From Anadara kagoshimensis (Eukaryota > Mollusca > Bivalvia > Arcoida > Arcidae): a stretch of DNA of 64,000 nucleotides. Position numbers and translations under genes: made by a program. The stretch's first letter is position 1, and each line of letters begins with the position of its first letter. The notes under the pieces are model-generated. The model did no database searches. It was not told the origin of the DNA and was given only the letters and a program-made list of their open reading frames with translations. Of the stretch, positions 1 through 64,000 are shown in pieces. Location of the stretch: positions 28,482,545 through 28,546,544 of the forward strand of contig CM037861.1 in NCBI GenBank assembly GCA_021292105.1, in the 5' to 3' direction.

Positions 1-788
1 TTTAGGCGCTGTCTCCGTTTGACTAGTAGCATCATTAACACCTATACATTCTGCAAATAAAAAAAAAAAACTCCATAATAATTTTTTATTTCGCGCAATT
101 TTCACACTGGTTAGTTTTTTAAATCCAAAATTTGTTTACGTGCAAATAACTTTCGCGATTAAGTTTCGCGAGGACAAAATAATCGCGAAGTTAATCGTCG
201 CGAGTTTGTTTCCAAAAATTGGTTTTATTAATACCACATATATTCAGCTAACTTTCTATCGCGAAAGTAAATAGTCGCGCAATGGTTTTAATAAGAGAAT
301 AGCGAAAGTTAATATTCGAACTTCCGCCAGTCATTCCTTCGATCTGTTCTTCAAGACACCATTTGCCTGGCGTAATTTCTCCAAAACTATAAATGAAGCC
401 CTATTTTAGGTAACTTTGTGTAAGCATCAACATTGATATAAGACGCGCTTATCATTGAAAAACTGACTCAGTTTTCCTTTTTTTCTTGGAGTTCACTTCT
501 GTATGTTTAGAATACTTTACTCAGTTAGGGAATAATGCTGAAATTTCACTTCTTATAGATTGATAGGATCTCTGTGACCATGGTATAAACTATTAGTAGT
601 TTTGAAAAAAAAGATTACAAAAAATTGCCAAAAATCTTAGTTAAGAAATGTTTGTGAAAATGGAGCCAGAATACTTACCCCTTTTTCTTGCTTGATTTGG
701 AGAATTATTGCGACTATCATTTGATGTCTTGCTTTTTGTCGACACTTTTTTTAAACTAAATTTAAAAAAAAAATGAATTGTTGCTGAT

Positions 789-862
<74 letters not shown>

Positions 863-3570
863 TCAAACCCGTCTATAAAGGCAACCCAAGAGAACCAGTA
901 AAAGTGGTCTCTACTCTTTATGGACAGGTGGCCTTTATATACAGGTTCAAATAATATGAATAAAGAACTATTGGGATACAATTCTACTTGCCTTTATAAG
1001 CAGGTGACCCTTATATAGAGGTGGCCTTTATATACAGGTTCAAATAATATGAATAAAGAACAATTGGGATACAATTCTACTTGTCTCTATAAGCAGGTTA
1101 CCCTTATATAGAGGTGGTCTTTATATACAGGTTCAAATAATATGAATAAAGAACAATTGGGATACAATTCTACTTGCCTTTATAAGCAGGTGACCCTTAT
1201 ATAGAGGTGGCCTTTATATACAGGTTCAAATAATATGAATAAAGAATAATTGGGATATAATTCTACTTGTCTCTATAAGCAAGTTACCCTTATATAGAGG
1301 TGGCCTTTATATACAGGTTCAAATAACATGAATAAAGAACAATTGGGATACAATTCTATTTGCCTTTATAAGCAGGTTACCCTTATATAGAGGTGGCCTT
1401 TATATACAGGTTCAAATAATATGAATAAAGAATAATTGGGATATAATTCTACTTGTCTCTATAAGCAGGTTACCCTTATATAGAGGTGGCCTTTATATAC
1501 AGGTTCAAATAATATGAATAAAAAACAATTGGGATACAATTCTACTTGCCTTTATAAGCAGGGGACACTTATATAGAGGTGCCTTTAAGGCAGGTTGGAC
1601 TATACCATTCTAATTCCGTGAAAGCATTTAATCGTGATGTCCAAATTTTCGCGGTATTCATGGACAATATATATGACCCACGAATTTACATGTCATCGAA
1701 CATTTTATATTACAAACTTACTTTAGATGGTTACCTCAAAACACGAATACTAGTATGTCATCTCAAGAAATTGAAAGACAAACTTTCTCACAATAGTATC
1801 TGCCCAGTTTTGGTGGTAAAAGTCTTTTTGAACACTTGTCCAATTATAGCTCCCGATTTGGCATCAGAAAAAAATTGAAAGAGAGAAAGAGATGTAGAAT
1901 TTAAATGAAAATAAGTGATTACCTTTCTTTTCCCATTTTTATTTGTTCTAGATCAGCTTTAGTCTTCTTGCCTTTTCGTTTGATACAACAAACTATTAGC
2001 AGTACGATAATACAGATAAATGAAGCAGCTAGGACAAGCCCAAATATCAGTCTGACTGAAATATTATCGAAATTAATTTTTATATCACTTATTCAGAGGC
2101 ACAAGCCTACAGTGGCCAGATCTTATAATAATAACAATAATAAAACCAGCATACAACGTCATGTAGTTAATAGAAAGTCGTATCATATGTATTTTCCGTC
2201 ATATACCACTTTTTGAATGTATTTTATGATTAAATTCTAAAAAAAAATGGTATGCTTGTGTACCAGCCGACCACGTCGAAACCCCCGAATCGTTTTCAAA
2301 ATTGTCTTTGCAAACATTCATAATGGGTGTTTACCACATGGTACGCTGGCAAACCTGATTAGGGGTCACTGGTTGTAAAATATCTAGAGATCCCTACAAA
2401 CATGTTGAATCACACCCGATTGCCGTTGTGACATTGGGGCAAGATAGCCGAATCAAAGCGTTATTATCTTCAACTCAAAGAAGTCCAAGGACCGTTGCGA
2501 GTTTGACAACAGTCTACAATGTATTTCAAGCGAGAAAAGGATTCCGTTGCAATAGGTCCTTGTTGGCTGGATCGATTACAGTATTAATGGACTACGTTGT
2601 CTAAAGAAATACCTAAACGACGATTTATAATGGATTTTTATAAAAAGGATAATTGAAATATATCCATTATTCGATTATTGAATATTCAAACTTCATTCAT
2701 AAATAGTTTTACTCGAATTAAGGGAAGTTCACTACCTTAGCTCAGTTGGTAGAGTGCTCGTTTTGTATGTGGCATGTTGTCGGTTCGAACCCCGGCCGGG
2801 TCTGATCAGAACTTAAAAATGGGAATTGACTGTCCTTCCGCTAAGCATTTAGAAATGAATTTTCATAATAAACTTTATATTACAAATGTAGGGTATCCAT
2901 AGATTAGACCAATATACGGATATAACGTCTCGATATAAGTGAAATATTCTTGACTGGGACGTTAAACACCATTACTCACTCAACTCTAATATACGGATAT
3001 ATGTAATTTATGAATCGGATAATAGATATCCATAAATCAAACTTAAATCCATAAAATTATGGATATCCAAAAATAAGAAGGATTTATGGATATCCAAAAT
3101 TCCAATCATGAATATCCATAAATCAAATAATATATCCGGATATTCATAATTAAAATAAGATTATGGATATCTGTAATTTGAATATGCAAATCAAATAAAT
3201 CTATATATCTTAAACAAAGAAGGATTTTAGGATGTCCATCATTCGAATTATATTATAGATACCCATACAATAAAATAACCCTTACGGAGCACCCAGCCTC
3301 CTTTCCCTGGTGGAAGTTCACGTATTTGACCAAATTTGTCAGTTTCAAAGTTTTTACTTTGCTTTTGTGATTTGGACACGGATTAAGATGATTGTTTTTG
3401 ATTATGGATATGTTGTACAAAGACATAGTATTTTGACTTACTGGCATATGAATCAGTAACTTGAGATTCAGCACTGATACTGGTACTGGTAACAACTGTA
3501 GACTGTTCTCTACTAGTAGTGGTCCCGTATGGCCCAGTCGTTGATGTAGGTGATATGTGACAGGATGGAT
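1..3570 (-). CDS. Single-pass membrane protein gene, left-arm copy, partial at both ends
   Basis: This is the mirror image of the gene at 13339-17025. Exons on the minus strand are 3442-3570, 1923-2055, 679-755 and 50 down to the window edge. Each of the three complete exons has exactly the same length as its right-arm partner (129, 133 and 77 nt), with the same splice borders and open phases. The last exon is cut by the window start after 50 nt, so its stop codon is not seen. Upstream exons are absent: between 3570 and the apex there are only repeats and a retrotransposon. This copy may be a duplicate created by misassembly. Confidence 0.6.
793..858. repeat. (AT)n microsatellite, left arm
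   Basis: About 33 perfect AT units lie in the intron of the membrane-protein gene. The right-arm partner is at 16049-16119. The YIYIYI reading frame across it is an artefact. Confidence 0.98.
861..1600 (+). repeat. Tandem array inside an inverted-repeat element, left arm
   Basis: About seven units of 90-95 bp each carry the blocks tataagcaggt, tatatagaggtggc and aataaagaacaattggga. The array is bounded by cagtcaaacc at the left and caggttggact at the right. These are the inverted ends of the single-copy element found at 18162, 26322, 39760, 40500, 46217 and 47570, so the array is an internal expansion of that element. Confidence 0.9.
2731..2987 (+). mobile_element. tRNA-derived SINE, left arm
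   Basis: It has a pol III A box (tagctcagttggtagag) and B box (ggttcgaacccc), then the family body. It ends with the shared tail gatataagtgaaatattctt and ccattactcactcaactc. The middle of the body is shortened relative to the copy at 43301. It is a SINE and not a functional tRNA gene, because the same head recurs with the same non-tRNA body. Confidence 0.85.
2990..3245. repeat. AT-rich satellite-like block with GATATCC motifs, left arm
   Basis: Imperfect short units built on atggatatccataaat recur in both orientations, so the block can form many small hairpins. The mirror is at 13675-13925. No coding potential is seen. Confidence 0.7.
3280..3425. repeat. Dispersed repeat ending in CCTGGTGGAAGTTCACGT, left arm
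   Basis: The block gagcacccagcctcctttcc, then tggtggaagttcacgt and agtttcaaagtttttacttt, recurs at 13500-13640 (mirror), 40150-40290, 41945-42010, 51390-51515, 56395-56590 and 61725-61925. Short reading frames across it are shadows of the repeat. Confidence 0.7.
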
Positions 3571-3799
3571 CTACAAACACATCAATATTTGATAGTAATT
3601 CAATTCCTCTTTCATGTATTTTGATTGACCATATCTGTCCTGTCATTTTTGCATGAATTGATTAGCTCTCAATGACGTCATGTTATATTATAACGTTATA
3701 TCAATAACTACAATATTCTATTATATGCAAATACTAAAAGTTGATAGGTTTTTTAGATATATTGACAAATATAGTAATTCTAGCAATTTCCCCCTTAAG

Positions 3800-4145
3800 A
3801 ACCTTGCTGTTTCCCTATTTTGATCTAAGATTTATGCAAATCTGAAACTGGGTGTCATAAGTATGCTACACATGCAATATCTAAGCTATATTTCTTGTAT
3901 TTTCAGAGGAGAAGACTTTTAAAGATTTTTACAATTCCCCTTCATGAGGCCCTTGGGAATGCTTCCTTCATTTGTGCAAATCTGAAAGCCCTTCACGCAG
4001 GCATGATTGTCAGTAAGTTAAACAAATGGTCTGGTAGTTTTGGAGACGATTAAAATGTGAAGTGTTAACGCACGACAGACGCCGGACGTAGACCATCGCA
4101 TTATTTCATCTGAGCTTTCAACTGAGGTGCGCTAAAATGAACATT
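3800..4145 (+). repeat. End fragment of an AGGTCA-type composite repeat, left arm
   Basis: The segment around 4025-4140 (ggtctggtagttttggagac, attaaaatgtgaagt, cgcacgacagacgcc, catctgagcttt) matches the end of the larger repeat at 31370-31510. The mirror is at 12775-13120. No gene is seen. Confidence 0.6.
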
Positions 4146-4289
4146 TCGTACATTGAATAATTCGCATAGCAAGTTTAAGGCAGATTGTTTTTACAAATTA
4201 AACGAGAATAATGTTGGAAACTTTATCAGCTGGGACAACAACATACACGTTTGTTGTGTGTGTCTGTTAGAATTGCTAAAATGTCTCCA

Positions 4290-7090
4290 GGGTTAGTTTA
4301 AACAATATTTTATTTAATTCATAAATACATAAGTAAAATAGATAACATATACAAATGTAGAAAATAGGATTCGGGAACAAGCCATGTGCTTATATTAACC
4401 GTCTCCATATCTGAAAGTTACAATGTTTGACCGATGAATATATATAATTATGTGGGGAGAAAAAAATATATGAATTATAAATAAATAAGATAGTGTACCA
4501 TTAAACAATTAATAAATAAATCAGTGTACCATAAATATGCAAGTTATTTTATCAAAAACGCTTAGTGAGTTCACTGATATATCTTTGGACAGTTGAAAAA
4601 ATTTCATTATTTTGTGCGTCGGAAAGTAAATCTGCGTCACCATATAAAATTAAGTCAGTGGTAATATTATAACTCTGTTCAAGTTTGAAGATTGTGTTTT
4701 GACGAATAAAATTTAGCAAAAAATGAAAAGTAGACTCTACTTCACCACATGAACACCGAGGACTGTAAATTAAATTTTTATCAAATAGATGTTTATTAAA
4801 GAGTTGAATTTGACCTTTGCGTGATCCGGAAGAATAAAAAGAAGGGACTTTAGAATTCATGTCAATAGATTGTTTAAAACCATAAAGCGAACCATTTCTT
4901 ACATCTTGGGAAATTTCGTTCCAATCTCTAATGGTTTGAGGGAGAAATGAATTGTAATGAAAATAAGTTCTAAAACGAGTAGTCAGTAAACGATTTTGTC
5001 TAGTGCCGTAACGATGAGTATAGTCATTGGGAATTAAGTTTGTTAAATAATCAGGTGTCAGTCCGTGGTACATTTTGTAAAGTTGTATCAGTCGATGTTT
5101 CTTCCGTCTGTCGTGTAATGTGTCCCATCCAGTCTCTTTGTATAAACGAAAAATGCTAGTCAGTTTGGTAGCGCCAGTTACAATTCTGGCTGCTTCTAAA
5201 TTAATTTTTTAAGTTGTTCTGTCAAGTTGTCAGTTATATTGTCCCATACTATGTCAGCATATTCCAATAAAGGCCTTATAAAAGTTATATGTATATATTT
5301 TTTCTAGACTGTGACGGTCGAGTTTATACTTAAGTTTTCTCAGGAGGGAAAGTCTGTTATTAGCTTTTGATAAAATGGCAACTATATGATTTTTCCAGTA
5401 CCCATCAGAGGAAAACAATATTCCAAGATGTTTGTGGGTTTCGACTTCGGTTATTGGAGTGTGGTTCATATAAAGTTGGGGATGAAAGGGCATAGATGTT
5501 TTGCGTGAAATAATCATGGATTCTGTTTTGTTGGGGTTAAATGTGACCAGCCACTTTTGAGCCCAGTTATGTATAAGATCAAGATCATTATTCAAAATGA
5601 CTGCAGCATCAAATGGATCTTCAACAGTTATATATAAAGAAGTATCATCAGCAAACAGTTTAATTAATTTCACTTTGTATGTTATTTACTATATCATTAA
5701 TATAAATTATAAAAAGAATAGGACCCAGAATTGAACCTTGTGGAACGCCTGCTCGTATAAATTCCCAGGTTGAAGTTACATTATTGTTAAAAACAACCCT
5801 TTGTTGTCTACCTTCCAAATAACTTTTAAACCACAGAAGTAAAGAACCACCTATTCCAATAGACTTTAATTTTTCTAATAAACCCCGATGCCAAACTCTG
5901 TCAAAAGCTTTGCTTATGTCGCAAAATATAACCCTTATTTCTTTCCCACGATCGAGCGCTGTAGAAATGTCATTGCTAATGTCTAAAAGTTGATTTACAG
6001 TTGAGTCACCCGGTCTGAAACCAGACAGAAAAGGTGTAATGATAGAGTTGTCCAGTAAATAGTTGTTTAAATATTTATAAACACAACGTTCCATAACCTT
6101 GCCAAGAATGTTTAACAATGAAATTGGGCGATAATTACTAACATTACTTGGATCTTCTTTCTTATATACAGGAGTAAAATTTGCTTGTTTCCAAATAGTT
6201 GGAAATATGGAGTTTTGTAACAGTTTTGTAAAATATTTACTTAGAGGAAAGCATAGTATATCAGAAGCCCGGATTAGTAAGAGGGGGTGGATATTGTCTG
6301 GACCAGAAGCTTTTGATGCATTAAGGCAATTTATAATAACTTCAACATCCTTAGGAGTGATTTGTAAGTTTGATAAGGAGTATTCAGGAACGGGGAGGTT
6401 TGGGGGTGATTGATTATCATCACAGAGATAAGTTTGTTTTACAAAAAAAAACTTGTTGAGTGCGTCAACTTTATCTTGCTCCTCGCTTATCACTGTATTT
6501 CCAATAAGTAACGGTGGGATAGAGGAAGACTTTTTTATACACATAAATGTTTTAGCAATTTGCCACCAGTTTTTCTCGTCAAGCTTACCAGAACACAATT
6601 TTTTAGTCATTTTAGTGTAGTATTGTTCTTTGGCTAATCTACAAGCAGTAATACACCTATTTCTTATTTTTCTAAAATCAGCCCAGTGAGCAACTTCATT
6701 ACTTTTCTTAGCCTTTTTATGAATTCGCTTACGTTTTCTTATTAATTTTCTTATATTATTATGCATCCAAGGCTTGTCGTTATGTCTAACTGTTACTTGT
6801 TTATTAGGTATATTTTTTTTTTTAATGTTTGTAATGCGAAGAGCGGTATTATTCAAATTATCATCATTTATAAAATCCCAATTAGTATCTAAAAGGTTCT
6901 CCCTATATAAATCCCAATTAGCTTGGTTATAATACCAAATAGTTCGTTGGATAGAAATATTCTGTGGTTTCTCAATATTCAAGACAAGAAAATGGGACAG
7001 TGATATCTAACATTGACATCGTAAAAAGATTCACCCACACCACTGTTAATCACTATAGTTTCGTCATTTATGAGATTTCTGAGGAAGGTT
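4290..7090 (-). pseudogene. 5'-truncated non-LTR retrotransposon (jockey/CR1-like reverse transcriptase), left arm
   Basis: The main frame, 6982 down to 5660 (440 codons), covers most of the reverse transcriptase: NYRPISLLNILGKVMERC, SKAFDRVWHRGLL and GVPQGSILGPILFIIYINDI. A frame change near 5665 leads to the catalytic box FADDTSLY at about 5650. Further shifts near 5285 and 5205 separate this from the C-terminal part (5073-4552), which has PRCSCGEVESTFHFLL, a Cys-rich tail usual in such elements. Upstream of 6982 a remnant with YHCPIF resembles the end of an APE endonuclease; the rest of the endonuclease is gone. The 3' UTR ends near 4300 with an ATTTTATTTAA tract and no long poly-A. It could not be autonomous. 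Clade assignment is by motif style only. Confidence 0.85.
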
Positions 7091-7234
7091 TAATACTCAC
7101 AGACCCTTTAGGCTTAGCAACTGTTTAATAAAAGATCTAAAACCAATATTAGATTAGGCCAATAGACTGTGTGATTTAGGTATTATAAGACAACATGTTT
7201 GATTTTCATAAACGCCCAGCACCCAGTATTACTA

Positions 7235-7410
7235 TTGTCAAATACCATTTTTTGAATTTAATCATTAAATACATTCAAAAAATGGTAAATGACAATATGT
7301 CATATACCATTTTTTGAATGTATTTGATGATTAAATTTAAAAAATGGATATTGTCATATACCATTTTTGAATGCATTTAATGATTAAATTCATAAATGGT
7401 ATATGACACT
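7235..7410. repeat. Short hairpin repeats (ATATACCATTTTTTGAATG), left arm
   Basis: A near-palindromic unit of about 50 bp, reading taccattttttgaatg one way and cattcaaaaaatggta the other, occurs about three times in a row. A single unit is at 2203-2256. Mirrors are at 9510-9680 and 14660-14712. Function unknown. Confidence 0.65.
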
Positions 7411-7449
7411 ATCATCTATCCTTATAATTATCCCTGTACATAGTCTCTA

Positions 7450-7662
7450 AATTGACGTTTCGCCGACCACGCCCACAATGTTCCGACACTGACCGCTAAC
7501 ACGGTACCAAAAGCAGTGTCAAGGCAATTTATGACGTACTAGTGTCAGTGACGTCATTAAACGGCACAATTCAGGCCCCGTTTTTATTTTTATTTTTTGC
7601 GTCTAATTCGACATGCCGGCCTTTGTCGTGACGTTGTGAGCGTGGTCGGCGATCCGTCAATT
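7450..7662. mobile_element. Small inverted-repeat element, GACCACGCCC family, left arm
   Basis: The ends are inverted: aattgacgtttcgccgacca at the left and gtggtcggcgatccgtcaat at the right, about 213 bp apart, with no coding sequence. Other copies are at 9251-9462, 23086-23296 and 27814-28025. It is a non-autonomous MITE-like element; the parent transposon is not in the window. It appears inserted in another repeat, whose parts flank it. Confidence 0.85.
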
Positions 7663-7804
7663 ACATTGGACATTTGTTTGAATATTCAAATTAGATGTCA
7701 AACAGCCAGGTCAAACTTGGCACACTATAATTAAAAGTTGGGTCCATTAAATTATTAGGTCTCTTGAGGTCCGTATTCTGTGCCATGGTTCCCACAACTG
7801 ACCC

Positions 7805-8002
7805 ATTGGGGTTCGCCGCTGTACCACGTGATACCCTCTAACGTTTGCGGAATACTTATTTCCAATGGATATTGAATAACATGAGATGACGTTTTCCCGC
7901 GAAAACGACGTCATTCCGGGAATCTGTGACGCTGACGTTTCCAAAACGTTCCGCACAAACGTTAAGAGGTTTTGATCACGTGGTACAGCGGCGAATCCCA
8001 TT
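7805..8002. mobile_element. Small inverted-repeat element, CACGTG family, left arm
   Basis: The ends ttcgccgctgtaccacgtga and tcacgtggtacagcggcgaa are inverted and about 200 bp apart. The whole unit is nearly self-complementary, and each end carries a CACGTG E-box. Copies are at 8912, 30059, 40972 and 51989, with a half copy at 21556. Short reading frames in it are shadows. Confidence 0.88.
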
Positions 8003-8440
8003 CATAATTCCCTGAAAATTGCGCTACATTTAATACCTGACAGAATTCCATTCCCCCCAACATTCTAGCGGTTCTACATACATGTAAGAAAAATGCAACT
8101 AGCCGCAGCAAGATTTTTTGCCATTGCACAGTTGGTAAAAATGGCAATAAAGGGTAGTAAAATATTTTAGTAATTAGCAAGTGAAAGAGAAATAAAAAAT
8201 AAGGTACTAGTCCATAGTTAGTATGTCATGTTTTGTTCAGCACTGTGGGAAGAGCAAGTCAGATGAGAAATTTAAGCACATGATTAAAATTTCAAAGGGA
8301 CGCAACTCTTGAGAAAGAAATATAGACTATAAAAATATAAAATACCCTAGGCTAGCAATTTCCAATCATTTTCTAATTTTTTTAATTTCCTGACAATTTT
8401 TTAATTCATTGACAATTCCTGGACCGAAATATTTCTGTCG

Positions 8441-8477
8441 TCAACTGCCCTTTTTTATTGATGATATGGGGCCCTAG
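8441..8477. other. Apex spacer of the palindrome
   Basis: This 37-bp unpaired segment lies between the arm ends at 8421-8440 (ggaccgaaatatttctgtcg) and 8478-8497, which are exact reverse complements. It contains no gene or recognised repeat. Confidence 0.9.
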
Positions 8478-8911
8478 CGACAGAAATATTTCGGTCCAGG
8501 AATTGTCAATGAATTAAAAAATTGTCAGGAAATTAAAAAAATTAGAAAATGATTGGAAATTGCTAGCCTAGGGTATTTATATTTTATAGTCTATATTTCT
8601 TTCTCAAGAGTTGCGTCCCTTTGAAATTTTAATCATGTGCTTAAATTTCTCATCTGACTTGCTCTTCCCACAGTGCTGAACAAAACATGACATACTAACT
8701 ATGGACTAGTACCTTATTTTTTATTTCTCTTTCACTTGCTAATTACTAAAATATTTTACTACCCTTATTGCCATTTTTACCAACTGTGCAATGGCAAAAA
8801 ATCTTGCTGCGGCTAGTTGCATTTTTCTTACATGTATGTAGAACCGTTAGAATGTTGGGGGGAATGGAATTCTGTCAGGTATTAAATGTAGCGCAATTTT
8901 CAGGGAATTAT

Positions 8912-9108
8912 GAATGGGATTCGCCGCTGTACCACGTGATCAAAACCTCTTAACGTTTGTGCGGAACGTTTGGAAACGTCAGCGTCACAGATTCCCGGAA
9001 TGACGTCGTTTTCGCGGGAAAACGTCATCTCATGTATTCAATATCCATTGGAAATAAGTATTCCGCAAACGTTAGAGGGTATCACGTGGTACAGCGGCGA
9101 ACCCCAAT
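8912..9108. mobile_element. Small inverted-repeat element, CACGTG family, right arm
   Basis: Mirror copy of 7805-8002. Inverted ends with CACGTG are intact on both sides. Confidence 0.88.
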
Positions 9109-9250
9109 GGGTCAGTTGTGGGAACCATGGCACAGAATACGGACCTCAAGAGACCTAATAATTTAATGGACCCAACTTTTAATTATAGTGTGCCAAGTTT
9201 GACTGGCTGTTTGACATCTAATTTGAATATTCAAACAAATGTCCAATGTA

Positions 9251-9462
9251 ATTGACGGATCGCCGACCACGCTCACAACGTCACGACAAAGGCCGGCATG
9301 TCGAATTAGACGCAAAAAATAAAAATAAAAACGGGGCCTGAATTGTGCCGTTTAATGACGTCACTGACACTAGTACGTCATAAATTGCCTTGACACTGCT
9401 TTTGGTACCGTGTTAGCGGTCAGTATCGGAACATTGTGGGCGTGGTCGGCGAAACGTCAATT
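9251..9462. mobile_element. Small inverted-repeat element, GACCACGCCC family, right arm
   Basis: Mirror copy of 7450-7662, with at least one substitution between the arms. Confidence 0.85.
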
Positions 9463-9829
9463 TAGAGACTATGTACAGGGATAATTATAAGGATAGATGA
9501 TAGTGTCATATACCATTTATGAATTTAATCATTAAATGCATTCAAAAATGGTATATGACAATATCCATTTTTTAAATTTAATCATCAAATACATTCAAAA
9601 AATGGTATATGACATATTGTCATTTACCATTTTTTGAATGTATTTAATGATTAAATTCAAAAATGGTATTTGACAATAGTAATACTGGGTGCTGGGCGTT
9701 TATGAAAATCAAACATGTTGTCTTATAATACCTAAATCACACAGTCTATTGGCCTAATCTAATATTGGTTTTAGATCTTTTATTAAACAGTTGCTAAGCC
9801 TAAAGGGTCTGTGAGTATTAAACCTTCCT

Positions 9830-12610
9830 CAGAAATCTCATAAATGACGAAACTATAGTGATTAACAGTGGTGTGGGTGAATCTTTTTACGATGTCAATG
9901 TTAGATATCACTGTCCCATTTTCTTGTCTTGAATATTGAGAAACCACAGAATATTTCTATCCAACGAACTATTTGGTATTATAACCAAGCTAATTGGGAT
10001 TTATATAGGGAGAACCTTTTAGATACTAATTGGGATTTTATAAATGATGATAATTTGAATAATACCGCTCTTCGCATTACAAACATTAAAAAAAAAAAAA
10101 GCATATACCTAATAAACAAGTAACAGTTAGACATAACGACAAGCCTTGGATGCATAATAATATAAGAAATTAATAAGAAAACGTAAGCGAATCATAAAAA
10201 GGCTAAGAAAAGTAATGAAGTTGCTCACTGGGCTGATTTTAGAAAAATAAGAAATAGGTGTATTACTGCTTGTAGATTAGCCAAAGAACAATACTACACT
10301 AAAATGACTAAAAAATTGTGTTCTGGTAAGCTTGACGAGAAAAACTGGTGGCAAATTGCTAAAACATTTATGTGTATAAAAAAGTCTTCCTCTATCCCAC
10401 CGTTACTTATTGGAAATACAGTGATAAGCGAGGAGCAAGATAAAGTTGACGCACTCAACAAGTTTTTTTTTGTAAAACAAACTTATCTCTGTGATGATAA
10501 TCAATCACCCCCAAACCTCCCGTTCCTGAATACTCCTTATCAAACTTACAAATCACTCCTAAGGATGTTGAAGTTATTATAAATTGCCTTAATGCATCAA
10601 AAGCTTCTGGTCCAGACAATATCCACCCCCTCTTACTAATCCGGGCTTCTGATATAGTATGCTTTCCTCTAAGTAAATATTTTACAAAACTGTTACAAAA
10701 CTCCATATTTCCAACTATTTGGAAACAAGCAAATTTTACTCCTGTATATAAGAAAGAAATCCAAGTAATGTTAGTAATTATCGCCAATTTCATTGTTAAA
10801 CATTCTTGGCAAGGTTATGGAACGTTGTGTTTATAAATATTTAAACAACTATTTACTGGACAACTCTATCATTACACCTTTTCTGTCTGGTTTCAGACCG
10901 GGTGACTCAACTGTAAATCAACTTTTAGACATTAGCAATGACATTCTACAGCGCTCGATCGTGGGAAAGAAATAAGGGTTATATTTTGCGACATAAGCAA
11001 AGCTTTTGACAGAGTTTGGCATCGGGGTTTATTAGAAAAATTAAAGTCTATTGGAATAGGTGGTTCTTTACTTCTGTGGTTTAAAAGTTATTTGGAAGGT
11101 AGACAACAAAGGGTTGTTTTTAACAATAATGTAACTTCAACCTGGGAATTTATACGAGCAGGCGTTCCACAAGGTTCAATTCTGGGTCCTATTCTTTTTA
11201 TAATTTATATTAATGATATAGTAAATAACATACAAAGTGAAATTAATTAAACTGTTTGCTGATGATACTTCTTTATATATAACTGTTGAAGATCCATTTG
11301 ATGCTGCAGTCATTTTGAATAATGATCTTGATCTTATACATAACTGGGCTCAAAAGTGGCTGGTCACATTTAACCCCAACAAAACAGAATCCATGATTAT
11401 TTCACGCAAAACATCTATGCCCTTTCATCCCCAACTTTATATGAACCACACTCCAATAACGAAGTCGAAACCCACAAACATCTTGGAATATTGTTTTCCT
11501 CTGATGGGTACTGGAAAAATCATATAGTTGCCATTTTATCAAAAGCTAATAACAGACTTTCCCTCCTGAGAAAACTTAAGTATAAACTCGACCGTCACAG
11601 TCTAGAAAAAATATATACATATAACTTTTATAAGGCCTTTATTGGAATATGCTGACATAGTATGGGACAATATAACTGACAACTTGACAGAACAACTTAA
11701 AAAATTAATTTAGAAGCAGCCAGAATTGTAACTGGCGCTACCAAACTGACTAGCATTTTTCGTTTATACAAAGAGACTGGATGGGACACATTACACGACA
11801 GACGGAAGAAACATCGACTGATACAACTTTACAAAATGTACCACGGACTGACACCTGATTATTTAACAAACTTAATTCCCAATGACTATACTCATCGTTA
11901 CGGCACTAGACAAAATCGTTTACTGACTACTCGTTTTAGAACTTATTTTCATTACAATTCATTTCTCCCTCAAACCATTAGAGATTGGAACGAAATTTCC
12001 AAGATGTAAGAAATGGTTCGCTTTATGGTTTTAAACAATCTATTGACATGAATTCTAAAGTCCCTTCTTTTTATTCTTCCGGATCACGCAAAGGTCAAAT
12101 TCAACTCTTTGAATAAACATCTATTTGATAAAAATTTAATTTACAGTCCTCGGTGTTCATGTGGTGAAGTAGAGTCTACTTTTCATTTTTTGCTAAATTT
12201 TATTCGTCAAAACACAATCTTCAAACTTGAACAGAGTTATAATATTACCACTGACTTAATTTTATATGGTGACGCAGATTTACTTTCCGACGCACAAAAT
12301 AATGAAATTTTTTCAACTGTCCAAAGATATATCAGTGAACTCACTAAGCGTTTTTGATAAAATAACTTGCATATTTATGGTACACTGATTTATTTATTAA
12401 TTGTTTAATGGTACACTATCTTATTTATTATAATTCATAATATTTTTTTCTCCCCACATAATTATATATATTCATCGGTCAAACATTGTAACTTTCAGAT
12501 ATGGAGACGGGTTAATATAAGCACATGGCTTGTTCCCGAATCCTATTTTCTACATTTGTATATGTTATCTATTTTACTTATGTATTTATGAATTAAATAA
12601 AATATTGTTT
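9830..12610 (+). pseudogene. 5'-truncated non-LTR retrotransposon, right arm, further broken
   Basis: Mirror of the element at 4290-7090. It shares that copy's frameshifts and has extra ones: a longer A tract near 10090 and one-base losses near 10170, 10190, 10525, 10755, 10790, 10945, 11460 and 12000. The long 440-codon frame is therefore split into pieces (9929-10123, 10304-10582, 10793-10975). The FADDTSLY box remains at about 11260, in the frame 11237-11527. Most private differences are single bases in short homopolymers, which looks like poor consensus quality more than decay. Confidence 0.85.
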
Positions 12611-13338
12611 AAACTAACCCTGGAGACATTTTAGCAATTCTAACAGACACACACAACAAACGTGTATGTTGTTGTCCCAGCTGATAAAGTTTCCAACATT
12701 ATTCTCGTTTAATTTGTAAAAACAATCTGCCTTAAACTTGCTATGCGAATTATTCAATGTACGAAATGTTCATTTTAGCGCACCTCAGTTGAAAGCTCAG
12801 ATGAAATAATGCGATGGTCTACGTCCGCGTCTGTCGTGCGTTAACACTTCACATTTTAATCGTCTCCAAAACTACCAGACCATTTGTTTAACTTACTGAC
12901 AATCATGCCTGCGTGAAGGGCTTTCAGATTTGCACAAATGAAGGAAGCATTCCCAAGGGCCTCATGAAGGGGAATTGTAAAAATCTTTAAAAGTCTTCTC
13001 CTCTGAAAATACAAGAAATATAGCTTAGATATTGCATGTGTAGCATACTTATGACACCCAGTTTCAGATTTGCATAAATCTTAGATCAAAATAGGGAAAC
13101 AGCAAGGTTCTTAAGGGGAAATTGCTAGAATTACTATATTTGTCAATATATCTAAAAAAACCTATCAACTTTTAGTATTTGCATATAATAGAATATTGTA
13201 GTTATTGATATAACGTTATAATATAACATGACGTCATTGAGAGCTAATCAATTCATGCAAAAATGACAGGACAGATATGGTCAATCAAAATACATGAAAG
13301 AGGAATTGAATTACTATCAAATATTGATGTGTTTGTAG

Positions 13339-16045
13339 ATCCATCCTGTCACATATCACCTACATCAACGACTGGGCCATACGGGACCACTACTAGTAGA
13401 GAACAGTCTACAGTTGTTACCAGTACCAGTATCAGTGCTGAATCTCAAGTTACTGATTCATATGCCAGTAAGTCAAAATACTATGTCTTTGTACAACATA
13501 TCCATAATCAAAAACAATCATCTTAATCCGTGTCCAAATCACAAAAGCAAAGTAAAAACTTTGAAACTGACAAATTTGGTCAAATACGTGAACTTCCACC
13601 AGGGAAAGGAGGCTGGGTGCTCCGTAAGGGTTATTTTATTGTATGGGTATCTATAATATAATTCGAATGATGGACATCCTAAAATCCTTCTTTGTTTAAG
13701 ATATATAGATTTATTTGATTTGCATATTCAAATTACAGATATCCATAATCTTATTTTAATTATGAATATCCGGATATATTATTTGATTTATGGATATTCA
13801 TGATTGGAATTTTGGATATCCATAAATCCTTCTTATTTTTGGATATCCATAATTTTATGGATTTAAGTTTGATTTATGGATATCTATTATCCGATTCATA
13901 AATTACATATATCCGTATATTAGAGTTGAGTGAGTAATGGTGTTTAACGTCCCAGTCAAGAATATTTCACTTATATCGAGACGTTATATCCGTATATTGG
14001 TCTAATCTATGGATACCCTACATTTGTAATATAAAGTTTATTATGAAAATTCATTTCTAAATGCTTAGCGGAAGGACAGTCAATTCCCATTTTTAAGTTC
14101 TGATCAGACCCGGCCGGGGTTCGAACCGACAACATGCCACATACAAAACGAGCACTCTACCAACTGAGCTAAGGTAGTGAACTTCCCTTAATTCGAGTAA
14201 AACTATTTATGAATGAAGTTTGAATATTCAATAATCGAATAATGATATATTTCAATTATCCTTTTTATAAAAATCCATTATAAATCGTCGTTTGGTATTT
14301 CTTTAGACAACGTAGTCCATTAATACTGTAATCGATCCAGCCAACAAGGACCTATTGCAACGGAATCCTTTTCTCGCTTGAAATACATTGTAGACTGTTG
14401 TCAAACTCGCAACGGTCCTTGGACTTCTTTGAGTTGAAGATTAATAACGCTTTGATTCGGCTATCTTGCCCCAATGTCACAACGGCAATCGGGTGTGATT
14501 CAACATGTTTGTAGGGATCTCTAGATATTTTACAACCAGTGACCCCTAATCAGGTTTGCCAGCGTACCATGTGGTAAACACCCATTATGAATGTTTGCAA
14601 AAGACAATTTTGAAAACGATTCGGGGGTTTCGACGTGGTCGGCTGGTACACAAGCATACCATTTTTTTTTAGAATTTAATCATAAAATACATTCAAAAAG
14701 TGGTATATGACGGAAAATACATATGATACGACTTTCTATTAACTACATGACGTTGTATGCTGGTTTTATTATTGTTATTATTATAAGATCTGGCCACTGT
14801 AGGCTTGTGCCTCTGAATAAGTGATATAAAAATTAATTTCGATAATATTTCAGTCAGACTGATATTTGGGCTTGTCCTAGCTGCTTCATTTATCTGTATT
14901 ATCGTACTGCTAATAGTTTGTTGTATCAAACGAAAAGGCAAGAAGACTAAAGCTGATCTAGAACAAATAAAAATGGGAAAAGAAAGGTAATCACTTATTT
15001 TCATTTAAATTCTACATCTCTTTCTCTCTTTCAATTTTTTTCTGATGCCAAATCGGGAGCTATAATTGGACAAGTGTTCAAAAAGACTTTTACCACCAAA
15101 ACTGGGCAGATACTATTGTGAGAAAGTTTGTCTTTCAATTTCTTGAGATGACATACTAGTATTCGTGTTTGAGGTAACCATCTAAAGTAAGTTTGTAATA
15201 TAAAATGTTCGATGACATGTAAATTCGTGGGTCATATATATTGTCCATGAATACCGCGAAAATTTGGACATCACGATTAAATGCTTTCACGGAATTAGAA
15301 TGGTATAGTCCAACCTGCCTTAAAGGTCACCTCTATATAAGTGTCCCCTGCTTATAAAGGCAAGTAGAATTGTATCCCAATTGTTTTTTATTCATATTAT
15401 TTGAACCTGTATATAAAGGCCACCTCTATATAAGGGTAACCTGCTTATAGAGACAAGTAGAATTATATCCCAATTATTCTTTATTCATATTATTTGAACC
15501 TGTATATAAAGGCCACCTCTATATAAGGGTAACCTGCTTATAAAGGCAAATAGAATTGTATCCCAATTGTTCTTTATTCATGTTATTTGAACCTGTATAT
15601 AAAGGCCACCTCTATATAAGGGTAACTTGCTTATAGAGACAAGTAGAATTATATCCCAATTATTCTTTATTCATATTATTTGAACCTGTATATAAAGGCC
15701 ACCTCTATATAAGGGTCACCTGCTTATAAAGGCAAGTAGAATTGTATCCCAATTGTTCTTTATTCATATTATTTGAACCTGTATATAAAGACCACCTCTA
15801 TATAAGGGTAACCTGCTTATAGAGACAAGTAGAATTGTATCCCAATTGTTCTTTATTCATATTATTTGAACCTGTATATAAAGGCCACCTCTATATAAGG
15901 GTCACCTGCTTATAAAGGCAAGTAGAATTGTATCCCAATAGTTCTTTATTCATATTATTTGAACCTGTATATAAAGCCACCTGTCCATAAAGAGTAGAGA
16001 CCACTTTTACTGGTTCTCTTGGGTTGCCTTTATAGACGGGTTTGA

Positions 16046-16123
<78 letters not shown>

Positions 16124-17025
16124 ATCAGCAACAATTCATTTTTTTTTAAATTTAGTTTAAAAAAAGTGTCGACAAAAAGCAAGACATCAAATGATAGTCG
16201 CAATAATTCTCCAAATCAAGCAAGAAAAAGGGGTAAGTATTCTGGCTCCATTTTCACAAACATTTCTTAACTAAGATTTTTGGCAATTTTTTGTAATCTT
16301 TTTTTTCAAAACTACTAATAGTTTATACCATGGTCACAGAGATCCTATCAATCTATAAGAAGTGAAATTGTCAGCATTATTCCCTAACTGAGTAAAGTAT
16401 TCTAAACATACAGAAGTGAACTCCAAGAAAAAAAGGAAAACTGAGTCAGTTTTTCAATGATAAGCGCGTCTTATATCAATGTTGATGCTTACACAAAGTT
16501 ACCTAAAATAGGGCTTCATTTATAGTTTTGGAGAAATTACGCCAGGCAAATGGTGTCTTGAAGAACAGATCGAAGGAATGACTGGCGGAAGTTCGAATAT
16601 TAACTTTCGCTATTTCTTATTATTAAAACCATTGCGCGACTATTTACTTTCGCGATAGGAAAATAATTAGCTGAATATGTGGTATTAATAAAACTAATTT
16701 TTGGAAACAAACTCGCGACGATTAACTTTCGCGATTATTTTGTCCTCGCGAAACTTAATCGCGAAAGTTATTTGCACGTAAACAAATTTTGGATTTAAAA
16801 AAACTAACCAGTGTGAAAATTGCGCGAAATAAAAAATTATTATGGAGTTTTTTTTTTTTATTTGCAGAATGTATAGGTGTTAATGATGCTACTAGTCAAA
16901 CGGAGACAGCGCCTAAAACAACTAACCCGACAATTGTCTCCATTCCAGTGAATGGGGTACAAGAAAGTACACATACAGTTGCTGTTACTGGGTCAAAGAT
17001 TGCGTTACATGGACCATGTGATTAG
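13339..17025 (+). CDS. Single-pass membrane protein, C-terminal exons (5' part missing)
   Basis: Four exons join with matching phases: 13339-13467, 14854-14986, 16156-16232 and 16868-17025 (TAG). All have AG acceptors and GT donors. The first encodes a Ser/Thr-rich stretch (TSTTGPYGTTTSREQ) like an extracellular stalk. The second begins IRLIFGLVLAASF and gives a hydrophobic helix of about 22 residues followed by the basic stop-transfer CIKRKGKK. The last two encode a polar cytoplasmic tail of about 95 residues rich in Lys, Ser, Asn and Thr. This suggests a type I membrane protein, but the family is not recognised. Exon 13339 begins inside a codon, so at least one upstream exon is required; none is visible between the palindrome apex and 13339. 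An in-frame ATG at 13263 lies in what I read as intron. Confidence 0.6.
13675..13925. repeat. AT-rich satellite-like block with GATATCC motifs, right arm
   Basis: Mirror of 2990-3245, directly next to the right-arm SINE tail. Confidence 0.7.
13926..14182 (-). mobile_element. tRNA-derived SINE, right arm
   Basis: Mirror of the SINE at 2731-2987, on the opposite strand. The B box ggttcgaacc and A box are legible on the minus strand at about 14115-14172. Confidence 0.85.
15318..16048 (-). repeat. Tandem array inside an inverted-repeat element, right arm
   Basis: Mirror copy of the array at 861-1600, with the same unit count and order of unit variants. It lies in the intron between the exons at 14854-14986 and 16156-16232. 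Confidence 0.9.
16049..16119. repeat. (TA)n microsatellite, right arm
   Basis: Mirror partner of 793-858. Its length differs slightly from the left copy, as expected for a slippage-prone tract. Confidence 0.98.
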
Positions 17026-18160
17026 GTTAGGACAATGAGGATAACAAAGATTATGTGACATAGAATATGTATTTAATATAAGACAATGGGGTTTACAAAG
17101 ATCAAGTGACATAGATCATGGACCATTTGACATTGATAGTGACATCAGGGATGAAGATAAGCAGGGGCCCAGTAGCCCATTGCTGCTAAAAATCAGTCTG
17201 GGCCCTTGATGTTTACACATTTTAGCTATTTATTACGTTTACATCTTCTTTCTGAAGTGAGCAGCTGGGCCCCTAACTCAAAATAGTTAAGCTTTATCCC
17301 TGGGGGCATTGATTAGTTCTTTGAACGGAGTTTAATGTCACAATCAATTGCAAGTTAAGAGTATTTTGCTGATTCCGAGACGACAGCAGCGTTTGGTGAC
17401 CTGGCAGAAATTTTGACCTTTGCAGTACACTCAGGGCAATTTGCAGGGAGGGCTCTTTAACAAGTTCGACTAATTAGCCCACTTAACCCCCACGTTAAAC
17501 CCAAACACTGAAGTCAAAAATTAAAGAGGGGAATTAATGGGCTGATAAGTCGGACTATCTTTAAGGTGCCACGTCTGCTATAACAAGGACTATTGATTTT
17601 TAAGGTATCTTCCAAAGGACCATGTGCTGGGATTTCTAAATGCCAAGTGAAAGAATAGTTATTACCAATTTATCAGTAAAAAGTGACAATGAATTGAGGT
17701 TTCACTGTACTGGTAATGCTCCGTGTCACTATGTTCAGGATGTAATGGAGCAGGATCCATGCTAAACTATAATTACAGACGAAATTACATGTAAATTAAT
17801 ATTGTAATGTTTTTGTTGATATTTTGACTGAAAATGAGATTATCTAGTTATATTGTTTTTCTTTTGATTGAATTTTAATATAGTCCTTCCACAATGTGAT
17901 GGAAGAGTGTTTATAAACACGGATGGGTTTAAAAAATGCATATAGGTGTAAGTAGCATATCGCCATAAGCATGATAAGCGTATAATCAAGCTGGCTCACG
18001 CTTTTACCCTAATATTAAAATAGTCATGTTTGTATACTTTGCCATCATATCGTGGACGTCCCTATACCTGTAAATATGCAAGAGTATTTAATATTTAAAT
18101 AAACACATGTATATATTTTGTTTTAATTGATTTTTTAAGCCTAAGATTTTATTAAATTAC
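17026..18160 (+). other. Probable 3' UTR of the membrane-protein gene with an inserted repeat
   Basis: The stretch follows the TAG at 17023-17025 and has no further reading frame. An AATAAA at 18098-18103 is a plausible poly-A signal about 1.07 kb downstream of the stop. The element at 17147-17304 lies inside it. The UTR call is inference from position. Confidence 0.4.
17147..17304. mobile_element. Small inverted-repeat element, CAGGGATGAAG family, copy 1
   Basis: It begins cagggatgaagataagcagg and ends ttaagctttatccctg, giving short inverted ends CAGGGAT/ATCCCTG. The same unit occurs at 26533-26688 and, reversed, at 41469-41632. CAGGG termini are compatible with hAT-type elements, but no clear target duplication is seen here. 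Confidence 0.75.
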
Positions 18161-18161
18161 A

Positions 18162-18343
18162 GTCCAACCTGCCTTAAAGGCCCCATCTTTATAAGGGTCA
18201 CCTGCTTTTTAAAGGCAAGTAAAAATTTATCCAAATTGCTCTTTATTCATGTTATTTGAACCTTTTTATAAAGGCTACCTGTCCATCAAGGTCACTTATA
18301 CTGGTTCCCTGTGGTAGTCTTTATATGCAGGTTTGACTGTACA
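18162..18343. mobile_element. Small inverted-repeat element, CAGTCAAACCTG family, single copy
   Basis: Ends are tacagtccaacctgc and gcaggtttgactgta, inverted with one mismatch. The interior carries the ataagggtcacctgc and ttatttgaacc blocks that are amplified at 861-1600. TA at both ends fits a TA target site. Confidence 0.8.
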
Positions 18344-18601
18344 TTTAAAATTTATGAAGATTCATAGTTAATAGTGATTGTGGATTGATACACTAGCACC
18401 ACTGTGTGATTCTGGCACATGCAACTTCAAAACTTTGTGCTTCTGACACAAGCAAAACATTGTGGCCATCTGAATCCGCTGATTTTACTCCAAATTGGAC
18501 ACTACACTGAAGCAAAGTTAGGAAATGTTTATATGAAGCAATTTGGTTAAGTGATAATTTTATAAACATGGATCCCATGCTAGACTTAATGTAAATAGGG
18601 A

Positions 18602-19545
18602 ATTTTTCGCGTGGGTAAAATTTCCGCTAATTTGGCGCTGTCATGTGCTACTTTGAATTGTATTATTTCATAAAAATTCAAAACTTTTGATTTGACATTT
18701 TTAATTAAATAAGGAATATTCTGATTTTATTGTTACCTAAAGTTTTACTTTTACTTTAAAACTTATTTTCTACAATTAATTTTTTTTAATTGCATTATTT
18801 GTATAAAGATTTATTCAATAAGCGTTTTATGTAACAAGTCGGCTTTAGATTGAGTGACACCTCGAGATTACTCATTCTACATTTTCGGCATTTTCTTAAT
18901 TATTAAGGATATTGTTAAAACAACTAATGGATAATCTCGGTCTCTAAAAAGGACGTAATTAACACTTATATCGATCAGCTTAACTTAATAATTATTTTTT
19001 CTCAGGGCAATCCTCCTAGGTAATACCTAGCGACAATATTGTTAAGTCGCGTAATTTCATTGGATGTTCACATTTTTTTCTGTAATTTAATTGGTTAAAA
19101 GTTATTTTCGAATTTCACGTAAAGTGAATTTTGGCACTGCTTCGGCAGTCTAGTCGGAGCCCGGCTAAGTGACTGAAGTTTTTAATTAAAACGGAAAACC
19201 GTTTATTTCGTATATATATTTTATATAATTTCGCAACTTTGTGTGCATTTTGGACATTATACGGAATTACCGTATTTATTGTATTCACCATATAGTTTGT
19301 TATATATATTTTATGTTAACGAATATTTACAATACAAGACAGTGAACTTTATCTTAGACTTCTAGTTTTATTTAACTACAACTACAGACTACCAGCTAAT
19401 TCCCCAAAACAACAAAATACGGACTAAAAGAAATATACTATTAACTTTTTAATTTTTTTTTGTCATGTGCTACTTTTGAATTGTATTATTTCATAAAAAT
19501 TCAAAAGTAGCACATGACAGCGCTAATAAAATTATCGGGTAACTT
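18602..19545. mobile_element. Possible ~0.94-kb element with hairpin-bearing inverted ends
   Basis: The left end reads gcgctgtcatgtgctacttt at about 18637. The right end reads its complement, aagtagcacatgacagcgc, at about 19505. The right side also holds a perfect hairpin at about 19463-19517, in which tcatgtgctacttttgaatt pairs with its complement across a 15-nt loop. The interior has no recognisable gene. Exact ends are uncertain. Confidence 0.45.
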
Positions 19546-21555
19546 TTACCTTCACGAAAACTACCACCATACAGGTTAATATATCGTCAATATCGTAGAA
19601 TATATATATATACATCCACTTATATTGGTTTATGCTAATATTACTCCCACGTGACATGCCAGTTTTTAGAAATTGCGTAATTTTCACCCGCAGAAAATAA
19701 TCCCCATTACACCAATTCAAAATTTCTCGACATTTTCCTGACAGAGTTTTAGAATTCCCTGACATTCTTACACACTTCAAAACAAGAATGCTGCTAAGCA
19801 GAGTAAGATATGTTGTTTACAATTACTGCAATTAGTTAGCAACTGTTGGTAAGGATCACAACATTTATGGCTAACTACAAAAGGAAATAAGACATAAAAG
19901 TACAAGTAATATCATGTAAAATAGAAACAAAAACTAAGGATCTTGTCAAAATTATGTCCTGTTCTGTTCAGTAGTGTTGGAGGAGTAGACCAGATATAAA
20001 AAAACATGATTAAATTTTCAAAGGGACACAACTCGCATAAAATTCCCTGATATATCCTTTTTTTAATTCCCCGACACTATTAAAATTACTATTCCCGGAA
20101 TATTAAAAAAAGGCCGATGTTATTAGCATGTATTTTTTATACCCGTACGCATGTAACTTCATGTACAGATTGAATAGAATCAAATAGTCCAATTTTGAAT
20201 TAAAACAAAAGTTTATTTATGTTTTTCCAAAAAGTTGCTGTCTAAATTATTGATGATCGATCTTTGATCGTGATGAACTGCAAAAAACGATCCGACCGTA
20301 TGACCAAAACAAAATGGCGGATCTAAAACCGTATTCAGTACGTTTTTTTTTTTTTTAATCAAATTAGTCTATTTATTTGACCCAAATATGACAAGTTTTT
20401 ATTAATTTAAAATATACTTTAATTATCCTTAAATTGATGTATTTATCTGTTTATAGCCAATCATAAAGTTATAAACCCCATGTACCAGTGTGTACATGTA
20501 TACTATAAAATACGGGTATAAAAAATATGTGGTAATAACACATTTGTTATTGACAGGTACCAGGCAATAATCACTTCGAAAAAAAAAAAAACCTGACTTT
20601 TTCCTTATGTTATAAAACAATCAATTGCTCTCGTAAATAAAAAAAGTCAGATCAAAGTCAGATTCTTTATTTCAGAATTTTATTTAAACTAGTAAAAATT
20701 GATAAAATTATCATTAAAAGTGGAAATTTACAACAAAATACACAAAAATATCACAGACTGTTAAAGCATATAAAGCTTAAGTGTTTCTTTTTGAAACAAG
20801 AGGCCCATGGAGCATTATCGCTCACCTGAAAACATGTCAAATTGAACTCCAATACTGTAAATGTATTTAATTTCACATGTATTTATTTTCAAGGTATAGG
20901 ATATTTAGACATATCCGGACACTTTAATTTTTGCATTTTTGAAATATGCACTTATCTATAACACAATAAGCATAGTATAATATTCGCTTGGTATTAATTT
21001 TTTAGCAAAACAAATGACTGCGAAAATTAGTATACTGCGAAAATAAATACATTCTCAATTTTCGCTTGGTATTAACATTTTGCGCAAAACAAGCAACCGC
21101 AAAAATCAGTATACTGCGAAAATAAATACATTTACAGTAACTTTGACAATTTTATATAGCAAGACAAATGCCAAGGTTTGTGCAAATGGTGTAATAAACA
21201 TTCTAAGGATACCATATGATCAAGGTCAATCAGGTTAAATCTTGTTTCATGAATTTATAATGGTTTTTGTTCATATTTTAAATAAACTTCTGTCTTTGGA
21301 AATCACATGTACAGTTGAAAACAAAACTTCATAATTTGTATAATTATTGACAATAACAAGCCACACAAATTGTGAAAGAATAAAGTTCCCTAAGGCCTCC
21401 ATTATGATAAAGGGATAAATGAATGAACACAAAAATACAAATGTACAAGTCACCCATGATCTGACAGCAGGGTGCTTATAAAAACAAGCCATATAGGTGC
21501 AAGTAGCATATTGCTGTTTGTGTATAATCAGGTTGGGTCACACTTTATTTGCTTC
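19546..21555. other. No gene seen; AT-rich with fragments of dispersed repeats
   Basis: No reading frame with recognisable protein similarity is found. Near 20805 there is the start block caagaggcccatgg/gctcacctg of the AGGTCA composite repeat. Around 20970-21140 a segment with ttttcgcttggtatta and tactgcgaaaataaatac is present twice, about 95 bp apart. Confidence 0.5.
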
Positions 21556-21632
21556 AATGGGGTTCACTGCTGTACCACGTGATACCCTCTTATTTTGTGC
21601 AGAACACTTATTCTCAATAGATATGGAATCAC
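21556..21632. mobile_element. Half copy of the CACGTG inverted-repeat element
   Basis: Begins aatggggttcactgctgtac followed by cacgtgataccctctta, matching one end of the 200-bp family. The second half is missing. Confidence 0.7.
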
Positions 21633-21881
21633 ATGTTGATGCTTTGCACCAAGTTTCATAAAATAGTGCTTCACAGATTTTGAGAATTGCTCCAGACAAG
21701 AGGTGTCTGGAACAATATAGGAACATAAGCACGGAAGTACAGGCAAACATTTGAAATTTACCATAATATCAATCTCTTTTTTGTGAAAAATAGGGAATGA
21801 AAAAACAAATATAACAGAATACAATAAATTAAACTGGAAGCATTAGTGTGTAGTGTTAAAAGCAGTGACTATAACATGACT

Positions 21882-22465
21882 TAAACTTCTCGCTTTCAGT
21901 ATATTTCTTTTCATTTTAAACTGTGTAGCTAGCCTGCACACTTTCCCTTCAAAAGGCAGGTGACAAAAAGGGTATTATTTGAGAACAGAATAAATCCAAC
22001 TGGATATAGCTTAAGTATGTGTAGAGCTAAAATAACAGGTGCCAATAACAAGGAGAAATTTAAAACTTCTCGCTTTCAGTATATTTCTTTTCATTTTAAA
22101 TTGTGTAGCTAGCCTGCACACTTTTTCTTCAAAAGGTGGATGATAAAAAGAAATATTTAAGAATCCATTAAATCCAACTGGATATAGTTTAATATGTGTA
22201 GAGCTAAAATATAACGGGTGCCTATAACATTGAGACTTCTGAAACTTCCTACTTTCAGTAAATCCCTTTTTATTTTAAACTGTGTAGTTAACCTGTACAC
22301 TTTTCCTTCAAAAGGCAGGTGATAAAAAGTAATGTTTGAGAATGCAATAAATCCAACTGGATATAGCTTAAATATGTGTAAAGCTAAAACCTTGTGTCTA
22401 TATCATAGAAAATTCTGAAACTTTTCACTTTCAATTTATTCCTATGCATGCTAAATTGTGTAGCT
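21882..22465 (+). repeat. Tandem repeat, ~178-bp unit, about 3.3 copies
   Basis: Units start near 21882, 22063, 22242 and 22417 (partial) with acttctcgctttcagtatat. Each has tgtgtagctagcctgcacac, ttcaaaaggcagg and aaatccaactggatatag. It ends about 110 bp beyond the stop codon of the minus-strand DESI-PUL gene, so it may lie in or just past that gene's 3' UTR. Confidence 0.85.
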
Positions 22466-22576
22466 GGCCTGCATGCACAGATTCAACACATTCAAATCCC
22501 TCACTGTTTGGAGAACACTGAAGGACGACATTGCATTAACAATAAAGTCATGGAGTTTATTGATACTGATTCTTCA

Positions 22577-25500
22577 TCATAATGAAGTTAACTGCTGTGC
22601 CTTCTCACATAATTTACTGACTCTGGTGGACATCTTGGAATTCTGTGAACAGTTCATACCAACAATGCTGGCTAGATCACAAACCTGAATAAAAAAATAA
22701 ACAACTGTCTATATCAACAAGAACACTATAAAAGACTGTATGTAGGAGGTCAGTGTTTGAATCCTGGCTAGGTCTGGCCAAGATTCACAAATATGTGTCT
22801 GCTTTTTCTTCACACAATCTGCATTTAGAATAAACACCATGGGGGCCTTTTCACCATAGGTGTGGTATGCTAAAGAACTATCTTCAGCTGCTAATGAAAT
22901 ATCTTCAGCCCAATGCAAAGGTAAAAATTTCTCTCATTTCACCTACAGCTGGCGACTTCCAAATATAAGTGAAATATTCTTGATTTTGATTTAAACCCCC
23001 ATTTGATCAATTAATCTCCAAGAGGGATTACATGTATATACTATTTTCTCATTAAATTTTAATCCTACAGGTGACACACACTTCTCAATTGACGCATCAC
23101 TGGCCATGCCCACAATGTTCTGACAGAGGTCTGGCATGCTTGAATTAGATGCAAAAAGAATATAAAATCAGCCTGAATTGTGTCGTTTAATGATGTCACT
23201 GACACTAGTATGTCATTAGTTGCCTTGATGTCGCTTTAGTACCATGATGGTGGCCAGTGTCAGAACATTTAAGGCGTGGTCGGCAAAACGTCAATTACTT
23301 TGCCCTTCAAGATATAACCTTGGTGAAATAAACAACACTGACTACAGAGAGCATCTAAGTCATGTTTCGCAGAATTTCAAAGCAGTAATATGAAAGACAC
23401 TGCAACTTGAATTTTCAAGATTTTACATTTAATCAAGGTCAGGACATATTAATGAAAACATTTCCTTACACAAGGATCTTCTTGAATGCGTTCAAAGATG
23501 GGTGCTTCTTGAGAAGTTTCAAAGATGGGTGCTGAGACCACAGGTAATTTTAAAACTCTTAGTTTGAACATTTTTTATGTGAAGCAGTCAGTTTTTTTTA
23601 CTAGTAATCTGAGATAGAAAACAATAATTTACTTTTGCTTACTGTTTCTTTTTAATTGAAAAAATTATAATACAAACCTCTGCATTGCTATCCATAAATC
23701 TGACTAAACACTTCATTAAGTTAAACACTGCAAAATAATAAAGAAAATAAATGTGTAAATTATGCAGATGGTTAAATGTATAAAGGCAAAAATTATTGAT
23801 GAGATTAAACAACAATACTTCATATGAAAAGGTATTCCAGGGGTTGGGTGCTCCAGAAAAGTTAACACTTCTTCTTGAGTATGGCAAGTGAAATGGCAAG
23901 TGAAAGAATGCCAAAAAGGGCTCTGCATTTGACACCACCTGGAAGAAGAAAACCTGGCAGACCTCATACCACAGCCCATAAAAATAACCTGCAATACAAG
24001 CCTGTATATACATGTAAACTAATTGAATTGAAATTACAAACTCAACACTATATAGAATACTATACTCTTTTTCATTCATTTGATAAAACTTTATAACTTA
24101 CGTAAGATTTATTGGAGTTGTTTGTTCAAGTTATTTATAAGTTATACAGAGATTTTGCAGGTTACATGGCAGGCTCTTTGACAAGGTACATGGGACCGTG
24201 TAACCTGCCAAAACATTATATAACACTTTTGTCACCCTTCAAAGCAGTTAAGTCTGTTTAACTTAGATTTCATATTTTGTATGACTTAAGTACATTTTTG
24301 CCATGTTTGTTTACTGTAACAAGAGTGCCACAATGTAAGAGTTACTTCCCTATCGCCACTAACCGTCATGTGCGTTTAAGTACTCTGGCAGATTTCCGAT
24401 CATAGTTCTATGTACTTCGGCAAGTTAACACATCGCTATGCGAGAAATTTCTTTGAGGGGTAAGAAATTGTAACATACCTGTTTGTTCATTTGATTCTTT
24501 CTGTAAACATTCTAAAATTGCACTTCCTATTTCTACCTGATTGTCTTCTGGTATCTAAAATAAATTTATATATTTTTTTATTTAAACACATTTGGCAAAT
24601 ATACATGTATGTATCTTAAATATCTACAACATGTACAATATCACTGTATCTCTCTTCAATGCAATTTTTTTGCAATTCCTGTTGATAGACAATTGAGGTC
24701 ATGACCCTTGATGTGTATGAATATAAAACTTTTTTTCATTGTTAGAACAAATTATTTCTACTCAATCTGTTATTCATCCCGACTTGATTTTTCATTATTA
24801 TCAAATTGCTAGGATGTTGTCATGAGTTGAAGCAAATATGGGTACAGAATATTTATTGAAAGCAAAGCCCTTCATTTTGAATTTGACACCCACCACACTA
24901 TCTTCCATTACCTCTTGAAATACCATGAGCAGAATGTCATTTCTTAAATGTGAATCCCCAGGCAAAAAAGATAATTTAAGAAATGCACACATGATAACAC
25001 TATACAGACAATGTAAAGATGACAGCCTATTAAGTGTCAGAACATGTTTACCGTACAAATGGCACAATTTCAAAATATAAACTTTAATTTTTTTATCATG
25101 ATAATACATGTAATTGAATGTTTTAAAATAAATTGCTATTTTTTGAAATGGAAAATAAAATCATACAATGGTAGAAAAAAAAACAGCATAGTCTCTGTTT
25201 GGTAATTTGAGTGTGCCAAACTGAGAGTGATATATTGTTTCAATAATGTCCTTGGTTTAGGGAAATATGGAGGATTGTCTCCCTGAGGGAGATAACAAAT
25301 GAAGAACTTTATGAAAGAACTTAAACAGTCCCAATCTCAGAACAAATCAGAGAGAGAAGACGGAGGTGGATTGGTCATGTTTTAAGGATGGGAACATCAG
25401 ATATACCAAAAGTTGCAATTAGATGGACACCACCTGGTAAAAGAAGCAGAGGACGACCGAAGGAGACTTGGAGAAGATCAGTCAAAAAGGAGCTGAAAGA

Positions 25501-28500
25501 ACAAGGATGGACGTGGGGCACGATACAGAAAATGTCAGCAGACAGGCAGAGATGGAAGTCATGGGTCAAGGCCTTATGTGCTCCCAGCACAAAGTGGAAT
25601 AAGTAAGTAGTAAGTGTCTCCCTGACGGAGCATTACCTCCAGAGCCTACAGGTGAGAGAGTCCTCCATATTTACCTCAACCAAGGACAATATTTACAGCT
25701 ACTTTATAAAATTGAAAAATGTTTACCCTTTCACTTTCTATAATGACAACACGGACAATTGACTAAGGATAATTCGGGTTAGGATGTTTAGGTGCTCCTA
25801 ATAATGGAGGGATATACCAATTACTAAGTAGTTTCCATTAGTTTCCATGCCTAGTGGTTAACATTTCAATATCCCATGGCAATGTTGACTGCCACTGCGT
25901 CAAACAATGTAAATTGTTTTATACAATGTGGTTAGAACTTGACTTATTAAGACTTTAAGAATTTTCTTTGAGGTATAATAAATTGTGTTATCCAGGCTGT
26001 TTAGAAAGTAAATTTGAAAGATATTATTGTCAAGACGTTCATAAAATATTATCAACCAATGTATATGTAATTAATGGAAAGATTCTAGTGTGTGGTGTAA
26101 AATACTGTATAACCCAATTAAATATTCTTTATGCCAAATTTATTCCGAGTATCTACTGACATTACTAGAAAGTTTAACGGTAGTTTTATTTTAGCAAAAT
26201 TATCAATAAAATTTCTTTATTCTCAAACTTTATGGATTTTAATTCCTGTTTGGGGTTGCAAAGTGTCTTTATCACTGAATTTATACTGTGCAAATACATA
26301 GTACATTGTATATTCAGCAGAACCTGCCTGAAAGGCTGACTCTATACAAGAGCCACCTGCTTTGGAAGGTCAGTAAAATTTTATACCATTTAATGGTACA
26401 TCTACATAAGAAACACCTCCCACTTTTATTGGTCCCTGTGGGTGGCCTTTATAGATAGATTTGACTGTATACAAACACCTAAAATAAGCATGCACAAATT
26501 TATTCTACTTTACAGTATTCATTATGCCCAGTACAGGGATGAAGATTAGAAGAGGCCCAGTAGTCAATGGCTCCTAAAAATCAGTCTGGGCACCTAAATT
26601 TTAACACATTTTACCTATTTATTACTATTATAACTTCTTTTCTGAAGTGAACTGGGCCCCTAACTCAAAATAGTTAAGCTTCTACCCTGCAGTACTCACC
26701 TGGTATCTACTGACATTATAAGATAAAGCTGCTGTATGCTGAGTTAAACTCTGTTTATCCTCAGATAACAGACAGTTAACACATAACTTAGAGGTCAAGG
26801 TCAACAAACTGTCCTCAGAACTACTACTAGTACAAGCAGTGCTGGTTAACATTCCATGTCCTTTTTCTGTACTACATAAATTTACTAACTGAAATAGAGA
26901 GAAAGATGCTGCAATGTATCCTTCCAATAAAATTTTAGCAAGTGTTCAAATCTAGGATTTTTCAGAAAGGGGCATTTCAAAAAAGTTTTCTCTATAACAT
27001 TTTGAGATCAATAATGTATCTAAGCATTCAAGTAATGGTAAATATTACATTAAAATTATATCATTACAGACATAATATATGGCCCAATAAGGCCTTCAAT
27101 ATGGGGACAAATTGTAAAAATAAGGGATCAATTGCTTGTGGCCCCTTCTAAAACAAACTCTTATTTAGCTACACTACTCTTGAATTATTATTTTCTTTCA
27201 ATAAATTTTTTACCATTGAAAATGATGTTATCTTTCAAGAAAATTCAAGTTATTACATGTATATAGAAACACACTAACATATATACAGCTGTAGTGGTTT
27301 GGGTGGCTCAGTTGGTACAGCTTTTGCTTATAGGGTGGGAAATCCCAGGCTTTATTCATTGATCCGACCCTGTACTGTGTCTACCACCTGTTTAAGTTTC
27401 GTGGCCAGAATGGTAAAAAAAAAGAAGGTGGATTGGCAAATACATGTGTGCCATAAAGTTCATCCAAAGGGAATTAAGGTGAAATTTCCCACATGTGAGA
27501 CTGTAGACACCTGGAGAAACTAAAGGATAACAGAGGAGAAATGTAGCAATCTGGGTAGGTTAGTTGGTAAAGCACTGGCCTATATTATGGGAGGTCCCTG
27601 TATAATCCTGTATTTTTTCTCCTTCTTGTTACAACATGTATCAGCATGTTCAAGTACTTGACAATTTCAATCTAGAACACCCCATGACAAAATGATTGAA
27701 ACAAAAAAACGAAAGACTCAATAAATACAAACAAAAACAGAAAATATCAGAAACATAAACTTAAGCAGCCAATTTGTCAGTCTATTTGTAGAGGATTGTA
27801 AAACTTAAGCAGCCAATTGACACATCACCAGCCACGCCTTTTATGTTTTGACACAGGCCGCCATCATGGTACCAAAAAAGCTTCACAGCAACTAATGATG
27901 TTCTAGTGTCAGTGACTTCATTAGATAACACAATTCAGGCCAAGATTTTCATTCTTTTTGTATGTAACTCAAGCATGCTGAGCCTTTGTTGAAACATTGT
28001 GGACATGGTTGGCGATCCAGCAATTGAAAATAATGATTGTATCGGCAAACAGCATTGACCTGTCTGCTTGACCTTTCATTAGGAATATTCGTAAAGAAGG
28101 GTCCAGCCAATACATGGGTAGTGTAAGGATTCTTGGTTAATATAATATTTACATGTATACACAATGTACATGATTAGTGTTCTCATTATGAAGATGAAAT
28201 AAATCTGTGTGATCCCTATACACTAAAGGTGTTTGTCCACAATAACTATTTAAATTAAAAGTCAAGTGGACAGGTCAATGCTGTTTGCCTATATACTCTT
28301 CACAAACATTATATTTAAAAAAAAAAAAAAAAAGAAAAAAAGATTAAATGGACAAAGGGAGGTAATTCAAAGAATTTGTAAATTTTTTGTAAATTTCACA
28401 TCAGGTGGCAGCCGATTGACAAACACAGTTTTCTGAACAATCAAATTCCAACTTACCATTTTTATTATAGAAACTTGAATATTATCTGGAAGTTGTTCAA

Positions 28501-31500
28501 AATGTTCTATAATTTTTTTCACAAGTTCTGTGGGGTCATGTTGCAATAACACAATAAAATCTTCCTCTAATACTAAAGTCTGAAGCATGGCCATGATACC
28601 CATCCTTGACGGCTCTCCCATTCTACCGTCGCCAATGACAACATGTATACATTGTACATGCTCTCTACCTAGTGACCATGCTGACTTGTCTTCTAGTGAT
28701 AAATATTCAAATATATCTGTTATATAACTTAAGTCTTTAGTTGATAATTTGTCTTTCAGATCCTCTTTTATCTCACTCTGACTTGGTAATGACTGAAAGT
28801 AGAAACAAGTAAATTCAGTGAATTAGAATCCCCACCAACAGGTTCTTTTTTTTGTTGTTATTTGCACTTTTGCTCAAAGGGCCATAACTCCGAGGAAAAT
28901 AAGCAAACCAACTCGGGGTTAACGATATGCCCATCTTTTATCCATATGTATGTTGTATACTTTGCACTAAGTTTTATGAAATAGTGCTTTATAGTTTTGG
29001 AAAATTAGCGCAGACAATAATTTTTGACAGACAGATGGAAACTTGAATTTAATGTCACTCTCTTTCTCTGAAAGGCAGGAGATAATGATAAATATATATA
29101 ATATAAACACTGTCAAATACAGTGCATCTTTATAAGCCAAATACTTTCTGGACTGAAGACAACACTACAGTAACATAGTTGGTTGAGTACTTGCTTCATA
29201 TCATTTCTTGTGTGGCAGGCCAGGGACTGACCAGGGCTTGAAAATACTGCATAGTTGCTTTTATTCACTGGGATTTAATTTTGCTATATTTGCGGTTTGA
29301 CTTTATAGTGCAAAATTAAATACAGAGTGAATACTTTCATGTAGCATTCACAAACTGAGATAATCCATACCCAAAACTGTGTCGTAGAATTTTATACCCG
29401 TGAGTAAGTTCAAGTGTCTGAACCGTGAAATTTATTCCCCGCAGAATTAAATAACTATACAGTAAATAGGGACATTCTTTTGCCAGACACTCTGCATTTA
29501 GGAATAAAAGTCACTGGGTCTTTCAAAAGAGACTTTAAAAATGATGCACCTAGTCACAGCAGGCTTGGCAGGCTAGAGACCCCCCACCCCCCACCCCCCC
29601 CCCCCCCCTTTGCACTAAACATAAACACAATGCAAAATTAAAAATTTCGATCTCGTCATCTATAGCTGGTGATGTCTCAATATTAGTTTAATATTCTTGA
29701 CTGGAATAAAAAAAAACCTTATTCAGTCAATCAAATTAATTCTAGACTGAAGATTTAGTTTGAATAAGACAGGTATTCCGTTGCATGCAGAGTAGTATTT
29801 TGTGGTGAAATAGTTTAATCAAGACCAGTTTACAGTTACCAAGTTGATTCAGGTTTCACAGACAAATATACCAAACTCTCAAATATATCAAAATGGATAC
29901 ATAGTGCTTGTTTCTGCTTCAGTTTACTCAGTCGTTTCAGTTAAACTAGCCCAAGGATATTTTTTTTGCCACTTTGGGTAAAAGAACTGGGTATGAAATT
30001 GGAAAAGAAGCACTAGACAAAATGGAGATCTTTATAATGGGTAAAAAGAAGATACTCTAATGGGGTTCGTCGCCGTACCACGTGATCAATACCTCTTATC
30101 GTTTGTGCTGAACACTTTGGAAAACGTCAACATCACAAATTCCTGGAATAATGTCGTTTTTACGGGAAAACGTCATACTGTGCGATTCCATGTCCATTGG
30201 AAACAAGCGTTTCACAGACATGTTAGAAGGTATCACGTGGTACAGCGGTGAACCCCATTATTTTTGTAACATTACATTACTACTTGTCTAAATGTTGGTT
30301 ATTATGAAGATGTACAAGCTATGCTGAAATACAGGGTTTTTGCTACCTTTTCTTGAGTTTTTGCCCTAAATTTATTTTGCAAAGTCAATTTGGAATTTTT
30401 ACCAACAAAATATGAAACAAGAGGCCCATGGGCCTTAACGCTCATCTGTGACCTTAACCTTTGAACCCATAACCCTCATTAATATATCAAAATGATCATT
30501 AGGCCAATAAATACAATATTCTAGCATATATGCCTATACAAAATATTAATAGTTTTCAAGATAATTAACCAATTCAGTATTAATTTGCATCTGTGACCTT
30601 GACCTTTGAACTCATGACCTTTATTCATATATCAAAATTATCATTAGACCAATACTTACAATATTCCAATATATATGCCTACACAAGGAGTTTATAGTTT
30701 TTTAGATAATTTACCATTTCTGTACTTGTTTGCATCTGTGACCTTGCATTTTGAACCCATGACCTTTATTAATATATCAAAATGACCATTGTGCCATTAC
30801 CTACAATATTCTAATATACATGCCTATACAAAAAGTTAATAGTTTTGCAGATAATCAACTATAACGGTAATAGTTATGCATCTTTGACCTTGAGCTATGT
30901 ATTAAAATGATCGTCATGTCAATACCTACAATTAACTTAAAATCCCATGCCATTATCACCTGAAATGTTTAAAAAATAGCTTATTTCATCAAAGGTCAAA
31001 AACAGGGACATGACCTTGACCTTTGACCTTGACATCTTTTGGAAGAAAATAGCAAGACAAGATCAACCCTGAAAATTCCATACAATTATCTACAGCCGTT
31101 ATTGAGTTATAACAATAAAAGTCTCATTTTTTAAATTACATATTTTTATGCAAAAAACGCATAACATATTTTTCGTTCAATTTTCATGAAAAACACAATT
31201 TTAATGATCCCAGATATGCTGAATCTAAATATCTAATCAAAATTTGCCTGCACCTTTTGGTTTCAGAGAAGAAGATTTTTTTTGTCTTTTTGCTATTTTT
31301 AGTAACGGCGGCCATCTTGTTGGGCATGGCCAAACCCGAACATAATTTTGAAAGGCTGTTACCCAGGCATGATAATCGCCAAGTTTTATCAACGGCCTAG
31401 TAGTTTTGGAGGAGAAGATTAAAATGTAAAGTTTACACACAACAGACGACGCACGACGGACGGTGATAGATTGCAATAGCTCATCTGAGCCTTTGGCTCA

Positions 31501-34500
31501 AGTAAGCTAAAAATGTGCCCTTTTTTGCAATGGGAATGGGAGTTTTCACAGGACCCTGTGAGTGCACATTGACAGAAAAATCCCTGTACCAGACTCATAG
31601 ATATACCAAACTTGATACAAGGTGGTTTGTATAGTTACCTCAGTTAAGACTATTGGTGCCTTCTCTTGTTCATCTTCAGTGGAGTCTGTTGATGAACCTT
31701 CAAAATCAGGTACAGAAGACGCATAGGATGCCCCGCCATCTGAAGCTGTACTGGACTCCGGAGATGTTTGTTCAGGAAATACTGTATGTCCACCACTTGG
31801 CGTCATCGACATTGCATCTACCCAAGGTTGCAACATCTGACCAAAAGGGCTAGTTTAAATAATAACAAAAACAGAGTTTAAAATGAGTATGTAAACCTAG
31901 GTGGTGAGAGGCACTATGATGCATAAGTGTGCATTTTTAACCACTAGGCCACTGAGTTCCCCAAAGTTGTTAAGAGAACAATATAGCTCTAATACCCTTC
32001 AACTCCATGATACAAGAGTTGGTAGAGTGCTCGTTCCGTATGTGGGAGGTCGTGGGTTCGATCCCCGGCCGGGTCTGACCCAAGACTTGAAAGTGGGTAA
32101 AGACTGTTCTTTCGCCAAGCACTCGGCATTACGAAATGAAAGTCACGGTTCTTTCGGATAGGAACTTAAAATAAACGAGGTCCCGTGTCACGGTGGGCTT
32201 GGCACGTTAAAGAACCCTGCTGTATAATGCCATCAGCGCAACGCACAGGCAAAATTTCTGCACCTTCACCTATAGCTGGCGACGTCTCGATATAAGTGAA
32301 ATATTTTTGACTGGGAGGTTGAACACCATTACTCAACTCAACTCTATGATACAAGAGGCTCATTTGCCTTTTTGTTCATTTCATATGTCCAATATCTCTT
32401 GCAGTAGTTAAATTGTCACTTATTAAAAATTTAACATGTTAAAGGGTCATTCATAACATTTAAATGTGAACTCAAATTGAGAATTTGTGGTTGAAGGAAT
32501 TTGATAAATTAAACAGCACATTTGAATAAGATTTATTATAACTGCTGTTAGAAGACAGTAAAGTAATGGTGTTTAACACCCCAGTCAAGATTCTATCACT
32601 TATTTTGAGTCAGTTCTTGGATGGTGGAAGAAACTGCAGTCCCTAGAGAAAATCACCCACTTTCAGCAAGGAAAACTAACTAATAAAACCCTAAACCCTA
32701 ATTGGTTTTTCACTTAATCAGGTGACACTTTTGTGTAATTATATTGTATAATTTGTAAATAATGTTCTATACATATATCTTGTATTTTGTAATTTTAAGT
32801 CAGTTATAATGTAAGCTTGATAAGGAATACTGTGTATTCGAAATATATTGCGATATGAAGAATCATGCTGTCGTTAGTGTTTATTTTTTATTATCTATAA
32901 AATCCTCAACAATACCTGGAGAAAACTAACTAACTTTCTCAATATAAGAATCAGATAGGATCTGACCTAAGCTGAATTACAACCTGGGTGGTGAGATGGC
33001 ACTGTGACTCCCAAGCCAGTGCTTAAGACCACTAAGCCTCCGATATCCCCTTCTGATGGGAGGTCTCTAATTACGGGACTGATATATTATTTGTCTGTGT
33101 AAATGGTACCTACGTGCTTAATACATCTGCAGGCAGACTGGTAATCTTTGATGGTATATCTTTTCCTGTTAAAAACTGAGCTAGTTCCGAGCTAAAGTTA
33201 TTACAATTACGATGCAACAAGTGGTATGCATTTGGTCTGAAATAACAAAACATGTGCTAGATTAAAGTACTGCAGATTGCCATGATGGCTGGTGACACAC
33301 TTATAATTGGAAATAATGCTACAAACAAATACACCACACTGAATGCACTTTCAGACATTTTAAAATTCAAAATACATTACCAGTAATTGATTTTTTCCAA
33401 AGCTCACAAAAATCAAATTAAGAGTTTTTTTGCCAAATTTCTTCTTGTGTTACAAAGTTTGATCAGGATTAAACATTTAGGACAGCCTAGACAGTGAACA
33501 GACAGCTACCGGTTACCTTCAGTCAAACCTGTCACTTTCCAGTCAAATCTGTTATTTTCAGTCACACTTTTACCTTTTCAGTCACACTTGTTACTTTAAT
33601 TTTCAGTCACATGTATCTCCTTTTAGTGACACTTGTAACTTTCAGGCACAGTTGTTACTTGTCAGTCAAACTTGTCAATTTTCAGTCAAATCTGTCATTT
33701 TCTGTCACACTTGTAACTTTTCAGTCACACTTGTTTCCTTTTAGTGACACTTGTAACTTTCAGTCACAGTTGTTACTTTTCAGTCAAACTTGTCACTTTT
33801 CAGTCAAATCTGTTATTTTCAGTCACACTTGTAACTTTTCAGTCATACTTGTTACTTTAATTTTCAGTCACACTTGTCTCCTTTTAGTCACACTTGTAAC
33901 TTTCAGTCACAGTTGTTACTTTTCAGTCACACTTGTTACTTTAATTTTCAGTCACACTTGTACTTTAATTTTCAGTCACACTTGTTACTTTTCAGTCAAA
34001 CTTGTCACTTTTCAGTCAAATCTGTTATTTTCAGTCACACTTGTAACTTTTCAGTCATACTTGTTACTTTAATTTTCAGTCACAGTTGTTACTTTTCAGT
34101 CATACTTGTTACTTTAATTTTCAGTCACAGTTGTTACTTGTCAGTCAAACTTGTCACTTTTCAGTCAAATCTGTTATTTTCAGTCACACTTGTAACTTTT
34201 CAGTCATACTTGTTACTTTAATTTTCAGTCACACTTGTCTCCTTTTAGGCACACTTGTAACTTTCAGTCACAGTTGTTACTTTTCAGTCACACTTGTTAC
34301 TTTAATTTTCAGTCACACTTGTACTTTAATTTTCAGTCACACTTGTTACTTTTCAGTCAAACTTGTCACTTTTCAGTCAAATCTGTTATTTTCAGTCACA
34401 CTTGTAACTTTTCAGTCATACTTGTTACTTTAATTTTCAGTCACAGTTGTTACTTTTCAGTCATACTTGTTACTTTAATTTTCAGTCACACTTGTTACTT

Positions 34501-37500
34501 TTCAGTCAAACTTGTCACTTTTCAGTCAAATCTGTTATTTTCAGTCACACTTGTTACTTTTCAGTCAAACTTGTCACTTTTCAGTCAAATCTGTTATTTT
34601 CAGTCACACCTGTAACTTTTCAGTCATACTTGTTACTTTTATTTTCAGTCACACTTGTCTCTTTTTAGTCACACTTGTAACTTTCAGTCACAGTTGTTAA
34701 TTTTCAGTCAAACTTGTCACTTTTCAGTCAAATCTGTTATTTTCAGTCACAATTGTAACTTTTCAGTGACACATGTCACTTTTCAGTCACAATTGTAACT
34801 TTTCAGTCACACATGTTACTTTTCACTCACACATGTTACTTTTCAGTCACCTTTGCTACTTTTCAGTCAAATCTGTCATTTTTCAGTCAAATCTGTCATT
34901 TTTCAGTCAAACCTGTTACTTTTCAGTCACACTTATTATTTGCAGTCAGAACCATAATTGAAACATGTGAAATGTTCTGTTAGTTTTCCTACAAAATATA
35001 TTGAATTAAATTGTAGATTCAGACCAGTTAGAAACTTAGCAGGTATAGATGAAATGTTTCAATCAATCAGAAAACTATATTTGTACAAACTTAAATTATT
35101 AACCAATTAAAATACAAGAAAATTGTGATAATTGTATTAAATTGTAACAAATTATTAATGAAACTGAAAACCAGTCTGCACATTGGTGGACAGGATACAT
35201 GTAAATGTTAAACTCTGGCAATCATCAATGAAACTAATCTGAAACAAATAGGACCCCCCGTCAGCAGGTTCTTTTTTGTGATTTGCACTTATGTTCAAAG
35301 GGCAATAACTCCCAGGAAAATAAGCAAACCAACTTGGTTCATCAATATGCCCATCTCCTATGAATGATGATGCTTTGCACCAAGTTTTATGCAATAGTGC
35401 TTAATCGTTTTGGAGAATTTGCACAGACAAGAATTTCGGACGGACAGACAGCTGAAAAATGAATTATTTATCCCCCTCTTTCTTAGAAAGGCGGGTATAA
35501 TAATAGACTTACCCAAATTTTGTGTCTGATAAGTCACTTAAATAATTCATAAATACATCAAATGGAATTTCTGTGTTGCCAAGGTTACAGATTTCATCTG
35601 GCTGACCTAAGATTGTTCCTCCCTGAAAAGTATAAAATAAAGAAACATAGGCAATGAAACATAGCTATAATCTTCAGCGTTGAATAGATCAATGATGTTT
35701 TAGGTCCTTCAAGCCAAGATTTTTTTATATTACATCAAAGGGGTCAGTTCTGAGATGATTAGAGGGGCAAGAGTGTCTAAGAAAACTGTTATAAGCTATA
35801 ACTTTCATCTTTTAGAAGGTGTGGCACATAATAATAACAAACCCTCATTTCCTCACTCAGGAAGGAAAACTGTACTGTAACAGGCTCTGGTTTCATAATC
35901 TGCAATCATTAACTTAAAAATTTCCGTATGATTATCTACACTTTTTCCTGAATTTTAATGAAATCTTGAAACCTAAGGAATTCCTTTAAACAAATCATCA
36001 AATTCTATGAGAAGTGAGGTGAAAAAGTACATAAAAATTAAAGCAAAACCTTAATTTACTGAAAATTTATTTTAAGGATAAAACCCCAACAGTGACTCCT
36101 GTTAATCAAATCTTACACATTTTGCCTAATAATGAAGTTGTGTTTGTTCACATGATATTTGGGTAAAACTATAAATCTGATATTGCAGTTGATAACAACC
36201 TGAATTTTTTTTCTCTTTATAAGTACCACATCGGTAACTCAGCAGGTGGAGTGCTTGCTCTGCAAGTGGGAGGTTTTGGGTTTGTAGTGACTCTGCATTT
36301 AAGATGAAAGTCATGGGTCTTTCAGATGGGAACTAAAAATTAATGAGATCCCAGTCACGGAAAGCGTGGCACAATAAATAACCCTGCTGTATAATGTCAT
36401 CAGCCCAACACAGGCAAAATTTCTGCACCTTCACCTATAGCTGGCTACATCTTGATATAAGCAATATATTCTTGACCATTACTCAATTCTCTTTATCAGT
36501 ACTTCAGGTGCTTAAATCAGCTGGTATTTGTGGTAGCATGATGGTATATCAGCAAAAATAATTTTGAGAAGGACCTAAAAGCCCTTTCAAGCAATTTCTC
36601 CTCTCTATTTTACAATCTCCTTAATTTGTTTTAAAAGAAGTATGGTACCTGTTATTGCAAAATATAGTCAAATATTCGAAAATTCAGTTCAGTAATGGTG
36701 TTTAACTTCCTAATCAAGAATATTACAAATTTATATATCAAGATGTTGCCTGCTATTGGCAAATGTACATAGATTTTGATTGTGTGTTGGGCTGATGGCA
36801 TTATACAGCAGGGTTCGTTTTGTGCCATGCTTAATGTGACACGGGACCTCATTTTTTTTAACTTCCCCTCTTTACTTTACTTCTCATTTCATAATGCCGA
36901 ATACTTGGGGAAGGATCAGTCACTACCCACTTTCAAGTCTCGAATCAGACCTGATTGGGGTTCGAACCCAAGACCTCCACTTATGGAGTGAGCACTCTAT
37001 CAACTGAGCTACAGCAGTGGTAAATATTGGAAAGTGTTCACATTAAACATTTTTAAATTGATTTCTCTGGAAATTTATTCAAAGTTGCATATCTTAGTCA
37101 TGGCTGTTTACATAAGCAACAGCTGTGTTGCTATTTTCAATGCTAAAGCTTTCCTAGTATTTGGCCACTAGTATCCATAAATAAGTCTTGCTAAGATTTT
37201 CCTTAAATATTTTTTAAGTAAAATTTAAGGAATCATTGTGAAACATGATTTGAGGAAATCCTTCAGCTAAGGAAGGGAGGAATTTAAAAATTTATTTTCA
37301 GGAAATTCTCAAGTTAAGGAATGATTTTGAAACCAGGATAAGGATGTTTTTACTGCTGAGATTCTTTCACTTAAATATGAGTCAGTTTTACAATATTAAA
37401 CGAAACCAGTGTACCCACCAAACTTTGGAAAGCAAACTGACACTTTTATAATTTTAAGGATTTGTTCAAAAAAGCATTCAAACCAGCAATATTGACAGTG

Positions 37501-39299
37501 AGAAACATTGGAATTTGTAACAAGTTGAGCTGTATGGTGTTAAATGAAAACCAATCTACCACCAATTAAGAATCTGAAAGTATACACAATATTTATAAAA
37601 GCCTATGGTACCATCATTTACAAAACTCAATTAAAACTCACTGGTGTGCAAGCTGAAATGCCAGATCCTCCACCAAAATAATACTCCTGACCAAACACTA
37701 CAATTCCAGTATGCCATACTCCATCTATTTGTTTACCTAAAAACAGAAAATTGAAAAATTACGAGTTAAAATCTTTCAAAAGATTCAAATTTCAATCACA
37801 GCTAGTGCAAAGATTAAAATATGCCAATACACATCTATGACCTACTACAGGTGTCTAATATAGTGAACGAGTGAAAAGAAAATCATTTGAATAATGATGA
37901 TTCCGATGAATGTATTAATGTTGTTTGACAGCACTTCAGCAGTTTTTAGGCTATTTGTGAGGAGACATTTTATTCCTATCATCTCAAAGATTAATCTAAA
38001 CCTGTAAACGCATGGCTATATGGCCTATAGGCGGACATGGCCAAGTGATACTGTCACTGGCTTTCGACGAGGTCAAGGGTTGTGGGTTCTAACCTCACTT
38101 AGGTGTCAGGACTTTGAAATTTTCTGAGATGATTTTTCATCTCCTGCCTTTACTAACAGACTAAAGCTGTAAAAAGCTTGTTGCCACAAAGGTCTCGGAT
38201 GAGACTAAAAACCGTAGTCCTGTGTCTTAGTGCACACTAAATTCACCTCTGCAGAAATCGAAAGAGTAGACCACATGTGGCCACTACATAAGATGCTTAC
38301 TATTAGAAGTGATTGAAACAGAATGAGAGTGAGCAACATAAACACTGATAAACATAAAACTACAGATGTGAATTGTGCAAGTGTTTATGATTTGCAAAGC
38401 AATTCAGTAAATTAATAATCGGATGTTTTGTTGCTTTATTGGAAAAATGTCCAATAAAAAATACTTCTATCACTAGAAGGGGATTTTACCGGAATAATTG
38501 CGAAAATCCGGAATAATCAGACCAAATCCGGAATAAACCAAATTGATCCGGAATAATCAGGTAAAGTCCGGAATAAACCGGTAAAATCCGGAATAATCAG
38601 GCAAAATCCGGAATAATTGGACTATTTTGTTACGGTAAGTTTTCCGTAATCTAAAAATTACGGTAAGTGTCTGATTATTCCGGAAAATGACCGATTATTA
38701 CGGAAAAAGTCTAATTATTCCGGCAAATGTCCAATTATTACGGGAAATTTTCTAAAAAATAATAATTTTTTAAAAATTTTTTACCGTAATAATTGGACAT
38801 TTGCCGGAATAATTAGATTTTTACCGTAATAATCAGCCTTTTACCGGAATAATCAGACAAGTTACCGTAATAATCAGACACTTGCCGGAATTTTTAGAAT
38901 CCGTAAAATTTACCGTAAAAATATTCTTATTATTCCGGATTTTGACCAATTATTCCGGATTTTGTCCGATTATTTCGGATTTAGTCTAAAAATTCCGGAA
39001 TTGATCTAAACATATCGGATTTTCGCAAAGATTACGGAAAGTGTCTTACTATTCCGGAATTTCGCAATTATTCCGGTAAAACCCCCTTCTAGTGTATCCT
39101 TCACAACCTACAGTGGCTACCTGAAACTGAAAAAAATATTTTGTCTTTTCTTTTTCATCTCGTATCACATAAATTTTTAACATTTTATGTTCGTGTAGTA
39201 GAAATACAAACCTAAAAACCCTTTAGACAAAGATCTTGCCATGCCTTTACTTAAGTCATAAATGTATACTTTAACAGGATGTGCTTCTTCCTCAGACAT
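22577..39299 (-). CDS. DESI1: DESI1-like PPPDE deSUMOylating isopeptidase fused to a PUL domain
   Basis: Ten exons join in phase: 39299-39212, 37736-37642, 35622-35513, 33236-33114, 31849-31639, 28792-28457, 26888-26700, 24554-24479, 23727-23678 and 22684-22577 (TGA), giving 461 aa. Residues 9-150 are a PPPDE cysteine isopeptidase close to DESI1: [14 protein letters not shown], then [10 protein letters not shown] with the catalytic His at 38, then [17 protein letters not shown] with the catalytic Cys at 109, then STPFGQ. Family members remove SUMO from target proteins. Residues 150-210 form a Ser/acidic linker. Residues about 240-455 look like a PUL domain ([41 protein letters not shown]), a helical repeat that in PLAA binds Cdc48/p97. 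Vertebrate DESI1 has only about 168 residues and lacks this. Every exon has AG/GT borders. The symbol refers to the N-terminal half. Possible poly-A signals on the minus strand are at 22556-22561 and 22435-22440. Confidence 0.9.
23086..23296. mobile_element. Small inverted-repeat element, GACCACGCCC family, in DESI-PUL intron 9
   Basis: Begins caattgacgcatcactggcc and ends gcgtggtcggcaaaacgtca plus att, diverged from the arm copies. It lies between the last two exons of the DESI-PUL gene. Confidence 0.8.
23865..23995 (+). pseudogene. Fragment of a non-LTR retrotransposon C-terminus
   Basis: The reading [12 protein letters not shown] matches the conserved W-x-P-x-G-K-R-x-x-G-R-P block that ends many retrotransposon polyproteins, as in the better copy at 25310-25610. 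It is too short to say more. It lies antisense to DESI-PUL in intron 8. Confidence 0.5.
25244..25691. mobile_element. Inverted-repeat element carrying a retrotransposon tail
   Basis: The outer ends are inverted: tgtccttggtttagggaaat then atggagga at the left, and tcctccat then atttacctcaaccaaggaca at the right. Between them lies the retrotransposon fragment at 25310-25610. It lies in DESI-PUL intron 7. Confidence 0.7.
25310..25610 (+). pseudogene. Non-LTR retrotransposon ORF2 C-terminal fragment
   Basis: The reading contains [30 protein letters not shown], then [11 protein letters not shown] and [15 protein letters not shown]. This is the standard C-terminal end of many animal non-LTR polyproteins. 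No catalytic domain is present. The fragment sits inside the inverted-repeat element at 25244-25691. Confidence 0.8.
26322..26470. mobile_element. CAGTCAAACCTG-family element, diverged, in DESI-PUL intron 7
   Basis: Begins agcagaacctgcctgaaagg and ends gatagatttgactgta, with a shortened interior. Identified by comparison with 18162-18343. Confidence 0.65.
26533..26688. mobile_element. CAGGGATGAAG-family element next to the exon 7 donor of DESI-PUL
   Basis: Begins cagggatgaagattagaaga and ends ttaagcttctaccctg. On the minus strand it starts about 11 nt into intron 7, just after the donor CAG|gtgagt at 26700/26699. The direct flanks both read cagta, a possible 5-bp target duplication. Confidence 0.8.
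27297..27660 (+). mobile_element. Possible SINE with two tRNA-like heads
   Basis: Two A-box-like segments occur: ggctcagttggtacag at about 27305 and tgggtaggttagttggtaaa at about 27553, each with a decayed B-box region. The body between them differs from the main SINE family. It lies in DESI-PUL intron 6. The call rests on the box-like motifs only. Confidence 0.4.
27814..28025. mobile_element. GACCACGCCC-family element in DESI-PUL intron 6
   Basis: Begins caattgacacatcaccagcc and ends ggttggcgatccagcaattg; diverged copy of the element at 7450-7662. Confidence 0.75.
28835..29085 (+). repeat. Dispersed repeat (AAGGGCCATAACTCC type), copy 1
   Basis: Shares caacaggttctttttt, aaagggccataactccgagg, ataagcaaaccaactcgg, tttgcactaagttttatg and the tail tctctgaaaggcagga with 35248-35500. 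It lies in DESI-PUL intron 5. Confidence 0.75.
29247..29462. mobile_element. TA-target inverted-repeat element nested in a SINE
   Basis: Begins ctgcatagttgc and ends aactatacag, flanked by TA on both sides (29245-29246, 29463-29464). At 216 bp with no reading frame, it fits a Tc1/mariner-type MITE. Confidence 0.65.
29580..29608. repeat. Poly-C tract
   Basis: Twenty-nine bases, almost all C with two A interruptions, next to a T run. Confidence 0.95.
30059..30258. mobile_element. CACGTG-family inverted-repeat element in DESI-PUL intron 5
   Basis: Begins aatggggttcgtcgccgtac and ends gtacagcggtgaaccccatt with CACGTG in both ends; full length. Confidence 0.88.
30418..31510 (-). repeat. AGGTCA-rich composite repeat with ~140-bp tandem units
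   Basis: Begins caagaggcccatgggcctta and ends ctcatctgagcctttggctc. In between, about four diverged units carry ctgtgaccttgacctttgaa and aatatatcaaaatgatcatt. On the minus strand the units read TTCAAAGGTCAAGGTCAC, the same as the array at 52420-54078. It fills part of DESI-PUL intron 5. Confidence 0.85.
32010..32345 (+). mobile_element. tRNA-derived SINE in DESI-PUL intron 4
   Basis: Has tggtagagtgctcgttccgt, B box gggttcgatccccgg, body gaaatgaaagtcacggttct and tgctgtataatgccatcagc, and tail gatataagtgaaatattttt with caccattactcaactcaact. The 5' end of the A box is shortened. Confidence 0.88.
33520..34945. repeat. Minisatellite, ~21-bp unit (TTTTCAGTCACACTTGTTAC)
   Basis: More than 60 units of about 21 nt, with 27-nt and other variants, fill most of DESI-PUL intron 3, ending about 280 bp from exon 4. 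Higher-order blocks of about 210 and 360 bp are also repeated, so it has grown by stepwise duplication. Open frames such as 33494-34072 arise because many units are multiples of three; they are not genes. Confidence 0.97.
35248..35500 (+). repeat. Dispersed repeat (AAGGGCCATAACTCC type), copy 2
   Basis: Second copy of the 28835-29085 repeat, in DESI-PUL intron 3, ending about 13 bp from the exon 3 donor. Confidence 0.75.
36224..36490 (+). mobile_element. tRNA-derived SINE, shortened, in DESI-PUL intron 2
   Basis: Has ggtaactcagcaggtggagt, gaaagtcatgggtctttcag, ctgctgtataatgtcatcag and tatagctggctacatct, ending near caccattactcaattc. The segment after the B box is deleted. Confidence 0.8.
36688..37020 (-). 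mobile_element. tRNA-derived SINE, minus strand, in DESI-PUL intron 2
   Basis: On the minus strand the A box tagctcagttgatagag and B box gggttcgaacccc are legible near 36955-37010, and the tail (caggaagttaaacaccatta type) is at 36690. It faces the copy at 36224, so the two could pair. Confidence 0.85.
38030..38345 (+). mobile_element. Second SINE type with tRNA-Leu/Ser-like head
   Basis: The head gcggacatggccaagtgata resembles the start of Leu/Ser tRNAs, and tgtgggttctaacctcac resembles a B box. The body (tctcctgcctttactaacag, cacaaaggtctcggatgaga) is unlike the main SINE. Only this copy is seen in the window. Confidence 0.6.
38471..39094. mobile_element. 624-bp fold-back element with CACTAG ends and TAT target duplication
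   Basis: Begins cactagaaggggattttacc and ends with the complement ggtaaaacccccttctagtg, flanked by TAT at 38468-38470 and 39095-39097. Nearly the whole length folds into one hairpin centred near 38765. Both arms consist of about 20-bp units based on ccggaataat. The CACTA start and 3-bp duplication are typical of the CACTA/EnSpm superfamily. No transposase is present. It lies in DESI-PUL intron 1, 118 bp from exon 1. Confidence 0.85.
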
Positions 39300-39571
39300 T
39301 GTGGATTTACTCGGTATCTGCTTCGTCTGTCTGTATCATGTATGTTCAGTATTGGAATGTCACCGGCGTTTTCCGATTATCGCTCTTCGATAATTTATTA
39401 TCCGTTAGGTATCATTTATTATTCACTTACTGTATTAGTACAAATTACTCGGATAAATATTTTTAGAGTGATCTTCCCTGACAAAGACGTTATCATTGTT
39501 TCTTTTAAGGTCAAGATTTATCGGCTTATTCGGATAAATAATCGCAAAAACGAAAGCATAACATGAAGTGA
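39300..39571. promoter_or_regulatory. Putative bidirectional promoter between DESI-PUL and ECI1
   Basis: The two start codons face away from each other across 272 bp. The interval has seven GATAA or TTATC cores (39377-39381, 39389-39393, 39398-39402, 39452-39456, 39490-39494, 39518-39522, 39533-39537) and the repeated word tcggataaata. No TATA box is obvious. A three-codon upstream frame (ATG AAG TGA) at 39563 precedes the ECI1 start. Transcription starts are not known. Confidence 0.6.
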
Positions 39572-42500
39572 ATGATGGCTGCACTGTTCAAAGGTTAAGT
39601 ACTGTTTGATGTTAATTGGTCCTATCTGAGTATCAGGTGTTTTGCTTGTACTGATAGGTCTGCTCACTGTTAAGGCTGGGGGACCCAGTCATTGAGTCAG
39701 AGACATATTATGTCTCTGATTGAGTGATTTATTTTTTTGTGTGACAGAAACACACAATGCAGTCAAACCTGTCTATAAAGATCTGACCAACAAAGGGGAC
39801 CAGTAAATGTTACTTGACGGACTGGCGACCTTTGACTTTTATGGACAGGTGACCTTTAATATACCTGAAATAGGGTGACAGAAACAGGTGTCTGGGTCAC
39901 AGTACAGTCAAACCTGTCCATAGAGGGCACCAAAGGGAGTTAAGTTGGCCTTTGTTCGCCTTAAGTATGCTTAAGGCTTATATGGGCACACTTTAATCTT
40001 TGCACTGGTGTAAGTGTTGACCAGACCACACTAGGTTATCCCAACGTGACCATGACTAGCAGTGTGTTTGTGTCCAGGATTGCCCTGTATAGATACTATA
40101 TGACGTCCCACAGTTCCATGTTCCTTTCACACAATTTTGATTACACATGTGGCGGGTGTAGCTTCCAGAGCACCCGGCCTCACTTCCCTGGTGGAAGTTC
40201 ACATGTCTAACCTAACTTGTCAGTTTCAAAGTTTTTACTTTGCCTCTTGATTGTGATTCAGACATGGGGTAGTATAGTGTTTTTTTATGCATATGTCTGC
40301 TTAATTTATACTAGCTCACACTCCAGGTGATTGTTAGGTTCTAACTCACCCAAACAGCAGTTGCAGAGATTGCAGTCCCACTGATTCATTATCCTGACAT
40401 CAGATATGTGAAATGAAGTAACTTGCTTTAAGTCACAACATGCACCCATCAGGAATTGAACCCATGGCCTATAAATCTGGAGTGTGATGAGCTACCTATT
40501 GAACTAAATGCTTTCACTACGAATGGTCCTTATATACAGTTCAAAACTTTAAATAACATAAATAAGTAGCATTTGCAATGGTATACTATTTGCTTTAAAA
40601 GGCAGGTGGCCTTTCAGGTAGATTTGACTGTAATAAGCATTTACATTTCATATAAAGCAGCAATGCTTGAAGCCGTACAATCTGTAATTGGTTGACCTTG
40701 ACCTTCATAACTTCATCACCACAGTGACCTTAGATAATCAATTCACTAGAATAAATATGCATTGCATTAGCAGTTTGTGTTATAAAACAAAATATATCAG
40801 CTTGGGACTCTTGTAATGAAATACCATACCACAAATCTACAATGTTTGCTAAGTTTTTCATTGACCTTGACCTAAATCTAATGACTGATGTCACATTGGT
40901 GTTTTCAAGGTCACAGTGAATAACATCCTTAAAATCTTTGATTTTGTTGACCTTAATATTGACCTTCATTTAATGGAGTTTGCTGCTGTTCCACATGATA
41001 CCACCTAACATTTGTGTGGGACAATTAATTTTATTGGATATGGAATCATGTTTTTCTGTAAAAATGACATTATTCCAGTAATTGGGACATAAACTATTTC
41101 CAAAACGTCCCACACACATTTAAGGGTTGTTGATCATGTTGCACAGAGGAGAACCCCATTGAAATCTTATATACCTAATTGACTTAGACCTAATGACTGG
41201 GGTTACATTGCTTATTTCAAGGTCACAGTTAATTCACATCCTTAAAATCTCTGATAATTACAATATTTTTTTTTACCTTAATCTTGACCTTCATTCATTT
41301 TTGTTTTTTTAAAGGCAACTTGATCAGACATTGTCTGAGGGAGGCCTCAGGCTGTTTGAAGAGATCTGTTCCACAATGCAGTGTTTGTCATGCGGGGAGG
41401 CGGAACCTATCCACAAGTGCAGGGGATTCATTATTACAGGTTTCTGTGGATAGTCAGACAGGTAACTCGGGGATGAAGCATAACTATTTCAGTTAGGGAC
41501 CCAGTTCACTTCAGAAAAGCAGTTTTTAAATAGTAATGAATAGCTAAATGTGTAAACATTTAGGGACCCAGACTGAGTTTTATGAGCAATGGGCTTCTGG
41601 GCTCTAGCTAATCTTAATCCCTGTAAAACTTTTTGAATGGCTTGATTTAAAATTGAAATTAAAAATCTTATATTTAAAATGTTCTAAGGGCAGTGTAATT
41701 AAAATGAGACTTTGATTGTATTACTGTATATACATGTCTAAGGTTCTTGATAAAAGCTTAATTGCTGAAACATTGTAAGATTAGTGATAGTTGAATAATG
41801 AAAAAATCTTATAGTTTTTGTTCACAAAACGCCAAGCTGATTTTCACAGAAAAATGACTGTAAAGAATGATAAAATAAATCAAATTAAAATAAATTCATG
41901 TCAATCTGGAAACAAAAAAAAAGCTAATGTTTAGCTAGTTAAACAGGAGGTGCTTACCCTTCTGGATTACCCACCTCACTTCCCTGGTGGAAATTAGCAT
42001 GTTTAACCCAATTTGCCAAAAAAGATGAACGATTCAAAGGGGCACAACTTTGAGGAAATTGGACAGAGTTGTCTTTTCTTCTGGCACATACTACTGTTTG
42101 TTGTTAAACTCTTTCATCAGATGAATGTTAATTACAGGTGATATATTGTAATTGTAGGTATTGGTGTAATGACGCTAAACAAAGCACCAGTTAATAGTCT
42201 GAATTTAGAATATTTAACAGAATTCAACATTGTCATGGAAAAATTAGAAAATGACAAATCTTGCAGAGGTGTGATCATTACTTCAGTGAGTTGTGTTATT
42301 ATTTCTACAAGTTGATTCTTATCTACTAGGTCTGGGTATTGCCAGGGAGAAACTAAAAGGATATGTATTGCAACACAGATAAACTGATATCCAATATGTA
42401 TTGCTGATACAGTACAACAGGGTTTCAACTGCCAAGCACTAACTTCTTAACTTGTTAAAGTCAATCTATTTTATGGTGCCTTATCAGGTGTGTTCTCATA

Positions 42501-45500
42501 TTTGTTTTACCTCCAGTGCTTGCGACTTCGGCTTTGCATCAATTGCACAATACCTTTTTTTCATTAGTTTTGGAAAAATAGTTCCACACTTTCGATTTTT
42601 GTTGAGACATCTTGGTCTTGGCAGACACGGGTACATTTCGATGTAAAGCTAATAAAACTGAAGTTTCAATTTTTTTCATTTGTTAGAGTTGTTCCCCTTT
42701 GATCCAGTACGATGCAAATTGCAAAACCATATCATATCAGGAAGCTAAAAACCGTTCTATATCGATTTATTGGTATATCAGTGATTTATCAGGGTCTTTT
42801 GGGAAAAGGCCCTAAATTAAAAGTTGGGAAAAACTATCAACTGTTTGCTCATTTTGGGAAAACGTCAACATCATTTTTGATGCCATTAATGATTAAATCC
42901 AATGCTGAAGGTGCTCCACAATGTCCTGGACACCAAGATTAGCATCAAATTTTACAAAGTCTTCAAAATTACACAAAATTTACTTTCATTTCTGTTAAAA
43001 ACAACACAATTTTCTATTAGGAATTTTCTCAGCCAATTTTGGGAAAAAATCAACGTTTTTACCATTGGGAATGGGGCCGAATTTTGGCCCTAAATAGGTC
43101 CTTGATAAATCCCTGTATATTGATCCAGCCCTGTTATCCACAGCCTTTCAATTGAGTGTTCTAAATCATGTGTCTCTTTCTGCCTATTGTATTAATCCCA
43201 ACTTGGGGCAGATCTTAGTTTGAGAAAATTTGTCTGTTCATTTGCTGCATGTAGGTGGTTTTCCTTGGGCACTCTGGCTTCCTCCATCAGCCCTGTAACC
43301 ACTGCGGTAGCTCAGTTGGTAGAGTGCTCGCTCCATAAGTGGGAGGTCATGGGTTCAAACCCCCGCTGGGTCTGACCCCAAGACTTGAAAGTGGGTAGTG
43401 ATTGTTCTTTTGCCAAGCACTAGGCATTATGAAATGAAAGTCACGGTTCTTTTCGGATGGGAACTTAAAATAAACGAAGTCCAATGTCACATGGGTTTGG
43501 CATGCTAAAGACCCTGCTGTATAATGCTATCAACACAACGCACAGACAAAATTTCTGCACCTTCGCCTGTAGCTGGCGTCATCACGATATAAGTGAAATA
43601 TTCTTGACTGGGAGGTTAAACACCATTACTCAACTCAACTCAACTCCACCAGCCCTGTACTGACTGCCTTAATATAAATTCAAATTGTTGCCTGGAGCAT
43701 AGGTCCACTCACTTCCTTTCAAAGAAAGTGGGTTATCAGATTTGAAATTCCATCCATTCTTCCATCTGTCTCACTTCTTGTTCTTAGTAATTCTTCAAAG
43801 TTATAAATAAAAAAAATTAATTGACCTTTTTTGTCTTTATGCATATGATTGATTGATAGATTGATTGATTGAAAGGGTTTTATGTCCCAGACAAAAAGTT
43901 TTTTTTACTTATATCTGAATGTCACCAGCTATAGATGTAGTGGCAGAAAATTTGAACTTTTGAAGACCACAGCTCTCGGGGCAAAGTGCAATAAGGTTTC
44001 TGTAGCATGCTGTCAATTTAAGTTAATTTGAATCCTGGCCTTATATCAGGATCATGATTGAGAATGGAATAAGGATCCCAGTCACAATGTTGGATCCTAG
44101 ACTTTTTGGGAAAATTTGGAACAGGAAACTGGAACCCTGACAAATCCAACCCTACATCCTGGTGATATACATTTTACCATGAAGAGTTAATACAGACTCC
44201 AAAACTGCTATATTTAGACATATCTATAAGTCTTGTTGATGATTGATTGATTGAATGGGTTTTTATATCCAGTAAAGAATACGTCACTTCATCTTGAGGT
44301 GGCACCAGTTTTAGGGCAGTGTACAGGGAGAATATTGTAGCATGCTATCAGTTGATAGCAAATTGGGATTCTTGCCAGATCATGGTTGAGGAGGAATTTG
44401 GATCCCAGTCACAGTATTTGATCCAACCACTGCATTAGTTCAGATGGTAGAGTGCTTGCTCCAAAAGTGGGAGGTCATGGGTGCAAACCCTGACCAGGTC
44501 TGACTTCACACTTGTAAGTGGGTAGTGACTGCTCTATTCCCAAGCACTCAGCATTATAGAATGAAAGAAAAGTTTTTTTCAGATGGGAACCTAAAATAAA
44601 CAAGGTCCTGTGTCATGGTAGGTGTGGCTCGATAAAGAACACTGCTGCATAATGCCATCAGTGCAACACACAGGCAAAATTTTTGTACATTCTGCTATAG
44701 CTGATGGCATCTCGATATAAGTGAAATGTTCTTTTTACTTGGAGGTTAAACTCTGTCGCTGTACTCAAATCAACAATATTTGATCCCAGATTTTTCAAGA
44801 AAATTGGACCCCACCCTGGATCCTGTTTGCACAGAGATTAATACAGAGCCAAAAACCTATATTTAGACAAATCACTAAATCTTGTTGATGAGAAAGGTAT
44901 CACATGATTTTGTGTGGCTTATCTGATGGAATAAAGTTTTGAGATTTTCATCTTTCAGTTTTCATTTCCAAATTTGAATTTAAATTCAGGCTTTACCAAA
45001 GATTTTCAGTGCTGGATTAGATATATTGGAGATGTATCAACCAAACACAGACAGACTTCGACAGTTTTGGTCACAGGTTCAACAAATGTGGATAAATTTG
45101 TATGGGTCACAAGTTGCTACTGTTGCTGCCATTAATGTGAGTAACTATTCATTACTAGAGCTGTAATCATTAGACTAAAAGGCATTATGATATCACCAAA
45201 CTTTTGACAATATCGTGATGATAATATTGCAATATTTCCAGATGAATATTCTCAAAAGATGTGCTTGGATTTTTTCATTTATTGAGGTTACCTAATACAT
45301 ATATATACATTGAACATGGTATGCATTGATACATTGTGTATTTATTATGCACTCATCAGCCTTCATTTGTTTAATGTTCACGGAAACCCACATGTTTAAT
45401 CTGCTTAATTACGATCAATACACAAGTGAGGCAATGATTTCAAAGAATTTTTTTTGGTAAGTAATAGGGTTCTGCTATATCGTCATGTAACCCTTTATTC

Positions 45501-46102
45501 CACGATATTGCCATCGGCAAATCCCTGGCGATGATTATCAGGATGGTGATATATAATAACATGACTATTAATTTCTAACATACAGATATGTCCTCAGGGT
45601 TCATCCTTGAAGGGGCTGGTCCATTTGACCCTTAATTTTTACAAATGGCTCCATTGTTAAGGCTTTAGTGGTGTATTTATCATACTTTATCACCAAAATA
45701 TTGATGTTATTGTGTTTTTGATAAAAGTTTTTTTTTTTGAAAAACTGACCCTTCTAAAAAATCCTGGATAGAATACTGTGTCCTTAAAACAAACATGGTG
45801 ATTAATGATGCAGAGGAGTGGGAAGGAGTGATGGTGTTTTGCCAACTAGTCAAGATTCTTTCACTTATATCAAGGTGTTCAGTTTTGAGATGGTTGAGAG
45901 TAAACAACCAGAGTTCCTGCAGAATACCACCAACATTGGGAATTCAAACTAAGTAACTTTCTTGCACTAGGATCTGTCCTGATTCAGTATTCAAATCTAG
46001 ACATTGAGAGACACTTTTTATTTATAAGCTAGTGCTTTAGACTACTTATCTACTGATGTCTTCTTATATGATGTTTAGATTTACTAGCAAGTTTCTGATT
46101 AT

Positions 46103-46151
<49 letters not shown>

Positions 46152-49100
46152 TTATATAATCATGCATTTATTTTATATGAAACTTTATTATACACATACC
46201 ACAGGTATTATTGAAAAACAGTCAAACCTGTCTCGAAAAGGCCACCCAAGGGAACCAGTAAAAGTGGCCTTTATTTGCAGGTGCCCTTTATACACAGGTT
46301 CAAATAATATCAATAAAGAACAATTGTGATACAATTCTACTGGCCTTTATAAGCAGGTTGCCCTTTTATAGAAGTGGCCTTTAAGGCAGGTTGGACTGTA
46401 TGTTGTCTTGCTAATTTAAACATATGCTTTTATTAGAAGAGGCTTCTGTGGTTGGGTGGACCAAAGCACAGGATTAGAAATCACAATACTTTTCATTGCC
46501 TGATTAGTATCCATTCATACGACAGCATATGCATTTTTTGAGAAAATTTCATGACTCATTTACATAAGGTTGGTGGTTTCCTGCAGGAACTCCAGTTACC
46601 TTATAGACTACATTGATATACATGGAAGAAATCTTGACTTGGGCATAAAACATCATTACTCTAAAGGAATTCCAGTTTCCTGATAGACCATATTGATATA
46701 CATGTACATCATAATTACATGGAAGTTATCTTGGCTTGAGCATAAAACATCATTACTCCATTCCATTCTTCATGATTTGTATGTTTTATTTCAGGGACAT
46801 GCCCCAGCAGGAGGATGCTTAGTTTCACTATCATGTGACTATAGAATCATGGCACCAAACTATACAATAGGTCTGAATGAAACTCAGTTGGTAAGTTTGC
46901 ATCTCCATTTGCCCTTTCATCTGTATTTGGTGACATCTCTATATTAATTTACTAGTATTCTTGACAATGATGTAAAACCCCATTCAATCAGTCTTATGGT
47001 GTGACTACAAATCACGGCACCAAACTATACTGATATTATGAAAGAAACTCAGTTGATAAGTTTGATGTCTACATTTCTTCCTTCTTACATGGCACAGGGA
47101 TGACAACCACTTAAGAAATGAAATTCTAATCATGGTGTTTCAAGAGATAATGCAAGATAGTGTGGCGCGTGCCAAATTCGATGAAGGGCAAAGCAGAAAT
47201 GTCATTTCTTATTTTTACAATTATTTCTTTGAATAATGATTTTGTACCTGTATAAATTTGTTTCAAGTCTTGGCACTATTTCTTCCATACCTGCTTACGT
47301 GAAATAGTTTTTTTTGCCATGCAATATCAGCGCATCTCACTTGACCACATGACCTTTAGTGACATCATATTATTCAAAAGACAATCACATAATGTCATCC
47401 GGTGGAGGGCACGATGTCATTTTGCGGGAAAACTGATACACATCATTGGTCATGACCCCAATTGTCTTTCAACTGGAATTGCAATACCATTGCTTCTGCA
47501 TGTTTCATCAGAGAGATACAGTCATTTTGTAAATATTATGGATTGACAGTAGTTACTTATGAATTAGGTCCCTAGAATTTTATCCCAATTGTTCTCTATT
47601 CATAATTTTTGAACCTGTATATAAAAGCCACCTGCCCATAAAGGCCTTTTTTACTGGTTCCCTTGGGTGGCCTTAACAGACAGGTTTCACTGTATTTGAT
47701 GAAATGGTTTTAATGTTGTATGTAGACTGTGATGATTAATGATCTATTGTTCACTTGTTACTACTGACATTTTAACCCTTCTTCTGCGGGAGCAGGGTTT
47801 TCCCGACATCCTCAGTGTAGTTCCTTATGCGGGAGCAGGGTTTTCCCGACATGTCACATGACCTATCGCTTCAGAAAAGTAAACATTGTTTTTGTCCTAG
47901 AAATGCGGGGTTTGTGGTAAATGAATTTAAAATTTCAAATTAAAGTACATATTTTTCAATTTGTTGTTGTTATATTTGCACGAAATATTGTTTTTGTACA
48001 CAAATTGCATCGAATTCGACAACAGCTTATAAATGACATCATGTGATCTAAAAGTACATGTGCTGGTTTCGAGAAAGTTATAGAATATTGTTAAATAATT
48101 TAAAAACATTGTTCAATAGCATGCCAGTGGTAGGGCATTTCTAAGTTTGGGTCCATTTGCGGGGTCACCTTTGAAATGGGTTTATATTTAGCTCAGTTAT
48201 AAATTGTTAATCATGTTTATTATGCACTATTGATATTGTAAACATTTACTATGACTGTTAAAGGCTTAGCTTTGTGTATTTTACATGTTATATGTGGATT
48301 TTGATCTGTTGTTATTTTCTGTTTGTTCCAGGGAATAGTTGCTCCATTTTGGTAAGTATATATTTGATAAGTGAAATGATTACTATCGGCACCTTGTTAC
48401 TTAGTAGTACCACTGCAGTAGCTCAGTTAGTAGAGTGCTTTCTCTGTAAGTGTGAGGTTGTGGGTTTGAAGACCGGCCGGGTCTGGCCCAAGACTTGAAA
48501 GTAGGTAGTGACTATTCTCGGCATCACGAAATGAAAGTCACAGTTCTTTCGGATGGGAACTTAAAATTACGAAGACCCGTGTCATGGCGGGCTTTGCATG
48601 CTAAAGACCCCTGCTGTATAATGCCATCAACGCAACGCACAACCAAAATTTCTGCACTTTTGCCTATAGCTGGCGACGGCACGATACTGTAACCCGCTTT
48701 ATATTGGCGCATACTTATTTTAGCGATTGACGAATGGTAAACATATTAGCGCAGTTTAATTTTAGCGTAATCAGTTTCAGACTGAGTCGTATAATACCTC
48801 TTTATATTATCTTATTTTCTTGCCTTTAACCCGCATATTTTATAATTTGAGAAGTGAATGTCAGTATTCGGCAGGTTACAAGAAAATAATAAAAAATAAA
48901 TATGTAATTGTGTATAATTTATTTTTACTTTTACTGGGAAAAAATATCGGTAACTGACCCGGGACAGACAGACTGATGTCTGTAGGAGGCTTTCATCATA
49001 ATTTGGCCCTCTCGTAGATTTTACTAAATAAATATTTAAATCAACAATAATATTTTTTAATTCATTCATTTAAATGCCAACTGTTTTTATTTCAAATACA

Positions 49101-51955
49101 AAATTAATGTTTCGACACAATGTCAATGTAACCCCGATAACAGCCGCTTAGATCATTAGAGGTCAATAATGAGGATTTATAGTGTTTGCCGATCATCACA
49201 GAAAAAATAAACAATTCCCGCATAACTGGTCTAATTTGTTGACATTTATTGTTAATAGTACGCTACTGTGAAATTAAAATTGATTACCTAAAAAGAGACT
49301 TGTCACATTGTAAGTATCACATACAATGGCCGGTAATTAACATCTATTCTAATTTATCCTTTAATCCGCTTGTTGGAGGTCAGTCTATTGGGTCATTAAT
49401 CCCTAATTACTCATCATATGTGAGTATAGTATATTGATGGAAGCGGTTTTTTTACACCATTGTCATTCAGAACAAATAGTATTTGACAAAAACTGACTAT
49501 ATAACCATCTAACGTGCGTCCATACCAAAGCGCTGTACAGTACTTATTTCTGTAATTTTAGCGACAGTTTTATTTTAGCGCTGACAGTCTTATCGTCAAT
49601 AGCGCTAAAATAAAACTGTCGCTAAAAAAACACGGTTTACAGTATTAGTGAAATATTCTTGACTAGGATGTTAAACACCATTACTCAACTCAACTTGTTA
49701 CATAATAGGCTTGACATGACAAATAATTGAGCCGTCATTACTTATTGTAGTAAACACATAGGATAATTTAGAATCATTACGTCACATATGTTTGGTTAAA
49801 TATTTTTTGGATTTTTAAAAATCATCTGGTGAAAATATTCATGAAATTGTGTTTTGTCAAAATCTATCAAATTTAGGCTTGGCAAGTAAAATTTCTTGTT
49901 GACATTAAATTTCATGGAATTTACTTACTCTCAAAAAAAGCAAAATTTACTCCCCCGGAATAGTGGTAACTTGCAGTATGTATAAGTGTCTGCAATACAT
50001 CCACCCTGCACCACTTTCCATTAAAGCTGGCAATGTGTTAATATAAATTGCCTAACGTGACTGACAGAAAAATCATTTCCTTCCACAAGGTCACTTCACC
50101 TAATTCAGTCCTTAGCATTCATGCTAATTGAAGACATGCCATTAGCAATATTAAATTTAAGCTCAAAAGTGAGATATTGTAACCTGTCTTTGTTATGTTG
50201 TGTATCATGCATTATGCATCCTGCAATGTCATTTAATTGTTAATACAATAGGCCATAAAAAATGAAATTGATTGTATAAGTGCTGTAGCTATTCCAGGCA
50301 AACTGAAAATGAAATATTAATTTTTATACCTTAAGGAGTTAAGATTTTCATACAAATAAAAAAAGATAAAAGTTCCTGACATAACTCCATTCACATTATC
50401 ATAGTTTTACTGCATAGGCAACCATCATGCTTTTTTAAATATGGAATGGGAAAATTGTGCCTCTTTCCACAAATCATTATGTACTCATGAAATGACTTGT
50501 TATACAGGTTCAGTGACACTCTAATCAACACTGTTGGATTCAGACAAGCAGAGAGAGCGTTACAGTTAGGATACATGTTTACCACAGATGAAGCTAAAGC
50601 TTGCGGTCTTATAGACAGAGTCGTTAATCCAGATCAGATCATGGATGCTGCTCATGAAGAAATGAAAAAAATGTTTGCTGTCCCAGGTACAGTAGATTCT
50701 GCTTAACTGCACAACTTTGGGTCTGAATCCCTTCCGGACAGATGCCAGTGTGGAAACTTTGTTGGTTTGTGATTTTCTCTGTGCACTGTGGTTTCCTATA
50801 CCATTCGTGAACTGACCATGAAGGCCTAAGAATAAGTAAAAGAACATGGGCATTAAACTCCAGTGTCCACTTTACTCCACTTTTGCCACTCTGCTTTATG
50901 GTAAAAAGTATACTGTGTAAAAACAAACTTTAGCAAGTTAAAATAATAAAAATTCTTAACGGTGACTCTTATACTGCGAATATATCTTCTCAGCGAAAAT
51001 TCTTTATTCTTTTTGTACATTTTCTGTACACTTAGAACCCTGAGAAACTCTTATTGCAAAAAAGTTTTGCAGACCAAACCCTGAAAGTTTCCTAACTCTA
51101 ATGTTTCTTTCTTTAATAAATATCAAATTCTAGACATTTTCACATATGAAACACAATAGAGACATGGGTACTTGAGTCAAAACCCTATTGTGACCTTGAC
51201 TGATCTTTTCTAACTGGTACAATACTTTCAAACATAGTTGAGACAGATCTTGGCAACAAAATATTTGAAAAGGAACACAAAACAAAGTCCCCTGAATTTT
51301 GGACGGTTGGAATTTAATTTTTGACAACCAAAAATCTTTTTTGTCTTTATTATATGAATATATTTTAAATATTTGAAATAAAAAGCAAACATACATGTTC
51401 ATGTCTAATTCACAATCCTTAAATAAAAATAAGTAAAAACTCTGAAACTGGCAATTGAAGTTGAACACTTGAACTTCCATCAGGTAAGTGAGGCCAGGTG
51501 CTCCGGAAGGGTAAGCATGTACACCTAACTTCTCTGATCAAAATTGAGAGAAAGGACCTATGTCTATGCTCCATTCAGAATCATGGTCTAGTGTTTTCAG
51601 TACTCTATTTTAGACATAAAAAATAAAGATAATTTTTACATAGATACACACATGTACTAGTATATACAATAGCCTGCCTCTTTGTTCTAGCCACATTTCT
51701 CTTGCATTAATTTTTTTGTGAACAAATTTACCTCTTTTTGAAGGCAACCCTGCAGTCATTATTTCACATATATTGTTTGTTTCAGACTTTGCAAGACAAA
51801 TTACAAAGAATCAGTGCCGAAAAGAATTTATAGACAAACTTCTTACCAAAAGAGAAGCTGATACTGATAATTTTGTGAATTATATAACCAAAGACTCCAT
51901 ACAAAAAGCCATGGGCAAATATTTAGAAAGCTTAAAAAAGCGAAAATCGGGCTGA
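39572..51955 (+). CDS. ECI1: Enoyl-CoA delta isomerase 1, mitochondrial
   Basis: Eight exons join in phase: 39572-39593, 41315-41461, 42158-42285, 44990-45136, 46795-46890, 48332-48351, 50508-50686 and 51786-51955 (TGA), giving 302 aa, the usual length. The enzyme moves cis-3 or trans-3 double bonds to trans-2 so that unsaturated fatty acids can be beta-oxidised. The N-terminus is rich in Arg, Ser and Cys with RRNLSTSA, fitting a mitochondrial transit peptide. The crotonase fold shows APVNSLNLEYLTEF, the oxyanion-hole segments FSAGLDILEM and APAGGCLVSLSCDYRIM, and GLNETQL with the catalytic Glu at 177. The end reads FVNYITKDSIQKAMGKYLE. There is no peroxisomal SKL end. The start at 39572 was chosen because its 22-nt exon splices in phase to the exon at 41315; a second ATG follows directly. 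Confidence 0.95.
39760..39925. mobile_element. CAGTCAAACCTG-family element, partial, in ECI1 intron 1
   Basis: Begins cagtcaaacctgtctataaa; a second start of the same kind is at about 39905. The blocks are incomplete and the far end is not clear. Confidence 0.6.
40150..40290. repeat. Dispersed repeat (CCTGGTGGAAGTTCACAT), in ECI1 intron 1
   Basis: Contains gagcacccggcctcacttcc and gtcagtttcaaagtttttac, as in 3280-3425. Confidence 0.7.
40500..40634. mobile_element. CAGTCAAACCTG-family element, fragment, in ECI1 intron 1
   Basis: Carries tccttatatacagttcaaaa, ataacataaataagtagcat and the end caggtagatttgactgta. Confidence 0.55.
40972..41160. mobile_element. CACGTG-family element, diverged, in ECI1 intron 1
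   Basis: Begins aatggagtttgctgctgttc and ends cagaggagaaccccatt; the E-box has decayed to CACATG. It ends about 155 bp upstream of exon 2. Confidence 0.75.
41469..41632. mobile_element. CAGGGATGAAG-family element next to the exon 2 donor of ECI1
   Basis: Begins cggggatgaagcataactat and ends ctaatcttaatccctg. It starts 8 nt into intron 2, directly after the donor ACAG|gtaact. Relative to transcription it has the same orientation as the copy beside DESI-PUL exon 7. Confidence 0.8.
42290..43295. other. ECI1 intron 3, first part: no further gene seen
   Basis: Several frames of 60-75 codons (for example 42452-42646 and 42712-42942) lack similarity to anything I recognise and have no splice logic with ECI1. 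The segment 42780-43095 reads like a decayed dispersed repeat. Confidence 0.4.
43301..43645 (+). mobile_element. tRNA-derived SINE, best copy, in ECI1 intron 3
   Basis: Full order: A box gcggtagctcagttggtaga, B box gggttcaaacccccgc, cccaagacttgaaagtgggt, gaaatgaaagtcacggttct, tgctgtataatgctatcaac, tagctggcgtcatcacgata, tataagtgaaatattcttga, and caccattactcaactcaact. The end has direct caact units. Used as the family reference. Confidence 0.92.
44428..44765 (+). mobile_element. tRNA-derived SINE, diverged, in ECI1 intron 3
   Basis: Has cattagttcagatggtagag, gtgggaggtcatgggtgcaa, gcattatagaatgaaag and tctcgatataagtgaaatgt. It is several per cent more decayed than the copy at 43301. Confidence 0.85.
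46106..46150. repeat. (GT)n microsatellite
   Basis: About 22 uninterrupted GT units in ECI1 intron 4. Confidence 0.97.
46217..46402. mobile_element. CAGTCAAACCTG-family element, near full length, in ECI1 intron 4
   Basis: Begins acagtcaaacctgtctcgaa and ends ttaaggcaggttggactgta. It holds one copy of each internal block that is amplified at 861-1600, so it is a good single-unit reference. Confidence 0.85.
47000..47090 (+). pseudogene. Decayed duplicate of ECI1 exon 5 with a lost splice donor
   Basis: The run tgtgactacaaatcacggca, ccaaactatac, then gaaactcagttgataagttt parallels exon 5 at 46837-46897 (tgtgactatagaatcatggc, ccaaactatac, gaaactcagttggtaagttt), including bases past the exon border. 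The donor GT has become AT, and the interior has indels. The repeat-like tail gtattcttgacaatgatgta lies between the two copies. Confidence 0.75.
47570..47696. mobile_element. CAGTCAAACCTG-family element, partial, in ECI1 intron 5
   Basis: Contains tttatcccaattgttctcta, ttgaacctgtatataaaagc and the end gacaggtttcactgta. Confidence 0.75.
47785..47852 (+). repeat. Two direct copies of a 25-bp GC-rich word
   Basis: tgcgggagcagggttttccc followed by gacat occurs at 47785 and 47828, 43 bp apart, in an otherwise AT-rich intron. Confidence 0.9.
48332..48351 (+). CDS. ECI1: ECI1 exon 6, a 20-nt microexon
   Basis: Twenty bases between ttccag and gtaagt encode GIVAPF plus two bases of a Trp codon finished by exon 7. 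The residues match the GI(I/V)APFW segment that follows the catalytic Glu in ECI1 proteins, so skipping it would also shift the frame. Confidence 0.92.
48409..49695 (+). mobile_element. tRNA-derived SINE split by a nested element, in ECI1 intron 6
   Basis: The SINE body runs 48409-48686 (cactgcagtagctcagttag to ctggcgacggcacgata) and resumes at 49645 with ttagtgaaatattcttgact and caccattactcaactcaact. The 956 bp between belong to another element. Confidence 0.85.
48687..49642. mobile_element. 956-bp TA-target inverted-repeat element nested in the SINE
   Basis: Begins ctgtaacccgctttatattg and ends gtgcgg-like cacggtttacag, with TA on both sides (48685-48686 and 49643-49644). The right end contains a strong hairpin at about 49560-49627, in which tagcgacagttttattttag pairs with its complement. 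The interior has no credible gene. It fits a Tc1/mariner-like non-autonomous element. Confidence 0.75.
49700..50507. other. End of ECI1 intron 6: nothing recognised
   Basis: AT-rich sequence without known repeat ends or a coding signal. Confidence 0.5.
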
Positions 51956-51988
51956 CAATATAGTTGTGCATTTATGATGCCAGTAGGA

Positions 51989-52194
51989 ATTGGATTAGCC
52001 GCTGTACCACTTGTTGCCCCCTAACAATAGTGCAGAAAACTTATTTCCAATGGAATCCGTTATGGGATTGCATGAGATGACGTTTTCCCCTAAAAACTGC
52101 ATTATTCCTGGTATTTGCTCCGTCAACGTTTTCCAAAATGTTCCCTACAAATGTTAAGATGTATTCATCACATGGTACAGTGGCGAATCCAATT
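51989..52194. mobile_element. CACGTG-family element in the ECI1 3' UTR
   Basis: Begins aattggattagccgctgtac and ends gtacagtggcgaatccaatt, 33 bp after the ECI1 stop codon and before its poly-A signal, so it is probably part of the mature mRNA. Confidence 0.8.
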
Positions 52195-52267
52195 TAATAA
52201 TGTATATAATTTGAAGCTTTGAATGGTAAAACTTGTAATTCTTGTTAGTTAATTATTTGTTTAACAA

Positions 52268-52273
52268 AATAAA
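52268..52273 (+). terminator. Probable poly-A signal of ECI1
   Basis: AATAAA lies 313 bp after the ECI1 stop; it is the first canonical signal downstream. Confidence 0.6.
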
Positions 52274-52419
52274 GAGAAATATATATTAAACAGATGTTTT
52301 ATATCCATACATTTATTGTATTACACCCAAGTAAAGAGGAAGACAACTTAGTAGTTGCTAACCTTACAAGATTCAAAACTCGGTCAAAACTCTGAAAATT
52401 TCAAAGGTTATTGTTTTTA

Positions 52420-54078
52420 GCTCACCTGACCGAAGGTCATGTGAGCTTATGGCATAGCGCAGCGTGTGTATGTGCGTGCGTGTGTGCGTGCGTCATTAAC
52501 ACCTATTTTCGACTTCTCCTCTGAAACTACTGGACAGTTTTTAATGAAACTTTGTCAGAAGTATACATGGGCTGGTGCAATTCAGATTTGTTCGTTGCTA
52601 TGGCTACCATAACTAGGTCAAGGTGACCTAGGGGTGCAAAAATTTTAAAAAATCTTCTTCTCCGAAACTACTGATTGGAGAAAAAATCTGATGTGATATT
52701 TGGCTTCTCTAGGATCTTAAGCCTATAGTTTGTTCATTTTGTGAAATTCGGATGAAAAATAGGTTACGCGTTTTTGCGTTTAATTTTGAAAAAATCGTAA
52801 AATAGCTTCAAATTGTTATAACTTGACTATTTAACCAGATAATGACATGGGGTTTTCAGTTTTGACATCTTCTTGTTAGTGTCTTCAAAATGAGGTCAAG
52901 GTCAATTGTGAAGGTCGTGACCTATTTTTTTTTTAACCTCTGATTATAATTATTATCTCGAAAACTATAAACTTTTTGTATAGGCATGTATATTATAATG
53001 TTGTAGGTATCGATACAACAATCATTTTGATGTTTAGAAAAAGGTCATGGGTTCAAAGGTCAAGGTCACAGATGTGAAACATTACTGAAATGGTTAATTA
53101 TCTCGAAAACTATCAACTTTTTGTATAGGCATGTATATTAGAATGTTGTAGGTATTGATACAACAATCATTTTACTGTATAGAAAATGGTTATGGGTTCA
53201 AAGGTCAAGGTCACAGATGTTAAACAATACCGAAATGGTTAATTATCTCGAAAACTATAAACTTTTTGTATAGGCATGTATAATAGAATGTTGTAGGTAT
53301 TGATATAACGATTATTTTTTATGTATAGAAAAAGGCCATGGGTTCAAAGGTCAAGGTCACAGATGTGAAACAATACCGAAATGGTTAATTATCTTGAAAA
53401 CTATAAACTTTTTGTATAGGCTTTTATATTAGAATGTTGTAGGTATTGACACAACGATCATTTTGATGTATAGAAAAAAGGTTATGGGTTCAAAGGTCAA
53501 GGTCCAGATGCAAAACAATACTGAAATGGTTAATTATCTCGAAAACTATAAACTTTTTGTATAGGCATATATATTAGAATGTTGTAGGTATCGATACAAC
53601 GATCATTTTGATGTATAGAAAAAGGTCATGGATTCAAAGGTCAAGGTCACAGATGTGAAACAATACCGAAATAGTTCATTATCTCGAAAACTATAAACTT
53701 TTTGTATAGGCATGTATATTAGAATGTTGTAGGTATTGATACAACAATCATTTTGATGTATAGAAAAGGGTTATTGGTTCAAAGGTCAAGGTCACATATG
53801 CGAAACAATACTGAAATGGTTAATTCGATGTATAGAAAAAGGTCATGGGTTCAAAGGTCAAGGTCACCGATGTGAAACAATATTAAATGGTTAATTATCT
53901 CAAAAACTATAAACTTTTTGTATAGGCATGTATATTAGAATGTTGTAGGTATTGATACATCGGTTATTATGATGTAAAGAAAAAAGTCATTGGGGTTTAG
54001 TATTTATGTTTTCTTTAAATCTATCAGCTAGCCATTAGTTATCAGGTGAGCGTATCAGGCCCATGGGCATCTTGTTAT
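52420..54078 (+). repeat. AGGTCAAGGTCA tandem array (~150-bp unit) with inverted boundaries
   Basis: About eight units carry gggttcaaaggtcaaggtca, tgaaacaataccgaaatggt, ttatctcgaaaactataaac, tttttgtataggcatgtata and gaatgttgtaggtattgata. The array starts with agctcacctgaccgaaggtc and ends with atcaggtgagcg and caggcccatgggcatcttg, the same border words as at 30418-31510. Unit lengths vary, and one unit near 53825 lacks its first half. No coding sequence. Confidence 0.93.
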
Positions 54079-55200
54079 GTTATCAGACTCAAATGTGCCA
54101 CAGCAATACAGAAACATATAAATGTCGAGATTCAATGCCTATATAACAAAATTACAAGAAGAAGAGTACAAAAGATTTAATGAAAACTCATTTTCCAAAC
54201 TATTGTTATATGAAAAGTGCAAATTTTCATATAAAATCACCAAACACTTTACATATTATTGTTTTATAAATATGTTGGGAACAGACGGGAGATATAACAA
54301 ACAATAATGTTTTGTTTTAAACACTAATCGGCAAGCAAGGGCCAAAATAATGATTTTTTTTCACATTTTCGTATTTTTGGGGTAGGGGAAACAAAATGAT
54401 TTGCTACGGTATTAAGGTTCCATATTTCCGTAGTTTTGTAACATTTTTATCTACAGGACTACCAAGGCTTTATAAAAATATATAGTTTGTCATATTTAAT
54501 GCATAAACAACAGATTTACAAGAATCGAAAGACAGTAGATATGATAAAAACGCAATTTACAGCATCGGTTTTATCGCTATTTTAAAATTTTGACACAAAA
54601 TCGGAAAACTGTCAGGATGTTTTGCATTTTAATCTATCATGTGTCCAAAATGAAAGATAGAATGAACATTTTTGTGTTGTTTTTGCCACAAAATGCTTCA
54701 AAGTCTGGAATTTTTATTTTTACCAAAATTTAACATTTGCAGAGGCTTTTCTTCAAAAACTGTTTCTGATTAAAAAATCGGAAACGATTTGACGCGTAAG
54801 AAATTGGTTTTCAGTAACTAGGGACATTTTCCTACAAGAATCAACCCTCAAACCACTTGGCCTCATTCACCCGGATTTTAGCTATGGTCTCTTGGACTAT
54901 CAGCTTGATATGTACAAACGGTCCGGTGGCATGGGAACTCAAGTTGTTGAAATACGAAAATTGTCCCCTGGGCACAACCCTGACCCACACAAAGAATAAC
55001 ATATTAACTAATGTGTAAAATAATGCAATATCAGACAGTATTAGACCATACGAAAGCCTATTAAAATCATTAGTAAAAAAATAAAATGCGAAATAAAGGC
55101 GTTATAACGCGAATTACAGGCGTAATAACGCAAAATAAAGTCGTTATAATGCGAATTAAAGGCGTTATTAAACCATTAAGACAGTATATATATTGTTAAT
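54079..55200. other. No recognised gene
   Basis: One frame, 54122-54307, encodes a polar peptide beginning MSRFNAYITKLQEEEYKRF. It could be an exon remnant, but no splice partners or family are seen. The rest is AT-rich. Around 55090-55170 a short unit with gcgttataacgcgaat occurs about three times. Confidence 0.35.
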
Positions 55201-57290
55201 TTTTAATTTAGGAGTATAAAATCATTCTGAAACAAAACCACTCTACAGAGATTTAAAGCGAATGCCAATTACATAATCAAATTATAATGCATCTTCTATG
55301 ATAACAATTTCACAGAACTATTTTATTGTTTCATTATGTAATTGGACATTTTACACTTATCTTCAACATAAATGACACACGGATGAATGGTTCATTACGG
55401 AAAGCCATATAATATAGACAAGTATTTTAAATACTTTTAACACCACAAAGACGATTAGCACTATATCAATGTTCATGTTGTCTGATCTGATGCTAAACAT
55501 ACTAGTACCTGTCTTGTTAGGTTTGCCTCGATTGAATAAAGATCCAATTACACTGCAAACTAATCTGAAATACGAACTCAGGAGTGATTGTCCTATGTTG
55601 AGTTGACTATGCTCTCAGTGTTGTATCGAAACTGATGATGGAGAAATGGAATACATTTTTTGTTTCATGAGTCTTTTGCTTATAGTTTATTAATTTTGTA
55701 AAATGTTGTAGAAAAATGTGTTAAATTTAAATCAAATTCGTAAAATGGTTTAAATTCTTGTATTTTTATTATTTGAACAGATAATGACATGACCTTTAAA
55801 ATAGTGTAAAGGTCAATTTGTTTTCAAGACGATTGTAGCTATTTTTAGCGTTTTTATGCCAATGCTTGGTTAACACTGCTTTCCTACACAAGCACAAGGG
55901 CAAATAGCATGACCTTATGTTTTGACAAAAAGTATGTGAAGATTTTTTCATTGGCTTATCACATTTTGATGTTTTTGTGAGGTAGCCTTCAAAGTATGAC
56001 CGCGATAAATGTTCAAGGTCATATCTTAGATTTTGAATTGCGTGCATTTGTTAATAGTTTAGTTAATTTTGGAAAATATTTAATAAGAAGTTTCACTTTT
56101 CCTGAAATTCTATTTTTCTCTGCATCAATGCTGAATCTAAGGTCAAGGTCAAGATCTCATTTGCAATTCATTGCTTTAAATTGCTACATCTTGTCTTTAT
56201 GTAAAGATTTTGACATGGGGCCTCAGTTTCGGCGTGTTTGAACAGTGCCCGTGATAGTAGAATTTGGGTCAAAGATCAAGGTCATGGACTAGTTTTTATC
56301 TAGATGTGCATCTTATTAAATTATATCAATGGATTGTTCATGTAGATTGATTGTAGCGGTTATTATTTCAATGAGAAAATAAATGCAGATTACAAATCAA
56401 AAGCAAACACACAAATCTATGACCGAATCACTATTCAGAAGCAAAGTAAAACTTTGAAACTAAATGTAATAAGTTAGGTTAAACACGTGAACTGCCACCA
56501 GGGAAGAAAGTCTGTGTGATCAGGAAGAATTACCACATCCTGTTTAGCTAGCTTATTCGACACTTGTGTATTCAAAATTGAGTGAAAGAAACACGGAACT
56601 ATTGGACGCAAATATATCCAGAGCAAACATGGACACATATATCAAACATCAACAATACTGTGATGACGGTCATAAAACGTTTTGGCGGGCTTGATAACAA
56701 AATCATTTGTTATGGCATGGTTTAAAGTACATTGCCGTTACGAATTTTCAATTTTGAAAGAATAAGTTGATTTAGGTTTATTTTTATTTTACTCGCAATT
56801 CTGTTTAACTTCTATAGCTAAGGGCGTCTTGTTGCTTGTTATGGGATGTCATGTATAGTGGTCGATATTAGGTTTTCATTCATAATTGTTTTTCACTTCT
56901 GATCAATTGAATCACTATATTATCATAATGAAAACAAACACGACTTCGATGCTTATTGGAGATTACACATTTGGCGATTACACGAATACCAAAACCAGAT
57001 CAGTGATTAAATACTTATACACATAATCATAAAATGTTATAATTTGAATGAAAAAATGCACTCTTATAATTGTTTTCTGAGCGTTTGTTGTATATTTACC
57101 ACATTTTATCAGCATATATTGATGAAGTATTGAATATAAACCTGAAAGATGAAAAACAATCTGACTACCAGATCCTATATGAAGATAATTTTGTGTGTGT
57201 AAAAATCAAGTCTGAATATAACAACTCCGGTGTAACATCAATTATCAGAAATATACTATTGTCTAAATTTGCTGCTAGCTAAAATTTGAA
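55200..57290. repeat. Segmental duplication, copy A
   Basis: Blocks here recur in the same order in copy B. Examples are tatgctctcagtgttgtatc (55608) with 58660, taaatgttcaaggtcatatc (56007) with 59070, tcattgctttaaattgctac (56168) with 59228, and aattacacatttggcgattac-like sequence (56960) with 60830. The offset grows from about 3.0 to 4.1 kb because copy B has extra sequence near 59360-60180. Confidence 0.8.
57113..57282 (+). CDS. Candidate terminal exon, unknown protein
   Basis: After the acceptor ccacattttatcag an open frame of 56 codons runs to TAA: AYIDEVLNINLKDEKQSDYQ, then VKIKSEYNNSGVTSIIRN. Composition is polar and protein-like. I recognise no family, and upstream exons were not found. 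The homologous place in copy B is split by an inserted element. It could be an old exon carried by the duplication. Confidence 0.3.
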
Positions 57291-58220
57291 AATTATCAAA
57301 AACTAAGCTACACTTCCACACGTAATGTATTTCCTTAAGTTAGCTAAATTTGGTGACCTTTGGATATTTGTTTTGGTCCTTTAAAAATTTTGGTTTCACA
57401 ATTTTGATCCAAACACTACTGGTGAGTAATTGTATTTAAATACTGCGGTCTAGTTGTGTAAAATATATATTTTACGTTTTGTCAAATCTGATCAGTTTTT
57501 ATGATTTATGATAAAAAACAAACATTTTTTAATGTATTGAAGGATAGCTGCAGTGTACAAAGCTTAAATTGTTGTTTGACAGCTGTGTTACCAAACATGT
57601 CCTTAGTCCTACTTGAATATCTAGAATGTTTCTCGTTTCTGCTTATAGATCTTCTAACTTGTAAGGTTGGGAAACCAAAATATATATCCATCACTACGAA
57701 TAAGCTGATTTGTTTTATGACAGAGACACAAGTCTCCGGTCATAAAAATAGTGCACGGATCCTAACATACATTTTGTTAGGTCACTTGATTTTCATAATT
57801 TCATCACTTTTATAACCTATGTACTTTTTAATAAATATATATTAAATAAATGTTTATGCTAGAAACATCAAAACAAAGCAGTTTGAAACTTTTGTTATTT
57901 GTTGGCGATGAGTGGTCTCCTATTCTAAAGTCGTGAACAAAAAACCAATTAGGCTGCAAATTAATGTAGAGTGATCTTTCTATCGGGTTGAAAACTGAAA
58001 AACCTAATTTTTATACAGAATCTGAAATTGGCTGTATTTTTTTAAGATTATAGATTGTAAATGTGGCTTAAACTTTATATGCTCCATTTTTTCTTAGATT
58101 CTAAGTTACCGCCTTAATGGTTAAATTGACGATGAAAAGTGAAAATTTTAAATAATACAGGAAATGGTGTGGTTTTTTTCATATTGCACCTATGTTAACC
58201 ACTATGTAAAAACAATAAAA
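57290..58220. other. No recognised gene; duplicated segment near 57530
   Basis: A 104-codon frame (57501-57815) overlaps a segment that recurs in decayed form at 63515-63790 (ctgcagtgtacaaag, aaacatgtccttgg). Recurrence without frame conservation argues against a gene. Confidence 0.4.
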
Positions 58221-59990
58221 TAATAGGCAGGATGTTGTTACTTCTTAATTTTGGGATAAAATAAGTCAAACGAAATTACTGAACAGGAATATAAACTGAA
58301 TACCAATTACACCAACATATAAAATATTATATGCTATATCAGAACAATGTCATTATTATAATTCTGGGTATCATTGTTTCAATATGTAACATTTGTCTGA
58401 AAATCTGACACTTATCTCTAACACAAGGATGAATGATTTATTACGAAAATGTATATAATATAGACATGTATTTTTTAATACTTGGATTACAAAGAGGATT
58501 AGCACTATACTATTGTTGTTTGGTCTGATCCTAAACATACTAGTGCCTGCCACGCTAGGTTTGGTGCATGTTATAAACATCACTTAAGTCTTTACAAATG
58601 AACAAATTTATTTAAATATGAATTTAGGAGTGATTGCTGTTTGTTGAATTGACTATGCTCTGAGTCAGTGTTGTATCGAAACTGATGATGGAGAAAATCC
58701 GATGTCAAAGGTTTCAGGACTTTTTTTTATATTTTTTCTTATATTAGTAAAATTTGGTAAAGTAACATGTGTTAGTTTTTTGAAATTCGTAAAATGGATT
58801 CAAATTCATGTAATTTTCACTATTTGAGCAGATAATGACATGGGATTTTGACATGACATTTAAAGTAGGGTAAAGGCAAATCTGCTGTAGCTATTTTTGA
58901 GCAAATTTCAAAGACGCTGCTTTGATAACATTGATAACACTAATGTTGAACACAAACAAAAAAGTAAAATCACTAACTTATGTATCAAATAAATATATGT
59001 AAAGATTTCGCCATTGGCTTATCAAATTGGGATGTTTTCATGAAGTAGTTTTCAGCATGTAACCGAGATAAATGTTCAAAGTCATATCTAAGTGTTTAAA
59101 TTGCGTACATTTGTTAATAGTGTTGTTAGTTTTGAAAATATTTTATTAGAGGTTTCACTTTCTTGACATACTATTTTCCTGCATCAATGCTGAATCCAAG
59201 GTAAACGTCAAACCCTCATTTGCAATTTATTGCTTTAAATTGCCACTTCTTGTTTGTATGTAAAGATTTTGACACGGGTCTCAGTTTCGATGTGTCATAG
59301 CAGTGTCTGTGATAGTAGAATTGGGTCAAAGATCAAAGTAATGACATATTTTTTTAATCTTTGAGCACATATATACATATTTCGAAGACGATTGTAATAT
59401 ACGAGTTTCACATTAGGTGACTTATTTAATTGACTCGATCAAAACGAAACGAGGCTTACACTGTAACACAGATCCATCTTACTGAGAAACTGTGTTGTGC
59501 ATTCACAACAGGAGTGTTAATATTATCGTTAATTTAGATATTATTTCGAAAAATATGCCATAGAGTATTGTTTTTGTGAGAAATTGCTAACTGGCGAGTT
59601 TTGAGGATATGTTTGTTATTATTATCAACAATATTATAAATAATTATTCTAACTTAAAAAGAGCACATTTTAAGTTTACACAATTCCTATAATTTCAAAA
59701 CGAAATTCAGATAGGACATAAATGAATAAATAAATAAATTGATAAATAGCTAAGTAAATAAATAAAACGTGAAAATTAAGAGACTAATTTTAAGAGATAA
59801 TTTTAATCCTGAAGCTACTGTTATAATAAAGATTAACAATTCAATATTCCTTGATCTGGGCAAAAGTCGTATACACGTAATACTTTTTTTGTATTAATAT
59901 AAATCCTTTGATATCATACGAGATACGTATATTTTATAAATAAGGGTTCATCAACTTATTTAAAGTATTGTTTATTAAAATTGTTTTCAG

Positions 59991-60163
59991 AGAGTAATCC
60001 AAAATACCATTATTTTATCAAGATATTCCTGTTTTCACCTGACATAAACACTGATCTAATTTATGAGCAAACTCATAATTATCTAATTAGTGATCATATA
60101 CGAAACATGTGTATTGATAATCTCCTTTGTTTATTCTGGGTTTTAAAAGATAACATTCCTTAA
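59991..60163 (+). CDS. Candidate exon, unknown protein
   Basis: After the acceptor aattgttttcag an open frame of 57 codons ends in TAA: SNPKYHYFIKIFLFSPDIN, then SDHIRNMCIDNLLCLFWVLK. No family is recognised. It sits in the part of copy B that is missing from copy A. Weak evidence only. Confidence 0.2.
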
Positions 60164-60967
60164 TGACATCAGGTAAGGGTTAGTTTTTATTGGTGTGCAT
60201 CATTAATTTGCACTCTATCGTAAATAATTAAAAACAAACATACTAATCCATGTCCGAATCACAATCCAGAAGCAAAGCACATACGAACTTGAAAAAAATG
60301 TGTCATTCTCTAATGAACTGAAGTGTAATTTCTGTCTGTTACAGTGTTAACCTCGTTTTGAATTGTAGGTCGATTAATTTGTATAAAGGGAAATAACTTA
60401 TACGCTAATGTGAAAAGGGTCTTTTCCTGTGACTTTTTGATTTCATGAATAAGATTTTGACAGGGTCTTTTTGGTATTGAAGATCTTTTTGCATACTATG
60501 TGTTATTTTCCCCTCTAAATACGATAGGTTTTATAAATAAAAGATATTTTGCTACACCATTTCAGTGACAAAATAAATGCAGATTACAAATCAGTTTTTA
60601 TGGTAAGGTTTACAGTACATTGTAGTTATTAACATTATTAAGTTTATTTAAGTTTGCTTTTATTTTACTCACAATTCGATATAACCTCTATGATTAAGAT
60701 AGTTTAGTGGCTTGTTATGTAATGCCATGTATAGTTTTCACCCAGGGATTTGTAACTGAACAATAAAACCATTTATCATCATAATGAAAACAAACATGTT
60801 AATAACTCGACTTTGATGTTTATTAGAAATTACACATTTGGCGATTACATGAATACTAAACCAGATAAGGGATTAAATACTTATAGACATAATCCCACGC
60901 ATGACAAATTCCCTGTAATATTTGTTTATTAGCTTTTCTTGTAAATTTACCATATTTAATCAGCATA

Positions 60968-61203
60968 TACAGTGCGTCAAGTTTGACCTGGCCGTTTGAC
61001 CTTTAATTTTAAAGTTCAAACAGTTATTAATTAAGTACTTTACAGGTTATATAAAGTTCATATATAAGAATAGATGATAGTAATACTGGCAATGGGTGTT
61101 TATGGCAATGAAACATGCTGTCGTACTTAAAATACAAACTCTATAATTAGCCACATCTTATATTTAAATGAAATGTCAAGTAGTCAGGTCAAACTTGACG
61201 CAC
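60968..61203. mobile_element. Small inverted-repeat element (AGTGCGTCAAGTTTGACCTG)
   Basis: Begins cagtgcgtcaagtttgacct and ends caggtcaaacttgacgcact. Parts of a related element flank the GACCACGCCC element in the palindrome arms (for example 9183-9250 and 9670-9750). It splits the copy-B counterpart of the candidate exon at 57113. Confidence 0.8.
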
Positions 61204-61439
61204 TTTATGCATGGAGATCACAGTATTGAATATAAACCTGAAATGAATATGACTACTAGATCCCATATTGACGATATAAAGATCATTTTATGTCTACTAA
61301 AATCACGCCCTAGAATGCTAAATCAACTGTAAGAAAACTTCAGTGTAATATTATTTATATACAAAGAGTTTATCCTCATGCATTCAATAATGTGTATTGT
61401 ATAACATGTATTGATGTATAAGGATATTTCATGCGCTTG

Positions 61440-62860
61440 GGATGTTATGTAATTGAATGTGTATGCTCGACTATTCCTCGTTTGGCTGTACATGACATGC
61501 TATCTTTAATAAATACTTGCATAGTATTCAGACCCTTATGAAATCCAAGATGGCCACCATTACTATTAATAGCAAAAACATTAAAATGCGGGCCGATTGT
61601 CTTCGAATTTGAGACATAGAAAGTAGAAAGTAGATATCTGCCCATTTAACATATATAAAAAGTATTTCCGATAACTTTTTTATTGACCCAATTTAAGCAA
61701 ATTATGAAAATGAGGTCAAATGCTAATCAAAAACAAACATACTAATCCATGTTCGAATCACAATCCAGAAGCAAAGTAAAAACTTTGGAACTGGCAAGTT
61801 AGGTTAGACACGTGAACTTCCACCAAGGAAGTGAGGTCGGGTGCTCCGGAAGGGTAAGCACCTCCTGTTTAGCAAGCTACACCCGCCACGTGTGCAATCA
61901 AAATTGTGTGAAAGGAACATGGAACTATGAGACGTCAAATATATTAAGGGCAATCTGGACACGGAACATCAAACTTATCAACAAGACTGTGATGACGGCA
62001 TAAAACTTATTGAGGGCCTTGATAAACCTAGGCTTGCAATATCCCTGAGTCAACAATTTATTTGCAAGCAGCTCTTCGTTGTACAAAGTCCCCGTAAGTC
62101 CCCGTAGTGGAAACAAGCTCTACCATAGCTATTAATTGGGAAACAAATACACCATAAGCAGGAGAAGCAGGTATATTGCTGCATAAAAAAGGAAAGTTGA
62201 CAATAGAAAAATTAAAGTCCTTTGAAAATCTTTCCACGGAATCACTGCCGTGGCCATTTGAAACCAAATTTGGTGTGAAAGTCCTTCCGTGGAGTAGATG
62301 GAAGTTTATAAGTGGCAACCTCGTACGATATCCAAGATGGCCACTGTTACTATAAATAGCATAATCACTCAAATGGCATTTGGATTTAATGTTCTACTAA
62401 TTTTCTTTAATTTTGAAATAAGGAAAGAATTAATATAACCTAGCCATTTTTCATATGTTATGAGTTTTTTTGGGAATGTTTTTATTGGCCACATTGTAGC
62501 AAAATATGCAAATGAGGTCAAATTTTAGACAATTCTTTGAAAATCCCCACAGAAACAACGAGGTCAATTGAAACTAGATTTATTGAGGAGGGTCTCTAGG
62601 TGGGGTAGATCAAAATTTCAAGGCGAACCTGCATAAAATCAAGATTGCCACCATTACTATAAATAGTGAAATTATGAAATGGCCATTGTGGATTCTATTC
62701 TCTAAGGTTTTGTGGAAATTTGAAATATAGAAAGACGTTATTTGGCGATTTAACTCACATTTATATAAAAGGGGTTTCTTAGAAATATTTCATTGACCCT
62801 ATTTTAGCAAATTATGCAATTGATGTCAGATTTTGCCTATTGAATTTTACGGGCCAATTT
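61440..62860 (-). repeat. Diverged direct repeats with CCAAGATGGCCACC words
   Basis: The block aaatccaagatggccaccat plus tactataaatagc and ttagcaaattatgcaaatga recurs near 61550, 62330 and 62635, giving units of about 300-700 bp. The CCTGGTGGAAGTTCACGT repeat is inserted at 61725-61925. Short frames such as 61812-62003 lie in repeats. Confidence 0.65.
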
Positions 62861-64000
62861 GGATCGAGCCAATTTGCCGCGTTGCTTACGAGTGACTGTA
62901 AAGCACTTACAATTAAATTGATTCTTTTAACTCTAAGACTGTCATGAGATAAATTAAATTTGAAAATTAATTAGGCTGACATACTAAATCTTTATCCTTT
63001 TTACTGCCTGACTAACTGTGTCAATTGTCACTAAATCGGTTTTAATAGTTTGCAGCACTGGATGGACGTTAAGTAATGAGTTTTGATGTTTTATTTTCCA
63101 ACATCTAACGCAGACTTATTTACAGATTATTTACCATAAAAAGGGAAAGAATAATGATTCATTGAATATATCTGTGTTTAATGCATTTATTTTTAATCCA
63201 AATGCCTGATTTATACTTTCCTGTTTTATACGGAAAAAATTATAAATACCCCCTGAAAATAAAGAATGTCTTAGTTGATGGATACGACAAACCATCATAG
63301 ATATGACAAGAAATTGAACTAACATATTTTGTAATAAATTCATTTTCTGTTTGACATAAAATACAGGTGCGAGTTACATACATGAAAATAATATTTCGGT
63401 CAATGGTGATTAATGTTGGTATAGTATTTCCGCTGAAAATACACGTTTTCACATTGTGTTTTTTATGTTCATTAATGATATAATATTAAGCAAAAACAAA
63501 AACATTTATGTAGCGAATGATAACTGCAGTGTACAAAGGTTAAATGGTTACTAGATAGTTATGTCACTAAACATGTCCTTGGTCTTTTCTTTGAATCTAG
63601 ATTATTTCCTGTTCGCACTGATAAATATCATCATTTGTAAGATTTGAGAAATTAAATCATATCAATTTCTACGTACAAACTGATTTATTTTCATAACAGA
63701 AACACGTGACTGGAACTATCCAATAATAGTGCATGAATAACTAGAAAAGTTTGAATTGGTTGACCTTGATCTTCAGAATTTAATCACTTCTTTGACCTAC
63801 AATTGTAAATGCAGTACTTTGCATTTGAAAATTTGAACCATAGAAAGAAGTTACTTGAATATCACAGGCCAATTTGGACCACTTGTTATAGGAAGTATAC
63901 CTTGCCGTGTTGCTTACGAGTGACTTTAAAGCACTTACAATTTAATTAATTCTTTTTCCTCTATGAACGTCATAAAATCAATTCAATTTGAAAATTAATT
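62846..64000. repeat. Direct repeat pair at the window end
   Basis: About 130 bp at 62846-62975 (gggccaatttgga, cgttgcttacgagtgact, taaagcacttacaat, tttgaaaattaatt) recurs at 63870-64000, where it runs off the window. Between them nothing is recognised except the segment shared with 57530. Confidence 0.75.

Follow-up and report, generated by a model that had tools for sequence, protein, structure and literature searches.

The window analysed here is a 64,000-nucleotide stretch of the Anadara kagoshimensis genome (C5:28482545-28546544; source assembly 1.115 Gb in 36 contigs). It opens with a large and nearly perfect inverted repeat, which raises the question of whether such a palindrome exists in the chromosome of the animal or arose during sequencing and assembly.

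Extent, borders and content of the palindrome

The first-pass annotation had described arms of 8440 bp facing each other across 37 bp, and we could confirm this geometry (1-8440 and 8478-16917, spacer 8441-8477). Aligned with its own reverse complement, window 1-16917 showed 99.23% identity, which is far beyond chance. The outer borders given in that annotation, 1 and 16917, proved to be mere window cuts. With 100 kb upstream and 60 kb downstream of the window added, the full palindrome spanned window positions -9870 to 26865, that is 36.7 kb with arms of about 18.3 kb (98.98% identity over an alignment of 36.9 kb; Table 1). Neither the window start nor 16917 was retained as a natural border, since the palindrome extends past both. 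An open frame also crosses 16917, as may be expected if this position is no border; the mirror of the putative exon there is cut by the window start.

Table 1. Features of the palindrome and its surroundings (window coordinates; a negative number lies upstream of the window)
Feature	Position	Strand	Remarks
Left arm, inner part	1..8440	+	Whole left arm runs from -9870 (C5:28472674) to 8440
LINE retrotransposon fragment, left arm	4555..7006	-	Reverse transcriptase, Pfam RVT_1
Copy of a dispersed hairpin (MITE-like) element, about 75 bp	8422..8496	.	20-bp stem; contains the 37-bp spacer
Spacer at the apex, 37 bp	8441..8477	.	Inner part of the dispersed hairpin element
Right arm	8478..26865	-	Left arm in reverse complement; the view in the first-pass annotation ended at 16917
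Mirror LINE, right arm	9905..12354	+	8 one-base losses absent from 18 other aligned copies
Putative exon end	16868..17025	+	AG acceptor, open frame to stop, through 16917; frame only
Dispersed repeat of about 320 bp, outer right arm	25292..25616	+	Compared with 8 other copies
Right-arm flank	26866..64000	.	Inverted-match comparison

The palindrome is directly preceded by exactly 1000 N (-10870 to -9871), and the left arm therefore starts at the very first base of its contig. One arm thus ends at a contig end, as a fold-back artefact would. Beyond the gap, direct matches mark a tandem array whose unit measures about 1.67 kb. According to the coordinates, the left arm has 18,311 bases and the right arm 18,388, the left being 77 shorter. 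The left arm runs into the scaffold gap with no flank visible, and a flank could exist there unassembled. The outer limit given here for the right arm is the point where the comparison of the arms stops at the contig tip, and its true border may lie further out.

When the outer arm (24300-26865) served as a query, the assembly gave two matches over the full length, one for each arm, and the left-arm match begins at C5:28472674, the first base of the contig. The other 41 matches comprised 38 copies of a dispersed repeat of about 290-328 bp and 3 short self-matches. The matches reported, for which 40 of 9729 first-look candidates were scored, included no third copy of the outer arm in full length, and hence no further arm copy leading to a second unique flank. 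A query with 26700-27700 matched the left arm over the initial 166 bases and, beyond these, nothing but dispersed repeats (67-87% identity); no second full copy of 26866-27700 was among the matches reported. Taken together, these two sets of matches reveal no second flank. Within the 224 kb compared, the right-arm flank (26866 to 64000) gave no inverted match of at least 400 bp except for an array of 145-bp units.

A Pfam scan of 10 ORFs yielded a single hit above the curated cut-off, the 448-aa piece of the LINE (RVT_1); the 143-aa piece (RVT_1) and one DUF4937 match fell below their cut-offs. Two minus frames over 16918-31917, the only frames scanned of the six of 16918-64000, had no Pfam match. 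Rfam reported one tRNA-like match at 43301-43370 (31.2 bits, cut-off 29), and ARAGORN found no tRNA.

Differences between the arms

In the inner 8.44 kb, a first aligner placed 45 events (the right arm had lost bases in 25 and gained bases in 15, and 5 were substitutions) and a second one 47 (24, 14 and 9, respectively). Over the full arms we counted 166 events, after discarding one overhang that reached past the contig tip. In 97 of these the left arm was shorter and in 41 the right arm, and 28 were substitutions. Indel events are therefore about five times as frequent as substitutions. The earlier description of the differences as homopolymer-type holds for most of the 138 indel events but not for all of them: 121 change a single base, and runs of 2 or more bases account for 100 of the 138 (runs of 4 or more for 40). 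Only 10 of the 28 substitutions, in 18,267 aligned columns, are isolated from indels. The differences clustered at 188-297 resemble allelic variation more than errors, and a length change in an AT run at 793 could be allelic as well.

The shorter arm switches along the length of the palindrome, being the right one near the apex and the left one in the outer zone. Up to 4 kb from the apex, the right arm is shorter 16 times and the left 3 times, with 3 substitutions (5.5 events per kb). The corresponding numbers are 10, 12 and 7 at 4-9 kb (5.8 per kb) and 5, 9 and 1 at 9-13 kb (3.8 per kb). At 13-18.3 kb, they change to 10, 73 and 17 (18.8 per kb). The Fisher value of this see-saw, 1.9e-9, is descriptive, because the zones were set after the distribution had been viewed and neighbouring events are not independent. 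The right arm, which had been regarded as the odd one, deserves this description mainly near the apex, but not in the outer 5 kb, where the left arm is odd. That the right arm is the sole bad arm was rejected, as the outer left arm is worse.

Repeats that also occur elsewhere in the genome reveal which arm deviates at a given place. For the LINE, we aligned both arms with 18 other copies (the best 18 of 45 non-arm matches, some of them partial). Eighteen columns differed between the arms; the right arm was odd at 11 and the left at 6, with 1 tied, and the left-odd columns form two groups, at 4801-4802 and at 6813. Where the right arm lacked a base, the left arm and all 18 other copies had it (8 of 8 sites). 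Private one-base deletions numbered 1 in the left arm and 9 in the right, compared with 0 to 4 in the other 18 copies, except for L035 (7) and L036 (8). Copies that look under-polished thus exist elsewhere in the assembly, which makes this error signature weaker as a sole proof. The one-base losses show uneven polishing; alone they do not prove that the palindrome is false.

The two LINE fragments carry 27 (left) and 29 (right) private substitutions, while the arms differ from each other by only 0.16%, so most of the substitutions are common to both. Their long deletions are identical too, and together with the common substitutions this identifies the two fragments as copies of one insertion. 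The first-pass annotation had the LINE frame intact in the left arm and broken in the right. The right arm does break the frame further, but the frame in the left arm is not fully intact either and consists of three stop-to-stop pieces of 448, 143 and 218 aa.

Near the contig tip, the dispersed repeat of the outer right arm was compared with 8 copies taken from the top of the 38 other-locus matches, one match being skipped. The state of the left arm was found in none of the 8 copies at any of the 8 differing columns, and that of the right arm was the commonest state at 7 of the 8. At the LINE as well as at the outer repeat, error-type differences thus affect a single arm at any one place.

The hairpin element at the apex

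A query with 121 bases around the apex gave 45 matches at 39 loci other than the palindrome (206 candidates, 40 scored), 6 of which match the whole spacer plus both stem sides. Two of these six, L003 and L004, were read; they show a hairpin of about 75 bp in which inverted ends enclose a loop, and their flanks are unrelated. The spacer sequence occurs in dispersed hairpin copies and is therefore native sequence; this occurrence in genomic repeats also rules out an adapter remnant. DNA folding of the window's copy gave a 20-bp stem with -21.6 kcal/mol (z -8.4), compared with -31.1 kcal/mol for L003 and -21.4 kcal/mol for L004. In the window's copy the outer stem is perfect and the inner stem is mismatched, as if one outer stem half had served as the template for the other. 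The turn would accordingly be placed in or beside 8478-8496, the second stem half of the element.

Six other copies, L003-L008, were compared over about 3 kb each (L005 and L006 being near-duplicates of each other), and none had mirrored flanks like the 3.1-kb inverted match of L001. Around the element, their inverted matches measured 39 to 153 bp (67 to 85% identity); L008 had none, and L007 had an off-centre inverted match of 487 bp at 79%. The idea that hairpin elements of this kind are the usual apexes of large palindromes was dropped, as the six copies gave no sign of it.

Origin of the palindrome

From these sequence comparisons, the palindrome is very probably an assembly artefact, namely a fold-back read that turned at a natural hairpin and was retained as a contig end. 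A fold-back contig tip is favoured by the combination of arms that alternate as the odd one, a mirror that ends at the contig end and the absence of a second flank among the matches. Two real arms with their own reads would have little reason to alternate in this way, whereas alternation suggests one locus that was written twice, with its reads split between the two copies. The first-pass annotation had mentioned unequally polished fold-back reads, and this suggestion is supported by the start at the contig end, by the one-base length changes and by the odd-arm comparisons with other copies.

If so, the real chromosome would run from the flank at 26866 through the right arm and the hairpin (8422-8496) into sequence that is absent here. 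In the library, a molecule would have become self-complementary, most likely in a nanopore preparation: its 3' end would lie in the hairpin's second stem half, fold onto the first half and act as a primer, and end-repair synthesis would join both strands into one continuous molecule. Such a molecule would be read as arm, hairpin and reversed arm. The assembler would have retained the read as a contig tip, to which scaffolding then added the gap of 1000 N. During polishing, a single pool of real reads would be divided between two copies of one locus, presumably in competition, which would leave the left copy better polished near the apex and the right copy near the unique flank, with the far left tip in a near-raw state. 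The inner right arm, to which ordinary reads from the unique side should lend support, is worse than the inner left arm, which is unexpected for a simple single-read tip. Its excess of errors may be explained by competitive mapping in polishing. The two left-odd spots in the LINE and the allelic-looking cluster at 188-297 also speak against the artefact.

Fold-back reads of this type have been described in PMC12870357, where they make up about 0.55-0.6% of the ONT genomic reads in the samples studied and are virtually absent from the PacBio HiFi data of the same report; the authors consider library preparation as their most likely source. Like those artefact reads, our palindrome is a near-perfect inverted copy about a point, with a short sequence between the arms. 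Unlike them, it is the tip of a contig in a chromosome-scale assembly and turns in a dispersed hairpin element, and its spacer of 37 bp compares with typically less than half of the putative artefact reads there that have more than 11 bp between the arms. According to PMC7229812, nanopore reads past an inverted-duplicate junction are of low quality, miss bases and have a consistently shorter second stretch. The arm after the turn is likewise shorter here (the left, by 77 bases, with the worst part in the outer 5 kb). However, that report deals with single reads, many of them over validated duplications, whereas ours is an assembled consensus in which the inner right arm is also affected. The same drop in nanopore quality would be expected for a real inverted duplication (PMC7229812).

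A chemistry other than nanopore sequencing, that is whole-genome amplification or a missed PacBio adapter, would take a share of this same explanation and not add to it. We regard it as rather unlikely. An 18-kb arm would suit a PacBio insert. Both processes yield palindromic reads according to PMC6218980. Against this, the spacer lies in dispersed genomic repeats and is hence not an adapter. The errors at the left tip are biased towards losses, and a loss bias suits nanopore reads better.

Alternatively, the palindrome may be real, very young and at least 36.7 kb long. A broken or replicating strand would then have folded at the hairpin in the animal and been copied, and the contig would have ended within the left arm through assembler failure at such a structure. 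We consider this unlikely, and less likely than the fold-back artefact. Slightly more doubtful still is the full version of this scenario, in which a palindrome of at least 36.7 kb, with almost no true substitutions between its arms, started in the germ line from a dispersed hairpin transposable element. Large palindromes can arise at short inverted repeats, and the apex does sit on a stable hairpin (z -8.4). Our palindrome shares with models of in vivo inverted duplication an apex with a small loop on a short inverted repeat. In vivo inverted duplications associated with short inverted repeats are the subject of PMC3734650, PMC10766183 and PMC4689423, and PMC10164571 and PMC6103520 tie chromosome rearrangements to inverted repeats. 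Our palindrome differs from such in vivo cases in that no second flank is seen, the mirror ends at the contig end and the length differences are of the sequencing type. The contig tip could mask the outer border of the right arm, and nanopore reads degrade past such junctions (PMC7229812). Still, the mirror stops exactly at the contig end, and the matches to the outer arm (40 of 9729 candidates scored) included no other full-length copy from which a second flank might be reached. The losses in the right-arm LINE and in the left-arm outer repeat suit one locus written twice. The 40 indel events compared with 5 substitutions in the inner 8.4 kb are unlike mutation, in which substitutions should not be so far outnumbered, and the same holds for the full arms; a brand-new palindrome with consensus errors and no mutations, however, would escape this test.

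It is highly improbable that the assembler fused two haplotypes of the same locus head to head at the apex, a possibility that the first-pass annotation had also raised. The cluster at 188-297 and the change at 793 could be allelic, yet alleles usually do not differ by 28 substitutions versus 138 indel events. With 10 isolated substitutions in 18,267 columns, the density does not look like that of alleles, and indel events outnumber substitutions about fivefold. A shorter arm that switches along the length is not expected of allelic divergence. A haplotype junction was rejected on this composition of the arm differences.

Should the palindrome be real, it would point to hairpin elements as sites from which large inverted duplications begin in this genome. 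If it is the fold-back artefact that we favour, this concerns users of the assembly: any gene or repeat in C5:28472674-28490984 (left arm) is probably a spurious second copy, and real reading frames can be disrupted by one-base losses in the inner right arm. Arms that alternate as the odd one relative to outside copies of their repeats offer a cheap test, indicating that one locus has probably been written twice.

Differences between the palindrome arms

One cluster of differences between the two arms lies at 188-297 (mirror 16615-16729); these are of mixed type and comprise dinucleotide, multi-base and substitution changes. This cluster looks allelic in character more than like read errors. 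A pure AT run at 793-859 is also of unequal length in the two arms. It lies close to the 93-bp array, both being contained within 793-1587.

Repeats at the apex and in the flanks

The short element at the apex is dispersed in the assembly, with matches at at least 39 other loci. In the right-arm flank, part of the 20-bp-unit array can be read in open frames 128 to 193 aa long, and the units of the two 145-bp arrays are related (~81% alike). Upstream of the window (-54887 to -10871, L013-L017), direct self-matches also revealed a ~1.67-kb unit repeated in an interrupted tandem array, which abuts the scaffold gap.

Repeat features of the palindrome and its right-arm flank
Feature	Position	Remarks
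Tandem array, 93-bp unit	926-1587	7.1 copies
Short hairpin element, ~75 bp, inverted ends	8422-8496	further copies L003, L004, L007, L008
Array of 145-bp unit	30443-30893	orientation opposite to 52952-53825
Tandem array, 20-bp unit within 361-bp higher unit	33518-34948	
Array of 145-bp unit	52952-53825	orientation opposite to 30443-30893

LINE copies elsewhere in the assembly

Two other genomic copies of the LINE, L035 and L036, carry seven and eight private one-base deletions, respectively, and just two private substitutions each. This excess of deletions perhaps reflects under-polished repeats at other places in the assembly.
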